Assembly: GCA_023053545.1 (NCBI GenBank)
Contig: JAKZAN010000006.1
Coordinates: 2,361,001 to 2,425,000, forward strand
Direction of reading: 5' to 3'
Length of the DNA stretch: 64,000 nucleotides
Source of the DNA: Lepidurus packardi
Lineage: Eukaryota > Arthropoda > Branchiopoda > Notostraca > Triopsidae
Each line of letters starts with the position of its first letter. Within the stretch, counting starts at the first letter, position 1. Made by a program: the position numbers and the translations under genes. The notes under the pieces were generated by a model. The model was not told the origin of the DNA and did no database searches. It was given only the letters and a program-made list of their open reading frames with translations. Below are positions 1 through 64,000 of the stretch, piece after piece.

Positions 1-2675
1 GAGTCATCAAGGGAGTCAGGGCATCCATGAGTAAACTCGAGTCTGTTTGCAAACCTTTGTTGCAAGTTCGCTTGCTCATGGGCTTCAGCCGGCGAGAGCC
101 ACTGGTTGGTAAACTCATTTTTCGTTTGAAATGACTGCGAAAACTTTTCGAAGATAGAGAGTTCCGAGGAAGGAACTTTCGGCTGTCCCAGGAAACAACA
201 AGACCAGATTGTGAAGGGTCTTCCGATGGAGCTCTTAGAGTTGCTTCCATATCCATTTCAGACGTGCTTCGAGAACTAGGTCGCTCACGGTAGTTTGCGG
301 TAGGCCGACCCAGGTCTGGTTCACTGGCGGCATCACTCGACAAACTCGGACACGATTCCTGGTATTGTTTTGTAAGCTGTTCCCTGGGCACGAAAGTGCA
401 ACCCGACCCTTTGATGTTGTCAATTAATTGGGCTGTACTTTGATAAGAGTGATTGTCTAGGGACTCGTCATGTTCCAATGTATATTCGGCGCACTCGGCC
501 AGCATGGATTTGGCTTCACAGCCCAACCGATTCAACACGTACAACTCGACCACTTCTTTTTGGACCACTTTTTCTGGCCTGGCCAGCGACGTCGAGGACT
601 CCCACACGTAATCGTATTCAAAACGAGACATATTTGCCTTGTTAATTTGTGGCGGAGTTTTCGGCGCTTTGTTGACTGATGTTCCACCTGCTTTGGGAAC
701 AGATGATATGGTCTGATGTGTGGAAGCGGTACATTCTTGGAGGGTCGTAACAGGCTCCTCGTAATTTCTCCTTCTGTGGTGGCACTCGCAACAAATTTTC
801 CCGAATGCGAATTGTAAAGTGGAAGCCATTAAACTGCCAATGTTGGATAAGCATAGCAACATTAGGGGAATCCCCAGTAAGGCATACAGCATGGTCACAA
901 TCTTTCCTTGAGAAGTTTTCGGTGCTAGATTTCCGTAACCTAAATTAGAGAGAAAAAAGAAGTTAATCCAGGCTAACCAGTTTGGAAATATAGATACAAT
1001 AACTTGCTAGTCTTGGCTCAAAAACTCATGACATGAATGCCCATCATCCAAGACATTCATGCTGTAAGACCTGCTGACGCTAAAACGGAGGCAGCACACG
1101 AAATACATAAAAAAGAATCCGTTCTATTTCGAGGAGAGATGCATCACCATTTCCTTCATGCAAACTAGGATTCAAACTGCTCGTTTAACATGTCATCGGT
1201 GCCCACGACTTGCTGTCTTTTTGTACGGCCCACACGGGGCCAAGATTTCACGAGAAGTGACTGCGTTGTGCTCCCTGTTGATCTAACCTTTAGCCTTTTT
1301 TTTACCGGGTTGTTGAATTCAAATAATCTGACAGCCATTCTCATCAGAACAATGGGGCTATTAAACCGTGACTTGCTGCCACGGCCCACGCTTGACATTA
1401 AAAAAGACGTGTGAAACCAGTCATGCGATATTTCCCCATCTACCGTCCAGACTCCAGATTCTGCCATTAGCACTTTGGTCCAACTCAGCGTGGACATTAC
1501 CTTGCCAAAACAAGCAGTTTCTAAACAAACCCTTGGCTAATATTCGCGTTAACTACTTTTCACTATATTTAAAATATAAGCCAGTTGCCAAAATAGCAAC
1601 ATTTCTGGGTTAAAGACCCTTTAACCCAAAACCCTGTTAGAACAGAAATTTTACTCGTCGCTAAAAGCTGAATGAGTAATAACTTTCGTGCAGGTCTTCC
1701 CGCCCAATGTGTCGCACGTTTGCAGCACCAACTGCGTAAGTAAAATGTACACGGGAAAAAAAGGCGCGTAGGGGTTGCAGTATATACCAAGTTTTAACTT
1801 TACTATTTCTGTCTTTGGATGGCCAAGAAGGCCGTGTGATGCTCTGTTTATTTCTTCATGCCAGATCTCGACATCTAAACTATGGCGTCCGCCTCCTATT
1901 TTCAATGACTTGTTGAAGACATTGCTTCCTCGGGTTCCATCAAAACAAAGCACAATAGCTCGTTAGAGAGCCTGTCTTTTGTCTTTACCAATGGTTGTGA
2001 TGACTGTCACAGAGTACAGTAATGCTCCGTTAAATGACCACTGTCGTTCTTCATCGTGGGTTTCCTTGCCGTCGTAACCCTCAAGCTTCACAGCCCGCAC
2101 AACTTGATCTTCAAAATCTTTGAGGAGGTGGCCAACATCGTAGGTCCAGTTTGCCCACGTCAGGCTATCCAATTGTTCTAAAAAAACGAAACAAAGAAAC
2201 GAAAGAAAGGAAAGTCGAGAATTATGGCAAAGCATAGCAGAATGAAGCGTGAAACGGTGGTCGACACATGCCAGTAGTCTCGTTCGTGTTTTCAATTAAC
2301 CGGCTGTGCATCAGACGTCGAGTTGGTTGTGGGCCACACCTGTTATTGTCACTGTTACCATTAATTCGCATCGCCAAAAATGAACACGTTTCGCAGTTTC
2401 ACTGATTCAGGACACGCCGGAAATTAATCATTGTTATACGTCGAGTGCAAGTCTTTGTTTTTACCTGTTATTGAACGTACATTGGCCAAACAGTGATCCC
2501 GGAAACGTTGGATCTCTCTTCGTTGATCAATTTCATTATCTGCTTCAAGACTTTCGAATATTAGAGCACCCAGCACGGCATATCCCACCACTAGTGCACA
2601 GAGACCAACTTGGGAGAAGAGAAAAGCTAACAAACTTTGCACACAGCTGACGACTTTGTCTTTAGTTCGTCCCAT
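1..2675 (-). CDS. two-pore-domain (K2P) potassium channel, 3' end outside window
   Basis: Potassium leak channel subunit of the plasma membrane. Three exons are visible on the minus strand: 2675-2465, 2177-1989 and 939 running off the window at 1, giving 1,339 nt of coding sequence. Exon 1 has a short cytosolic N-terminus and the first membrane segment (about residues 18-42). Exon 2 carries the long extracellular cap and the P1 pore helix. The selectivity filter TTIGYG is split by the 1,049-bp intron: the codon for its first glycine is divided G|GT, and exon 3 opens with the rest followed by NLAPKT and the second membrane segment. A long open cytosolic stretch follows to the edge, rich in Ser, Glu and Lys. 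P2 and the last two membrane segments must lie beyond position 1. The family is clear from the pore; I cannot tell the subfamily. Confidence 0.9.
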
Positions 2676-4484
2676 GGTATCATGGGTTTACAAAGGTTAT
2701 ACAACTCTAGTCTTGACAAACTTATTCCAGGAAGTTGGTTGCACCTAACAAGGTAAATTTTTGCACCTTGGTTGCTATGTAAGGGGACCGCATTGCGGTA
2801 GTAATATGGCCGAATGGTTGTCGTAAAAACTTGCTGAGCTGTTGAAGTCCGAGCTAGCGTCTGTGGGTCGTGTCCATGTTCTTATACTTGCAGGCTTTCT
2901 CGAAGCACACGTTCCTTTTTCCGGACGATATGGGCATCCCGCCATAGACTGCTCTTGCCCTTTTCGCCGTACTTTTTTGCTTTAACTTTTTTGTTGTTTC
3001 ATTGCTTTCGATATGTCAAGTAGGAGTCCACAAGTCTTCTTGCTTTTTACCACTGTTATTAATAATGCAGCCTGCCAGCGAAGCTATTTGGCGTGACGCT
3101 CGGGTTTTATTTACGCACTGTAATCTCGAGTAGTGCAATCCAGGCTATCGTTTGCGTCTTCGGGGAAGCAAAAAGAAAGAAGAGCGAGAGTCGTTACCGT
3201 ACAAGAAAAGTCTACCTTGTAAAGATAACTAGACCTCAGATCAATGAAGACTTGTGTTTTGTTGATCTTGGCATTCGTTATTGTTATCAGTTTGCTTGTT
3301 TTTGCGTTAGCCTCTTCTTTGCCGTTGGGTGTTGTCAGTTACATTAGTGGAGATAGGGGAAGTTTATTCTATAAATGTATATTGCATTACGTCATTAAAA
3401 TATGTTTAATTTATGCCCGTTTCCATCATAATGATGCGCCTGGCTTGACAGAACGACTGACTAGCAGTTCAGGTGCATGTCAGCTCTTTTTATAGCCGAT
3501 ACTTTTTGATCGATGGAGCCTATAATTTTTGCCAACCTGTTGTAGATTGCTTGTCACTGTCAAAACGTGGGATGATGTACAAAAAAGACTTTTTAACTCA
3601 TTCTATCTTCACCTGTTTTGGGCTTGAAAAATCGTATTTGCTTTTTTTTAAATTAAAGACACTGACATCAAATTAAAGGGCTTCGTTTTTGTCAGACTTG
3701 GTACTTTATGTATAACCGTCATTGCTTGAAGACTTAACTGTACGTTAATTGTATACTTTTTGTATGACGTTTTCCGCGTACATACAATAATTAAGCTTTC
3801 GATATTTGTGCTACCCTCTTCGTTTTGTTTACTTTGTGCAGAACTCTTCCATCTTACAGGAAATTATAAAAAAGGCACGTAACTTGAAGAAAACCTTCAA
3901 TGTCTGTTTGCTTAAAGAATTTCTTGCCGTCAGTCTGAAGGCATAAAAGTTATCACTACGACCCTTTTGTTAAAATAAATAAATAATAATAATAGTTAGA
4001 CCTTTAATGTCTGGAAGTCCTTTATTGCTTTCATGAAGCATTACAACGACAGTCAACTAAGGAAAAAAATACACAAAATGTAGACACGGGCTTGGTATCA
4101 AGCAATGGAAATCACACATAGATATATACGCGTAAGTATTCATCTCAAGAGGTTTCCCTCTAAAATGCTATTCGCTAGATTTGGCAATGCATTGCATTGT
4201 AATATTATATAACGTTTTTATCTTTGTTGGGTAAAACCCCAAGACTTGAACCGTACCAATTGCATTTTTTTACAAATATAAATTGAAGTTATAAACAAGT
4301 AGCATAATGACCTAGAAAGCACCGAGATTATCCAGTATATGCCTCGTTTAGATATTAAGTGTACATAGCTAAACGTAAGTTGAAGAGAGCAGGAAGGGGA
4401 AAAAAGCGCAATTGTATAAAGTAAAAGTAAAAGGGACTTATATGTTCAGTTTTGGCCGGCACGGATGATGTACACGGACGACAC
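2676..4484. other. intergenic, 1.8 kb, no gene seen
   Basis: AT-rich sequence between the head of the K2P gene and the tail of the WD/SOCS gene. Only short unsupported open frames occur, for example 3093-3347 and 3244-3495, without splice partners or family likeness. The part just below 4484 probably holds the 3' UTR of the WD/SOCS gene. A minus-strand AATAAA is visible near 4020. The part above 2675 should hold the K2P promoter and 5' UTR. Confidence 0.5.
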
Positions 4485-6303
4485 TTAGCTCCACTCTTGG
4501 TACTTTAGATATAACTTGAGTGAGGTGGGCAAGTCCAAATGGTCAACTTGTAAGGTTGACACTCGACTGCGAACACTCAATCTGGCCAAGTGTTTGAGTG
4601 GAGGGAGAATGGAAGGCGCCGAATAAAAAGTGACTCTGGATTCTTTTGTACCCACAGCTAAAACTCGGGAAGACGGCGAAAAGGTACAACAAACCATCTC
4701 ATCTTCTCCCCACGCTATCGAAACGGGATCGGAATCCCCTAGCAGATTCCAAAAGCGGACAAAACCATCATCGGCAATGGTAGCAATTTGTAGGCCATGG
4801 CGACCATACGAAAGGCCACGTACCCAGGAAGAATTAGCTCCCGACGCGAAAATCGGCCTTGGCGGAGGGTGCAAATGGAACAAGGAGCGTAAAATTTGGC
4901 CAGTATAAGGATCCCAAAGTAAAACCCGAGTATCCCAGGAAGCCGAGGCCAATATGGCGCCATCGGGAGAGAACTGACAACAAACGACATTATGATGATG
5001 GCCTTCCAAGACCCGTGCTAACTCGTACTGCTCCATATTCCAGATTAAGACCTGTAAAGAACAACCATCATAAACTTTCAAACTTTGATTCGTTATAAAA
5101 CTTAGTTACCGTCTTCCCCATGCCAGCCGAAGCCAATAACTTTGAATTGGGACTCCAGCAGCACCACAGGACCTCCCCATCATGGCCCTTGAGAGTTTTG
5201 AACATGTTCCCATCATCTCTCAAGTCCCATACTTTCAATGTTCGATCTAATGATGCCGTCACGAGACGTAACGAGCCGTCTGGGGCAAAAGCCATATCGC
5301 GAACGGCTTCTCGGTGATCCATCAACTCGAGGAGTAATCTTCCTATACAGAGATATACATATTTTGAATATTTATGAGTGTTCGCGAATGTGATATGGTA
5401 ACCCAACCTGTAGTGATATCCCAAATACGGACGCGACCGTTGGCATGGCCGGTTGCAAAGACCAAATCGCGACTGAAATCAAATCTCGTCCAATACTGTT
5501 TGTTGGGAATGTCCAACTGAGCTTCAGGAGTCCCGCTCCCGAAAGCCGCTGAATTGACAGGAGTTCCCGCGTCAATATATACCACTTCTCCTTTAATTTG
5601 ATTGCCATCTGGATCTCTGTTATCCACGGCTAACCTGTCAAGCAGAAAAAACCGGGGATTAGAGAAACCGGTTGTAATCGAAGACGCGTTGTTGCATAGT
5701 GGTTGATGCGAGTCTAGTCACGTACAAGCATCCTTTATAGCGGTTCCATGGGACCAATACTACACGGCTTTGACCACAAAGCCACGCAAAACGGGTCTCA
5801 TCAGGCGAAAAAATGACGTGCCAACACTCGGCCGAGAGATTATTCTTCCGGCCCCGGTTGCGGCTTAAGGTCGAATGCTCCAAAGCTCCCCCAGTAGGTC
5901 GCAATTCTCCAACTTTTAGAGCCAAAGCTAGAGAAAAAAATAAGAAATTTATATCAGATTAATATGAGCCTCAAACCAGCTGATACCTGACAAAAGAAAC
6001 AAGATTTATGCCATCATTGCATGCGCTGCAAAAACAAGGCTGTTTGCCAGCTAAAAAAGACACCGAGCGAAAACTTGCTGCGCAGTTACAACGTGAAGAA
6101 AACTCATTGGGCACCGTCCAAAATATAGTTAGGTTTTTTATTTCCCTCGCCAGCGCCTCCTCATGAATATACGACAGAATAAGGTAACATTAACTGGGTT
6201 ATACTGGAAATAACTAGTTAAAGGATAGTGCGAAGAAATGATGCTTTAGTGTCGAGCCTCTGGCGAGCAGCCTACCTCCATCGTTATCCAATGTGAGCAA
6301 CAT
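4485..6303 (-). CDS. WD repeat and SOCS box protein (WSB1/WSB2 family)
   Basis: Substrate receptor of a Cullin-5/Elongin BC ubiquitin ligase by family knowledge. Five exons: 6303-6276, 5927-5726, 5634-5408, 5342-5110 and 5051-4485, giving 418 aa against about 420 for human WSB1. The N-terminal block with GELRPTG and VVLVPWNRYKG matches the family opening. WD repeats follow, with WD dipeptides such as KVWDLRDD, VLIWNMEQ, VLLWDPYT and VRFWNLL. The last 40 residues, ending LPTSLKLYLKYQEWS, are the SOCS box, including the Leu-Pro characteristic of Cul5 binding. The first coding exon (9 codons plus one base) was chosen because it has an ATG, a good GT donor and the right phase; an alternative upstream start cannot be excluded. 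All other exons are firm. Confidence 0.9.
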
Positions 6304-9025
6304 GTGAAAAGCTCGTAATTCGGCTTGGCAGCGTCACGCCTTATCGTGGTTGTATTTAGTTAAAGTAAGCTCGCGAAAGTAAACTTTTGTCAATTTAGAT
6401 AAAGAAAACGGCTGGTAGTTGCGCACGCTAAAATCAGACAAGAATGAAACACGCACACAAATTAGCTGTCTACGCAATTAAAGACATGCACTCACGTTAC
6501 TAATTCGCACTCGACTGTTTTACGGAACTTGTCAGTTGCAGCTCTTGAAGTTTCAGACCTCCTCCCTGGCTACTCAGTCTCCCACCGAAGGCAAGGAGGA
6601 AATAGAAGGGCAAATGAGGGCGGGGATATAGGGGCATTAGATTAACATGTTTTACTTGTTAAAGCGACAGGAAAAATCCAGAAAAGGCTGCCTGTTTCTG
6701 GAGACTTTTTATTTGAGAAGGGCCAGGCAAAAATTGCTGTTAATTTGGAAATTGGGACAGAATAAAACTTTCAGACTTTCTTTTCAAGGGGGTTGGGGTG
6801 GGTGAGAAAGACCCATCCCCAAAGCGCGAATTCCCAAAAGTGCTTCTTTCTATAGATTCTAAACTGTTGCTCAAGTAGTTGAAGCCATCCTAATCCTGTG
6901 AGTGATGCAACAGGGATTAGTTTTACATATGGCAAGTTAATAGCTTCGATATGACGAAATTGTGACTGATATGAATGGAACGTACAGAAGCAAGCATAAG
7001 CATTTATATAGCTGTTATTAAATACCAATATAGAACACGGGGAGAAGTCTGGAATAATAAAGCGTATTACGAGCTCACAAACTGGTTACGCCGTTTCTCC
7101 CCGCGAATGCTACCTTATCAGCAAGCGGAAACGTCAAGTTAATACGCCATAAACGTTCTAAAACGGCTTCGAGGAAAGAATCAGCCACAAATTCATATTA
7201 TTTTCTCGTACGTGCGTATTCGCGTCCTAGACCTTGACTGAATTTAGAAAGGCTGGAAGAGTTTCTAAGAGAGAATTTAGTAAGGCCTACTTGCATACGT
7301 TTCTTCATAAGAGCTAAATACAACGTTTATATGACCTCCTTTTCGCCTAACCTATTTGTCCCTTCCAAAGCTAAAAAATTTGACAAAATTAACTCGTTCC
7401 TATATGAAAAAAGATTGCATGTGGTCTAATCGAGTCAACGAACTTTATAGTATTGCACTTGGTATACGAAACTCCCTCAACGAACGAATAGACCTTGGCC
7501 TTCGTCTATAGCCATACGCAAGGATTGAGTTTATTATTAGACCACGGGATGATACTGCTGTGACGCAAGTGAGAGCTCGTTTTTTTTCCATTTCCTCTTT
7601 GCTGGCGTTTACTTTTTTTAGCATACCCCAGCGAATAGTATCGTGACTATGAAGCGGAACTTGTGTGTTCTGCGCAGAACTTGACTATACAAAGACCAAG
7701 TAACATTCCAGCGTACACTTTTTTTTCACCAAGCATTCCTAAATACCCTCAAGACTCGATTTTTCACCTTTCATATCGATGAATCACCTCGGAGAATTCA
7801 ACACTTGAAAGTATTCAAAGCCCCCCCTGAACCGTTTAGAAGAAATTCCTGGAAAAAGTTGCACGGGGCAAAATAGGCGTGACGAAATTTTTTTTTTTAC
7901 TTACGTATTTGCTCGGGATTACATCGGAAAAAATGCGCCATTCGATACTCTCCTACGCAATTGGTAACTCTTGATTAGGTTCTGTATTGATTTTCCGTGC
8001 TCGTCGAGCCAACTCCACGAAAACTGAAATTCGTATATAGTACGAAACAACCGTACACTATTCACTCGCAGCTTGCTGATCTTGAACTGGGACTTGGAAA
8101 CGGGTTTCCTACGATTCGTGATATACCTAGGATTTGGCAACAATGTTGAATTCTTTGAACCTGCCCGGGCACTTTTATATTTACTTCTGATATTTCAACG
8201 TCGCGAAAACGATCGGGCGCAAGCTGAAACTAGGCTCGTGAATGACAGGACGAAAGTTGGGTAGACTTTTGAATTTCAAATGGTTAATTTTTGACAAACT
8301 AAGGCTTTGCAACAAACAAAACTATTTAACACCGTTCATGGAGGGCAACCTTGGAATTAGCACTTTAGCTCACGTTTACGAAAGAGGCTTGTCTGTGGGC
8401 TTGCTCGTTTTGCATATCAATGCTACTTTGCGTTCTTCACGCGTAACTACAGAGACGGGATCGGTGCCTCTGCTGGACTTAGACGTTCAATGAGAACACC
8501 GAAGCTACACTAAACTCCACCTTCCTCCTTTTTTAGCATTTGCGCGGTCTCACTCCTGGCCGGTGTGCTTGTTTCAGGAGTAAATTACATGCAAGGAAAA
8601 CGGGTGCGTACGTTAATCGCAGTATTTAATGACTTTATGCCTTGGAGCTTTTCCTTCTTACTAGTTTTGAGTTTTCTAATCACGTTAAAAGAGGCTCACC
8701 CTTGTTCATATTTTAATGTTGTTGTTGTTTGCCCCTTTCTCCATGACCAAAATATCGCGATCGTGACAATAATTCCAATAAATTCTTTGTGCGTTTTCTA
8801 AAGTAAACAACTGTATAGTGTAGAATTTTAATAACCTATTTTATACATTCCAGAAAGGCTTGCAAATGATTTTCCCGCTCAAGAACTCGAAGTAGGTAAG
8901 CCCAGTGAGAAGCTTCTTGAAAGTTCGTCTTACCGAGACGTGGTTCCCGGCGTGTTTGTGAGCTGATTTTTAAGAAATATTCCATAAATTGACTGGTAGG
9001 AAATTTATACCAAACAAAAACAATT
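6304..9025. other. intergenic, 2.7 kb, no gene seen
   Basis: No exon chain, RNA gene or recognisable mobile element was found on either strand. Open frames here (6771-7028 minus, 8242-8493 plus, 8565-8801 plus) have no domain features and random-looking composition. The stretch should contain the promoter of the WD/SOCS gene near 6304 and that of DRG1 shortly before 9026. Confidence 0.45.
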
Positions 9026-10655
9026 ATGGCTGCTGTAATGGAAAGAATTGCGGCCATCGAGGCTGAGGTGAGTTTTTTATTTTGTATTTGGATCTTTTCC
9101 TGAATCCTCGTGTGGAGGAGCTGTGCTTGTGCTTTTCTTGTAGCTGCACGTTTTTTTTGCCTGGTTGCTTGGCCTGACCAAAATGTCTTGTCTATTTAGA
9201 TGGCCAAAACACAGAAAAACAAAGCGACGGCTGGACACTTGGGATTATTGAAGGCACGTTTGGCGAAATTAAGAAGAGAGCTTCTAACTCCTAAAAGCGG
9301 AGGTGGAGGCCCAGGCGAAGGTTTTGACGTTGCAAAGACTGGAGATGCCCGTATCGGGTTCGTAGGTAAAATAATAAAATAAAAAAAAACAGCCAAGTTC
9401 GATTGAATGGCAGGAGCTAAACGATATAATTAACAGGTTTTCCTTCTGTCGGCAAGTCGACTCTGCTGACTACGTTAGCGGGCGTATATTCCGAAGTGGC
9501 TTCTTACGAATTTACAACTCTTACGACTGTACCTGGCTGTATTCGCTATAAAGGAGCAAAAGTTCAAGTATAGTCTTGTACTTATTTTCGTTATAAGACT
9601 AAGATGGGGTATCTTTTTAACAGTTGTTGGATTTGCCGGGTATTATTGAAGGAGCCAAGGATGGAAAAGGTCGTGGGCGGCAAGTCATTGCCGTAGCACG
9701 TACTTGTGGACTCATTTTTATCGTACTGGACGTTCTGAAGCCTTTGCAACAGAAGAGATTGCTAGAACATGAGTTGGAAGGTTTCGGCATTCGATTAAAT
9801 AAAAGTCCACCCAATATTGGTTTCCGTAGGAAAGATAAGGGCGGCGTTAATCTTCAATGTCTGGTAGGATTCAGTTTTATTCGCGTTGCTTTTATACAAG
9901 TGAGCAAATTTTAGTCCATTTTTATGTGTTATTGTAGGTACCGCAGACTGATTTGGACTTGGATACAATTAAGACCATTCTCTCCGAGTATCGAATTCAT
10001 AACGCTGACATAACCTTACGGTATGATGCCTCAGCTGATGATTTGATTGACGTCATCGAGGGCAACCGAGTTTACATACCTTGCATCTACCTTTTGAACA
10101 AAATTGGTATGCCGAGCTTGCTAACAGCTCTCTCTCTCTCGTAATGATGACATTTCTTTTTAGACCAGATTAGCATTGAAGAATTGGACGTCATTTATAA
10201 AATTCCGCATTGTGTGCCCATTTCCGCCCACCATAAGTGGAATTTCGACGATTTACTAGAAAAGATGTGGGAATATCTCAAGCTTTTACGAATGTAAGTG
10301 CTACAGTATGCGTTTCTCAAGGGTAAAAACTGACAAGGTTATCTTTCTAGTTACACGAAGCCCAAGGGTCAACTGCCTGATTACAACTCTCCTATCGTTT
10401 TACAAACCGACCGATGCACAGTGGAGGATTTCTGTAATAAACTCCATCGGTCCATCATCAAGGAACTGAAATAGTAAGTACAGTTTAACAAAAACTGTTA
10501 AAAGAAAGAAAGTGTTACTTATTCTCGATATTTTACAAATAATGTTCAATAGTGCTCTTGTATGGGGTTCTTCTGTGAAGCACCAGCCTCAGAAAGTGGG
10601 AAAAGATCACGTTTTGTGCGATGAAGACGTGGTACAAATTGTTAAGAAGGTTTGA
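9026..10655 (+). CDS. DRG1: developmentally regulated GTP-binding protein 1
   Basis: Cytosolic OBG-type GTPase that acts with DFRP1/ZC3H15 on translating ribosomes. Eight exons: 9026-9067, 9200-9365, 9437-9567, 9624-9863, 9938-10106, 10164-10293, 10351-10473 and 10553-10655. They join to 367 aa, exactly the human length. The G1 P-loop GFPSVGKST, split by intron 2, the switch [11 protein letters not shown], and the G4 NKID followed by SIEELD are intact. The N-terminal helix with [13 protein letters not shown] and the C-terminal TGS domain with [11 protein letters not shown] and HPQKVGKD-type ending (here HQPQKVGKD) are present. The start gives [19 protein letters not shown], aligned with the human start. 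The AATAAA near 10709 would serve as its poly(A) signal. Confidence 0.97.
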
Positions 10656-11275
10656 TAGTTATACGCCTTGCATCTTAAGGGTTTCCGGGGGACGATGATT
10701 CTTGACAGAATAAAGGTGTGTATATAAAAGATTCTACGGGCGTTTCTAATTTGAGATTAGTCATAGTATTTAGTATGTTGCTAATCTAGTTGCTAACAAA
10801 GACCTTTGGAGTAACATTAATGTCGTATAAGGAAAAAATTGTGAGAAGACATGATTTTCTGAATGCATGGCAAACTTAACCGTGACATGTTTGTTTCCTG
10901 CAATGACTGTTTCTATTCAGGATAATTTTTTTAACACTTTACTGGGTTACCTCCATTTTGAATTTTTTTCCGACATAAAAGCAGTTTTTCTAAAATCTTG
11001 TTTCTTAACTGGCGTTTGCACATTCAGATTCTTTCGTAATCCACTTTTTTCCAACTGCATTTTCCATAACTAAATTATATCCCGAATTTTAATTAAAGAG
11101 TGAAAACGTCTTAACAATGAAAGATAACAGACGTCCGTATAAAATTATATTAATTCTTCCTTGTTTTACATGTATATGTACAAAGGTTGACACGTTTTAA
11201 GTTTTCAGCACGAAACAACAAGAAAAGGGATCCAGCAATTTTAGAAAGCCAGAAAGAAAGAAGAAAAACCCAAGA
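10656..11275. other. intergenic between convergent DRG1 and XBP1
   Basis: Contains the two 3' UTRs. An AATAAA motif near 10709 fits DRG1. AT-rich sequence with a short spurious frame (10867-11073) fills the rest. No other feature seen. Confidence 0.5.
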
Positions 11276-12766
11276 CTAACAGTAAAGAGGAGGTAACGTT
11301 TCATCCAAACCCTGCAACCAGTCAGGTTCCTCAACATACTCATCAGTGTGCATGGAAGAAGTAGATTCATAATCGGAATCGTTTGCGCCTTCTACAATTT
11401 CCAACCAATCTTTAGTACAGCTAACAGGGCTCTCGTCGGCGAAGCTGCTTAAGCTCTCAGGGTAACTCGAGTCTTCGCCAACTTCCATACGACTTAATTC
11501 GTTCACTTCATCCAGTAATTTTTGTAAACCGTCGAAATCCACCGCTTTCTCGTCCACGAAACCGAGTATATCGTGACTCGCCTCCACTGCTTCGCTGAGG
11601 ATGGTCAAAATATCATCGGACCCCACCGTTCCCTCAGCTACGTTCTCTCCGACCTTGGCAGCGATTCCTTCCATTGAGGCGAGTCTATTATCTGCTTCAC
11701 AGCTACCTCGATTGGCGGCATCGACCCCTTCTCCAGATAAACCTGCCACACGGTGGACTGTGTAATGAGACTGATCCAGTCCTGGACAAGAGGAGAGTTC
11801 AGAAAAGTCTCCTTCTGCGAGTTTGTCCACAATCGCGGGTCGCGCTTCGTCGTCGTGTTCGTAGGTAAAATATTGATGCCCATCATGTTCATCAACATGT
11901 ACAACAGAGTAAACATGACGCAGGAATTTTGATCCATTACTTCCCATCTGAGACGCTGTTTCCTCTCCTGTTCCTTCTGCTGAGGACCACTAATGAATTC
12001 TGCTGATTCAAAGGAAGGGGAAGAAGCGTCTAAATCTGAGAAATCGCTGGCGCTTTCCGACATCACGCACTCTGCTGTTATGACTTCCACGTCTGGCTCA
12101 TCTTTACATACCGGCAAGGAGCAGCCCCTGCGGAGACGGATATTTTCTTGATTTAATCGTGTATTTTCTTGACGAAGTAACTCGTTCTGGACCAAAAGCT
12201 CATTGCTTTTCGCCTCTAATTCTCTGACGGTAGCTTCCAGTTCGTCCATACGGGCCCTTTTGCGCTCGCGAGCCATCTGAGCTGCATGTCTGTTTCTCAT
12301 TTTCCTGTAAGAAATAATGATTGATTAGCTCTATACTAGTAGATACAAAAAAAATAACAAATTCTGTTTACCTCATTGCAAGTTTATCTTCCCTAGACAT
12401 CAGTTTTCTTGTACCATGGAGAGGACTTGTGCCATTTTCAATGGTGGGACTTGGAGAGGAAGTAGGACTAATAGACCAAGTTGTAGTCGAAGGTACAATA
12501 GGCGTTAGCGTTCGTGAAGGCGACGCTACAAAATTGGCACCAATTGGTTCGCCTTGACTGTCCAATATAATAAAACTCACATCAGAATCTGAATCCGATT
12601 CCACTGCGATAGCCTGCATGGTATCACTAGTTTGGGAAAGGCTTGACAAGGGGACAATCGCTGGAGCAATATACCGAGGCTTTTTGCTCTTCATTCTTTG
12701 ATTTTTTACACTTTTCGTCGAACTCACGAGTCCAGGGACTTTTATGACCACTCTGTCGTTCGCCAT
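11276..12766 (-). CDS. Xbp1: X-box binding protein 1, spliced (active) form
   Basis: bZIP transcription factor of the unfolded protein response. Conventional exons are 12766-12372 and 12304 onward. Removal of the 23-nt IRE1 intron (12002-11980) joins 12304-12003 to 11979-11276 and gives 466 aa. The bZIP basic region (KMRNRHAAQMARERKRARM, around residues 132-150) matches the XBP1 class, with Asn-Arg-x-Ala-Ala spacing. A leucine zipper follows with heptads up to LRRG. After the splice the frame changes to an acidic, Ser/Glu-rich 230-residue tail ending in DWLQGLDETLPPLYC, the expected transactivation region. Without the splice the same mRNA reads in the other frame (separate entry). Both frames are long and open, which is hard to explain without the splice. 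Confidence 0.95.
11638..12766 (-). CDS. Xbp1: XBP1 unspliced form (XBP1u)
   Basis: Product of the mRNA before IRE1 cleavage: exons 12766-12372 and 12304-11638, 353 aa. It shares the bZIP with the active form but then reads the alternative frame. That frame contains a strongly hydrophobic stretch (SCVMFTLLYMLMNMMGI, about residues 255-272). By analogy with vertebrate XBP1u this would be the HR2 segment that brings the nascent chain and mRNA to the ER membrane. The function of the last 80 residues is not clear; whether they act as a translational pause peptide cannot be judged from sequence alone. Confidence 0.85.
11980..12002 (-). promoter_or_regulatory. IRE1-type 23-nt non-conventional intron with twin hairpins
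   Basis: Both cut sites lie in the heptamer CAGCAGA, which fits the IRE1 loop consensus CNG|CNGN. At the 5' site the loop is closed by five pairs (GAAT-class left flank against ATTC-class right flank). At the 3' site it is closed by TCCT/AGGA, with further pairs after one mismatch. Cutting after the G of each loop removes exactly 23 nt, the length known for Drosophila and C. elegans xbp1. The cut shifts the reading frame from the 11638-stop frame into the 11276-stop frame. Confidence 0.93.
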
Positions 12767-12909
12767 CGTTCACAATTTCTGACTGTAGAGCTTACAAAGT
12801 ATGCGTCCTATTTTACGTTTGCTGCCATATTCTTCAAACGCGCCATGTTCCAATAGCAATGGAGGATTTGGAGGCGGAGGCAAGTCGCACCTAGTTCTAT
12901 ACCCGACCT

Positions 12910-12945
12910 CGTGTAGGACGCCTATTGGTCCAACTTCATGACGTC
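12910..12945 (-). promoter_or_regulatory. ERSE-like and CRE/UPRE-like sites upstream of XBP1
   Basis: Read on the XBP1 strand, CCAAT (12928-12924) is followed after exactly 9 nt by ACACG (12914-12910). This is one base from the ER stress element CCAAT-N9-CCACG. Just upstream (12939-12945) is a palindromic TGACGTC/GACGTCA core shared by CRE and ATF6/UPRE sites. They lie about 145-180 bp before the XBP1 start codon. Sites seen directly; function inferred. Confidence 0.45.
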
Positions 12946-15900
12946 TGCGGGTCTAGCTGATGCAAGTTCCTGGACGCTTGGCAAGAGCCATGAGCCTTTA
13001 TTGCGAAAAGAGGGGTGTGTTGCCCCCCTTATTTACGTTCTTTTGCAATACACATGTCGATGAAAAAAGGTCGACGCGACAAAGGGAAACGAAATTCCCA
13101 ATTAGCTTGCACATATATTACTATACAATACTTTTGCGTTATTTTAAAACGTTTCGGTATTTAACCATTTCGTTTTTTTTCATTATGTATAATATATTTG
13201 TTAACTTAATTATTTCTTGTTTTTAACCTTACTAAGCTGGTACGGTACAACTGTACAAAAAACATCATAAGCTTGTAAATACGAAAAGTTCGAGCCACAT
13301 TATATAGTATGATGTGACTGTTTACTTTAGCGTATTTACGTTTACGAAGAACCTGGGGAAAGAAAGGCAAGGAATGATCGAGAAGGGGAGGGTGCTTTTG
13401 AAAAGCTTATGGAAGCAAGCCAAGTGCACCAGATGATATCGACATCAAAGTCTTCTCATTCGATATAGCGAAGCGGACTTGGCGTCAGCGCTTTGTTGTC
13501 ATAGCGGAGGACGCTGCTAGTTACGACTCATTAGCTTGGCGGTAGTCATGGATTGAGCATTGTTCTGTCTTTTGTGTAATTAGTGTTAGCCTGAGTGATT
13601 TTTTTTATTCTTTCTGGATTAATAGGGTCATGCAAAACTCAGAGGTAACCCATTTCTATTTTCATGTCTGTTGTCCTGTTTGTTTTAGTTTGAATTTGAA
13701 TTTGATCTTTCCTTGATGTCGAGTCTGAAATGCCGTGTTTCAGAAGCGACAGATGCCATGTGTTTTTCCTTGTTTGTCTTGGCGTTCGTCGGTCTTTCCC
13801 GTTTACCGCTTAGCTTTCAAGATTTGCCAACTTTGTCGGTTCGACCTTGACAGCGTTTTCGTTTGTCCTGAGCTAGATTGCCATCTTAGAAAAACAAAGT
13901 TATCCATATAACGGTGTGCTAGCTGAGATGTTTTGTACCCTCGATACCGAGTAAAAGAAAAAAAATTCAGAAAATCAATAGAAGAGCACCGTTACTCGCA
14001 CAGCAAGGGGCGCTTTTGCATGAGGGAACGAGGGGGTTGCAAACCCACTTTGGGTCTTTTATAGTGCAGACTGGCTGACAACCCCCTCCCCCCCCTTTCC
14101 TATAGCAAATACGAGACACGCCAGACCAATCGGTAACCGGGGGTTTCGACTGCATTAGGGATAAATTCGCGAGTCTAGTGGGTTGCGCTACAATGCGTAA
14201 TCGAGTCTTTTCTTGTGTTTTTGATTGTTCACCATATGCGTATCAGGCTTCGTACTTGACGTCGTTTTCAAAGGTATACACACGTGTTCGTGACCCGGGT
14301 GTATTTTAACGACTTGGAAACGGACTTCGTGTTCACGAGCTCGGAGAGCGTGATGAACGTATAATTGCAGTGCTTTTGGTTCAGAAGCAATAGGAACTCG
14401 GTACAAAGGCGATACAAAAATAATACAAAAGAACACGTATAGTCTTCTTTTATTTACTCGTTTGGTGCATTGCAGTGATAAGTTTTAACATCACAGTCTT
14501 AAACTGCATTAAACGCGAATTTGTTTAATTTAAAATTAACTTATATTTACTTCCTGTCTACTGTAAACAATGGCTTTCATGCACGTAGATGCTCCTGCGT
14601 GCTCTGCATACCCTTCACACCTCTGCTGTAGTATATGAGACAGTTTGGTCCCAACCAAGCATAGGGAGCAAAGATAAAACGAAGTGCAGTCAAGTCAAAG
14701 TCATTTGATACAGGCCTGGCATGCTTGACATGATAGATTATGTCTATGATAGTATACGTCTTCCGGAACTTGACAGGTTCTCGTGTTCCTTTTGCAAAAA
14801 CAGAAAAAAGTGTGGGAGATGGCAATGATTGGTTCTGATTCATGATGCTGCCTCGGGGAAATGGAAGCTGGGTCAGTTTCTTATTACAAATCGTAAAAAC
14901 TTTTATATTGAACGTGCTCCTTATTATAAACAGGAAGTTTTCGAGGATATTATCTTTTTGCTAGCGTGGTAGCTGGTAGTTTTGGGGATAGTCATCTTGG
15001 TAAGCTTATCTTTGTAGGCCATCCATGAATGTGGGCTATTGTCGTATTACGGACTCCCCCTTCCCATGCTTGAATTACTAGGCAGTCTTGCCATGCTGGC
15101 ATCGAGGGGGCCGACATGAGAGGGAGTATGTTGCTGTGGTATTGGTATGGCTTCTACTACGATTTCAATTTCGCTTTCGGGTGACCATGGAAGCTAATAC
15201 GCTCTACTACAGGAAGTACCAAAGCTTCCATTCCTGAGTAAATTGGTGCTTACAGGCACCAATCCTCCTAAGGCGTCGTGGACGTCGCTTAAGGGGAGGG
15301 GCGTTGAGACGGACGTCTGGTCTTGGTTGAGCTTGAGTAACTGTTACTTCATAGCTATAGCCGCAGTACAGTACTTGTGTGTTCTCGTCGACTCCCTCCA
15401 GCCATTTTAAATTTTCCGTTTGCTATAGTTTATTCGTGTGAAATGTAACGCGGTTTTCAACCAGCGACTTTTGTTGTGTGCCACAGTCCAAAAACTGTTA
15501 TTTTACATTTTCTTCCCCTTTTTTTCAAACACCATTACCTTGAGCACCGTGTGTCTGTGAAAAACAGGCCTTTCCGCTCTGCTTCGCTCCAGTGCGCACT
15601 TAGCAAAGGAATAAGCCCAAGACAACAAGCAAAACTGTAGCTCTTAGCTTAAAGGTAACGGAGTAAGTAATCAAATACCCCAAGAAAAAGAGTGGATGAG
15701 AAACAGTGAGTAAAGCGAAAACGGGAAGCGGCAGAAGGAGAAGAGTGGTCAAGTGACGGTGGCCAGTGTTGTGGACGAGGTAACAAAAACGTGACCTGCA
15801 AGAAACAGGCTCTGCCGTCTTAAATAACAATAATAATTCAAACTGGTCTTCCTAGTAACGCTATTGTTCAGTTCGTGTCTAAAGTAACTATTATCTCTCG

Positions 15901-16040
15901 GGTGTAATGTTTCTTTGTTTGACATTGCAATCCTGTAAGCTCTAAGCTCTCCTTTTTACGTTACAGTGCTTGCAACCGCTGCTTGATAAAAATTGACGTT
16001 TACATTCCACGTCGTACGATTACTTTTTTTTTTTTTTTTT

Positions 16041-16049
16041 GCCATCTTG
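16041..16049 (+). promoter_or_regulatory. YY1/Pho-like GCCATCTTG motif before start codon
   Basis: GCCATCTTG lies 20 bp before the ATG of the coiled-coil gene, right after a poly-T run. The same GCCATNTT core occurs near other start codons in this window. Binding is inferred. Confidence 0.35.
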
Positions 16050-16068
16050 CGGTTTCTAGACGATAAAC

Positions 16069-19000
16069 ATGGCATCAGCAACTGCACCCACTAACAGTAG
16101 TACCGGTTTGGGGCTCTATTCGCAATCACAATACGCACCCAGCTTGGATAATCTTTTGGAGAGTGAGGTTATAGTGGGCGACGAATCGGATTCAGATCCT
16201 GATCAGAATTGTGGCGCGAACAATACCTGTAATGGCGTCCAGGGTAACCCATCCGAACCTACGTCATTGGCGTTGTCTGAATCGACCAACGCGAGCCTGA
16301 CCAGCGCCACGCCCACGTCTCGCCGTTCTACGCCAACTCCGTCCCCACGGGTCACTATCAGTCCTGCTCCTCGAACGCCTCTACATCAAAATGGGCGTCA
16401 GCGACCGAATGGGACGACCAGAGATGAAGGTCTAATAACATCCCCGAGGCGAACTCCCATGTCTCCACGCCGCTTTTCGCAACCTCCAGCACCTTTGCAG
16501 GCACCTTTTGTGGTTCTGCCTTTGCGGTCGCCCTCTTGGAGTCAACCGACAGCTTCCAGTACGCTCAAGCAAGGGGCAAGGGTCAAGGACAACAAATATG
16601 CTACCTTAGGTCGTCGGTCCAAGTTGAACGTTCCCGAAGAAGATAACGAGTTGGTCGGCGTGGGAACTGTAGAGGCCAAGAACGTGATGGATAAATTTGC
16701 GACCTTACCTAGGAAACGAGTCAAAGAAAGGCCAGCGCTTCCTCAGTTTGTCATCGAAAAGGAGAAAGAGAAAGACGGCAAGGAAAGCATGAAAAAGGAT
16801 TTTCATTATGCGACTTTACCACGGCGTCAGAAAGACAAGACGGATGTTTTCAAACCCAGTCCAAGCAAGACGTTGACACCCCAACCCGAGACGAAAGCGA
16901 TGGCTAATAAAGCGGCTATTCCGCCAGAAGCCAAGTTTGTCTCGCCGGCCTTTAAACCCAAAGTTCCCGAGAAACCCAAAGAGCTGAGCAAAAACGTGCC
17001 GATCCCCTCCCCGAAACGGAGCGTCGTGGGGAATGGGAACGCCAACTCCAAGCCGGGTACGCCCAATAAAGCCAGTCTGACTGCACCCACTCCTCCGCCC
17101 AAGCCGCGCACTTTGGCCCCTGTTGCCGTGCGCCACAAAACAATGATATTTTTAGAAAAATGCAGTCAAACTGTCCTTACTCTGCACGATATTCATGAAG
17201 CATTGGAGGATTTTAAAAAACAAGGAAGAATGTCGGCGTCCGTCTCCAGGGACGTGTCGCATCAATATGAATCTCAAGGCGTCCAGACCGAAGAAGCTCC
17301 ACTTGACCTGTCGGGGCTGGCTGTATCCAACGCGGGCAAGGAAAAGGAGTTGGCTCACCATCAGGAGCAAATTCGCGAATACGAGCTGTTGTACAAAAAC
17401 ACATTGGAAGCCATAAAATCCAAGTCCATCGCCTTGGAAGAAGCGGAACAAGAGGTAAGCCGATGTCAGGCTTTACTGGAAGAAGAGCGGACGGAAAGGC
17501 GATTAGTTCAAGACGAATTGGATAAAACATCTTTGCGGGTTTCAGCCATGATTGACTCTATGGAAGGGGTAGAACGAGGTTGGTTTTTCTCCCCGTCTTT
17601 TCAATTATTTATTTTCCCCTTCAATCTGCTTTCCTTTAATTTTCTCTCTGTTTATACAGAATTTACGAGCCGCGGGAATAGTTTGCTGGAAGTTGAAGGC
17701 CAGTTGCACGTATCGACCCATGTGGTTTACTCCTTGCAAGAAGAAGTAGGTTCCTTGCAAGACGCCCTCCGCTCCCAGGCTTTTGAACTCGAGCGCTCCA
17801 TGGCCGCTCAAAAGATGTTGCTTCAACAGCTCCAGGATACCGAGGCAGAAAGTCGGGAACTGCAGGAATTTCTACAAGCGGAAAAGTCGACTCTCACCGA
17901 GGCCTTGCGAGAGGCTGAAGTCGAAGTAATTTAACATATAAAAAGTCGTCGAGGAAAAGTTTAACAGTTTTATTTTCATAGATATGCTCCCTGAAGGGAG
18001 TTGTTTTGGAAAAAGACAAAGCCTTGAGGAGGCAGGAAGAAGAGTGTCAACACTTGGTGCGATTGGCAGAGCAACGAAAGTAAAAGAAGGCAGATATACG
18101 AGACGAGAGGATAAGAGATAATATCTTGGGTATTCTAGGCACGAATTGTTGGCCCTGCAGCTAGAATTGCAAGGAGCTCAAGGGAGGGCGGGGTCCGCTT
18201 TAGTTTGCCAAGGCGCTCAAATCTCGGCGGCTTCTGTCTTTGTTGCCAACTTGACGGCCCGTCTGGATAGTGCCGTACAAAATCTAGTCAATAAGCACCA
18301 GCTCACGTCAGATGATCTCGAGGTAAAGAATTATTGTTTTTTTTTTATTTATTTTCTGTCCAAAGCAGCTTGGATTTATAAAGCATTTGGAATCTTTTAG
18401 GCGTCAGTTTATTTGAACGAGGCGTATCATGAAGCTGAGTTTGGCCACAATCCCTTGACGGCATCCTCTTCCGCAGTTGGAGATTTAGCCAATAGCGACC
18501 GGCCGCCGTTGATTGGCTCGCCCTCATTGCAGAATTTATCTAATGCCATCAATCTGCGGAATCCGCCAGAGGGAGAAGAAAGGAGTGATAGCAGTGTAAA
18601 CGAGGATCAGCCACAGTCGTTGACGGATCAGTTGGAAGAAGCCGATCACGGACTCAGTCGTTTGTTGAAAGCAGTGGATAGGGTTGGCCATCAGCAGGAG
18701 CATGCGATTCTGCAATTACGGGAGCAAAACATTCAATGGGAAGGCAGCTACAAAGTATAAACTTAAAGAGAAAAAGCATAATATCGAGTTGCTCATGCTG
18801 TTTACTTGTTAGGCACAAAGCATTACTCTAGCAGAGACTCGTGAAGAATTGACTCATTCCCAAAACGCCGAGAATCGCTTACTGACGGAATTGCAGCGTT
18901 TGCAATCCCAGCTTTCGCAGTCGCAGAAGGAAACTGAACGAGCACTTAATTTGCCTTCAGGCGTAGAAAATAACGAGGTAGGTTTGGGATATTATTGACT

Positions 19001-19404
19001 GCAGTGAGAAATCACTGATTTTAATATTACTTTCTAATTGTATTGGCTATATAGGTTGCTTCCCTGCGTGCTGGATTGTTGGAAAAGGAACGGTCTTTTG
19101 GTGAAATGCAAGCTAAATTTGTTAAACAAAAACGAGCATTGACGGAGAATTGGCATCGGGCTCAGCAAGAAGCTGACGTAAGGCGCGAAGCCTTGACTCG
19201 TGTGCAGCAAGTAAATGAACTAACGTTAATTCCCTAGTTTTTACTCTAATTGGATTGGTTATACCTTCGAAGGTTTTGGATTCCTTGTCAGACTCTGTGC
19301 TTAACGATAATCCCGAGTTATCTGCGCTTCCAGCTTACCTGTGCAGGTATGTGTCTAGCGACTTGCATTCTAGCGATATGAACGCCAATGGTTCAATGTC
19401 TTAA
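16069..19404 (+). CDS. large coiled-coil protein, unrecognised
   Basis: Eight exons: 16069-17578, 17660-17925, 17982-18079, 18139-18322, 18401-18754, 18813-18977, 19055-19210 and 19273-19404, giving 954 aa. The first 330 residues are disordered, rich in Pro, Ser and Lys, and contain three copies of a short motif (YATLGRR, FATLPRK, YATLPRR), a possible docking or phosphorylation repeat. From about residue 360 the chain is almost continuous coiled coil with heptad Leu/Glu/Gln, broken by a Ser/Pro-rich insert around residues 690-740. The C-terminus has LTENWHRAQQEADVRREAL and a leucine-rich end. No enzymatic domain is visible. A centrosomal or cytoskeletal scaffold is likely by composition only. 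The last exon contains CAG|GTATGT, a strong donor, so another 3' exon beyond 19349 is possible, but none was found. I could not name the family. Confidence 0.8.
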
Positions 19405-19575
19405 ACAAATGTTGGAAGGCTTTGCCTTTATACGCCTTTTTATGGAAATTTCTTCTTATTTTACGAAACAAGTGACGAGCGCCAAGGGACGTGTTTTATG
19501 ACAGTATTTATGATTACATTGCATCGTACGCAGTTTTGTTGGACGGATTGAATATTATTCGGCTCGTACTTTCAT

Positions 19576-20559
19576 TTAGGATATTCGACAGGACATTGCA
19601 GTAGGAGAACAGTTAGGGTACTCCTTTAAATGTGGATCTCGCACATCTCCTTCGTCGGTGCCTGGTACGCTGTTGCTCGTCGGCGAGCCACTGGATCGCA
19701 CACAGACACACCGAGGTGCATTGGCACCCGGCGGTCTATATATACGAGGAACGCCTTCCCAATCTCGCTCGATGGCCCCACTAATAAGAAAAAAGAAACA
19801 ATAATAAAGACATTTTTGCTTTAGCGGTACATTTCCTCTAACCTTGATTTAGAGCACCAGACTCTTCCACCGTTAGCTTGACTCCATTCCGAATTGCATG
19901 GAGGATACACTTGCGCTTCTGCTTCTTGAGCCTCTGTGGCTAAAGCAGCGCGTTTTATTTTCTCTTCCACCTTCTCGCCGTATTCCGTAAGTCTTCCTTT
20001 GCCGTCAAAATACCGACCACTTAATTTACCTAAACAAATCGAATATAGTAATAATATATTCAACAGCGAATGCAGCTTGTGTCTTTTTACCAATGTAAGT
20101 ATAATCATTGTGATAAAAGCGTAGCCACTCGGCCAGCCCACCAAAATCTTGGTCGTCGAGATTTAAAACATCATCTATGAGCCCAGTCGGGGTAAAGTCG
20201 CCAGTGACGAAAGCACGAGACGCATCTTTGCCTGCAAATATGTGATAGCCTTCTCCAGGGCCATAATATTGCCGCCCTTTGGAAACGTCAAACACTCGTC
20301 CAAGTAATGCAAGATAAATAGGTGTCCTCTCGTCCTGACCCTTCAGTTGTGAAATCTCACCAAGCGAAAGTATTCTTTCACGTTCATTTATTGGGTCTGG
20401 GTCACTTGGATGTACCACCGTGCTAACAAGAAGCTTCCAAGCGTTTTCTATATCTATACCTGTGTTTTCTTGCAAGGGTTTTCGTAGCAATGCCAAGAGC
20501 ACAGCTATGCACAAAGTAACGGCTGTAAAAACACGAAACATATAGGTTTTGGTACCCAT
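19576..20559 (-). CDS. neuferricin (cytochrome b5 domain-containing protein 2)
   Basis: MAPR-family heme-binding secreted or membrane protein. Exons 20559-20091, 20029-19843 and 19780-19576, 286 aa, close to the family length. An N-terminal hydrophobic segment (VFTAVTLCIAVLLALL) acts as signal or anchor. The cytochrome b5-like domain runs from about residue 66, with LKGQDERTPIYLALLGRVFDVS, YYGPGEGYHIFAGKDASRAF and the YTYIGKLSGRYFD segment. The cysteine-bearing C-terminus has ERDWEGVPR, RCVCVRSSG and HLKEYPNCSP, matching the neuferricin tail. The third exon is not apparent from any long open frame but is required and fits in phase. Vertebrate neuferricin promotes neurogenesis; the role here is not shown. 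Confidence 0.9.
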
Positions 20560-20921
20560 GGTAGGTATATTTTAGTTTTAAGGTAATAACTTTTAGTAGA
20601 CTCGAGGGTGGAAACCCTTTTCTTTTGCTGGGGATGAAAAATAAACACGTGCCTTAGTTTACTAACATGAAACCGGTTAAGATAGGAATCGCAAACAGGG
20701 TTAATGAAAGGCGAATTGCGAAACTTAATTCGCCGTTTCCGTTTCGCGCCCATTTCGCTTTTTACCGTAATTTTTTAGGAAAACTGTTAACTTTTCACAA
20801 GTACTGCTGTATGGCATAGTGTAGCATATATTGCGATTGCACTGGCTTTATTTGCAATAAGGGGAAGTGAAGGAAGTGGTATCTCCCAGGGAAGGAAGTG
20901 TCCGCCCAACATCATGGTATG
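20560..20921. other. short intergenic stretch, nothing recognised
   Basis: Between the head of the neuferricin gene and the retrotransposon fragment. It should contain the neuferricin promoter. No clear motif was picked out. Confidence 0.4.
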
Positions 20922-21660
20922 TCCATGAACGATTGCCTTCTTCAAGGACCCGACCTACTAATCAGTCTCGTGGGACTTTTGATCCGCTTCCGCGAGAACC
21001 CAGTTGCCGTTTCATCGGACATTGAGTAAATGTTCCACCCACTTCTTGTACGTCCGGATGATACGTCCTTCGATTCTTGTGGAGGGCACCGAATAGTAAC
21101 GAAGCCCCTTCCACCTACCAAATGCGCGTACAAATTTTTGGAGCTATCTCCTCGCCAACAGTATGCAACTATGCTCTTCAACAAGTAGCGAAAGACTTTG
21201 CCCCAGAAGCTCCAGAACTCCGAAACAAGGTCGAGCGACAATTCTACGTCGACCATTATTTGGATTCCTTGGAAACCGAAAGCGAAGCACTTGACACCTG
21301 CAGGAGACTCACCACACTGCTGACCCGAGGCGGTTTTCGTTTAACAAAATGGCTTTCCTCCTCGCGAAAAGTCGTAAGCTCCCTTCCAGCAACCAAATAT
21401 TTTGATCCCAGGGTGATCGTGGACCTGGACAAGCCAAGCTCCTACTGGTGGAAAGAACTCTTGGAATTTTATGAAATTCAGACATCGATACCTTTTTCGT
21501 TCAAAATAAGTATGCGAGATGATCCCCGTACGAAAAGAGAGGTGTTGCGGACGGTAGCTAGCCTTTTCGATCCACTGGGATTCCTAGCTCCAGTTGTCGT
21601 AACTGCCGCTTTAGCCACTTTATGGCCACTGCTGATTCATATTATAGATTTAGTCGCACT
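20922..21660 (+). mobile_element. decayed BEL/Pao retrotransposon reverse transcriptase fragment
   Basis: Plus-strand reading shows parts of a BEL/Pao-class reverse transcriptase: a conserved CLLQGPDLL segment, then YQMRVQIFGA, a FYVDHYLDS stretch, GGFRLTKW and SLFDPLGFLAP. It is broken by an in-frame stop near 21030 and a frameshift near 21070. The catalytic YVDD box reads YVDH. No LTR, gag, integrase or flanking duplication was found. It is an old, dead fragment. The longest clean frame is 21077-21664. Confidence 0.85.
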
Positions 21661-21728
21661 ATAGAATCAAATTTTTAGAGGACTTTTTATTAGGACGATC
21701 GCTTATTCTGATCACTGGGTTTTGCACA

Positions 21729-22389
21729 ATGTCAATAATGGACGAAGTAATGTCCCAAAGCATAATTTCACATTGTTGTTGAATTTCACATCACATCACA
21801 CCACGTTGAATTTCACATCGCTACACAGTGCTGCACTCGTGATTTTTGTCTCCACCATCAAAGTATTTACCACATACGACGTTGTTGCCCTGAACATAGT
21901 TATTGGAGCCAAAGATTATCACTGCCATTGTCCAACTGTTTCGATGTAATATTGCGCTTAATGGTGATGGATGCGGGATTGTTAAAGTGAGTTCTGAAGC
22001 TTGTGTGCTACGCCTACTGGATTTAACACTGTTGTTTGGTGCAGGAGTTTGATGAACCATCCATATTGCTAGCGATGGAAACGAGTCTCTTTAACAGTTT
22101 AGTCGCACAGACAGTGCTCAATAAAGCGCGACACTTGAAAGAAATAGCCAAACAGGTACATTTATCACTTTCATAAGTAGCATATATACTATCCTCTTTC
22201 TTTCAGGCTGCAATAAAGCGCAATATTGGAAAGAGAAATTCTACCTCCTTATGCAAAAGAAATGGAGTGTCCCATAATGAGATACCTTCCACGCCTGTCA
22301 GCATTTCGGAAGAGTTCAAGAAATCTTGTAAGCAAATCACACCCAGTGAAACTGCCAAAGAAGCAGACGATGAAGAGACCGGGATGTAA
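21729..22389 (+). CDS. small predicted protein, unrecognised
   Basis: A four-exon chain fits in phase: 21729-21746, 21900-21986, 22045-22155 and 22207-22389, 132 aa. All junctions are GT-AG and phase 0; introns are 153, 58 and 51 bp. The middle is helical and hydrophobic (LLEPKIITAIVQLFR, ILLAMETSLFNSLVAQTVLNKAR), followed by a basic then Ser/Glu-rich tail ending in DDEETGM. An AATAAA near 22482 could be its poly(A) signal. The first exon of six codons is the weakest part. No family was recognised. It sits directly after a dead retrotransposon fragment but has no likeness to it. Confidence 0.5.
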
Positions 22390-22735
22390 ACTTAGTTTAT
22401 ATTCGCCTCAATACAACCACTACCTCCATGGAAGAAGAAAAGTTTAAAAAGCGTTGGATCGTTTCCGAGGCCAATACTCAATAAACACTCACATACGCCT
22501 CTATTGTTTTTGACTCAAAATAAATCTTTAAAAAAAGTAGCACAATGCATTATAACTTGCAAAAAAACTTTATTCAGTCAACTGGTTTAACCAAATTTTT
22601 AAAGTGTATAAGTAGAAAAAAATGTCCCACTGGTCCGTAAGGCAAATAATGCTAAACCCTGCGATCCCCATTTTTATGCGATAACATCGTAACTATAAAA
22701 TAACCTGTCAATGGTCCTTGATCTTTTCATCAGAA
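22390..22735. other. 3' UTR space between two convergent genes
   Basis: Contains AATAAA motifs near 22482 and 22517 on the plus strand. The minus-strand AATAAA near 22571 fits the 3' end of the transporter gene. Nothing else seen. Confidence 0.45.
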
Positions 22736-24597
22736 TTAAGCTCGAGCTAGCAAGAAAAGCGGCACGACCAGGGCTGCTGCTCCAATGCAATAACAAGAAG
22801 TCGCCCCCAAACCCCAAAATGCTATAAAAGATAAAATTATTTTAAAAAATATATTAACTAATGATATAATTAAGTCAATACCTGAAGATGCAACCGCAGG
22901 TCCCAGAGCTCTTGCTAAGGCCCCTATTGAGCGGAATACTCCCATCAAAACTCCCTTTTGGTTCGAATTTCCAAATGACGAAACCATAGTTGTCAGGCAT
23001 GGGACAACGGTAGCCGAAGCTAATGAAAGATTATTAATTGTCTGTTTCTATGTTACGGAGTATGAAACAGAAGGGCAAAACAAATGCAACTGTGGACACC
23101 AAGGGGCTCCAGCCTCAACTTTTCAGTTTGCGTTTTTATTGCCCTTAACACTACGTACCAAACGAATAGAAAGCTAGGCCAACGTAGAGAACAGGTGCCG
23201 AGCTCGCAATACCAATTATCACAAAGGATGGAATGACCAATAATAAGCCCTACAAAATGGTACGTTATTATTTTTGCTAAAAGACTAATAATTCAAATAA
23301 CTCAAACTGATAGTCACACTTACCAGTAAGGCACAGCTGTTTTCCTTTCCAGGCTTGATTCTACGACTAAATCCGCCTTGCACTAAAGCCATAATAATGC
23401 CGATGAATAAAAACATTTTGCCTTGGTGAGCAGCTCCCCAGTTTAGTCGCATGTGAACCAAAAATGTCAACGTAAACTCCAAACCCGAGTACAAGAAGAG
23501 GAACAAGAAATATACACGTCCAAGTTTCTTCAAGCGATCGGTATCTTTTCTTGGAAGGCCCTCTATAGCGCTGAAATTAAGGAGGGCAAAAGGATTGATC
23601 AGGTTCCAGGCTTGCGACAAACTGCTAACTAATGAAGCTGAACGACGCTCCTACAACACAAAACATGGATAACTACAGAAAAACAGAAACAAAGCACTAT
23701 ACCCTTGGTAATGATTCTTTAAATGCAACAGCAACAAACACAACGTTAGTGACAGCCAGTGCTAATGAAACGGCGGCAGGGAGTTGGTACCATTCCCCTA
23801 CTAGTCCTTGGTTTTTCAAACCAATGGCAAACCACGCTCCCAACATGGGCCCTATCATAAAACCCAAAGAAAAGGCTACACCTACTAAGGCCATGGCAAT
23901 GCCTCTCTCTTTAATGCCCGTGACATCAGCCATAATTGCAGTGGCTAACGAGACGTTTGCTTTTGAGATGCCACCCACGATTCGCGCAGCAACAAACATG
24001 GCAAAACTGCTCGAGATGTACCACATTGCATATGAGATTGCAACGCCAACCTAAGACCAAATCAAATTAAGAAAATTATTTAGTCTACATAAGCAGTTGC
24101 TTACAAGGCTAAGCAGCAAAGCTGGCTTTCTACCATAGCTGTCGGAAAAACTTCCCGCTATTGGTGATACAAAAAACTGAAGTAGAGAGAACATCGATCC
24201 CAGGAAGCCTACAATGTTTCAGTAATTAAGGATTCAAAGAAAAAATCGGTAAAAATTAAACAGCATACCTCCAAAAAGGACACCAGAAAACTGTGCAGGG
24301 ATTCCAACACTTTCCTGCACACTCAAAACTGCAAGAGAGAGCTGTGCGTACAATCCAGATGTGCCTTTTTCTCTTGTAGCATACATGTCTACAAGTGACG
24401 GAAATAACGGCAGGATAATTGTAAATGCCAAGAGATCAAGTATAAGAGATGCAAACATAACCCAAACTCGTTTGTCCAACCTAACTTTAGATTTGTTATC
24501 CTAGGAGAAACATCAGTAGTTAACAATTTTGCGATTAATATAAATGAAAAAATCTTCTTACATTTTGGTCCTTAAGTTCCGTTAGCTTAGCAGTCAT
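22736..24597 (-). CDS. major facilitator transporter, MFSD10/TETRAN-like
   Basis: Membrane transporter related to the bacterial tetracycline exporters. Eight exons: 24597-24562, 24500-24269, 24208-24105, 24050-23703, 23650-23324, 23249-23159, 23019-22882 and 22821-22736, 453 aa. Twelve hydrophobic segments are expected. The MFS motif A loop GSFSDSYGRKPALL lies between TM2 and TM3 (about residues 105-118). TM4-TM5 carry ARIVGGISKANVS and GFMIGPMLGAW, typical of the DHA1 drug:H+ antiporter class. The short N-terminus and first segment DKRVWVMFASLILDLLAFTIILPLFPSL resemble human MFSD10 and Drosophila rtet. It is not a bacterial import: introns and composition match its neighbours. The substrate is unknown. 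Confidence 0.85.
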
Positions 24598-24890
24598 TTT
24601 TAGGCAATATATTAAATCTAAAGTGAAGGCAGATTTCTAAGTTGTTCTGCAGTATAGATCCGGGACAACGGGCCAACGCAGAGTCAAGTAAAAACCTTTC
24701 GTGTTTAGAGCAGCTACAAAATCGTAGCTGTTAATCTGTAAGTAATTAGTTACAATTAAATCAAATGTATATGATGTGCTTAAACTTACTTATTGCACTC
24801 GAGGTGTAGCAAAGGCAAGAATATTTTGATCACCGGTGCGTCCATATGGAACCAACTTTTCACGTGGACTGGGGAAGGTCAACAACCAGT
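24598..24890. other. upstream region of transporter gene
   Basis: Short AT-rich interval ending at the target site duplication of the foldback element. The transporter promoter should be here; no motif stands out. Confidence 0.35.
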
Positions 24891-24898
24891 GAGTACCA
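24891..24898. repeat. target site duplication GAGTACCA, left copy
   Basis: Identical to 25957-25964 on the far side of the foldback element. Confidence 0.85.
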
Positions 24899-25956
24899 GG
24901 GTAGGGGACGAACGGGCCCAGTTCCAAACGGGCCCACCTTGACCAAACGGGCCCAGTGCCAAAGAGGCCCAACCATTGACCAAACGGGCCCAGTCAACAG
25001 ACCAAACGGGCCCACTATTTTGAAACATTGTAAACACCCTGTTGTGCTGTTTTACGGACTCAGGGAACAACACACGATATGGGTAAGACACGACATGTAT
25101 ATATTTTCAAACATATCTATTGTATTGTAACATATGTGAAATTAAGAATTGATCGTTTTTTGTATTGTTTTCTACTTAGAATGGCCCAGAAGAAATGAAC
25201 TGGAAGTGGAAGTCTTACATTTTTGTAAGAGTAAAACAGACATCACTAAAGATCGCCATGAGGAAAGTGAAAAATACGGAAGTACTTGATGGTAATAATG
25301 AAGAATACGGAAGTACTCCATAGCATGGCAAAAAATTCCCAAACCAGCTATACTGTCGCATTACATAGTCATTACTGTCGCATAGTTATAGGGCAAGACT
25401 TCCTCTTAGAGTTGGATTTTGTCTCGACCATACTACGGAGAAAACAATACAAAGAACGATAAATACAGCAAGTCGATGTCAAAACTCGTACAAAGAAGTA
25501 TTGCCATAAATATTTAGTATGCTCTTGTCCAGTCTTATATAAAGTCCATCCCAATCCAGCTAACAGTCGTACTATACTTCAGTCGCCACTTCTTAGACTT
25601 TTAATATAGACTTTTAGTTTTTTAATATAGTTTTGGGCAAGACTTCCACTTCCAGTTCATTTCTTCTGGGCCATTCTAAGTAGAAAACAATACAAAAAAA
25701 GATAAATACTTAATTTCACATATGTTACAATACAATAGATATGTTTGAAAATATATACATGTCGTGTCTTACCCATATCGTGTGTTGTTCCCTGAGTCCG
25801 TAAAACAGCACAACAGGGTGTTTACAATGTTTCAAAATAGTGGGCCCGTTTGGTCTGTTGACTGGGCCCGTTTGGTCAATGGTTGGGCCTCTTTGGCACT
25901 GGGCCCGTTTGGTCAAGGTGGGCCCGTTTGGAACTGGGCCCGTTCGTCCCCTACCC
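24899..25956. mobile_element. foldback/MITE-like DNA transposon with ~320-bp inverted arms
   Basis: Two inverted arms, 24899-25217 and about 25635-25956, are nearly identical and separated by roughly 420 bp. The element starts GGGTAGGGGACGAACGGGCC and ends with the exact reverse complement. It is flanked by a perfect 8-bp direct repeat GAGTACCA (24891-24898 and 25957-25964), the target site duplication. There is no transposase: frames inside the arms mirror each other because of the inversion. The outer 120 bp of each arm carry subterminal GGGCCC-centred repeats. An 8-bp duplication fits hAT, P or Merlin class enzymes; the GGG terminus does not settle which. The arms have diverged little, so insertion looks fairly recent. 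Confidence 0.9.
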
Positions 25957-25964
25957 GAGTACCA
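25957..25964. repeat. target site duplication GAGTACCA, right copy
   Basis: Identical to 24891-24898. Confidence 0.85.
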
Positions 25965-26896
25965 CCCTTTCAAAATAAACAAGCAGCGTTTGGGGAAAAA
26001 AAGAGTTGCTCTATAGGCTCAGAAAGTCAAATATTATATACAGTTCGGGTTATGCAGAATGGCGAAAAAGTTTGCGATTATTTTTTTCTTGCTGATGAAT
26101 GTATTCGTATTCTCTTAAATAAATTGTTTTTGTGCATTACATCGCATTCAATCATTACGTAGCTGCTCGATTTAATAGCAGCTCGGGCAGTTTTAGAAAC
26201 GTAACTGGAATGAAATGTGTTAGTATAACCATTTCGATACTTGGCGTCACAGTATTATTGATAACACGAAGATTTGCTTTACTGTGAGAATGAGTGTTAG
26301 CAAACTTAAATAAAGCCAGTAGTTTTTCAACCTTTTTTTTGCGACTTTACGAATTAGTCTGCTCTGTTATTCTACGCTTACTAGCTGTGTTTTAGCTTAA
26401 CAGATTTAGCTATTGGTGTAAATTTTCTGAAAAACCTCCTAGAAACTTTTGAAATTCTGTCATTAGCTCTATGCCCAAAGCTGCAAATGCTGATTGGGAT
26501 TCTCGATTGTGGACTCGATCGAGTCAATACAACAATAATGGGACATGTCAATAAGCCGCCATGATGTATGATTCAATGAGTCGCATATATTTGTATAAGA
26601 TAGCAGTTTCGGTCAACTGGGAAAGGGGGCTTTATGCTTCTTCTTTCTTTGTTTGAGATTATCGCTTTTTTACTGTTCCATCTCAAAGTCGGTTTCCACT
26701 TCCTGCTGAAAAATAGATCCGACTTTTTCGCCTTATTTCTATTTATCTACGTATTAAGCGCTAGGTGGCGCCAATGACGTTCTACAACCAGGATACTCTA
26801 ACCAGTCTAACCCATCTTTCTCTTTTTTCTATTCCCATTGCAATTTTTTCAGCCAGCTTCGCAAAACACGCTACGAATTTCTAACTGTAACGTAAA
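25965..26896. other. intergenic with CTCF-like site upstream of mRpL18
   Basis: No gene. AGCGCTAGGTGGCGCC at 26757-26772 matches the arthropod CTCF core (TAGGTGGCGC), about 125 bp before the mRpL18 start. The rest is AT-rich without a recognisable element. Confidence 0.45.
26757..26772 (+). promoter_or_regulatory. CTCF-like motif upstream of mRpL18
   Basis: AGCGCTAGGTGGCGCC contains TAGGTGGCGC, the best of the three CTCF-like matches in the window. It lies 125 bp before the mRpL18 start codon. Confidence 0.4.
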
Positions 26897-27770
26897 ATGA
26901 ACACAATTCGCCTAGCACGAAATGTGAAAGGTAAACAAATAAATGTTGTCTATATCTCTTTTTAATCTACCGTTTCATTTGGGTCCTTAGGCCTTCTTGA
27001 CGGAGCACAAATCAGATGTATTCGTTCCCCATTACCGGCCTTTCAGAGTAATGAAGCAGCCTCGCCATCAAATGAACAAGTCAGCCCGTTTGTTTATAAC
27101 AGAAATCCTCGGAATTTAGAACAGATGCGTATTGCCAGGAAGCCAAGAGGCTATGTGTTAGACGTTCACAAGAAAAACTACTGGCACAAGTAAGGGATTT
27201 AATTTTAGATCGTGATGTGCTCGGATATAATGCTATGATGACAGATCACTGCGCAAAAATGAAGAAACTTGATCTGAAGAGCTCCCAGTCTGGTGAGCCC
27301 AGCAAGTTTCAATGTCAAAAACCATATCTGAGCAAAATAAACTCAATACGTATTTACCATGTCATTGTACTTTGGCACACTTAAATTATTGTTCCTTCTT
27401 TTACTTTAGACTCATCCTTGAACGATCTGGTCAGCATATTACAGCCAAAATTCAACATCACACTGGAAAAACGGTCTTAAGTGCCTCTACACAAGAATGG
27501 GCTCTAAAGCAACATCTTTTTAGTACAACAGACATGAACGCAGCAAAGGCGGTTGGACAAGTTCTCGCTCAACGTTGTTTGGAAGCTGGAATGTTGGAAG
27601 TCCATTGCGAGTATGAAGCCAGCCAATCCTCCGCCAAAGTCCAATCCATATTGGACGCACTCACTAAGGGTGGTATCGCTCTGCAGGAGCCACCTCGTTA
27701 CTTCCCCCATAGACATTTTAAAAATTCCCTTGAACCCAAACCGTGGACAGTGAAAGAACCCTCTGATTGA
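26897..27770 (+). CDS. mRpL18: mitochondrial ribosomal protein L18 (uL18m)
   Basis: Large-subunit mitoribosome protein of the uL18 family, whose members bind 5S rRNA or its position. Exons 26897-26930, 26991-27189 and 27410-27770, 197 aa. The basic N-terminus suits a mitochondrial presequence. Family blocks are present: NRNPRNLEQMRIARKPRGY, NYWHKLILERSGQHITA, GKTVLSASTQEWALKQ and AVGQVLAQRCLEAG. The last exon is preceded by TTACTTTAG. The second intron (220 bp) holds a possible box C/D snoRNA. The gene converges with GGNBP2; stops are 133 bp apart. Confidence 0.93.
27230..27285 (+). ncRNA. possible short box C/D snoRNA in mRpL18 intron 2
   Basis: Inside the intron, ATGATGA (C box) is followed about 35 nt later by CTGA (D box). 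GCT before and AGC after could form a terminal stem. Introns of ribosomal protein genes are common hosts. The spacing is short for this class and C'/D' boxes are unclear, so this is a weak call. Confidence 0.2.
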
Positions 27771-27903
27771 ACCAATTCAAATATATGCGAGCTAAAACAT
27801 AAATATGTAGAAACCGTAAAGACCCTTAAACGAAATGTTTATTCACCCAAGCGAGAGACGGAAGGGACTCAGATGTTAGTGGGTAACAAAATATACCTTT
27901 TCT

Positions 27904-30175
27904 TTAAAGTTGAACAAAATCTTGGTCACCTTTGCCCTGCTGGCACAACAGTGCGAAACGTTGCTTTAATACACTACGCAAGCGCTGCCTTTCCTGGGTC
28001 ACATGACAAAGTTGATTCTTGAATGCCGCCACTTCCTCGTCCGGAATGTAACTTACCGCGTCCTCGTCATCTCCATAACAAGAGCATGATTCCTACACAA
28101 GAAAAGCGTTGTCATGAAAAGGATACAATAAATTTCTCATTCTTAATTTTTGCTAAACTGCGTAGTCAATCAAGGTTAATTTTATGCTCAAAACTGACCT
28201 CAAGCATCTGTTGCAAACTCAATGTCGCCACGTTTCCACACGTGTTACATAAATTAGTCAAAGAGGACTCGTCGATATTGTTGTTTACGGCACCACATTC
28301 GGGATCGGCTTTCACGTCATCGTGACAGCATAAACCCTCTCCGCAAGCGACATCAGAGCCTTCGGGAGAAGTCTGACAACAGTCACAAGAATGGCCTATC
28401 CCAAAGCCGTTACAAGCATATCCAGAGTCCCTGCTTCTGGGCGGAGGTGACGCAGAAGAGGGCGGTGGGGAGTACGAATCCCTCGAGGACGAGTTTCGGT
28501 GGTAACAAAACATCCGATAATCCAAATCGGGGTGGGAGAGACCAGTATCAATGGAGGAAGATTCGTCGGATTCCTTGCTTTTGGCTTTCTTTTCATACGT
28601 GCAATGTCCGGATTCATCAGCGTGTTTTTCTTCACAACAGCCACGATCGCTCTCGTTGCCTGCGTCCGGCGTAATTTCTTTCTTTCCACGACGCTTGCGT
28701 CGTTTTAACCGTTTTTGTTCCTTTCGTTGTTTTTGAGCTTCTTCTTCGCGGCTTAACTCTTCGCATAATAGTTCCAACTATGAACAAGGAATGTTCTTTC
28801 TTTGAGCTTTGATTTTTATTTACTTATTTAGATTACCTGTGACACCCCTCTCTTGTCTTCTACGGCGATTGCGAAGGATTGTTTCAAGGCAGAAAGGGAA
28901 GCTACCAATAACAAATCCGTAGCTTGCTCTTCTTCTTTCACCCTTTGATGTAATCGTTGAAGCCTTTCGAGCAAACAAATCCCAACACAAGTTACAACTT
29001 CTTCCTGCGCTATTTCCATGGATTTGGCGTGCCGTTCTCTACGCCCTGCCCTAAGATCGCTTGAATGGATTAGATAGGAATACTTAAATATAGTAAAAAC
29101 CATACCCGCCAGACATTTCTGGTTCCGCTCGGGCTAGCAGTAGAGCGAGGATATCTATATTGGTTTGTATATGCAAATGTTTCTCTGCAGGGCAGGCTTT
29201 TAAACCCAAGTAAAGAATGGGTTTGTAGCCTTTATCTGCATCTCCTTCGTTTTCTCCCATGAGCAAATTAAAGGCCCTATGTACTTTAAGACGGCATTCC
29301 GGACAAAAGCTGAGTAGAAATATCCACGATAAGTTATAAGTAAAAGCAAATGAATTTGAAAATTAACCGATGTTTCTGCAGGTAAGCTTCCAAGGTTTCC
29401 AGCAACTGATCGGACTCCAGGAGGGCCATCTCTTCTTTACATTCAGGAGCCATGGAATCCCATAACGAGCGCCACCAGCCAATGCCCTTATTACGATGTG
29501 ACTCTAATGAGTGCAGACCACAACGTCTCGTTTGACGTCCTTTCCCTTGGCTTGAACTAACTTTGTTCAACCGTGACCTAAATAATGACAAAGTAGAATC
29601 CAGTTACGAGGGGGAAGAAAGACGAAAGATAGGCATACCCGTGATGACAGAGGAGGCTATAAAGACAAGATTTGGTACCAATAAATTCTTGACTGATGCT
29701 AACAAGATTGTCCGCTAATAACGTGACTGGATGAAGGGCAGTGTGCTTGGATTCGACCAAATCCCAATACAAACGCTCCACACTGCATGACGACCTTATT
29801 GAAAATCGTCTTAAATGTAAGCTTTATAATGTACCTGCGACGGCAGCCGACGCATGGAACAGATTGGCCAAGAATGTTAAACACGTCTTTGCTAGATACT
29901 ACTAGTGCCTTGGAAAACTCATGTTGGGACAAAGTCGCACATTTTTCTGAAAAAGCCTCGAAATCAGAGCCTTTAGGCTTACAGGAACGGTTGGAAAGAC
30001 ATATTTCAGGTAGCCTCATTACCATCTGGAATATTTAGCGTTTTCGTAAAATCTTAAAAAATAAGTTAGGTTCAGTTGTAGAACTTACAGACACATTTTC
30101 ATCAACATGGATAGGCAGCTGCCTTTTTCCCAAAGTCTGTGTATCGTCTCTATATAAGGAAATAAGCTTGGCCAT
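27904..30175 (-). CDS. GGNBP2: gametogenetin-binding protein 2 homologue
   Basis: Eight exons: 30175-30089, 30025-29835, 29782-29639, 29577-29368, 29309-29106, 29050-28837, 28777-28199 and 28092-27904, 605 aa. It follows the human protein throughout: MAKLISLYRDD opening, QSVPCVGCRRS, the paired Cys block RFCPECRLKVHRAFNLLMG, AEKHLHIQTNIDILALLLARAEPE, then GRRERHAKSMEIAQEEVVTC. A highly basic helix (KRLKRRKRRGKK) follows, then a Cys-rich block (CDCCQTSPEGSDVACGEGLCCHDD) and the terminal coiled segment. The conserved cysteines suggest metal binding. In mammals it is a nuclear/cytoplasmic zinc-finger-like protein needed in germ cells and placenta; its mechanism is unclear. A minus-strand AATAAA near 27838-27843 is its likely poly(A) signal. 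Confidence 0.95.
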
Positions 30176-30718
30176 CGCTATAACAAACAGAACATACATT
30201 ATTTAGTTATATTTATAATAAAGGCTAACATGAATATTTTAATTTCAAAATTTGAAACGTTCTAGTTCACGTTAGTCTTTGGGATGGGAAAACATGCAAG
30301 GAAAATCATTATAGTAGACATGTCTTTACTTTACTAAGCAACTGATAACCGTAAAAAGTTCTAATTTTCATACCTGTTTCACTCTATGGCATCAAAATTA
30401 ATATTTTGAGATGAGCAACTGGAACCGAAAAATATTTATTTTAATGTGAATTACTTTCAGACGTTCTACCGAGCGTTGTGTTGTGTTCGTTTACTTTTGA
30501 ATGCGAGCAACAGCTACGGTAAGTCTCATCCATTAGGCTTGCCAAACCCTTACAAATACTTTTCGACAAAATGATCGATTTCAAAAATTTGTGCGTATTA
30601 GTCGTAATGGTTATTACAAAAATCTCGAACAATTCTGCAAAACATGGTTTTTATTGAACACTTTAATTCAAACAAAAAGAACAACACTCTCCCTGTGCGG
30701 TATTTTCCGCATGATTCG
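30176..30718. other. intergenic, 540 bp
   Basis: Holds the GGNBP2 promoter side and the 3' UTR of the next gene (a minus-strand AATAAA near 30650). No other feature seen. Confidence 0.4.
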
Positions 30719-31616
30719 TCATATAACCTCAGCCATTTCTAAATCTTCCAAGGGTGGTGGGTTCCTACACATCATGAACAGTAAAGATCATTCTCTGAAA
30801 TACGTGATAAATTACCTTTCCATTTCATTGAGGTTAAAACTAGAAGAATTATTGTTATCCAGATCCAAGTCCTCTTCCACGGTTTCCATGTCACCGTTTT
30901 CTTGAGTATCGTTCGTCCTGCTGTGTGCGGGAATTGCAACTCTGTTGTCTGACCGTGTAGAAATAGTGCTCAAAACGCCTTCAGGGGGTTTCCAAAGGAC
31001 AACAGCCATGGTTGGCTTTTGCATTTGCTCTAGTAATAGCAAGGGCAACGAAGGTTCTGAAACAATGCTTTTCAGCTCGTCCGACAAAACAAGTTTTGGT
31101 TCCTGTGGAGTAGTTGCCACTGAGGTAGGAGTTTCATCAGAGGGTTCAGCAATAACATCTTCAGTAGGGCTACCGGTTAAATTCAAACGACTCATATTTT
31201 CGGCCATTTTTTGCTCGGTCAGAAGCTGCTTCCGGGCAGGCCTAGTGGAATGAAATTTGATGGTATTGTACTTTTATTCGGGATTGAACGCAAGATGTTT
31301 ACCCTATCCATCCATCCTCATCAGGTTTACGTTTTGAAACGCGGGGGATCCATTCTCCTTGAAAATTTTCTGCCGGCACCCATGTCGTTAATGATGTGGC
31401 TGCTGATTGAGGGCTAACGAGATTAGCTTCTGCAGAAAATCTTACCACACCGTCGCTTTGGTGGTATGGAAAAGCCCACGGCATTTGAATAGGCGGGGCT
31501 TGACTCCATGTCAATGACGACACAGGATTATAAGACGCATTCGACAGAGGCACAGATGTTGCTGGGGATGGATAAACTGGACTACTTCCTTGACAACCGT
31601 GCCCTTGGTGCATCAT
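30719..31616 (-). CDS. CCDC117-like nuclear protein (tentative family)
   Basis: Exons 31616-31303, 31241-30816 and 30764-30719, 261 aa. The N-terminal 100 residues are Pro/Ser-rich and disordered. The middle has a basic patch (VSKRKPDEDGWIGPARKQ) then KMAENMSRLNL. The most conserved-looking part is LVLSDELKSIVSEPSLPLLLLEQ followed by AVVLWKPPEG, which resembles the C-terminal region of CCDC117, as I recall it. The tail is acidic and ends in a tiny 15-codon exon (NPPPLEDLEMAEVI). Human CCDC117 has been linked to the cytosolic iron-sulfur targeting complex; this role is not shown by the sequence. The assignment is moderate. Confidence 0.6.
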
Positions 31617-32043
31617 AATGGAACGTTAAACTAGGGGAAAAATATTTTTACAGGTTCTTATATCAAATTAGGTAGTGATTACTGGCCCTGCAGAAGTGCA
31701 ATAAGGGTAAATCTTCGGGTATGCGAATGAAATTAAATCCCAAACTGACCAACGAAATCCCATAACTTTCCGGCCAATACTGAAAACAACGACAACGCCG
31801 CCATCTAGCGGAGGTTCCTTCCATCTAAACAAGGGTGCCAACACTAATACAGCATTAGCAAAGTTATCATAATGCTTATATTACCGTAAGTAAGCCACTA
31901 CATTTGACAGTGAACAACCTAACTCAATTGAAAGAATAAAAAATTTGCTTATTTATTCCGGTTTTGCTAGGCTAGCAAAAAAAGAAAAAAAGGAAAAAAG
32001 TCAAGTGGTTCTTTACTCTGAATTGAATTTAATAGATTCACGA
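31617..32043. other. intergenic with CTCF-like site
   Basis: On the minus strand 31813-31794 reads CCTCCGCTAGATGGCGGCGT, containing a CTAGATGGCGGC core like the arthropod CTCF motif. The SPT6 3' UTR lies at the right side, with a minus-strand AATAAA near 31950. Confidence 0.4.
31794..31813 (-). promoter_or_regulatory. CTCF-like motif between CCDC117-like gene and SPT6
   Basis: The minus strand reads CTAGATGGCGGC in context. It lies about 180 bp upstream of the start codon of the CCDC117-like gene. Confidence 0.35.
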
Positions 32044-35000
32044 TCATTCATCATATAAGGGCGTGCCGTCTCCAATATCCATATTCCGAGGACTATTGAT
32101 AGTTCTGGGCGTAGATCTCGGCGTTGTAGAAGCTCTTCCCCCATGTGGAGAAGGAGTTGGCGCGGGTCGATCCCGGGGCGTTCCCCTGCCATCGTACCTA
32201 GGCGTTCTTCGTTCATCAGGCACGGTCCTGCTATTCGTCCCGCTGCTACGTGGTGTACTGCTTCCCCCCGTCCGACGACTACTTTGCGCCCACGCTTCGG
32301 CTGCTTTTCGCCAGTCCGCAGATTCTGCTCCTCCGCCGTGCCCAGAAGTGGGTTGACTTGTAGGTCGCATCCTGGAGGAAGGACTCGCCAAGCCCGGCGA
32401 ATGTTGTGGTTGCTGATGCGAAGAAGGTCGCTGGAAAAAATTGGATTGTGTGTGTGTCTGTTGGACTGCAGGATATTGTCCGCGGACTGGCGTGGAAGGA
32501 GCCCTAAAGACTTGTGCAGGTGGCTGGCCATGGCGTTGTAAAGACGGATTTGCTGTGTTGGGTATACCATATGTTCCATATTGTTGGGGAGGGGTTTGGG
32601 GAGGAGCTTGACCAGGAGTGCTGGGATAGCGAGGTGTAGTGTAGGGAGTCATGAACGGAGTTTGTCCCGAAGGCGTATAGGGCTACAAAAAAGCAACATG
32701 CCGAAATTAGTTAATATAAAGAATCTAAATGATTATAAATAAGTGAGTATACATAAGTAAATATTGCTTACAGTGTTTGCGGAGTACCCAGCAAAGCCTG
32801 GCGTGTTTTGCGCAAAATGGGGCGTGCCCATACCCACTACAGGAACGCCCGGGGCTCCTATGTGAGGGGTAAGGCCACTCATAAACGGAGTCCTGGATGT
32901 TCCTGGCGCGCTCTTGGTAGAATTGGGAGTGCCAGGAAGTGGATCTCTAAAATGCTCTTTAAACCATTTGAATAAGACTGCTAGCGAGTCAAATATTTGG
33001 CCACGGAAGCGAAAACCTTCTGGAGTTACAGTAACGTATTCGTGGCGACAGGTTTTGCGGGGCAAGTACGAGAGCAAAAATTTTCCTGGAAATTCTTTGG
33101 AAGCTGTCATGATATAATGGATCTTGGCGACGTTCTTTTTCTTTTCTTCCTTCAGCCATTCTTCGGCTTTTTCCCGCTCCAAGTTCTTGGGCGGATTCGC
33201 AGGCGTTGTGGCAGGAGTAGGGGCTTCCTTTTCTTTGCTACTGCCGATATCTTTGTAGTAGCGGAAATTTATCAAATCGCGCGCATGCGCAGCCATAGGG
33301 TTGACATACCGGGCGATAATTTCGTCCAAGTCTTCAAACTCTTCTTCGACAACCCAAAGCGAGCGTCCCAAGCTGAACGCGTTCTCTTTTCCCTCTTCTC
33401 GTACGTCGATGTGCTGCAAGACGCCCTCCGTAACTTTCCAAGTGACGGTTAGATGGTCAGATCCCTTGGAAGACGGGCGAACAATAACCTCCCCTTGATC
33501 CATGTTTACCATCAGTTTCTCAGCTTCTCGGAAACCAATGTTATGGAAAGACGGATGAACAATCACTCGCTTGGTATAAGCTGCTCTGTGTTTCTGCTGG
33601 ACTGCATCTTCGGCTGTTTTGGTCGCCTTTTCTTCTGCCGTCACGTCATAGTAGGGATCCTTCGGAGGTCGCCATTCGCTTTTGGTGTCCCTCAAATCAG
33701 ACGAACGAGACGTGCACGTCACCTAAGCAGACGATCATAGGTTAAACTACGGTTTTAAAATTTATTGGGGAAAAGAAAGCTACCTGGAATTTTTCCACGT
33801 CAATCTTAATTAGGCGACAATGAACGGTCATTCCAGGTTTCACTCTTTGCTCTGGATGCTTCACTTCGGAATCTGAAAGCATTTTGATGGGTATAAAGCC
33901 TGACAATCCATTATCAAGTTGGACTCGCACTCCTGTCGCTTGTCCGCTACAAGCGCCAGCATCGAAGTGATTCCACACTTCAGACAAGTCAGGAAAATCA
34001 GCTTGTAGACAGAATGGACACTGCCATAGACCCGTGTCTTCCTGCCGAACAGGATTCGCACGATCCAACTGTTCACGTTGAGGTTTGCGGTGCGAAAAAC
34101 CTACAAAACAAGTTCAAATAGGAAACTTACTTCCTTTTTTTTGGCACATCTTTACCTGACACGGTGCACATAAGTAGTTTCCCAAGATAAAAGGTCTCGG
34201 GATTTTCCTTAGTCAACATGTTGAAGATCTCTTCTGGAGTGGATGTCGAATACGCCGTACGTAGGTCTTTGTAGCGATGATTGAGCTCGGCTCGAATGTC
34301 ATACAAAGTGATGCTCTTGTTGCCAAAGCCTTGTCTTTCCAATTCGTCAGCAAAAGCATCCAAATCCAAGTCCTTCAAGCGTTCAGGGGCTTCCAAAATT
34401 TCTTCCAAGGCCCCAGCAGGATTAGCATCTTCGTCATCGTATTCTAGAGCGTCCACCGCCATTTTGCGAGCCCATTCGTAAGTTTCAGGATGGACTCGCG
34501 TTCCGTCTAGTACTTCCACATATGCTTCTGTCGAATCCCCGAGAGATGCCGTGTCAATCTTGATAAAACCGGCGCAATTGATGAATACTTTGGGACCCAT
34601 GTGACACAGCGTGACTAATTGTGTCCGATTTTCTAAGCGCTGGTTGGTCTGTTTCAAAATCTATTTAAAGAAAGGAGTTAAAAAAATGTTCGTAGGAGAG
34701 GAAACAACTAATTTACTTTCAGCAAAGCTTGAGCTTTACGACAGCCAAGACCGCAGACAAACTGAAGGACATTGGAGGTATTAGGATAGGTTAAGGCTCT
34801 GTTTACGTCGACGCCCACATCATTAGTTCGGTTAACAAATTCAAGGTATAAAGCCTCTAGCAGTTCTTCTTTAGGGATTTGGTCTTGTAGGGGATGATAT
34901 CGTAAGCAGAGGATTTCTTCTTCGGTACCACACAACTGAGAAAATTCCAGCAAAGGATCTTGCATCCGTCTGGCCAAAGAGATGGCTTCCCTTAACAATG

Positions 35001-38000
35001 GGGGGAATTCACGGAAATCGGTCTCTGCACGGGTTGAATTAGCGTAGACCTTGGCTAAGGAATTATCCAGCAACTCGACTGCAACTGGAGGAAATTGCTC
35101 GTCTTCCACCAACTGAGCTAACACACCCCTGCAAAAAGACAGCATAGTTAATCATCAGCTAGGCAAACCACTACAAAATGTAATAAATAAAGGACCCGAT
35201 ACAGTTATTTATTAATACCATTCTAACGCATTACTTATAAACTAATTAGCACGATAAATTGCAAAGATTGAGCATAGCTGAACTTTGAAACCAACAGAAT
35301 AGCAACGATCGATACGACAAAAGAAAAAGAAAATATTACTTGATGTCCTCCACAATGTTTAAAGCCTCGCGAGATTCTCCACCCACAACCACAACGTGTG
35401 GCTTGCGTGCTAAAAAGAACCTGCGAAGAATCCTTAGATCTGCTTCTTTGCCTTCCCTGTCTTGCTCTCTCCAGGCATTTTTACGTTTTAGGATATGTTG
35501 CAAGCGAATGTGGTCCAGAACTTCTCCATACGGGGATATGCACACACCGAACGCAGCTTGCTCCAAATCGGGAACATATGCAATGGCGGCAATTCGCAGG
35601 CCGTCACGGGTGTCCCACTCATCCTCGATATCATCGGGAAAGTTGACTGAATAAGGCGCAATTTTAAGCCACGTATACAGCTTGTGACAGCAAGCCTGCA
35701 AAACGAAATAAACACAGTTTAATTTAGAACATAACAGCACGAAGACTATATGTAAAAGACAAACTAAGAAAGTAATAGAAAAATATAGTACAAAATTGGA
35801 GCATAGCATATTTTGCCTATTACTTTCAGAACCACTTCACGAGCTTCCATGGTCAAAGTAGTTTTGAGCTCTTTTGCTAGCTGAGGCAGTAGCATGCTTT
35901 CCATGGCAATCCTTACTACTTCACCCCGAGCGGCATTCCATTCTTGTACTGCTTTACTAAATTCGTCTCGATGGAACAATTGCTGAGCTTCTTCCACGTA
36001 GGAAGGATTCGGTCCAGTCGTGCCTTCCAACTTGGTGTCAATAACTAGCTTGATGAGTTTGTCTTCTTCGCCCATGACTAATTTCAGGAACTGGTCACCC
36101 ATCAAGTCGCGAATTGGTTTGCCCTTCATGTATTTCATGGCATGTAACGCATGGTTCTCGTCGATTTCTTTCTCGCCTCGCTTGGTAGGGATTACGTTTA
36201 TACGTGCGCGTTCGACGAAAGCTTCCCGAACGCATTGACGGACTAAAGGCTGCCGTGCTATCTCGGTGGCGAGCATAAACTGGGCGGCTTTCAGCACTTC
36301 TGCAGAACTGGAGAACTTGGGTCCAATTAAATCCTGAGCTACGTCCAAAGGTTCAATTGGAAACTGCTCCACCTCGTGCCGTTGGTAACTATCCCGCAAG
36401 TTTTCAGCAAACTGCTCTGGGGTTAGACCGAATCTCTTTACAATTGTATCTAAACAGATTTTTTAAAAAAATTATCGTTTTCGTTCCATCAGTCTTATAC
36501 ACTTCTTACCCAGGCCAGCTTTCTGACACAAAGTGTATAGATCGGATCGTTTTGCTTGTTTAACGGTTGCCTCTTCTTCAGGAATAGGTTCTTCGTCTTC
36601 GTCATTATCTAAGTCTTCTATTTTGTCTTCTTCTCCTTCCCCAGTTTCGCCTCTATCTTCGCGTTCTTCCAGTCGTCTTTCTCGCTCCCTTCTTTTCCGA
36701 AGCCGTTTGTCAATAGCTTCCTGACGTTGTTTGGTACGATATGCTTCTTGCATGGCAGGAATCTGACTTCCATAATGTAGCCAAAAGTAGCCGTGCACGT
36801 CCCGCAATTCCTCCATAGTTTGTACACCGTGGATCATATTAATATCTTCGTCCTACATTATTCAAAATATGCCATGAAAACATGAAACCTTTCTAGCAAG
36901 AAAGTATGGGAGGATCTACCTTCAGGACTCGAATATTGTCGGGTAAAGGCTGGTCTGGATTAATTGTCAATTGTTCCAGCTGATATTGTCTCATACGCTC
37001 CATAAGATTTACCAAGTTTCTCTTGCGCTCTTGCAACTGACACCATTTGCCATCCCATGCATACACCCGCCATAGATCTGCCAAATTCAGCTCCGGCTGA
37101 ACGTATTCTTTGCGATAGAAAGCCAAAAAAGGGACTTCCAGTTGCTGATTTCGCATAAAGTCCAAAGCTTTGCGGATTTTAGCAACGGTACCAGGGCCAC
37201 GCCGACTTCGATCGCGATTTTCAACTTCTCTGGATGATTCCTGAAAAAAGATTACCATTCTCACGTTAATACCTAGATTATTTTCGTAAAAAAAAATTTA
37301 CTTGGCGAGAGATACTCCCTTTGACAAAAGCAAATTTGTAAATCCATTCTGCTTCCATGTCTAACTCATCCGAGCCTTCAGGCACAGGCGTTATGGGAAC
37401 GTGCCTTAGTTGCATACGTTCAGGGATATCAGTTGAACGAATCTAAGAAAAATAAGATCACTTTACAAGGTGATCTTTTCAAATATTAAGAAATTAATTA
37501 CTTGTGCATCGTAATCAGTCAAATGACCTCGTTCCAACTCGGAAGGTTCGTAAAGCTCGTAGATAGACTTGCGACTCGTTTTCTTCTTTGTCTTCTTGGT
37601 ACGTACACGTCTTTCTTCACCTTCACCTTCCTCCTCTTCTCCGTCTTCACCTTCTTCATATTCCTCGTCATAGTTCGCAATTTCGTCATAATCAAAGTCA
37701 ACTCCAAAAATGTCTTGGGCTTCTTGTAAAGCTCTGCAAACAAATTTGTTGAAGACACGATTCAGCTTTGAAATAAAGAACTTACGCATCACGAAATATG
37801 GGTTTCCTTTTCTTTCGTTTTTCGGCTATGGGTCGCCCTTCATTGTCCACGATAAAATCACCAATATCAGATTCATTGCCATCTTCCTCAGAGTCGTACT
37901 CATTGCTTGCGTCTTGAACTCCTGCACGATGACGGTCTCTGACACTTCCCTCTTCCTAAGTGTAAAAAATGCAAAATAAAAATATGTCTACAAATAAGTA

Positions 38001-38616
38001 AAAGTGCCCTGATTTTGAGTACTGCAATTACCTTATCAGATCCCTCAAACAGTTCATTCGCAATGGCATCTCTCTCGCCTTCTCTGTCGCCTTCTTTATC
38101 AGACCCTTCATCAGATTCTTCTTCCTGAATTCTTCTCAGCCGTTTAAATTGTCTTTTCTAAAACATTCCAATAATAAGTTAATATCAGAGTGCGTTTTTT
38201 TTCATTAGAAAGTTTACTCTTTGCAGCTTGACTCCCAAATTATCTTCAAGTAACTCATAATCTTCTTCGTCAAGCCTATCATCCAGCTCGTCATCTTCGT
38301 CTCGTTTTCGCTTGCCAGCATCCTCCTCTTCACTTCCGCTCTGTTCTTCGTCTTCATCAATGGGATTATCATCGATGAGATCTTTCAATTCTTCCCTAAT
38401 CCTGTCTTCATCATCGGCATCGTCGTCCTCATCATCATCGCTACCAATAGCCTTCATGCGTTTCAGCTTCTTACGGTCTACTTCGTCCAACTCCTCCTCA
38501 TCCTTGAAAAACACACAACGATTAATTCTCGAAATACAATTCACAAAAAAACAAAGAAAAGAGATTTCTCAGCTTACATCACTTTCCTCTGCTTCCGAGT
38601 CAATAAAGTCCGCCAT
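32044..38616 (-). CDS. Spt6: transcription elongation factor SPT6
   Basis: Histone chaperone that travels with RNA polymerase II. Fifteen exons: 38616-38578, 38502-38218, 38157-38032, 37955-37786, 37733-37502, 37442-37302, 37240-36920, 36852-36510, 36449-35824, 35695-35340, 35128-34717, 34660-34156, 34100-33784, 33722-32772 and 32682-32044, 1,820 aa. Order: acidic N-terminus (residues 1-270, long Asp/Glu runs), helix-turn-helix and DLD region, YqgF-like RNase H fold (about 870-1010), HhH region with [11 protein letters not shown]1 domain (about 1190-1290), then the tandem SH2 pair that binds the Pol II linker. The first SH2 has [20 protein letters not shown] with its phosphate-binding Arg. 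The tail is Thr/Pro/Ser-rich with TPR-type repeats, resembling the metazoan C-terminal repeats. Slightly longer than human (1,726). Confidence 0.97.
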
Positions 38617-39112
38617 GATCACACAAATATATTACAAACTACACAATTAGTTAAACAATTGTCTCCGTAAGACTAACGCTATCTCGTCTCAACGAAGTGG
38701 ACACACCAGAAGTATTTACGCAACAATTACTACGGTGTTAATTTGCGCACAAAAATTACAAGCGAAAAAGCGTTGCAGGCCGATCACCTGGATTGGTGCA
38801 CTTAAACGGCGAAGGACGAACCAAGCACGCAAAATTCTGATTCATTCGTCCTACCCCATAGATGGCTGGTCCACAGAAGCTACTGTATGACGCCTTTTCG
38901 GAGGATTGAACCAGCCAAAAGCTTACCTATCCGACCGCTAACCGTTCTGTGACGTGCTGTGCGGTATGAAGAGAGCAATTTCTGTCTGGGAACATGAACT
39001 AATGAACATTCAATTCAACTGACATCAGTGTCAACCAAATTAACGCCATGTTGACTTTTATTCTATGTAGTGTAGTTCTCAGTTACGGCGTGTTATTTTT
39101 TTATGATCAAGG

Positions 39113-39158
39113 AATAGGTTAGGTTAGGTGTGGTTTGATTTGGTTAGGTTAGGTAAGG
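39113..39158 (+). repeat. interstitial TTAGG-type repeat cluster
   Basis: Two blocks of TAGGTTAGGTTAGG-like sequence separated by a degenerate GGTTTGATTTGG stretch. TTAGG is the ancestral arthropod telomere repeat. The cluster is short and degenerate. Confidence 0.6.
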
Positions 39159-39530
39159 AGACTCTCTCAGAAAAGCATCAAAAAGAGCACCTAAATGCCC
39201 GAAGCATACATGTTGTGGATGTCATCCGAAAATGCGTCAAAAAACGCATCCTAACCGTAATACTCCTGCAAATTCTAAGCTTAATATTCGCTTTCTTTAC
39301 CAGCAGGTGTCACCCCATGCTGCGGGAAAATTTCCTCCGAATAGGCGTCATTTAGCCTCTTGTGTTGGTCCACACAATATATAAAATTATTTTACATCAT
39401 ATTATACGATACTTGATTCAATACTCGGCTTATTGTTCCATCACAGGTTTGTAGCATTTAGTTACTTCAGTATTGATAAATAAGATAATTAATAAAATTC
39501 TCTTCATTTACCTTAATGTTTCTAAAAAAA

Positions 39531-39544
39531 CAAGGTGGCGCTGC
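39531..39544 (+). promoter_or_regulatory. CTCF-like motif upstream of MRM1
   Basis: CAAGGTGGCGCTGC contains the AGGTGGCGC core, about 195 bp before the MRM1 start codon. Binding is inferred. Confidence 0.35.
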
Positions 39545-39738
39545 TTTCGATCAAGGACTTTTAATACTACTGGTACATCCCTTAGTCGAGCCCCTTTGTT
39601 TACAGAAACAACATAGAGTAACGATACAGAGAAGCACGTGTTAAAACTGCTGTCCATAAAAAGTCATTGTAAGCAATACGACTTTCTTGTTTTGCTATTT
39701 GCATTACTTGCAGGAAGTTGTCTTTTTCGTCGTCTATT

Positions 39739-41266
39739 ATGGCTTCCTCGTCGTTTTTCAATAAGTTAGGAAAAAATGTTCGTATGCGGTTTTGTAACGC
39801 GGTACTTATCAACGCTGCAAAAAAAGATTTTCCAATGGCAACGATTCTAGGTCAGCCACTAGTATATAAATCTAAAAGTGTGCGTGAATTGTCAAGCTAT
39901 GTTCCACCAAAGTTTCGATATGGAGAGTTCAATTCCGACAGCGAATCGAACAATAACGAAGTTACAGACCACGTCGAAAAGCCCAAAGAAAAGAAAGTAG
40001 GCAAGGACAAAAGCGAGACGATTCGTAGATTACAAGCAATGGCTCATGGAACTCTCGATTTAGAATCGGTTAACCCAGATCATGGGCAAAAATCTACTGC
40101 TCATCGTTCGGCAAATTTACTGCAGTTACAGCGAAAAAACCCAACGAGACTCAGCAATCGAGAGTTCGATGATTGGGACGACAAACAAGATAGTGACTGG
40201 TCGAAGAAAGAGACTTCGGCATATCGTAATAAATTCAACGAACAATCATTTCCTCGCAGTACGGAGAAAGAAAATTTTTCGTATGGTGTTCCAAAGAAAG
40301 AACAAACGGTATCGTATCGTGCTAGCACCCCCATAGAACAACCATTATTTCGCACAGTTCAGAAAGAAATTGCGGCTCAACCAGGTCATGACATCCTGTT
40401 TGGAATCCATCCCATCTTTATTGCATTAGAAGCTGGGAAACGCGAGTTTGTTCAACTTTGGTATAAAAAGGACACAGAAAAATCTAATCCCCGTCTGCAG
40501 CAAATTCTTCAAGTATGCAAAGAGAGAAATATCAAGACAGTGGCAACCGACGAGCATGCCTTTTTACGCGGATTACCTAGCGATCGAGCTCATCAAGGAG
40601 TTGCCGCTGAAACATCGCGGTTGTCTGCCGTATGTTTGAATGCAGAAGAACTTGAAACAAGTGTTCCAGCAAAAACACTTTGGACGCTATTATGGGAAAT
40701 TCAAGACCCCATGAATCTTGGTTCGATTGTCCGAAGTGGTACCTTCTTAGGAGTGAATCGAATGCTAATTACCAAAGACAACAGGTAACGAATAATGTGA
40801 AAACCAATCGTCGAAAAAAAAGTAATAAATACATTCAATATTTGAATAGTTGCTCCTTGTCTCCAGTGGCGAGCAAAGCCAGCGCTGGCGCATTGGAAGT
40901 CGTACCATTATTTTCTGTCGCTAGTCCGGTTTCCTTGATCGAGAAATTGCGTGAATGCGATTGGGAAGTAGTTGCAACGAGTTCTCAAGCCGGGGAAAAT
41001 TCCATAGCTCTGCACGACTATCACCAGCCTGAAAAACCAACTCTGTTAATAATCGGTACCTTACTTTTTTCCCCTCGAGTTACGATTTTTACTCATGTAG
41101 TATTATAGGTAATGAAGGAAAAGGTATTCCTGCGGAGGTGGAAGTATTATGCAGTACATCTTTGCATATCGCTCCTGGAGAGCATAACCACAAGTTGTTA
41201 GATTCCATGAATGTTGGAGCTGCTGCTGCCGTGCTATTTCATACTTTAGCAATGCGTGGAAAATAG
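39739..41266 (+). CDS. MRM1: mitochondrial rRNA 2'-O-methyltransferase MRM1
   Basis: SpoU-class (SPOUT) enzyme; the family methylates the ribose of a conserved G in the mitochondrial large rRNA. Exons 39739-40784, 40850-41055 and 41109-41266, 469 aa. Residues 1-220 are a mitochondrial N-terminus and a charged linker. The substrate-binding domain starts at DILFGIHPIFIALEAGKREF. SpoU motif 1 is EIQDPMNLGSIVRSGTFLGV, with the catalytic-site Asn-x-x-x-x-x-Arg. Motif 2 is IGNEGKGIPAE, split by intron 2. Motif 3 is LLDSMNVGAAAAVLFH. The ATG at 39739 was chosen; an in-frame TTG lies 21 nt upstream but is not a likely eukaryotic start. The stop lies 253 bp from the convergent selenoprotein M stop. 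Confidence 0.93.
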
Positions 41267-41392
41267 TAGCATTCTCCTTAATAGAAGACGTATTTAAAAG
41301 ACACAGTGTAATTCCTGACTCGAAAGAAAATACAGGGAGTTAGAGCACAAGCGTGGAGACTGACATGTCTCTGTGAAATCAAACGTAATAAT

Positions 41393-41450
41393 CTTCCACC
41401 CACCTGGACAGGCGTTAGCTGGTTTCTCAGGAGGGTTTCATAGAGCATTT
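41393..41450 (-). promoter_or_regulatory. SECIS element of selenoprotein M
   Basis: On the gene strand, 41441-41438 is the core ATGA. The next helix, ACCCTCCTG, pairs with CAGGTGGGT at eight of nine positions. The apical loop starts with AGAAACC, giving the unpaired AA run 12 nt after ATGA. The 3' side continues TGGAAGATT, which supplies the opposing GA of the non-Watson-Crick quartet. It begins about 80 nt after the stop codon. Spacing and pairing fit a eukaryotic SECIS. Confidence 0.85.
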
Positions 41451-41519
41451 GCATTTTCACGAAAAACTTGTCAAACCATACTGGCAGTAATACTCAATGT
41501 GTGCTATGCAGATGACTTT

Positions 41520-42154
41520 TTACAAATCTTCCCTCTGCTTATAAGGACCTTCTTTGTACTCTTCGGGGACTTCTTCTTCCAAGTCGTTCTTGCGATAAAA
41601 CCCTAGCTTCAGCAAAGCTTGATTGCACTCTTCCCTTGACGCATGTGATAAATCCACCTTATCCACTATTTGATCGTCCCGATTTAGAAAATAGAGAACA
41701 GGCGTTGCACCAGGCACCATTTTGAACACAGCATTGTGGCTATATACAGAAGATTAAACGACCAAAGAAGTGATTAGGATAGCTTATTTCTGTAAAGTAC
41801 TTTATACATACAAATATGGAATGTCCTCGTAAATGAATGTCTTCACTTCGGGGAGCTTATTCAGTCGTCACCCACCACAGCTCTGCGGAAATCAAACATC
41901 GATAAGCTAGGTAATCAGGGAATTGAAAGATACTAGAACACCTGCAAGTTATCCCACAAGGGAAATTAACCTTCTTCAGGGAACTTTTAAGTTCTTAGTT
42001 GAAGGGAGAAAACGCGCCTACAACCCCTTTTTCTAGAAATACAGCTGAATTTAAAACAAAATCATACCTCCACGCGCGCTTTGACGATCTCCGTATTACC
42101 AAGTTCTGCACAAACTGCCGTAGCAAACAACAGGACTATGATGCTTTTTAACAT
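41520..42154 (-). CDS. SELENOM: selenoprotein M (in-frame UGA read as selenocysteine)
   Basis: ER-resident thioredoxin-fold selenoprotein. Exons 42154-42068, 41882-41812 and 41739-41520, 125 aa. Exon 1 gives a signal peptide (LKSIIVLLFATAVCA) and a mature start with KARVE. Exon 2 reads SCGG-UGA-RLNKLPEVK, where the UGA falls at the U of the family CxxU (CGGU) redox motif. Exon 3 gives FHNAVFKMVPGATPVLYFL and ends REDL, an ER-retention-like tail (human HADL). Standard gene finders would end the gene at the UGA or miss exons 1-2. The SECIS is in the 3' UTR. Tail-to-tail with MRM1; 311 bp downstream of KDM2 on the same strand. Confidence 0.95.
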
Positions 42155-42465
42155 TTTTATTGCAAAGATCCCTGAAAATCTGTTCCAACCGTCTACTCCA
42201 ACGTCAACTCCCCAACAAGTTTTCTTTCTCTCCCCTTCAGCTATATACTAATACAAGCAACACCTGTACTCGCACGCGGGTGCAAATGATTTGCAGGATA
42301 ATAAAAGCCGCGCCCCTTTGGGGATGGATTAACAGTAGCGGCTCTTTTGAATCACAAGTAATTGTAATTATCTATTGTCTTCAAAATGTAAATCTTTTAG
42401 AATCGTTTACCTAAAAGAACAATTCCACAAAACATAAAAAAACATGGCAACGAAAGAAATCCCGT
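42155..42465. other. gap between KDM2 stop and selenoprotein M start
   Basis: 311 bp that must serve as both KDM2 3' UTR and selenoprotein M promoter. A TATATA-like sequence lies at about 42242-42247 on either strand. No clear minus-strand AATAAA precedes the selenoprotein M start, so the KDM2 poly(A) site is unclear. Confidence 0.4.
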
Positions 42466-45400
42466 TTACATTCCTTCCAAAGTTAAACCCGGTCTTTGCA
42501 ATCTTTTACACGCGGCTGCCGGTAGAAATGGACAATCACTCACATTTAGGTAAGACAAATTAGGATTGCGAGCTGCTAATTCCAAGCTACTAATAGTTAG
42601 CAAAGGGCAGCCAGACACGTCTAAACGTGTCAAGTGCTTAAGACTGGTGGGCCCGCAGAGCTGTGCCACACCTGCGTCGCTCAACTTGCAACAGCCTGCC
42701 ACACGCAAGCACGTCAAATACTTCAGGGTCTGAGCAATACATCTCACCGATAATTCTGTAATATCCGTACCACTGAGCGACAGTTCAGCCAAAGATTTAA
42801 GCCGTGGACAGACACCTTCTTGTCCGCATAGCAAGTCTTTGAGGACAACGTCATTCAATCCAGAGACATGACTTAAATCCAGCGTCGAGAGAAGAGGAAT
42901 ATTCCCGCCTCTTAACGCACTGCAGACTTCCCAGGCGCATCCTTGTAAACTCAGCGTTTTCAAAAGCGGCATCCTTGGTAGAAACCAAGACAGTTGGAAC
43001 TTGCTCACAGGCCCCCAATCCAAGTACAAATGTTCGGGTTGACGTCGCACAATGCCTTGCATATGAAAATGCGTCAAGGATTGGTGCTTGACATCAACGG
43101 TTTTCCACAACGAAGGGTCAACAGACACTCTATTCCACGCTCGACAGACGCGCATGCAAACAAGCATGGTAGCTCGATCTAGATATCGAAAAATGGGCAA
43201 AAGAACTTCTTTGGAAAAGACCAACCTTTGAACATTCCAATCTGAAGAACCATTGGGTGTTGGAAGCACAACGGGTAAGGCAGGCCGGATTACCACGTGT
43301 GGTTGCCGTAACTCACGAGTTTGGGAAGCTATGTAATTTTCAAACGCAATCTTGTGAGGAGACGGTCCCGGTTTCTCGCAATTATTCTGACCTTCTTTGT
43401 TCTCACTGCTATTTCCGTCCCCAGTAGGTCCTAAACCCTTGTTGACCGAGCTTTTGTCTTCCGCAGCCCTGACAGTATCTTTGGAATTGGCGGGTGTTTC
43501 TTTTCTCAGAGGAAAGACTTCGTTGGGGACTTTGACGTTTTTCAACTTGGTACCCGAAACTACAGGCAAATCGCTGGCTAGTGGTTCATGTTTGATAAGT
43601 ACAACTGTCGGTTGCAAAGAAGCTGCTAACTTAGCTTCCACTAAACTCTTTACCGAACTCGATATCTTGTCCGACACGGCGCCAACTTCCGTAGATGGTC
43701 TCCGATCAGGCTTATCCAAAAACTTAATGATTGTAGCTCGTAATCGATCTTCCAAGTCTATACTATCTGCAGACGGAGCAATTTCGCCAACAGAAGAAGA
43801 AACACTTTCATGGGAGGACTCTTCCGAAGGAGCTTTTTTGCTAGAATCTTCCAATTGGAGTTCAATTTTGCATTTTTTTGGCTCTGGTGAGTCAAAATCG
43901 GTGGTGCAAACTGAATCCTCGTTTTGCGGCATGTCCACTTTACTTCTCGCTCGAAAATGTCTCGGCTGATCACAAACAAGAGATTAATGGATTGTATAAA
44001 ACCACTTCCATAGAAAATTACCATGAAAACCCCCAAACTTACTTTTGATTCCAGACTGTGCCCAGCGCAACGGCATTTGGGACACTCCCAGCTATTAGGC
44101 AAATCTTCATTGACGAATCCTTCCAAATCAGGACACTATGTGCACAATAATTTTCGTAATAGAAGCAAAATTAATACATTGTCCTGAACCTTACCTTCTT
44201 TTTGGCACAATGGCTATGAACTATTTCGTAACACACACTGCATTCCATCAAATTGCTTGGAGTAGGTTTAGAAACCTTGGAGACCGGCAAAATCACAGGC
44301 GAGTTCCAACCATCCAAACGACAAACAACACACACTGCCGTAATAGGCAAAAGTGGCTTTAAAAAGAAATAATTTCATAATTGAATTACAATTCCTATAA
44401 AGTAAACCAGTCTACACGTGTATGTTACACCTACCATCAAGCATTGCCGGGCCACGCACGTTTGCTTGGCTCGGCCAGTACCACCGAATTTGACCATATC
44501 CAAGCAAAAGCTGCACTGGCCGCAATCTTCACGGAGACAGGCGCTACATTTCTTGCATCTCGTCCGTCTCCTACGTGGTTCATTACCAGGGCCTTCACCC
44601 GGCGACTTTGGAACAGTACTAGGTCTTCCTTTCCCTTTTCCGATCCCCCTCACACGCTGGGTTTTCGTCGGCGACAATAAAGACGCAGATGGAGAGCACG
44701 TTTCATGCAACAAAAAAATGGGGATGCCGGACGTAGCCAGCTCTTGCTTATCATGACGGTGTCGTTCCACCAATGTGCGCACATCTTGGATCAAGTTTAA
44801 AGGGTTAGTGATCAAATCAGGGATATTTTTGCGGGACGGAGGCAGGGTGTTTAAAAACATGATAATGTCCTTCAAGCCATGCATTTCCTGAAGAGTCAAG
44901 TGATAATGACGGTCAACAGTAAAATCCGCTTCGCCGGGCAAATTCAAGTGGCTCCGACCCAGCAAGCAATGTACGTAGCGTTCCAATACGTACCACAACA
45001 TTTCGGCATAAAACGGATATCGGAACTTTTGAGGAACTTTGGTGGTATCTTCCACTTGAGCGATTCGCAACTGTTTTTCTATAGCGTAACTGTGCAGAAA
45101 GTTACCACCAAATACCAAAGAATCTTTCGGCGTGTACACAGCATGGATCCAGCCTGAAGGAATGAAGAAGGTATTACCCGGTTCTAAGTATACACGCCCA
45201 CACTTCTCCACTAAGTCGCCGAAAAAAATGTCCGTTTGCTTGCCCGACAAGACCCAATGTTCGTAGAGTTGCAGGTTGCGTTCACTAGGAGGAATTAACC
45301 AAAATATTTTGGCCCCTTTCAAGACGTGGTACCAAACAGAGGTCCCACCGAAATCGATGTGAAAATCAGTGTAACAGCCGGCTACTGACATAAGGCAATA

Positions 45401-46497
45401 TTTCTGGACCTTTGGATATTTCATCTCTTCTAAGCGATTGGTGGCGTCCATTTGTGATGCTTTTAGTAAGGTCGGCCAAGCGGTTTCTACCCAGTCAATT
45501 TGCTTGACTATCAATGGTGGTTGGACGTAATTTGCTAGCTTGGTGTGTGAAAATTCCAGGGAGATAACGTTTAAAAGGCGATCTTTCTTAGGGCTTTCGT
45601 AATACTTCTGCCACTCTTTCATAGTCATCTCCGTGTTACGTTGCGTAGCAACGTCCATAACGTCAAGCACCCTCCGAGACCCAACGCACGTGCGAACGTC
45701 ATCAATGGTAAAGTCCGGGTTGGGTATCGTTATACCCAGACCGGCTTTATTTCGAAAAAGCAGAGGCGAAGTTAAACCATTCTTTTGAAGATACACAACG
45801 GTGAAATCTTTGCAATTGTTAGCGATTAGCTAAAAAAATATATGTGCAAATAATGAGAGCGTTACCTTTGCCCTCCATTTGTTGGATAAAGCAGGCTGTA
45901 AATTTTTCGGTTCGTAATTTTTCATTGAGATCGAATGTAGCTCGCCCGTCTATTTCATCATCGATATCCGGAGGATCCCAACCATCTTGATTAGCCCGAC
46001 CTGACTTCTTCCAGCGCTATTCAATTAAATTTACCTTTGTTAAAAGAATTGTTCGGAAATTACATACAAGACTCTTTAGAGATTGAACAATTAATTCCCG
46101 AGAAACTTCTTACGTGAACACAAGACAACAGTAAGAGTGAAGTACAATGAAACCTTTGAAAAAAGGTTTTTTTCGGTTTATAAATATCGAAAAGAAATTC
46201 TAAACAATTCATGAGAATATTATAAAGGAAACTATAAAATTTACAATCTATCAATAACTCTAAAAGCGAGTCTACAAGGAATGCATACTGTATACAAGGG
46301 ATGCATACTGTATATAAGTACGAGAAAATAGAGACAATGATGCATATATAGGAAAGATTACGCAAAAAAAAGATAAAAATTTGCAAAGTCCTATAAACAC
46401 TTGCGACACCCCCCAACAACGAACAAAGAATTTTAATTGTTTCACGTACCTGACGACCTCCTGTTCCCTTCTTCGAATATTTCCTTTTCCCAGACAT
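42466..46497 (-). CDS. Kdm2: lysine-specific demethylase 2 (JmjC-CXXC-PHD-F-box-LRR)
   Basis: Histone H3K36 demethylase and CpG-island reader of the KDM2A/B family. Exons 46497-46450, 46016-45866, 45807-44435, 44356-44195, 44135-44043 and 43965-42466, 1,108 aa. The JmjC domain has the iron ligands in TDFHIDFGG (about residue 215) and the distal His in GWIHAVYT. The CXXC zinc finger reads [15 protein letters not shown] with KFGGTG (about 490-525). A PHD finger spans exons 4-5 (CVVCRLDGW through ECPKCRCAG). A long disordered linker follows, then an F-box ([24 protein letters not shown], about 870) and leucine-rich repeats to the end. The exon 3 acceptor at 45808 was chosen because the upstream AG would create a stop, and because EGKDFT matches vertebrates. 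The first intron (433 bp) is the longest. Confidence 0.96.
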
Positions 46498-46899
46498 GCC
46501 GTATACTTATAACTTAACTGATCACTAATTTTCAATTTAGCGAAATTGATTTTGATATGCACTCACAAGTCACCAATGCTCCGCCATGTTGGAACTATAA
46601 CAAGTAATTTAAAAGGAGGGGCTAGAAGCTGTTAAGCAAAAACAGCCCTGGATTGGCCGTTAAAAACAAACCTTGCGTTAAGTTTCGGATCCTCAGAGCC
46701 CCCAAATTACACGGAGGACAAATGCACACTAGCAGAAACCTAATGCAGAGTTTTGGGGTCAATTTTGTCAAAACGCCGACGCCAAGTAAGGGGTTCTAAA
46801 ATCGGATCTGCATCGGTTCGCGATCGGGGCTTGTTTTCGTCGGGAAGGGGAAAGAAACTGGTGACCTTGTAAACAAGAAGCTTAGTCCAATTTGTTAAA
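46498..46899. promoter_or_regulatory. probable bidirectional promoter of KDM2 and the 46900 gene
   Basis: Only 402 bp separate two divergent start codons. CCGCCATGTTGG at 46581-46592 includes a YY1-like GCCATGTTG, 86 bp from the KDM2 start. A CCAAT appears on the minus strand within 46650-46660 (ATTGG on plus). No TATA box stands out. Confidence 0.5.
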
Positions 46900-48017
46900 A
46901 TGGCAAATAATACGGGAACAATTTCTTCAAGTAATCTTGTGAAACGAAAGCCGGAAAAAGACACTGTAAGTGCTGAAAGAATAATTATTCTACAAAGTAG
47001 AACCATACTTTATGGACAGACACCATCTGGGATAGCCAAGTATGAAGTAAACAGAAAATCTCGAAACAATAATATTTGACTATTTTTTTCTCATCCAGGC
47101 AAGCTTTTGCTTCGATGGCTTCTGAAAAAGGGATAAACCAAGTAGCTTTTGCAAAAAAGGTTATAGGAATGACCTTGACAGAAAAACTAACCCTGTTACG
47201 TGAATTTTATACGAAAAGATCTCCGGATTTTATCAAGCTCTATGATCCTTTAATAGAAAGTGCAAACTCGACTAGCATAAACTCCCAACCTTATAAAAGC
47301 AAAAATAAGTCCAATTTAGAGAGCACTGCAAAGCCCAGAAAAGAGAAACAAGTCCAGACTAAAAACAGCAAGGCAAAGAAGATTGTAGTTTCCGGTACAA
47401 ATTTTGCTATGGAACAAACTATCAGTAGATCACGTCAAGCTCAGAAAACTTTGGCTCAAGTTTGTTGTCATGAGCCAGCGACAACTGTAGCGGTAGATGT
47501 TTGGAGTCAGGCTTTGACTAAATCCTTGTCCAAGGAACCGGAAAACCTCTGTGATACACCCACGAGAAAATGGGTTGTAAAGCCGAGAGCCAAGCGTACA
47601 CCTCCGACAGGCACACAAGTCAATTTCGCGTGCTCAGATAAGTGTTATTCGCCAACAGAACCGGGATTAACCGAGTCAGTATTAGACGAGATATTTTTTA
47701 AGCACCCTAGTGAAATCCAAAGAGAGAGTGTTCTGCCTTCGGACACGAAAGGCACAGTTGAGTCTGATTTGGACGAAATTTTTTTCAACAGAAACAAGAG
47801 AAGTCAGGAAAAGAAATCGAGTCGAGAAGCTTCAACTTCAGCAGGTAGAACAGGACCATCTGTAGAACACAGTGAACCAAAGGAATTGACTTTGGTAAAA
47901 CCGCACTTGGGGAAGCCTATACTAAATACTCGAAGTATAGAGGAAACTTGTACTGTGCATGAACGCTTGGTACTGGAAGGTAAATTAGTACCTAACAGCA
48001 AAAGAAGAAGGCTCTAG
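46900..48017 (+). CDS. basic protein with repeated DEIFF motif, unrecognised
   Basis: Exons 46900-47039 and 47099-48017, 352 aa. The exon junction AA|G fits the phase and gives GIAKQAFASMASEKG. The N-terminus and the segment VIGMTLTEKLTLLREFYTKRSP look helical. The middle is Lys/Ser-rich. Two acidic-hydrophobic motifs repeat: SVLDEIFFKHPSE (about 260) and SDLDEIFFNRNKR (about 290). The chain ends SKRRRL, a likely nuclear localisation signal. I do not recognise a family. It shares a head-to-head promoter with KDM2 and ends 51 bp from the CRIF1 stop. The two-exon structure, open frame and repeated motif argue that it is real. Confidence 0.8.
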
Positions 48018-48068
48018 TAACTTTTTATATTTTTGTGTCTGAATTTTATGTGATCAATACAATCAAGT

Positions 48069-49032
48069 CTACGAAGTTGGTGGCGTAGATTGCGATTCTT
48101 TCGTTTCTGCGGCTTTAGCAAAGTTTAGCAAAGATTTGGCAGCTTTGGCTGCTTTAGCCTGCTTCTTAATTTCTTTCTCTGCTTTCTTGTCTTCCTTTTC
48201 TTTCTCTTCCAACATCTGCTTAAAGCGTTCGTCCTTTGGATCAACGCTGTACCCGAAGAACTGCCGGACTTCCTCATACATCCGATCTTTCTTTTCCTAA
48301 GAAACGTACATATGAATAACATTAGAATAATAGATAATTTTGTTTCGAGAATTAGTACGACTACATCATCTACAAAAGCTAAAAATTACAGAAGCATACC
48401 TGGGCTGCTCTAATTTCGGCCTCCTTTTTATTTTTCCTCTGAATAACCTCTCGTTTCCAACCACCCAGCTTAGACATTCTCTCTTCGATAAGAGCCATCC
48501 TGGAATAAACTTAAAATTCAATACCAATTGTCCTGTATTAACAAAATTACGATGATTACCGTTTTTGGATAGCTTCTGCTTCCTCTTGTTCTTTCTTTTT
48601 AGCCAGTTTTATCATTTCTTGTAGTGTATTTGGATAGGAAAAATCTTCAAATTCTTTCGTTTCAGTGAACTCCTCTTTGGTTGGCCAGAGAATGGCAGCA
48701 TTGACGCCTGATATTTCTCCATGCCGTGCGTACATTTTTCTCGCAAAATGCAACGACTTCATGTAAGGTGTCGGGGCTTCTTTGCCATAGGCCGAAGGAG
48801 GGATTCCATGAAGTTGTTCATAATGTTGGCGATTTAGCTTTGACTTGTTGCGAATACTCGTGCGATCAACCAGCACACTCTCATCTTCGCTAGGGTTAAC
48901 ATTTCCTGCATCTGTTGTACTATTTCTGATTAACCTTACACAGCTAGACATAAGCATATTTTTCCTAAGCAAAGAGTTCGAATGGCACGACCATGCAGAC
49001 CGCACTGATACCGGCACACTTTTAGGTAACAT
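48069..49032 (-). CDS. CRIF1/GADD45GIP1, mitoribosomal protein mL64
   Basis: Mitochondrial large-subunit protein near the exit tunnel. Exons 49032-48560, 48499-48400 and 48296-48069, 266 aa. It has an N-terminal mitochondrial presequence, the conserved RNKSKLNRQHYEQLHGIPP and the block YMKSLHFARKMYARHGEISG. These are followed by PTKEEFTETKEFEDFSYPNTL and a long charged helix with MALIEERMSKLGGWKREV, EEVRQFFGYSVDPKDERF and a Lys/Ala-rich end. Human CRIF1 matches in order. In mammals it aids membrane insertion of OXPHOS proteins and has reported nuclear roles. Confidence 0.93.
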
Positions 49033-49544
49033 GTTCGTTTTCGTTCACGTGCTAAGATACTGAAGTGGTTTCAAGCAAGCCAATGAAGTTGACAATGGTA
49101 CAAGGATTTTTTTTTTAAACAAAATAACTTATCTAGAGCCTCCCATTTGGCAGAAATTTTAAAAGCAATATTATTAACTCGTAAGTAATGCTCGTGAGAA
49201 CAAAACACCAACACGGCGATACCAAGAAGTAGTGCATATGGGAGGCACAAGGTGTCGTAATGCTTGTAACATGGGCGAATTTGATTCTCAAAGAGGTGGA
49301 TAAATGGCGAACTGCGAACCAAAGTGTAACAGTCGAACTTCCAAATCGACAAATTTGATATTATAAACTAGAATTCCTATAAAATAATATAGAAAAAATG
49401 ATACACAGAAACGAATTCGCCGTTCGTCTTTTATCTATCACCACTCAAAAACACTCCCAGAAATACATTGCTCAAATCCTAGTGGCAACCAAACTTATCA
49501 GTTGGTCGTCCGAAGTCTTTGTTTATATTTTTATGGTTATAAAA

Positions 49545-49700
49545 GCAGCAACTCGCATAAAAGCGGGTTGAGACATGTTCTAGGTGTCTTAAAAGGGCAA
49601 ACCGCATAAAAGCGTATTTAGTCTTGTTGTAGGAGGTGTCTAAAAGCAGCGAAAAAAACGGATTCAGTCACGCTTTAAGAGGCGTCTAAGCGCACTAACC
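49545..49700 (+). repeat. degenerate tandem repeat, ~60-bp period
   Basis: Successive copies share GCATAAAAGCG or a variant, then AGTC/GTT, then a GAGGTGTCTAAAAG-like end. The third copy is most diverged (GAGGCGTCTAAG). It runs directly into the TTAGG-type cluster. Confidence 0.5.
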
Positions 49701-49720
49701 TAACCTAACTTAACCTATCC
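49696..49720 (-). repeat. interstitial TTAGG-type repeat
   Basis: CTAACCTAACCTAACTTAACC on the plus strand, i.e. TTAGG repeats on the minus strand. Confidence 0.55.
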
Positions 49721-50191
49721 CAATGAAAGCTAACCTAAAATGCTCCGCCTGCAGCAAAAGTAGCTCGGGTATGGTTTGCCGCGGATCGCAAGTCGCAACC
49801 GCTAACATGGCTGAACCTGCTTTTATGCGAGTCGCTGGTTTTGATGTAAACAAGAAACGGTCCGGCTAGCCAGAGCTTATATTTTTCTGGTAAAAATAGG
49901 CTGGCAGCGTAAACTAAAATCGTTAACTTTGGACGTCAAGTGTAGCACGTCAGATTCTCTGACAACCTGCAAACTTGCGAGAACCACATATTTTTCTGGG
50001 TATGTTATTTTTATCCTTATCCCTCTCCTTCTGAAGAAGGTTAGGTAACCCAAACGATTATTTTACAAGTGATTATTTTACAAAGAAATTAGCTGTATTT
50101 ATACACAAAATAGTATGGTTTATGTTCCCGCTCTACACAGTTATGTAAAGAAATAAACCATTGAAATTGAGTGCAAGATTAATTAAAAAGC

Positions 50192-52717
50192 TCAGTACCC
50201 TGCTCGGATATTTTGCGCGAACTGATTTACGGGCATTGGTTGCTGCCAAGCCATTCCGTATGAGGATGACGCGGGGGGAACATTGTGGTGGGCCATTGGC
50301 ATCGGGGAAGGCTGATTTTTGGAGTGAACATGTGCTTGTTGGGGTCGTTGGTAAGCGGACTTCTGTACGTGAGCTGGGGCAGCATGGTAACCAGAATTGG
50401 TCGCAAACGGCGGGTACTGAACGTATTCCATTGCAAGAGAAGCAGGGTATACTTGGCCTCTATAACTCGAGCTTCCTGGAGCTGCTGCGGATGGTGGTGG
50501 TGCAGCATGATTCATTTGGGGCTCAAGATATTGTGGCTGCTGTTGTTGGATAGCAGCTTGGTAGTGTGAGGGTCTGTTCATGGCTGGATAAGTTTGGGGT
50601 TTAATAGCTTGAGGGACGTATGCAGGTTGAGCAGGTTGAGGAACGTATGCAGGTTGAGCAGGTTGAGGAACGTATGCAGGTTGAGGAACGTATGCAGGTT
50701 GATCAGGTTGAGGAACGTATGCAGGTTGGGCTGGTTGAGGAATACGAGTTTCAGGAGCTGAATAGCTTTCCTGGGAAGCAGATCTATACTGTGTCAGAGG
50801 CTCAAAGCCGTATTCCACGCTGGTAGTCGCAAGGGTAGTCGCTGTAGGCGTAAGTGTGCTATAAACCGCTTTTGCGGTGGTTTCTTGCTTGGAGGTTATT
50901 ATTGTTTCTTCTTTTTGGTGACAGGGGGGAACAGTGGTTGTAGGAGTGTACTCGATTGTGGCTGGCTTCTCGTATTTTCTAGGAGAAGATGTAGGATATT
51001 GCTGGTATTGCTTCGCAGCATGTTTATTAGGGTAGTTTGCCCTCGATTCTGTTTCTTGCTGATGTTCTCCCGGGAAGGGAATATCATTCGAAATGGGTGC
51101 GGGTAGAAATGCCTGTGTTTCTTCTTTGATGGGTTCGTATTTGCTAGGGGCAGGTGTAGGATATTCGTGGTATTGCTTTAAAATAGGGTTGTAAGGAGAG
51201 TTTCCTTGAGATTCTTCTTCGCGGTGTTCTACCGGCAAAGCAACGTCAGTAGAAACAAGAGCGGGTTGAAGTCCATGGGTTTCTTCTTGAAGAGATGCTA
51301 GAATAGGTAGATTCAAGAGGTTGGTTGTGGCACCTTCCTTATTCTGGCTCTCATACGGTGGCTGTGCGTGCCGATAAGCGTTTGCATATTTGTTATTGGA
51401 ATATTTCGGCTGGTACTGAGTTTGTTGGACGTGATGCTCATACACTTGAGCTGTTTCAGCACTTCCGTACGGTACAGGAACAGGAGCAGTCGTAGTGGTT
51501 ACTTCAATTTGCATTGAAGTAGTTTGATATGGAACTCGCCCATGAGCAACCGCAGGAACAGGAACCATTGTCGGCTGCATTGTTGGGCTATATTCGGGTT
51601 TCGAAAGCGGTGTGCTGTATTTTGGTACTGGACGGAATCCGTGCTCTGGTTTGGTCGGGTATTGAGTTTTTTGTTGAGGGATTTCAAACTTGACGTGCAT
51701 TGGAGACTGGCCGGGCATTGAAGGAGACAAAACTGGAGTTTCAATTGAATACTGGTTGTAGCCGTGTTCTTTGACGCTGCTGTATTGTTGGGCAGGTTTT
51801 ATATAAGTGGAAGGATTGTAGGAATTAGAAGTAGCAGTTATAGGGACGATTTCCACGTTCTCCGCAGACGGGGCTTGGTATTGTGTTTGATAGGATTTTT
51901 CGTCATTTACAATAACTCCTTGCTTCTGTTCAGGCGATGTGTATGTATCGTAGGACTGCTGGTTCTCTTGTTGCACAGCTCCAGTTTGTTCATTTGTAGA
52001 CGCGTGTTGTCCTGTTTCTTCGAGAGTCCCTGGTGGATAAAATATCATTTCCACTTTAGTAGGTTGGTAAGAAGCTTCATCGTGTGCTGGTGCATATTCT
52101 TGATGCGACACTGGATTTTTGTGTACTTCTACTGGTGTTTCGGGTTCGTTGTAAACTTCATTTTGGTAGCTGTCTTTTCCATCCTGTGTCGTTTTTGCGT
52201 AGTCAGCCGGAGCGGTATATTTGAGAGTTTCGTGCGCAGGCTCGGGGGTGGGTAAAGGGTTTCCACAGCAGCGTACGAAACCGTATTCTCGGCATGGCGA
52301 AATTGCCCCAAAATCGCGCACATCGTAAATACCTATGCCGTACGGACGCGGACACTCTGTGGTAGGTTTACAGGGGCAGATATTTTGGTAGGGGTCTGGA
52401 GTTGCTGTTTCGATGAGTACTGGGGGTTGTACTAGGTTCGTGGTTTGAATCGGTTGATTGGGTTGAAAATAATAGTCATATTCGGAAAAGTCTTGCGCTT
52501 CTTCCATGTTCTGTTTGACTACTGTCTGTTGCTCGGTGTTTTGCTGGCTCGTTTCTTGGTAAAATGTTGAGAATTGCTTTTCGTATTGTAGTTGCTCAGA
52601 AGGAGGATTTGGCACTGGTAGGGAAGGCTGTTGCGGGTGCCGGAAGAAAAGGTTATATTCCTGAGTTAAACTCTGGCCGCACGCCAGTAGCAGAATCACA
52701 GCTACTGCTGATTTCAT
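50192..52717 (-). CDS. secreted Pro/Gln/Tyr-rich repetitive protein
   Basis: Single-exon gene, 841 aa from the ATG at 52717. This ATG begins a clear signal peptide (MKSAVAVILLLACGQSLTQ); an in-frame ATG further upstream gives a poorer start. A cysteine cluster lies at about residues 115-155 (CPCKPTTECPRPYGIG, then FGAISPCREYGFVRCCGN), somewhat like clip- or masquerade-type disulfide domains. The rest is low complexity: many Tyr-Pro, Gln-Gln and Thr. There is a tandem array of PAYVPQP units near residues 690-745 (plus strand 50610-50745). Such composition is common in extracellular matrix, cuticle-associated or adhesive arthropod proteins. No chitin-binding motif was seen. A minus-strand TATAAA at 52864-52859 could be the promoter. 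Confidence 0.8.
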   Translation of the reverse strand: MKSAVAVILLLACGQSLTQEYNLFFRHPQQPSLPVPNPPSEQLQYEKQFSTFYQETSQQNTEQQTVVKQNMEEAQDFSEYDYYFQPNQPIQTTNLVQPPVLIETATPDPYQNICPCKPTTECPRPYGIGIYDVRDFGAISPCREYGFVRCCGNPLPTPEPAHETLKYTAPADYAKTTQDGKDSYQNEVYNEPETPVEVHKNPVSHQEYAPAHDEASYQPTKVEMIFYPPGTLEETGQHASTNEQTGAVQQENQQSYDTYTSPEQKQGVIVNDEKSYQTQYQAPSAENVEIVPITATSNSYNPSTYIKPAQQYSSVKEHGYNQYSIETPVLSPSMPGQSPMHVKFEIPQQKTQYPTKPEHGFRPVPKYSTPLSKPEYSPTMQPTMVPVPAVAHGRVPYQTTSMQIEVTTTTAPVPVPYGSAETAQVYEHHVQQTQYQPKYSNNKYANAYRHAQPPYESQNKEGATTNLLNLPILASLQEETHGLQPALVSTDVALPVEHREEESQGNSPYNPILKQYHEYPTPAPSKYEPIKEETQAFLPAPISNDIPFPGEHQQETESRANYPNKHAAKQYQQYPTSSPRKYEKPATIEYTPTTTVPPCHQKEETIITSKQETTAKAVYSTLTPTATTLATTSVEYGFEPLTQYRSASQESYSAPETRIPQPAQPAYVPQPDQPAYVPQPAYVPQPAQPAYVPQPAQPAYVPQAIKPQTYPAMNRPSHYQAAIQQQQPQYLEPQMNHAAPPPSAAAPGSSSYRGQVYPASLAMEYVQYPPFATNSGYHAAPAHVQKSAYQRPQQAHVHSKNQPSPMPMAHHNVPPASSSYGMAWQQPMPVNQFAQNIRAGY

Positions 52718-53518
52718 GTCTGCAAATCTCGGAAGATTGTTAGTGAATTGTAGAAGCACAATTTACAGTGATAAACAATTTTCTTGGGTTTTATGCACAC
52801 AACTGTTCACTTCACTGACGGTTTCGGGTTCTGATTTTAGTCCAGCATTTCCTTTGAATTTATACCGGAAAGACCTGATGGCAAGCTCCACCTATTTTGC
52901 ACACAAAATTTTGACCTCGCATAGAAATGCCGCTTGACAGGGTATAGGAAAAATGGGGGGAAATTGCTAAGGTTGATTTTTATAGGTCATTTTATTCGAA
53001 TCTAGGCTTTACCGCAGCCGAAGGTTATTTTCCTTAAGAACGTGAAGATTTCATACCTTGGCTTATAAGCGATATGGGTGATCTCGGTGAAAATCAGGTC
53101 ATACTTTCTTCCTTGACCCGGTTTTCTCCGGGGTTCAACAGGTAAACCAACCTACGAAAACGAGAGTTGCGAGATCGCCCGGATTTCACATTTGCACGTT
53201 GGTTTCATTTGAGCAATAACAAGGATGATAACGAGCTAGTGAAGTTGCACAAAGGAAGTTGACATCAACGAGCATACGTTTATTTTTCCTAAGAAATTCC
53301 TAGAAGGGAACAACTTATTTCCCTTCTCGGATGTAAAGTCGGTAAACAAGGTTGTGTGAAGGGCATATACGAAATTTACGAAATGTTTCAAATAAGCAAT
53401 CTAATACATTAAAAAATACAAGGAATACTTAATGCGTTTCTCACAGTAATGTGGCTATGCTGCTATGATTGTGTGTAAGTACGACTTACAGATAATTATG
53501 TTTCTCCCCCGTTAGGCC
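52718..53518. other. intergenic between divergent genes
   Basis: Contains the putative TATA box of the repetitive secreted protein gene (minus strand 52864-52859). The other side probably carries a 5' UTR intron of SPIN90, since the SPIN90 start codon follows a CCCCCGTTAG acceptor-like sequence. No gene. Confidence 0.4.
52859..52864 (-). promoter_or_regulatory. TATA box candidate of secreted repetitive protein gene
   Basis: GGTATAAATTC on the minus strand, 142 bp before the chosen start codon. A TCAGT initiator-like motif lies about 45 nt downstream, slightly further than ideal. Confidence 0.35.
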
Positions 53519-55946
53519 ATGGAGCAATTTCCGTACCTACTAGAGGCATTATACTCGATGGAAGCCCAATACCAACATACCTTGTCATTCGAGCAGAATG
53601 AAAAATTCTTTCCTATCCCTGGACGCAATAAAGATGAGAATTGGCTTCATGTAGTCAATATCGGCGGGAATCATGGCTACGTACCTACCAACTACGTAGA
53701 AACCGTCAAGGTTGGCATCAAATTCTCCTTATCAACCCGCTCTTTCCGGCTGACAAAATTTTCTTTGTTTCAGTGTAGCCCACAAGTCTTGTGTGGTTTT
53801 ATAGATGAGGTTCTTTTGAACATGAACAAGGCAAGTGACGAGACTTCTCAAGAAAAAGCAGAAGTTATTGAAGCCCTCACGTTGGCAAGAATGAGTGTTG
53901 AAGTCGGACCTAGCCATCCCCGTAAATCGCACAAAAAGCCTGCTCCAGCGCCTCCAGATGTTGAATCCGTGAAGCACATGGCTGACTTACAAGCGCAATT
54001 AAGTCCCAAGATAAGTTTTATACCACCTTTGCCCACCCCAAACGAACCTATGGTCGACTTGGCAGCGCCTGCTGAATTATTAAACGATAAAACTCATGAA
54101 GTCATCCAAAAAGAGGAAACAGCGGAGACTGAGATAACTCAACTTCCAGACTTTTCTTCACTAATGAAACCAGATGCAGATGTAATAGAAAACGATGTAG
54201 ATTCACCTGATTACTGTGATAAAAACGTTCAGGCAGCTACAGTTCCAGCGCCTGATCTTCCTCAAGATTTTAAAATTGCAGATATTTTTTCACTGAATCT
54301 AAAAACAACCAGCGAGACCAGCGATGGTAATGTTGATGTTGTGCAACCGTACTCTGGGGAGAATGGATTAAAGTTAGCATTCAAGTTGGTTTATGCCGTT
54401 AGAGATGCAACTGATTTGAGGTACAATCTAGCGCAAGAGGCTGTCAAAGCGGTGCTGCAGACGTTAAGTGCGAGGTATCTATGTCAACTCTGCATTGCCG
54501 AACATTATCTCCACTTCTTTTGTAGTCTTCTTCCATCGCCTTACATGCAAGTATTGTCGTTGTTGAAATCACCGTGTGATTTCCCTGTTACCTTGTTGAT
54601 GACTAGCAACGATGCTTCCCAGTTATCTGCCCTATTTCAAAATATGAAGATGCACGTAGCCCGAGAATCTCAGCAGGCTGGTCATTGGGTGGTTGACCAA
54701 TCGGACGTCGATAGTTTGGAAGAAACGCTTGAAAAGATTCTTACACTATTCGTATAACATAGCTTTTGCCAGTTTGAAGTCGTCTAAATGACGAATTCTC
54801 CCTTAGAGTAAAACACATGCTGGATTGAGTCGCCATTTCATTGTATCTGATGATTACGAGATTTTCCGTGATGGCTTGCAGTTATTAGAAACCCAGACGT
54901 CATGGCCGTGTAGGCGACTTTTGCTATCCTACTTATACGAATGTATGCGATTAGATGAGGCGTGTATTGCCCAAGCCATCAATTCATTCTTACCTACAGA
55001 GCTTCTGAGGTTTGTTATATACATATAGAAATTATATACATGTTATATACATATACGTATAGAAATTCCTTAAATCAGTTGTATTATTCTAGGGATTTGA
55101 TGCCTGGTAATCAAATAGAGCGCCTGCAAATTGCAGCTCGGTTACTTCTCGCGATTTTATCTACGGGCGAAAAATTACCCGTCACTTCGTTAAGTGAGTT
55201 ACCATTAGAAAGCTTTGCAGCCTTATGGTTAACATGCTGCTTGACGCATAGTGTACATGGGCTCGGAATTTGTAACGAATGTCATTGGATTAGTGGAGAG
55301 CAACAAGGATGAGAGTGTAGCTGACGATCTGGTCGGAGTTTTAGTTGGATTAAATTTGCAGTACGACAACAGCAACAACGCTGTTTTAGATGCATTGGAA
55401 ACATACGCCGGATCTTCGGAATTAACAGAAAAACTTATTGTTCTGCTCAACCGAGGAAGTAGGAGTAAAAACGTGATGTGTAGAACAATAATTTCTTAGT
55501 TATCGTATAGGTGATCCATTGATTGTTTTCGAGCATAGTCAAGAAAAAGAATGCAATTCCGTTCTTCGCTTGCTTTTGTTGGTTTTTGATCGGCAGAAAA
55601 CGGCAACAATTTTCTACCAGAATGACTTGGAAGTCGTATTTGACATAGTACTGCGATTACTTTGCGATTTAGCACCGGGCGATAAGGTATAACATGTTGT
55701 TTCTTTCTGGAATTGTTTATTTTTTTATTTTATTTTGAATAGAAGAAAACGTGCTGTTTGACGCTTTTGGACAGAATGATCAAAAACACTGATTACCTTA
55801 GCCGACCTTACCGTGCCTCAGATTTCAAAATATGCCTGTGCGGAATAATGAGTGATCTAGACGAGCTTGGATGTATCGATTCCCAGCAAGAAGTTGATAA
55901 GAACTTAGCAGCTACGATAATTCATAGTATTTCTGGTCTTGCATAG
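53519..55946 (+). CDS. NCKIPSD: SPIN90/NCKIPSD homologue (SH3 and leucine-rich domain)
   Basis: Actin regulator that binds Nck and Arp2/3 and promotes linear actin nucleation. Exons 53519-53710, 53774-54751, 54807-55009, 55093-55193, 55252-55458, 55511-55686 and 55743-55946, 686 aa. An SH3 domain occupies residues 8-62 (ALYSMEAQYQHTLSFEQNEKF through GYVPTNYVE, with ALYS, W and PxNYVE landmarks). A proline-bearing linker (KKPAPAPPD) and an acidic disordered middle follow. The C-terminal SPIN90/Ldb17 leucine-rich domain spans about residues 390-686, with ELTEKLIVLLNRGSDPLIVFEH, TATIFYQNDLEVVFDI and LLCDLAPGDK matching human. Intron 1 (63 nt) is in frame without a stop, so its retention would not break the protein. 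The ATG has a perfect GCCATGG context. Confidence 0.92.
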
Positions 55947-56220
55947 TTTAGTCTTTGATTTTTTGACTTCTTAAATTAGCCAACTTGTTATTTGGCAAGT
56001 ATTTGCCTTCAGAAAAACAAGCTTTTGCCTTCCTTCTTATCCTAGTCGTACCTCTTACATGCCTGAAAGTAAGATGCTCTTTTTGAGATTCATTAAGTCT
56101 GACATTGCTATACGGTGTTCGAATTTTTATTTTCGACTTTATACACGGCGACAGTGATAGCTTAGTACGGAATTAAGCCTTCAATTAGAGTGCTACACAG
56201 TCCAGGGAAGGGACGTCTCT
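55947..56220. other. 3' space between convergent SPIN90 and COX6A
   Basis: 274 bp holding two 3' UTRs. Nothing else seen. Confidence 0.4.
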
Positions 56221-56826
56221 TTAATGATGGTCATCATGGCTTTCTTCGTAGCCACTGGGGAGAGGGTTGAGATGGGGATTGTGGAACAGACTTTTCTGGC
56301 CATCACCCCACGGGAATCGCTACACAATTTTTTTTAATAGATAAGTATGTAAATGTACAGTGTTTTATATTGTCACCTTGTTACGAAGACGCAGGTGTTC
56401 GTAAGGAACGAAAGGAGGAGGAGTATGGGGCTCAGCCATAACTTTGATGTACGCATTCAACATGCACAAAGCTACTCCTGGGAGTGCAACAAACAAACTC
56501 AAATTGCGCCACAGTTTCCAGCCATCTAGATAAGGTTAAAACTTTAGATTACAGTAGTTCAGTATGGACTGGAATATTATTGTTTTGTGAATTTCTATTT
56601 GCCCTTTAGCTTTTGTATTATGACCCAAGTACCAAAACTCGGCACTTGACTCACAAATTTACACAAATCGGGCTAGCCTCTGTTCATTGTCCGTAATTTC
56701 AAACACTTCTTTTACGAGAGGCTTACCTTTATGTCCGGAGGTGGCGGCTGTGCCATGGGCACCAGCATTTGGCGCAATTGTCGCCGTAAATTTGCGAGTA
56801 ACTTGACGGGACAGATTGGATGCCAT
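56221..56826 (-). CDS. COX6A: cytochrome c oxidase subunit 6A
   Basis: Nuclear-encoded accessory subunit of complex IV in the mitochondrial inner membrane. Exons 56826-56727, 56525-56377 and 56319-56221, 115 aa. The N-terminal 30 residues are a basic presequence. [21 protein letters not shown] contains the single membrane segment. [20 protein letters not shown], then [15 protein letters not shown], is the family signature, followed by a short His/Asp tail. The ATG at 56826 was preferred to an in-frame TTG 33 nt upstream. Head-to-head with the RSKR-like kinase, 340 bp apart. Confidence 0.95.
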
Positions 56827-57166
56827 TTTCGATGCGGAAGGTGATCGCAGCGTTGACAAACCAATATTTAGCCGTGCAAGCTCTACGTTGCCATTCTTGC
56901 AATTGTCCTTTAGTTAATGGCAATATATTTGATGTAGCTTAAGACTATCTGATAGAAAAATATATGATTACAAAACAATGTATTTTGTAACTTTAAATAA
57001 ATGGAATTGTACAAAAGTTCAATAATATTTCCGATAAGTGCTGCCACCAACAGTGGAAAGAAACAATTCCTTGTTTATATTATTATTCTAAGTTAGGCCG
57101 GTTTAAAATGCGTAATCTCATGAATGGCAACTAAATTTAAGTTAACGTGCTAATGTGGATCCTTCT
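56827..57166. promoter_or_regulatory. probable shared promoter of COX6A and RSKR-like kinase
   Basis: 340 bp between divergent start codons. AT-rich, with no clear TATA or initiator picked out. Inferred from position only. Confidence 0.35.
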
Positions 57167-58584
57167 ATGGGTAATAAAATTGCTCGTGCCAATAACCCTA
57201 TTGAAATCGTAGGAGAAAGCTGCCGAGATGCTGACCCAAAACCACATTCCATATCTGATGTAAAAGAGCGCGAACGGAACGGAAAGCAGAGCGCTGCTGA
57301 TCAAGTATGACTAAGAGTAAAAAGTTTGATTTCTGTGCCATCCTGTCTTAATATATTTTTTCTGTCGTACAGGATATTTCCACATTCCTAGCCAACTTGA
57401 GCTTACGATTGTCCTTTAGAACGAATGCTAGTATTCGTTCTACAACCACTAGTCTTTCGAATGGTCGATTACGGTCTTCTAGGAGAAGGTATTAGATAAT
57501 ATCAACTGAAGCTTGGATTGCATTAAGCATACTTACTAGATTGAGGCCAGAAACTCTAGATGACCCTTACTTGAGTTCGAGGACGGCATGGCCCGTTTCG
57601 TTTTCTGAGTCGTTATTCCTTCCAGAGTTTAGTATTAAGGGCGCAGTTGACGAGAAAAATTTTGTTATTAAAGAAATAATTGCTTCTGGGTCTTATGGGA
57701 AAGTATTTCTCGCCCAGAAAAAAGATACCAAAGAGCGTTATGCTGTAAAGATTCTTTCCAAATCTCAGGTGTGACAGTCGCATTGTCTTCCGAAGTAGGA
57801 CAGGCATATTACATCTGCTATTTTAATAGATTATCAAAGAAAATGCCTTGGAGCAAGTAAAAGACGAGGTGCGAATTCAATCTCTATGCGGCCATCATCC
57901 TTTCCTTGTCCCAGCACCTTATTTTTGGCAAAGTCGAAAGAGTCTTTTCATTGGTAATACATTGGAATTCGTTCTAAAGGGCAATGTCCGGCTCTTTCGC
58001 ACACCGTAAACAACTTTTTTCTCTTTTGTTCCCTTGCAGTTACGGAATATATTGAGAATGGCGAGTTACAAAAGCTTTGGAGTACCACAGGGCCCTTTCA
58101 CGAGGATTTAGCGAAGATCTATGTCGCCGAGTTAGTTTTGGCCATAGGTAAATATTAAAAACTTGTGAAAGTCGGGGTTTTAAAAGAAAGTTTTATATAG
58201 ACTTTTTGCACAATGCGGGCGTTATTCATCGCGATATCAAATTAGAAAATCTACTTATCGATGGGCTAGGCCATATGCGCTTGATTGATTTCGGTCTAGC
58301 GAAATGGCTTAAGCTAGGTGGCCGAACTTCTACTTTCTGTGGCACGCTTCAGTATATGGGTAAGCTTACAAAATTTCTACCAATATTCAACTAATGAACT
58401 CTCTGAATCTTTTGTTCCCAGCTCCTGAGATTCTTACTTTGGATTCCTATGGACATAGTGCTGATTGGTGGAGCGTTGGTGTCATTCTTTTCGCTCTCCT
58501 GGAAGGGAAGGTAAGACTCATTTTAACCTACTCTGGCTTTTCTTTTCTTTCATTTTTGGATAGTTCTTTGTCGTGTCAAACTGA
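57167..58584 (+). CDS. RSKR/SgK494-like protein kinase, apparently truncated in the C-lobe
   Basis: AGC-type Ser/Thr kinase related to human RSKR (SgK494). Exons 57167-57304, 57373-57488, 57540-57768, 57830-57953, 58040-58147, 58201-58359, 58422-58510 and 58564-58584, 327 aa. MGNK at the start could be myristoylated. [10 protein letters not shown] is a family hallmark before the kinase domain. Catalytic parts are intact: GSYGKV loop, Lys in [23 protein letters not shown], then CGTLQYMAPEIL and [17 protein letters not shown]. After that, where the family continues with FP and about 100 more residues (helices G-I), the only in-phase exon reads FFVVSN and stops. If that intron is retained the frame instead ends at 58621 with an unrelated tail. 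No later exon matching the missing part was found. It may be a pseudogene, a true short isoform, or have an undetected distant 3' part. Confidence 0.8.
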
Positions 58585-59252
58585 CCTGTACTACCTAACA
58601 AACTGGTTGCTGGTTCTTTGAAGTAACACCTGTACGTTTATAAGTCACAAGCGTCACTTCGTTGGGGTAAAACCAGCTGTCAGGAATAATTAAAAACGTT
58701 GCTCCAGGAAGTACAAGGAATATTCTAGATCTTGTCCTACGGGAGAAACCAGCTAACGTAATGTATATGCAATGGCGCTGGAGGAGCAATTGGCGTTATG
58801 CATAGATTAAAATTATGTCCCGTGACCAGTAGTTTCTCTGTAAGTGCACCAGGAATGAGGGACAAGAGAGTTGCATTTGTAAGGCAATGTGTAAATGTAT
58901 TGAACGTAGGATAGTTTTTTAAGTCAATGCCACATAAATACTGGAAAATGGTAGAACGGCAATAAAAAGGTCATAAACTATGTATCACTACCAGGTCAAA
59001 TCTTTTCAGGGCGTTGAAAACCTATTGCTTTGTAACTTTTTACCAAACATCACAAAGCAGCTTTACTTGTAATTAATTTTCCCTTGCTCGAAAACTGATC
59101 TCGAATCGCTATTAATTTAACAAATCTAGCAGTAATACTCTAAAAACGAGTCAATTTGCGACAGGGGTAAAAATTACAGAATGTCATCGCAATGAGCAGC
59201 CAACAAAACTTTTTAATGCTGTCACGAAAATAAGCTTCTCTTGTTTTACAAA
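58585..59252. other. region where kinase C-lobe exons would be expected
   Basis: Read in all frames for kinase subdomains X-XI; none was recognised. One open stretch after a CAG at about 58709 (plus) lacks family likeness. The minus strand carries the 3' UTR of the acidic secreted protein gene. Confidence 0.4.
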
Positions 59253-60701
59253 TTAAGCGAAGAGTCCTCTTTTCCTTCTCTCTTCAACATCATCAGATTT
59301 GGGAGATTTGTAGTGCTTGTCTTTGAAAAGCTTGGACCTTTCAAGTTTTTCTGGTTTGAGTGACAGTTTGTCAGAAGTAGCCTTCACGGTATCGGCTTCC
59401 TTGCTCGCGTCGTCATCGTCTGCGTGGCTTTCTTCGCGATGTGCCGAGCGCACGTCGGTAGATTCGTTCGATTCTTGGCTACCTTGGTTCACTTCCGCAT
59501 CAGCTGAGGGGGCTGCTGGCTGGGCAACTTCCTGAATGTCAGCAAAGAGACTTTCGAAGTTGCCAGTGACTGGTACGGGAGCCTCAGCTTCCTTGGGCGT
59601 GTCTTCCACATTCCGAATGGCCTCAGCTTCCACTAAAGGTGCGGTCGCGACAGTATTATCTCCTTGTTCGGATGCCGCTGCTACTTCATCTACGTTTACA
59701 TCTTGAACGATGGCAGCGTTGTCATTTTGTGCTGTTGCAGGACTTGCGGGAACTGGCTCTTGTTTGCTTTCACCTTCAGTAGACGGAGCAAGATTAAGGG
59801 CTTCCTGTTTTACCGGTTCTTCGGTAACATCGTTGGTTTCTTGGGCAACTGCAGTGGTGGTTTCACCATGAGGTACTTCCGTGGGTTCCTCGTTGGTAGT
59901 GAGGGCTGACAGTTCCGAGTTGACAGTTTCGGAAGCCACCACGTTGACTGGAGCAACCTCTGCTACTCTCTCTTGGATCTCATCATTGTTAGCAGTGAGA
60001 GTAAGAGTAGAAGTGGGCTCGGCTAGATTTTCAGTTTGCTTGGGTTGTTCAGGGACTCCTTGTAACATTGGAGAGGAAGGCTCTTCTCGGATCTCTTCAG
60101 ACGTTGTATCTTTCGCTTGTGGTTGCGACACTTCAGAAAAGGTTTCAATTATGGGCTCTACAGCTGCCTCCTTGTTTGTGGTATCATCGTGAACGGGCAA
60201 AAGTGCCTCAGCTTCTTCTTGTTTAGGTTCGACTGCTACGGGAAGGCTCTCGGGCTCAGTCTTAGAAGAGTCTTGAGTGACTTCCAGTTTCTCGTTGGGT
60301 TTAACCTCGCTTCCGGGCAGCTGGACTAGCGTTGGCAAGTTGGTAAGACTTTCTGCATCGGCAGCTACTTTGACTGCGTCCACGGGCGCTTCCGCAATCT
60401 GGGCGGGAGCAGCATCAGCGTGAGGTTGTTCGGGAGCAGCATCGGTTTCGGGTTTGTCATTTGGTTTCGGTGGATCAATTGGAAGTACGGGTACTGCAGC
60501 TTCTTCGGTATTGGCGTTTTTAGCGTCAGGGGCATTGGCAAGAGTGTTGTTCGTGTTATTAAGGTTGTGGGCCACACGGGAGTATTGACTGATGACCACA
60601 GGATCGCGTTTCATTCCTTTTCCTTCACGACGAACCGCGGGGGCGGACAAGGCCAATGCCAGTATCGTCATGACGAAAAAAGCTCGTACGAAAATTGCCA
60701 T
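59253..60701 (-). CDS. secreted acidic Ala/Glu/Pro/Thr/Val-rich protein, unrecognised
   Basis: Single-exon gene, 482 aa from the ATG at 60701. This ATG heads a signal peptide (AIFVRAFFVMTILALALSAPA). An in-frame ATG 30 nt upstream is less likely. The mature chain is low complexity and acidic, with repeated EEP, EAEA, APA and TNE words, little aromatic content and no cysteine in the body. Potential N-glycosylation sites (NNTNNT) lie near the N-terminus. The last 60 residues turn basic (LSLKPEKLERSKLFKDKHYKS, then EERRKRGLFA). The RRKR and KRD dibasic sites could be cleaved by convertases. It could be a mucin-like or mineral/matrix-associated protein. No family was recognised. Confidence 0.75.
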   Translation of the reverse strand: MAIFVRAFFVMTILALALSAPAVRREGKGMKRDPVVISQYSRVAHNLNNTNNTLANAPDAKNANTEEAAVPVLPIDPPKPNDKPETDAAPEQPHADAAPAQIAEAPVDAVKVAADAESLTNLPTLVQLPGSEVKPNEKLEVTQDSSKTEPESLPVAVEPKQEEAEALLPVHDDTTNKEAAVEPIIETFSEVSQPQAKDTTSEEIREEPSSPMLQGVPEQPKQTENLAEPTSTLTLTANNDEIQERVAEVAPVNVVASETVNSELSALTTNEEPTEVPHGETTTAVAQETNDVTEEPVKQEALNLAPSTEGESKQEPVPASPATAQNDNAAIVQDVNVDEVAAASEQGDNTVATAPLVEAEAIRNVEDTPKEAEAPVPVTGNFESLFADIQEVAQPAAPSADAEVNQGSQESNESTDVRSAHREESHADDDDASKEADTVKATSDKLSLKPEKLERSKLFKDKHYKSPKSDDVEERRKRGLFA

Positions 60702-63700
60702 GGTAACGTCTAGAGTGTTGTCAAAAAACAATTCTATAGTAGGTCAGTTTTTGAGGTTTATCTGCATTATAGTTAAGCATTAAGGATCGATAATCGTAGT
60801 CGTGCGTACATTGAGGCGGTGCTCACTTTACGCTTGTAGTATGTATGACAAAGAACAAGGGAGGGCAACTTGATTATAAGTTATACAACTGTCATGTCAT
60901 GTAAGGCAAGGTGGGGAGTTCCAGTTAACACCCCGGGAATACGTTAAAGAAACAAGAAGTATTCCAAGCACGGTTGGTGTTTGAAAGTCAAAACTGTTAG
61001 TCGTGCTCCACATACCAACGCATTTCCGCCGAGTTTTACCCGATTTTAAATTGCAAATGGAAAGCGTTGCTTAAATTTGGATGTCTACTTTAAATCACGT
61101 TTGATCAAATTAGTCTACGTAAACAGTTTTGCAACTGGAACGTAAATTTGTTTATTCTTTCGGGCAGACAAAATCGCTTCAAAATCGTTAAACGTGGATA
61201 GCTTTTGAATGCCAAGGCGTGCGAAATCCTAGGTCATTGAACGATTTCGTTGACCTGATTTACTTAGGTTGACATAGGGTCAAAGGGGTACGGTAGGGGC
61301 TTACTACAACTATTGGAACATGAGTAAGGAGGTCACACATACACAGTAATATGAGTATGGAGGTCAGACAGCTCCTTGTTTCAGCCTTCGACCTCTCGTT
61401 GTCAAACAGTTGGACCCATCTATTTTTGAAAGTTTGATGAGCTTATCGCGCGGACTTTATGTAGACAGAGGACCATTAAAAAGGATTGAAAGGGAAGGAC
61501 CTTCCAAGTGTCGAGGAGAAAAACATAGCTGTATCATGGTGGAATAACCAAAGGAGAAAGGAGCCGCTTTCTAACGCATGTGTCGAGGCGTTTTTCTTTG
61601 GGATGATTTAAGAGCCATCTTAGGTTGGTAGCGTTTTGGTTTCACTTGCCCATACTCGCCGTACTTTGCCGTTCCTGTCTTCTTTCATGCAAATGTATTT
61701 TGCCAGGTTTACGTGACCTAGAGAATCTCTCTTTTCCTTGCCGGGGTTCCCTTTTTTCTGGAGAAAGGTATAACTAACACGACCCACATTCGTGAGCCCG
61801 GTTCGGTTTGATTACGGTGTTGTGATGAAAGTATTGCTCATAACTTCAGCAAAACCTATCCTTAGCTGGTCGTACCGCGGAAACCCACCCTGATTTCTAG
61901 ACAGGTTTAATTAGCGCCAAATAATGAGGTACCACGTGGACTCTCCCCTCCGCCACACACAAAAAAAAGAAGATTGCTAATCTCAGCAAACGCCCATGCA
62001 TGCAATCCGGTGAAAATCTCTTATTTGCTCAAATGTATTCGTGTTTACTAAGCAAGCGTTTTTTACGTGAAGTTGTTGGAGTTTACGATGCGAGAACATT
62101 ACTAGAAATTACGTGTATGTGTGGTACTGTACCAGGAGTAATCTAGTTTTTCTTAACTTTTTGGCCGGGTATTTGGGGGTTCGTATTGTATAGTCGCACG
62201 TGGGACGCTAACAGCGAGCGGTCGATTGCGAACAAGAGCTACGATTTTGTTATGACAGCTTTTTAAAACCTTTGCCTTTCTATGATCTAGAATTTAGGTA
62301 CTATAAATGTACAGACTATAAATAGTTTACTTACGTATTCTGAGGTTAAGAGTCCGGTTGAAGTATACGAATGCTTACTGAGCTTTAATAAGTGGTCACT
62401 ATCACGAGTGTGGACGTTCGTGCACTGAAGCAGCACGGCCAAGGCAACCTGACTTTTATAGGTTCCCCGGTGCCCGTGTATAGCATTGCATGCAGTCGAA
62501 TGAAAGGACTTCGAAGGAGGTAACAACTATTCGGCCGCCTTTTCCCTCTCATCTTCGTTTAGTTGTCACATTAGACTACTTTCACGTTTATAGGTCAGAG
62601 ATGGGTGGCACAGTGTTTGCTCCCTGGGTTTGGCTTAAAAACAATACCCTGACATTTTCGTTACCGTTTTTTGCGGAATTGCGGAGCCAATCACTTTGGA
62701 ATTCAACCTTGGCGAAGGTGAGAAGGTTGTTGCACGAAAAATTAGACGAGCCAGAGACCTTTAAGTACTGCACAAACCTTAAAGACATGTAATATTTGAA
62801 ATTGAGGAACAAAAGGTGCTTAAAACGTCATATGATAACTCAAAACAAGCGGGTGTTGTTTTGTAAAGAACTTTTCTGTAAGGGGTTAAATCAGTCGTCT
62901 GTTCGTTCAGATTGCGAAGAAATGGGATCATGGGAATGTGGTATCGTCAATGGCTTTCATTGTGAACGGCAAGCTTGGACTTTTTCTTTCGAGAGGGAAA
63001 GTACCTTCAAGACATTCTCACGTTCTTAATTGGTTCCCGCATCGGTGGTATTTCTATGATTCACTGCGAGGAAACTCTCGCTTTCATCAGTAGGGATGGT
63101 TACGTTACCTCTCGTGCCATAGAGTACCTGTACTTTCGGAGTAGCTGGCTGCTCTGGGCCAGTGAAGCACCTTAATATTTCTTTTTTTTTTGTTTGGGGG
63201 GGGGGGGGTAAGCTAGTCTTTTGTTCTTCCTTGTCTGGCAAGGAAAGCTGCCAGCTTGTCTCGCTAAAGCACTGAAGCCGGCTGCGTTCACCTCCAACTG
63301 GTGTGTTTATTGCGTATGTAAATGAAACCGGTCCTGTGTTCCTTCTGGCCTTCGAGAGGGAATCCATCTGGTACCTCAATGTTGATTTTTTTTCTAAATA
63401 GTTTTTTCGTTCCATTTTTTACGTTTCACCAGACATTAGGTAAAGGCCCTGATTGCATATATGGGCGAAGGGCACTTGCAATAATTTCACGTCTCGTTGG
63501 TTATTGTATTCGTACAGATGGCCATGACCAAATAACGCATGAACGTCCAGCTATCGTTGTTGGACTAGCGTAAAAAGTAAGAAATTATGGCGCAAGATCC
63601 AAATCGGTAGGGTCTTCTGTACTAGATAATTGTTGTTTCCTGGCAAAGGGGAATTTTACCAGGTGTTACCACATTTTACCAACTATTCTAGCAAGTTCCA

Positions 63701-64000
63701 GTGATCCGTTTAATTACGAGAGTATTATCCTTTTCTGTTTTACCTCTTATGTGTGTAATTGCAGGCGTAAAATCTATCACTATTTAAGGTATTTAGCACG
63801 TACGCCTCATTATGTCGTGCTTGTTGTTTGGTGTTATTTAATGCGAATGTTGAAAGGTCTGTAATTTGAGCAGAGGACTCGTGTCATTTTCGTGACTCGA
63901 CTTCCACTTGCACCTCTTGGCCCCAGACTTTCTACAGATGTAGTCTTGATGGCAAAGAACATCGCGCGCTGGATTTCAGACGCGTTTTTAGGTTAGCGTA
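60702..64000. other. 3.3 kb with no gene seen
   Basis: Upstream region of the acidic secreted protein gene and beyond. No exon chain, RNA gene or mobile element could be supported. A T9 run followed by G11 occurs at 63181-63208. Two similar GAGTA(A/T)GGAGGTCA(C/G)AC segments lie near 61322 and 61354. Confidence 0.45.

What the first reader, a model, noticed from the sequence alone, without database searches (positions are those of the whole stretch)
11980..12002. Intact IRE1-XBP1 splice switch with a 23-nt intron and twin CAGCAGA hairpins
Both splice loops are the same heptamer CAGCAGA, each closed by a short perfect stem. Removing the 23 nt between them shifts translation from a 353-aa frame (stop 11638) into a 466-aa frame (stop 11276). 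Two long overlapping frames on one strand are explained by this alone. Identical loops at both sites are a tidy variant of the CNG|CNGN consensus.
Basis: partly seen in the sequence, partly recalled or inferred. Interest (0 to 1): 0.75.

Follow-up and report, generated by a model that had tools for sequence, protein, structure and literature searches.

The report
Ordinary animal XBP1 stress-splice switch
The stretch is the IRE1 cut-and-rejoin switch of an animal XBP1 gene, which swaps the protein's tail when the endoplasmic reticulum is stressed; it looks real and well preserved in sequence but is of a kind already known in animals.

Summary
On the minus strand lies an XBP1 gene: ATG at 12766, one 67-nt GT-AG intron (12371-12305), a bZIP domain, then a 23-nt mini-intron (12002-11980) between two CAG|CAGA loops on 5-bp and 4-bp stems. 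Removing it turns a 353-aa frame into a 466-aa one. Rfam's Hac1/Xbp1 intron family RF04247 aligns full length (E 1.5e-4) but below its curated cut-off (35.8 vs 41 bits). Coding signal changes frame at the mini-intron; the loop pair is unique in the window. A working IRE1-XBP1 switch is well supported by anatomy; splicing is untested. It is not a notable variant: PMC13027231 reports a 23-nt intron in most insect pests it examined, and an EcoRI site in the Diaphorina citri intron, as here. 'Crustacean' could not be checked. Beyond the finding, the mini-intron tops an unusually stable 178-nt exon-exon stem (12078-11901; 2 of 2000 synonymous shuffles fold as well in 190 nt, 10 of 2000 after correcting for four sizes), possibly an extended ligation 'zipper', without comparative support.

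The parts
12372..12766 (-). XBP1 coding exon 1 from the ATG (395 nt)
   Evidence: ORF continues through the GT-AG junction; length 395
12305..12371 (-). ordinary GT-AG spliceosomal intron, 67 nt
   Evidence: GT donor and AG acceptor; joining gives one frame with a bZIP domain; inferred from sequence, no RNA data
11276..12304 (-). XBP1 exon 2, coding part, with both frames
11999..12005 (-). 5' IRE1 loop CAG|CAGA on a 5-bp Watson-Crick stem
   Evidence: aligned to RF04247
11980..12002 (-). 23-nt IRE1 mini-intron (contains the only EcoRI site of the cDNA examined, ATG to window position 10800)
11976..11982 (-). 3' IRE1 loop CAG|CAGA on a 4-bp Watson-Crick stem
   Evidence: aligned to RF04247
11954..12028 (-). 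full-length match to Rfam RF04247 (Hac1/Xbp1 non-canonical intron), 35.8 bits, E 1.5e-4, below gathering score 41
   Evidence: at gathering threshold no Rfam family matches in the window
11901..12078 (-). extended exon-exon stem predicted to carry the mini-intron at its tip; basal helix 12078-12060 with 11901-11921
   Evidence: single-sequence prediction only
11638..11997 (-). unspliced-only C-terminus (XBP1u, 119 aa after 234 shared aa, with stop), with hydrophobic segment at aa 260-278 (HR2-like)
   Evidence: coordinates counted from the shared 234 aa
11276..11974 (-). spliced-only C-terminus (XBP1s, 232 aa and stop; 52 D/E and 12 K/R)
   Evidence: frame-specific coding score; no Pfam family at E 0.001 for its 223-aa part 11276-11947 (best E 0.14)
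11175..11182 (-). TGTACATA in the 3' UTR, identical to a Pumilio element described for Drosophila Xbp1
   Evidence: element from PMC8948244; one of 12 TGTANATA in 64 kb on both strands, so chance is possible

Best explanation
This is a standard metazoan XBP1 gene with its IRE1 splice switch. Shown from sequence: the two-frame architecture, the two CAG|CAGA hairpins, the 23-nt spacing and the frame change. Inferred from the known pathway: without stress the mRNA makes a 353-aa XBP1u whose hydrophobic HR2 helps bring the mRNA to the ER; on ER stress IRE1 cuts both loops, the 23-nt piece leaves, exon-exon pairing holds the ends together, the RtcB-type tRNA ligase joins them, and the 466-aa XBP1s with an acidic C-terminus acts as transcription factor.
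For: bZIP_1 E 2.2e-7, above its cut-off. Full-length RF04247 match, E 1.5e-4. Exact loop, spacing and frame facts. Only such loop pair in the window. Mean codon log-odds, frames 0/1/2: 0.075/-0.26/-0.26 before the mini-intron; 0.027/-0.52/0.075 in the overlap; -0.21/-0.43/0.24 between the two stops; -0.10/-0.14/-0.25 in 250 nt of 3' UTR. Removing 24 or 25 nt instead of 23 gives 345 or 245 aa instead of 466. HR2-like peak (1.78 over 19 aa) in XBP1u; the XBP1s maximum is 1.23.
Against: RF04247 score is below the curated gathering score. The twin-hairpin fold is a minority of the predicted ensemble and the 61-nt region is no more stable than shuffles. The residue ten before the C-terminal Trp (W343, counted on the tail printed) is Ala, whereas human L246 and W256, also conserved in fly, are the pausing residues (PMC4138184), so the pausing motif is not clearly met; no alignment to other species was possible. 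No homologous sequence, RNA data or IRE1 gene could be examined: no own genome is held, and two protein scans and one pattern scan found no relative.
Confidence: 0.96

Rival explanations
1. The gene is an XBP1 whose switch has decayed: IRE1 no longer splices it and only the 353-aa frame is used.
For: RF04247 match below gathering score; twin hairpins not the predicted minimum in longer context.
Against: The spliced-only frame is open for 232 aa, and its part between the two stops has the highest coding score of the four segments examined (0.24 per codon); loops, stems and spacing are intact.
Confidence: 0.02
2. Two overlapping frames joined by programmed ribosomal frameshifting or by an ordinary spliceosomal event, not by IRE1.
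For: Two long frames overlap on one strand.
Against: The removed piece begins with CA, not GT, and 23 nt is shorter than spliceosomal introns (established knowledge); the paired CNG|CNGN hairpins match a known IRE1 substrate model.
Confidence: 0.01
3. The twin loops are a chance feature of a CAG-rich coding region in another bZIP gene.
For: CAGCAGA occurs 7 times on the minus strand of the 64 kb; the bZIP hits are general, and the best PDB match is JunD at E 0.0056.
Against: Unique paired arrangement, 0 of 60 Markov copies, full-length Rfam alignment including the outer stem, and a frame switch exactly there.
Confidence: 0.01

Closest known systems
Diaphorina citri XBP1 (PMC13027231; passages read)
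   Same: 23-nt intron confirmed by cloning and Sanger sequencing, CNG'CNG loops in two stem-loops, EcoRI site inside the intron, XBP1u of 347 aa
   Different: five exons and a 939-aa XBP1s there; two coding exons and 466 aa here. Its intron letters were not in the passages read, so sequence identity was not compared
Rfam RF04247, bZIP non-canonical Hac1/Xbp1 intron of Metazoa (Rfam 15 paper PMC11701678, passages read)
   Same: two hairpins with 7-nt loops and an outer stem align over model positions 1-72 of 72
   Different: loops CAGCAGA against consensus CUGCAGC; score below the gathering score
Drosophila Xbp1 (PMC4138184, section 8 and passages; PMC8948244, passages)
   Same: 23-nt hairpin intron, HR2 in the unspliced frame, Pumilio element UGUACAUA in the 3' UTR
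   Different: C-terminal pausing Leu-Trp pair not clearly present here; PstI rather than EcoRI in the fly intron
Litopenaeus vannamei LvXBP1 (PMC3634759, passages)
   Same: a crustacean XBP1 with unspliced and spliced forms
   Different: sequence not compared

Membership tests
metazoan XBP1 | bZIP domain upstream of the mini-intron | tested here: met
   PF00170 E 2.2e-7, 31.3 bits vs cut-off 27.6, residues 125-186
metazoan XBP1 | frame shift at the mini-intron giving a longer C-terminus | tested here: met
   353 to 466 aa on removal in silico; coding signal changes frame
metazoan XBP1 | hydrophobic region HR2 in the unspliced frame | tested here: met
   peak 1.78 at aa 260-278 in XBP1u, maximum 1.23 in XBP1s
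metazoan XBP1 | C-terminal translational pausing residues (human L246, W256) | tested here: inconclusive
   Trp present near the C-terminus, Ala ten residues before it (tail printed); no alignment to other species possible
metazoan XBP1 | orthology by tree with other XBP1 proteins | not testable with these tools
   no eukaryotic collection was open to me; scans of viral and prokaryote contigs found no relative
Hac1/Xbp1 IRE1 intron (RF04247) | two 7-nt CNG|CNGN loops on short stems | tested here: met
Hac1/Xbp1 IRE1 intron (RF04247) | covariance-model score at or above the gathering score (41) | tested here: not met
   35.8 bits, E 1.5e-4, full length; none at gathering
Hac1/Xbp1 IRE1 intron (RF04247) | cleavage by IRE1 and ligation | not testable with these tools
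   needs RNA

The most novel reading that the evidence does not exclude
The mini-intron sits at the tip of a selected exon-exon stem of about 178 nt (12078-11901), much longer than the 72-nt Rfam consensus; it would keep both exons joined after IRE1 cuts and drive ligation, with an inner zipper (12015-12011 with 11976-11972) competing with the 3' hairpin as a built-in switch between cutting and ligating.
Probability: 0.25. Interest if true: 0.4.

Novelty: new member of a known kind. Interest (0 to 1): 0.17.

Why it matters
It places one more animal genome on the 23-nt form of the XBP1 switch and gives a ready ER-stress assay: the only EcoRI site of the cDNA examined lies inside the mini-intron, the same trick used in D. 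citri. If the long exon-exon stem proves conserved, it would let the RNA-zipper model of XBP1 ligation be tested with arm mutations outside the hairpins.

Tried and rejected
Relatives: protein scans with the 220-aa ORF of viral contigs (10 pattern matches, none confirmed) and genome contigs (22 pattern matches, none confirmed), and one 24-base pattern scan of viral contigs (0 matches). So no covariation or tree test was possible. Own genome: none held, so IRE1 and RtcB of this animal were not sought.

Lineage: two D. pulex Xbp1 primers from PMC3148505 matched nowhere in the window (best 6 and 8 mismatches), which speaks only against D. pulex or near kin. Rfam at gathering threshold gave no match in the window, so no lineage marker. 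ARAGORN found no tRNA.

Considered and rejected: that the twin hairpins are thermodynamically dominant. They are in the minimum fold of 60-61 nt, with C1-G6 closed inside each loop, but not of 90 nt or more. Requiring fully open loops and 4-bp stems gave lower probabilities (0.032 to 0.001 over seven contexts); I prefer, which leaves the loop free.

The extended-stem result depends on the size and centring chosen: z is +0.38 for 70 nt, -1.65 for 110, -1.59 for 150, -4.71 for 190, -4.01 for 230, -2.89 for 270, -2.36 for 330 (200 dinucleotide shuffles each). The correction covers four of these seven sizes. Of 29 windows of 190 nt in steps of 60 along the transcript (60 shuffles each; the script's printed label '40' is wrong), z ranges from -1.88 to +2.22; the window only 14 nt off the centred one gives -0.82, as it loses part of the basal helix.

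Papers: the Peschek 2015 zipper paper is not held; what I say of it comes from passages in PMC6037481 and PMC8616143. Hooks and Griffiths-Jones 2011 was not read. Searches for an extended XBP1 stem (20 of 29 papers listed) and for insect XBP1 stem-loops (5 of 5 listed) showed no title on a long exon-exon stem in arthropods; I saw titles and abstract starts, of open-licence papers only. PMC4891664 passages held nothing on arthropods; PMC13149111 passages gave general background only. Searches led to the papers cited; (17-nt introns) gave nothing useful.

Full report
What is there. On the minus strand an open frame starts at ATG 12766, crosses a 67-nt GT-AG intron (12371-12305) and continues through a bZIP domain (PF00170, E 2.2e-7) to a stop ending at 11638, 353 aa. 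At 12005-11999 and 11982-11976 lie two CAGCAGA heptamers flanked by 5 and 4 Watson-Crick pairs. Cutting each after CAG removes 12002-11980, 23 nt, and moves translation into a frame that ends at 11276, 466 aa. The finding's coordinates and lengths are exact.

Is it more than chance. In 64 kb, both strands, this is the only pair of CNGCNGN loops on stems of at least 3 pairs, 17-60 nt apart; 0 of 60 first-order Markov copies have one with 4-bp Watson-Crick stems. Codon scores trained on seven other ORFs of the window (2304 codons) favour frame 0 before the mini-intron (0.075; others -0.26), both frame 0 (0.027) and frame 2 (0.075) but not frame 1 (-0.52) in the overlap, and frame 2 (0.24; others -0.21 and -0.43) between the two stops; in the 250 nt beyond, all frames are negative. 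The second frame stays open over 112 overlapping codons in only 33 of 20000 codon-order shuffles. The coding signal therefore changes frame at the mini-intron.

Family. [quoted passage not shown] the other two listed are 3.4 and 4.8), and it aligns over its full length, outer stem included. Its 35.8 bits fall short of the gathering score of 41, and at that threshold nothing in the window is listed. The loop letters CAGCAGA differ from the consensus CUGCAGC but fit CNG|CNGN in a 7-nt loop, the rule given for S. cerevisiae Ire1 in PMC6037481. I call it an IRE1-type XBP1 intron on the whole of the evidence, with that threshold recorded as not met.

Structure. In 60-61 nt both hairpins are part of the minimum fold, though that stretch is no more stable than shuffles (z +1.30). 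In 90-190 nt the minimum instead pairs UCCUU of the 5' exon (12015-12011) with AAGGA (11976-11972) beside the 3' cut, and the twin-hairpin state lies 0.8 kcal/mol higher, with probability 0.044. This resembles the zipper described for mammalian XBP1, in which exon-exon pairing goes with intron ejection and holds the exons for ligation (passages in PMC6037481 and PMC8616143); here it is inference.

A possible extra. The mini-intron is at the tip of a long imperfect exon-exon stem, 12078-11901, with 41 pairs between 12078 and 12025, 38 of them with probability above 0.9. The centred 190 nt fold at -65.0 kcal/mol; 0 of 200 dinucleotide shuffles (z -4.71), 1 of 400 and 2 of 2000 synonymous-codon shuffles do as well, or 10 of 2000 after taking the best of four sizes; with the hairpin core held fixed the figures are 1 and 4 of 2000. 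The predicted spliced RNA keeps the stem (-65.5). Sizes of 70-150 nt are unremarkable, and a 190-nt window 14 nt off centre gives z -0.82, so the signal comes from the basal helix 12078-12060 with 11901-11921, whose 3' arm also encodes the start of the HR2-like segment. One sequence cannot show selection. I give this reading 0.25.

Proteins. The unspliced tail has an HR2-like hydrophobic stretch (aa 260-278, mean 1.78 over 19 aa); the spliced tail of 232 aa is acidic (52 D/E, 12 K/R). The 223-aa part of it that was scanned has no Pfam family at E 0.001 (best 0.14). The pausing residues known in human and fly (PMC4138184) are not clearly matched.

Novelty. PMC13027231 reports a 23-nt intron in most pest species examined, 17 nt in Lepidoptera and Coleoptera, with the stem-loops and CNG'CNG motif highly conserved, and uses an EcoRI site inside the D. 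citri intron as an assay. The window's mini-intron also contains EcoRI, the only one in the cDNA examined. XBP1 splicing in a crustacean, L. vannamei, is stated as earlier work in PMC3634759. The finding is thus a new member of a known kind. The lineage of the window was not determined; an arthropod is likely from the Pao-type element and the insect-like intron, but this is inference.

Noticed in passing
window 12078-11901 (-): Extended exon-exon stem centred on the mini-intron, unusually stable in 190 and 230 nt.
   Followed up: partly
window 12928-12910 (-): CCAAT-N9-ACACG upstream of the XBP1 ATG, one mismatch from the ERSE consensus (recalled); one of 4 such sites with at most one mismatch in 64 kb on both strands, so chance is possible.
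   Followed up: partly
window 11182-11175 (-): TGTACATA in the 3' UTR, identical to a Drosophila Xbp1 Pumilio element.
   Followed up: partly
window 21062-21664 (+): Pao-type retrotransposon fragment (PF05380, E 9.9e-6).
   Followed up: no
window 32733-33722 (-), 42466-43983 (-), 44375-45829 (-), 39673-40788 (+), 4485-5105 (-), 20026-20571 (-), 53516-54757 (+): Neighbouring ORFs by Pfam (10 of the 20 ORFs scanned): SH2 (Spt6-like), F-box plus LRR and JmjC plus CXXC (KDM2-like), SpoU methylase, WD40 plus SOCS box, cytochrome b5 domain, SH3. Two scanned ORFs (16060-17934, 50192-52762) matched nothing at E 0.001. The gene names are recalled.
   Followed up: no
window 32013-32682 (-): Two frames of 211 and 212 aa are open over nearly the same stretch on one strand, one proline- and threonine-rich and next to the SH2 ORF; probably a composition effect.
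   Followed up: no
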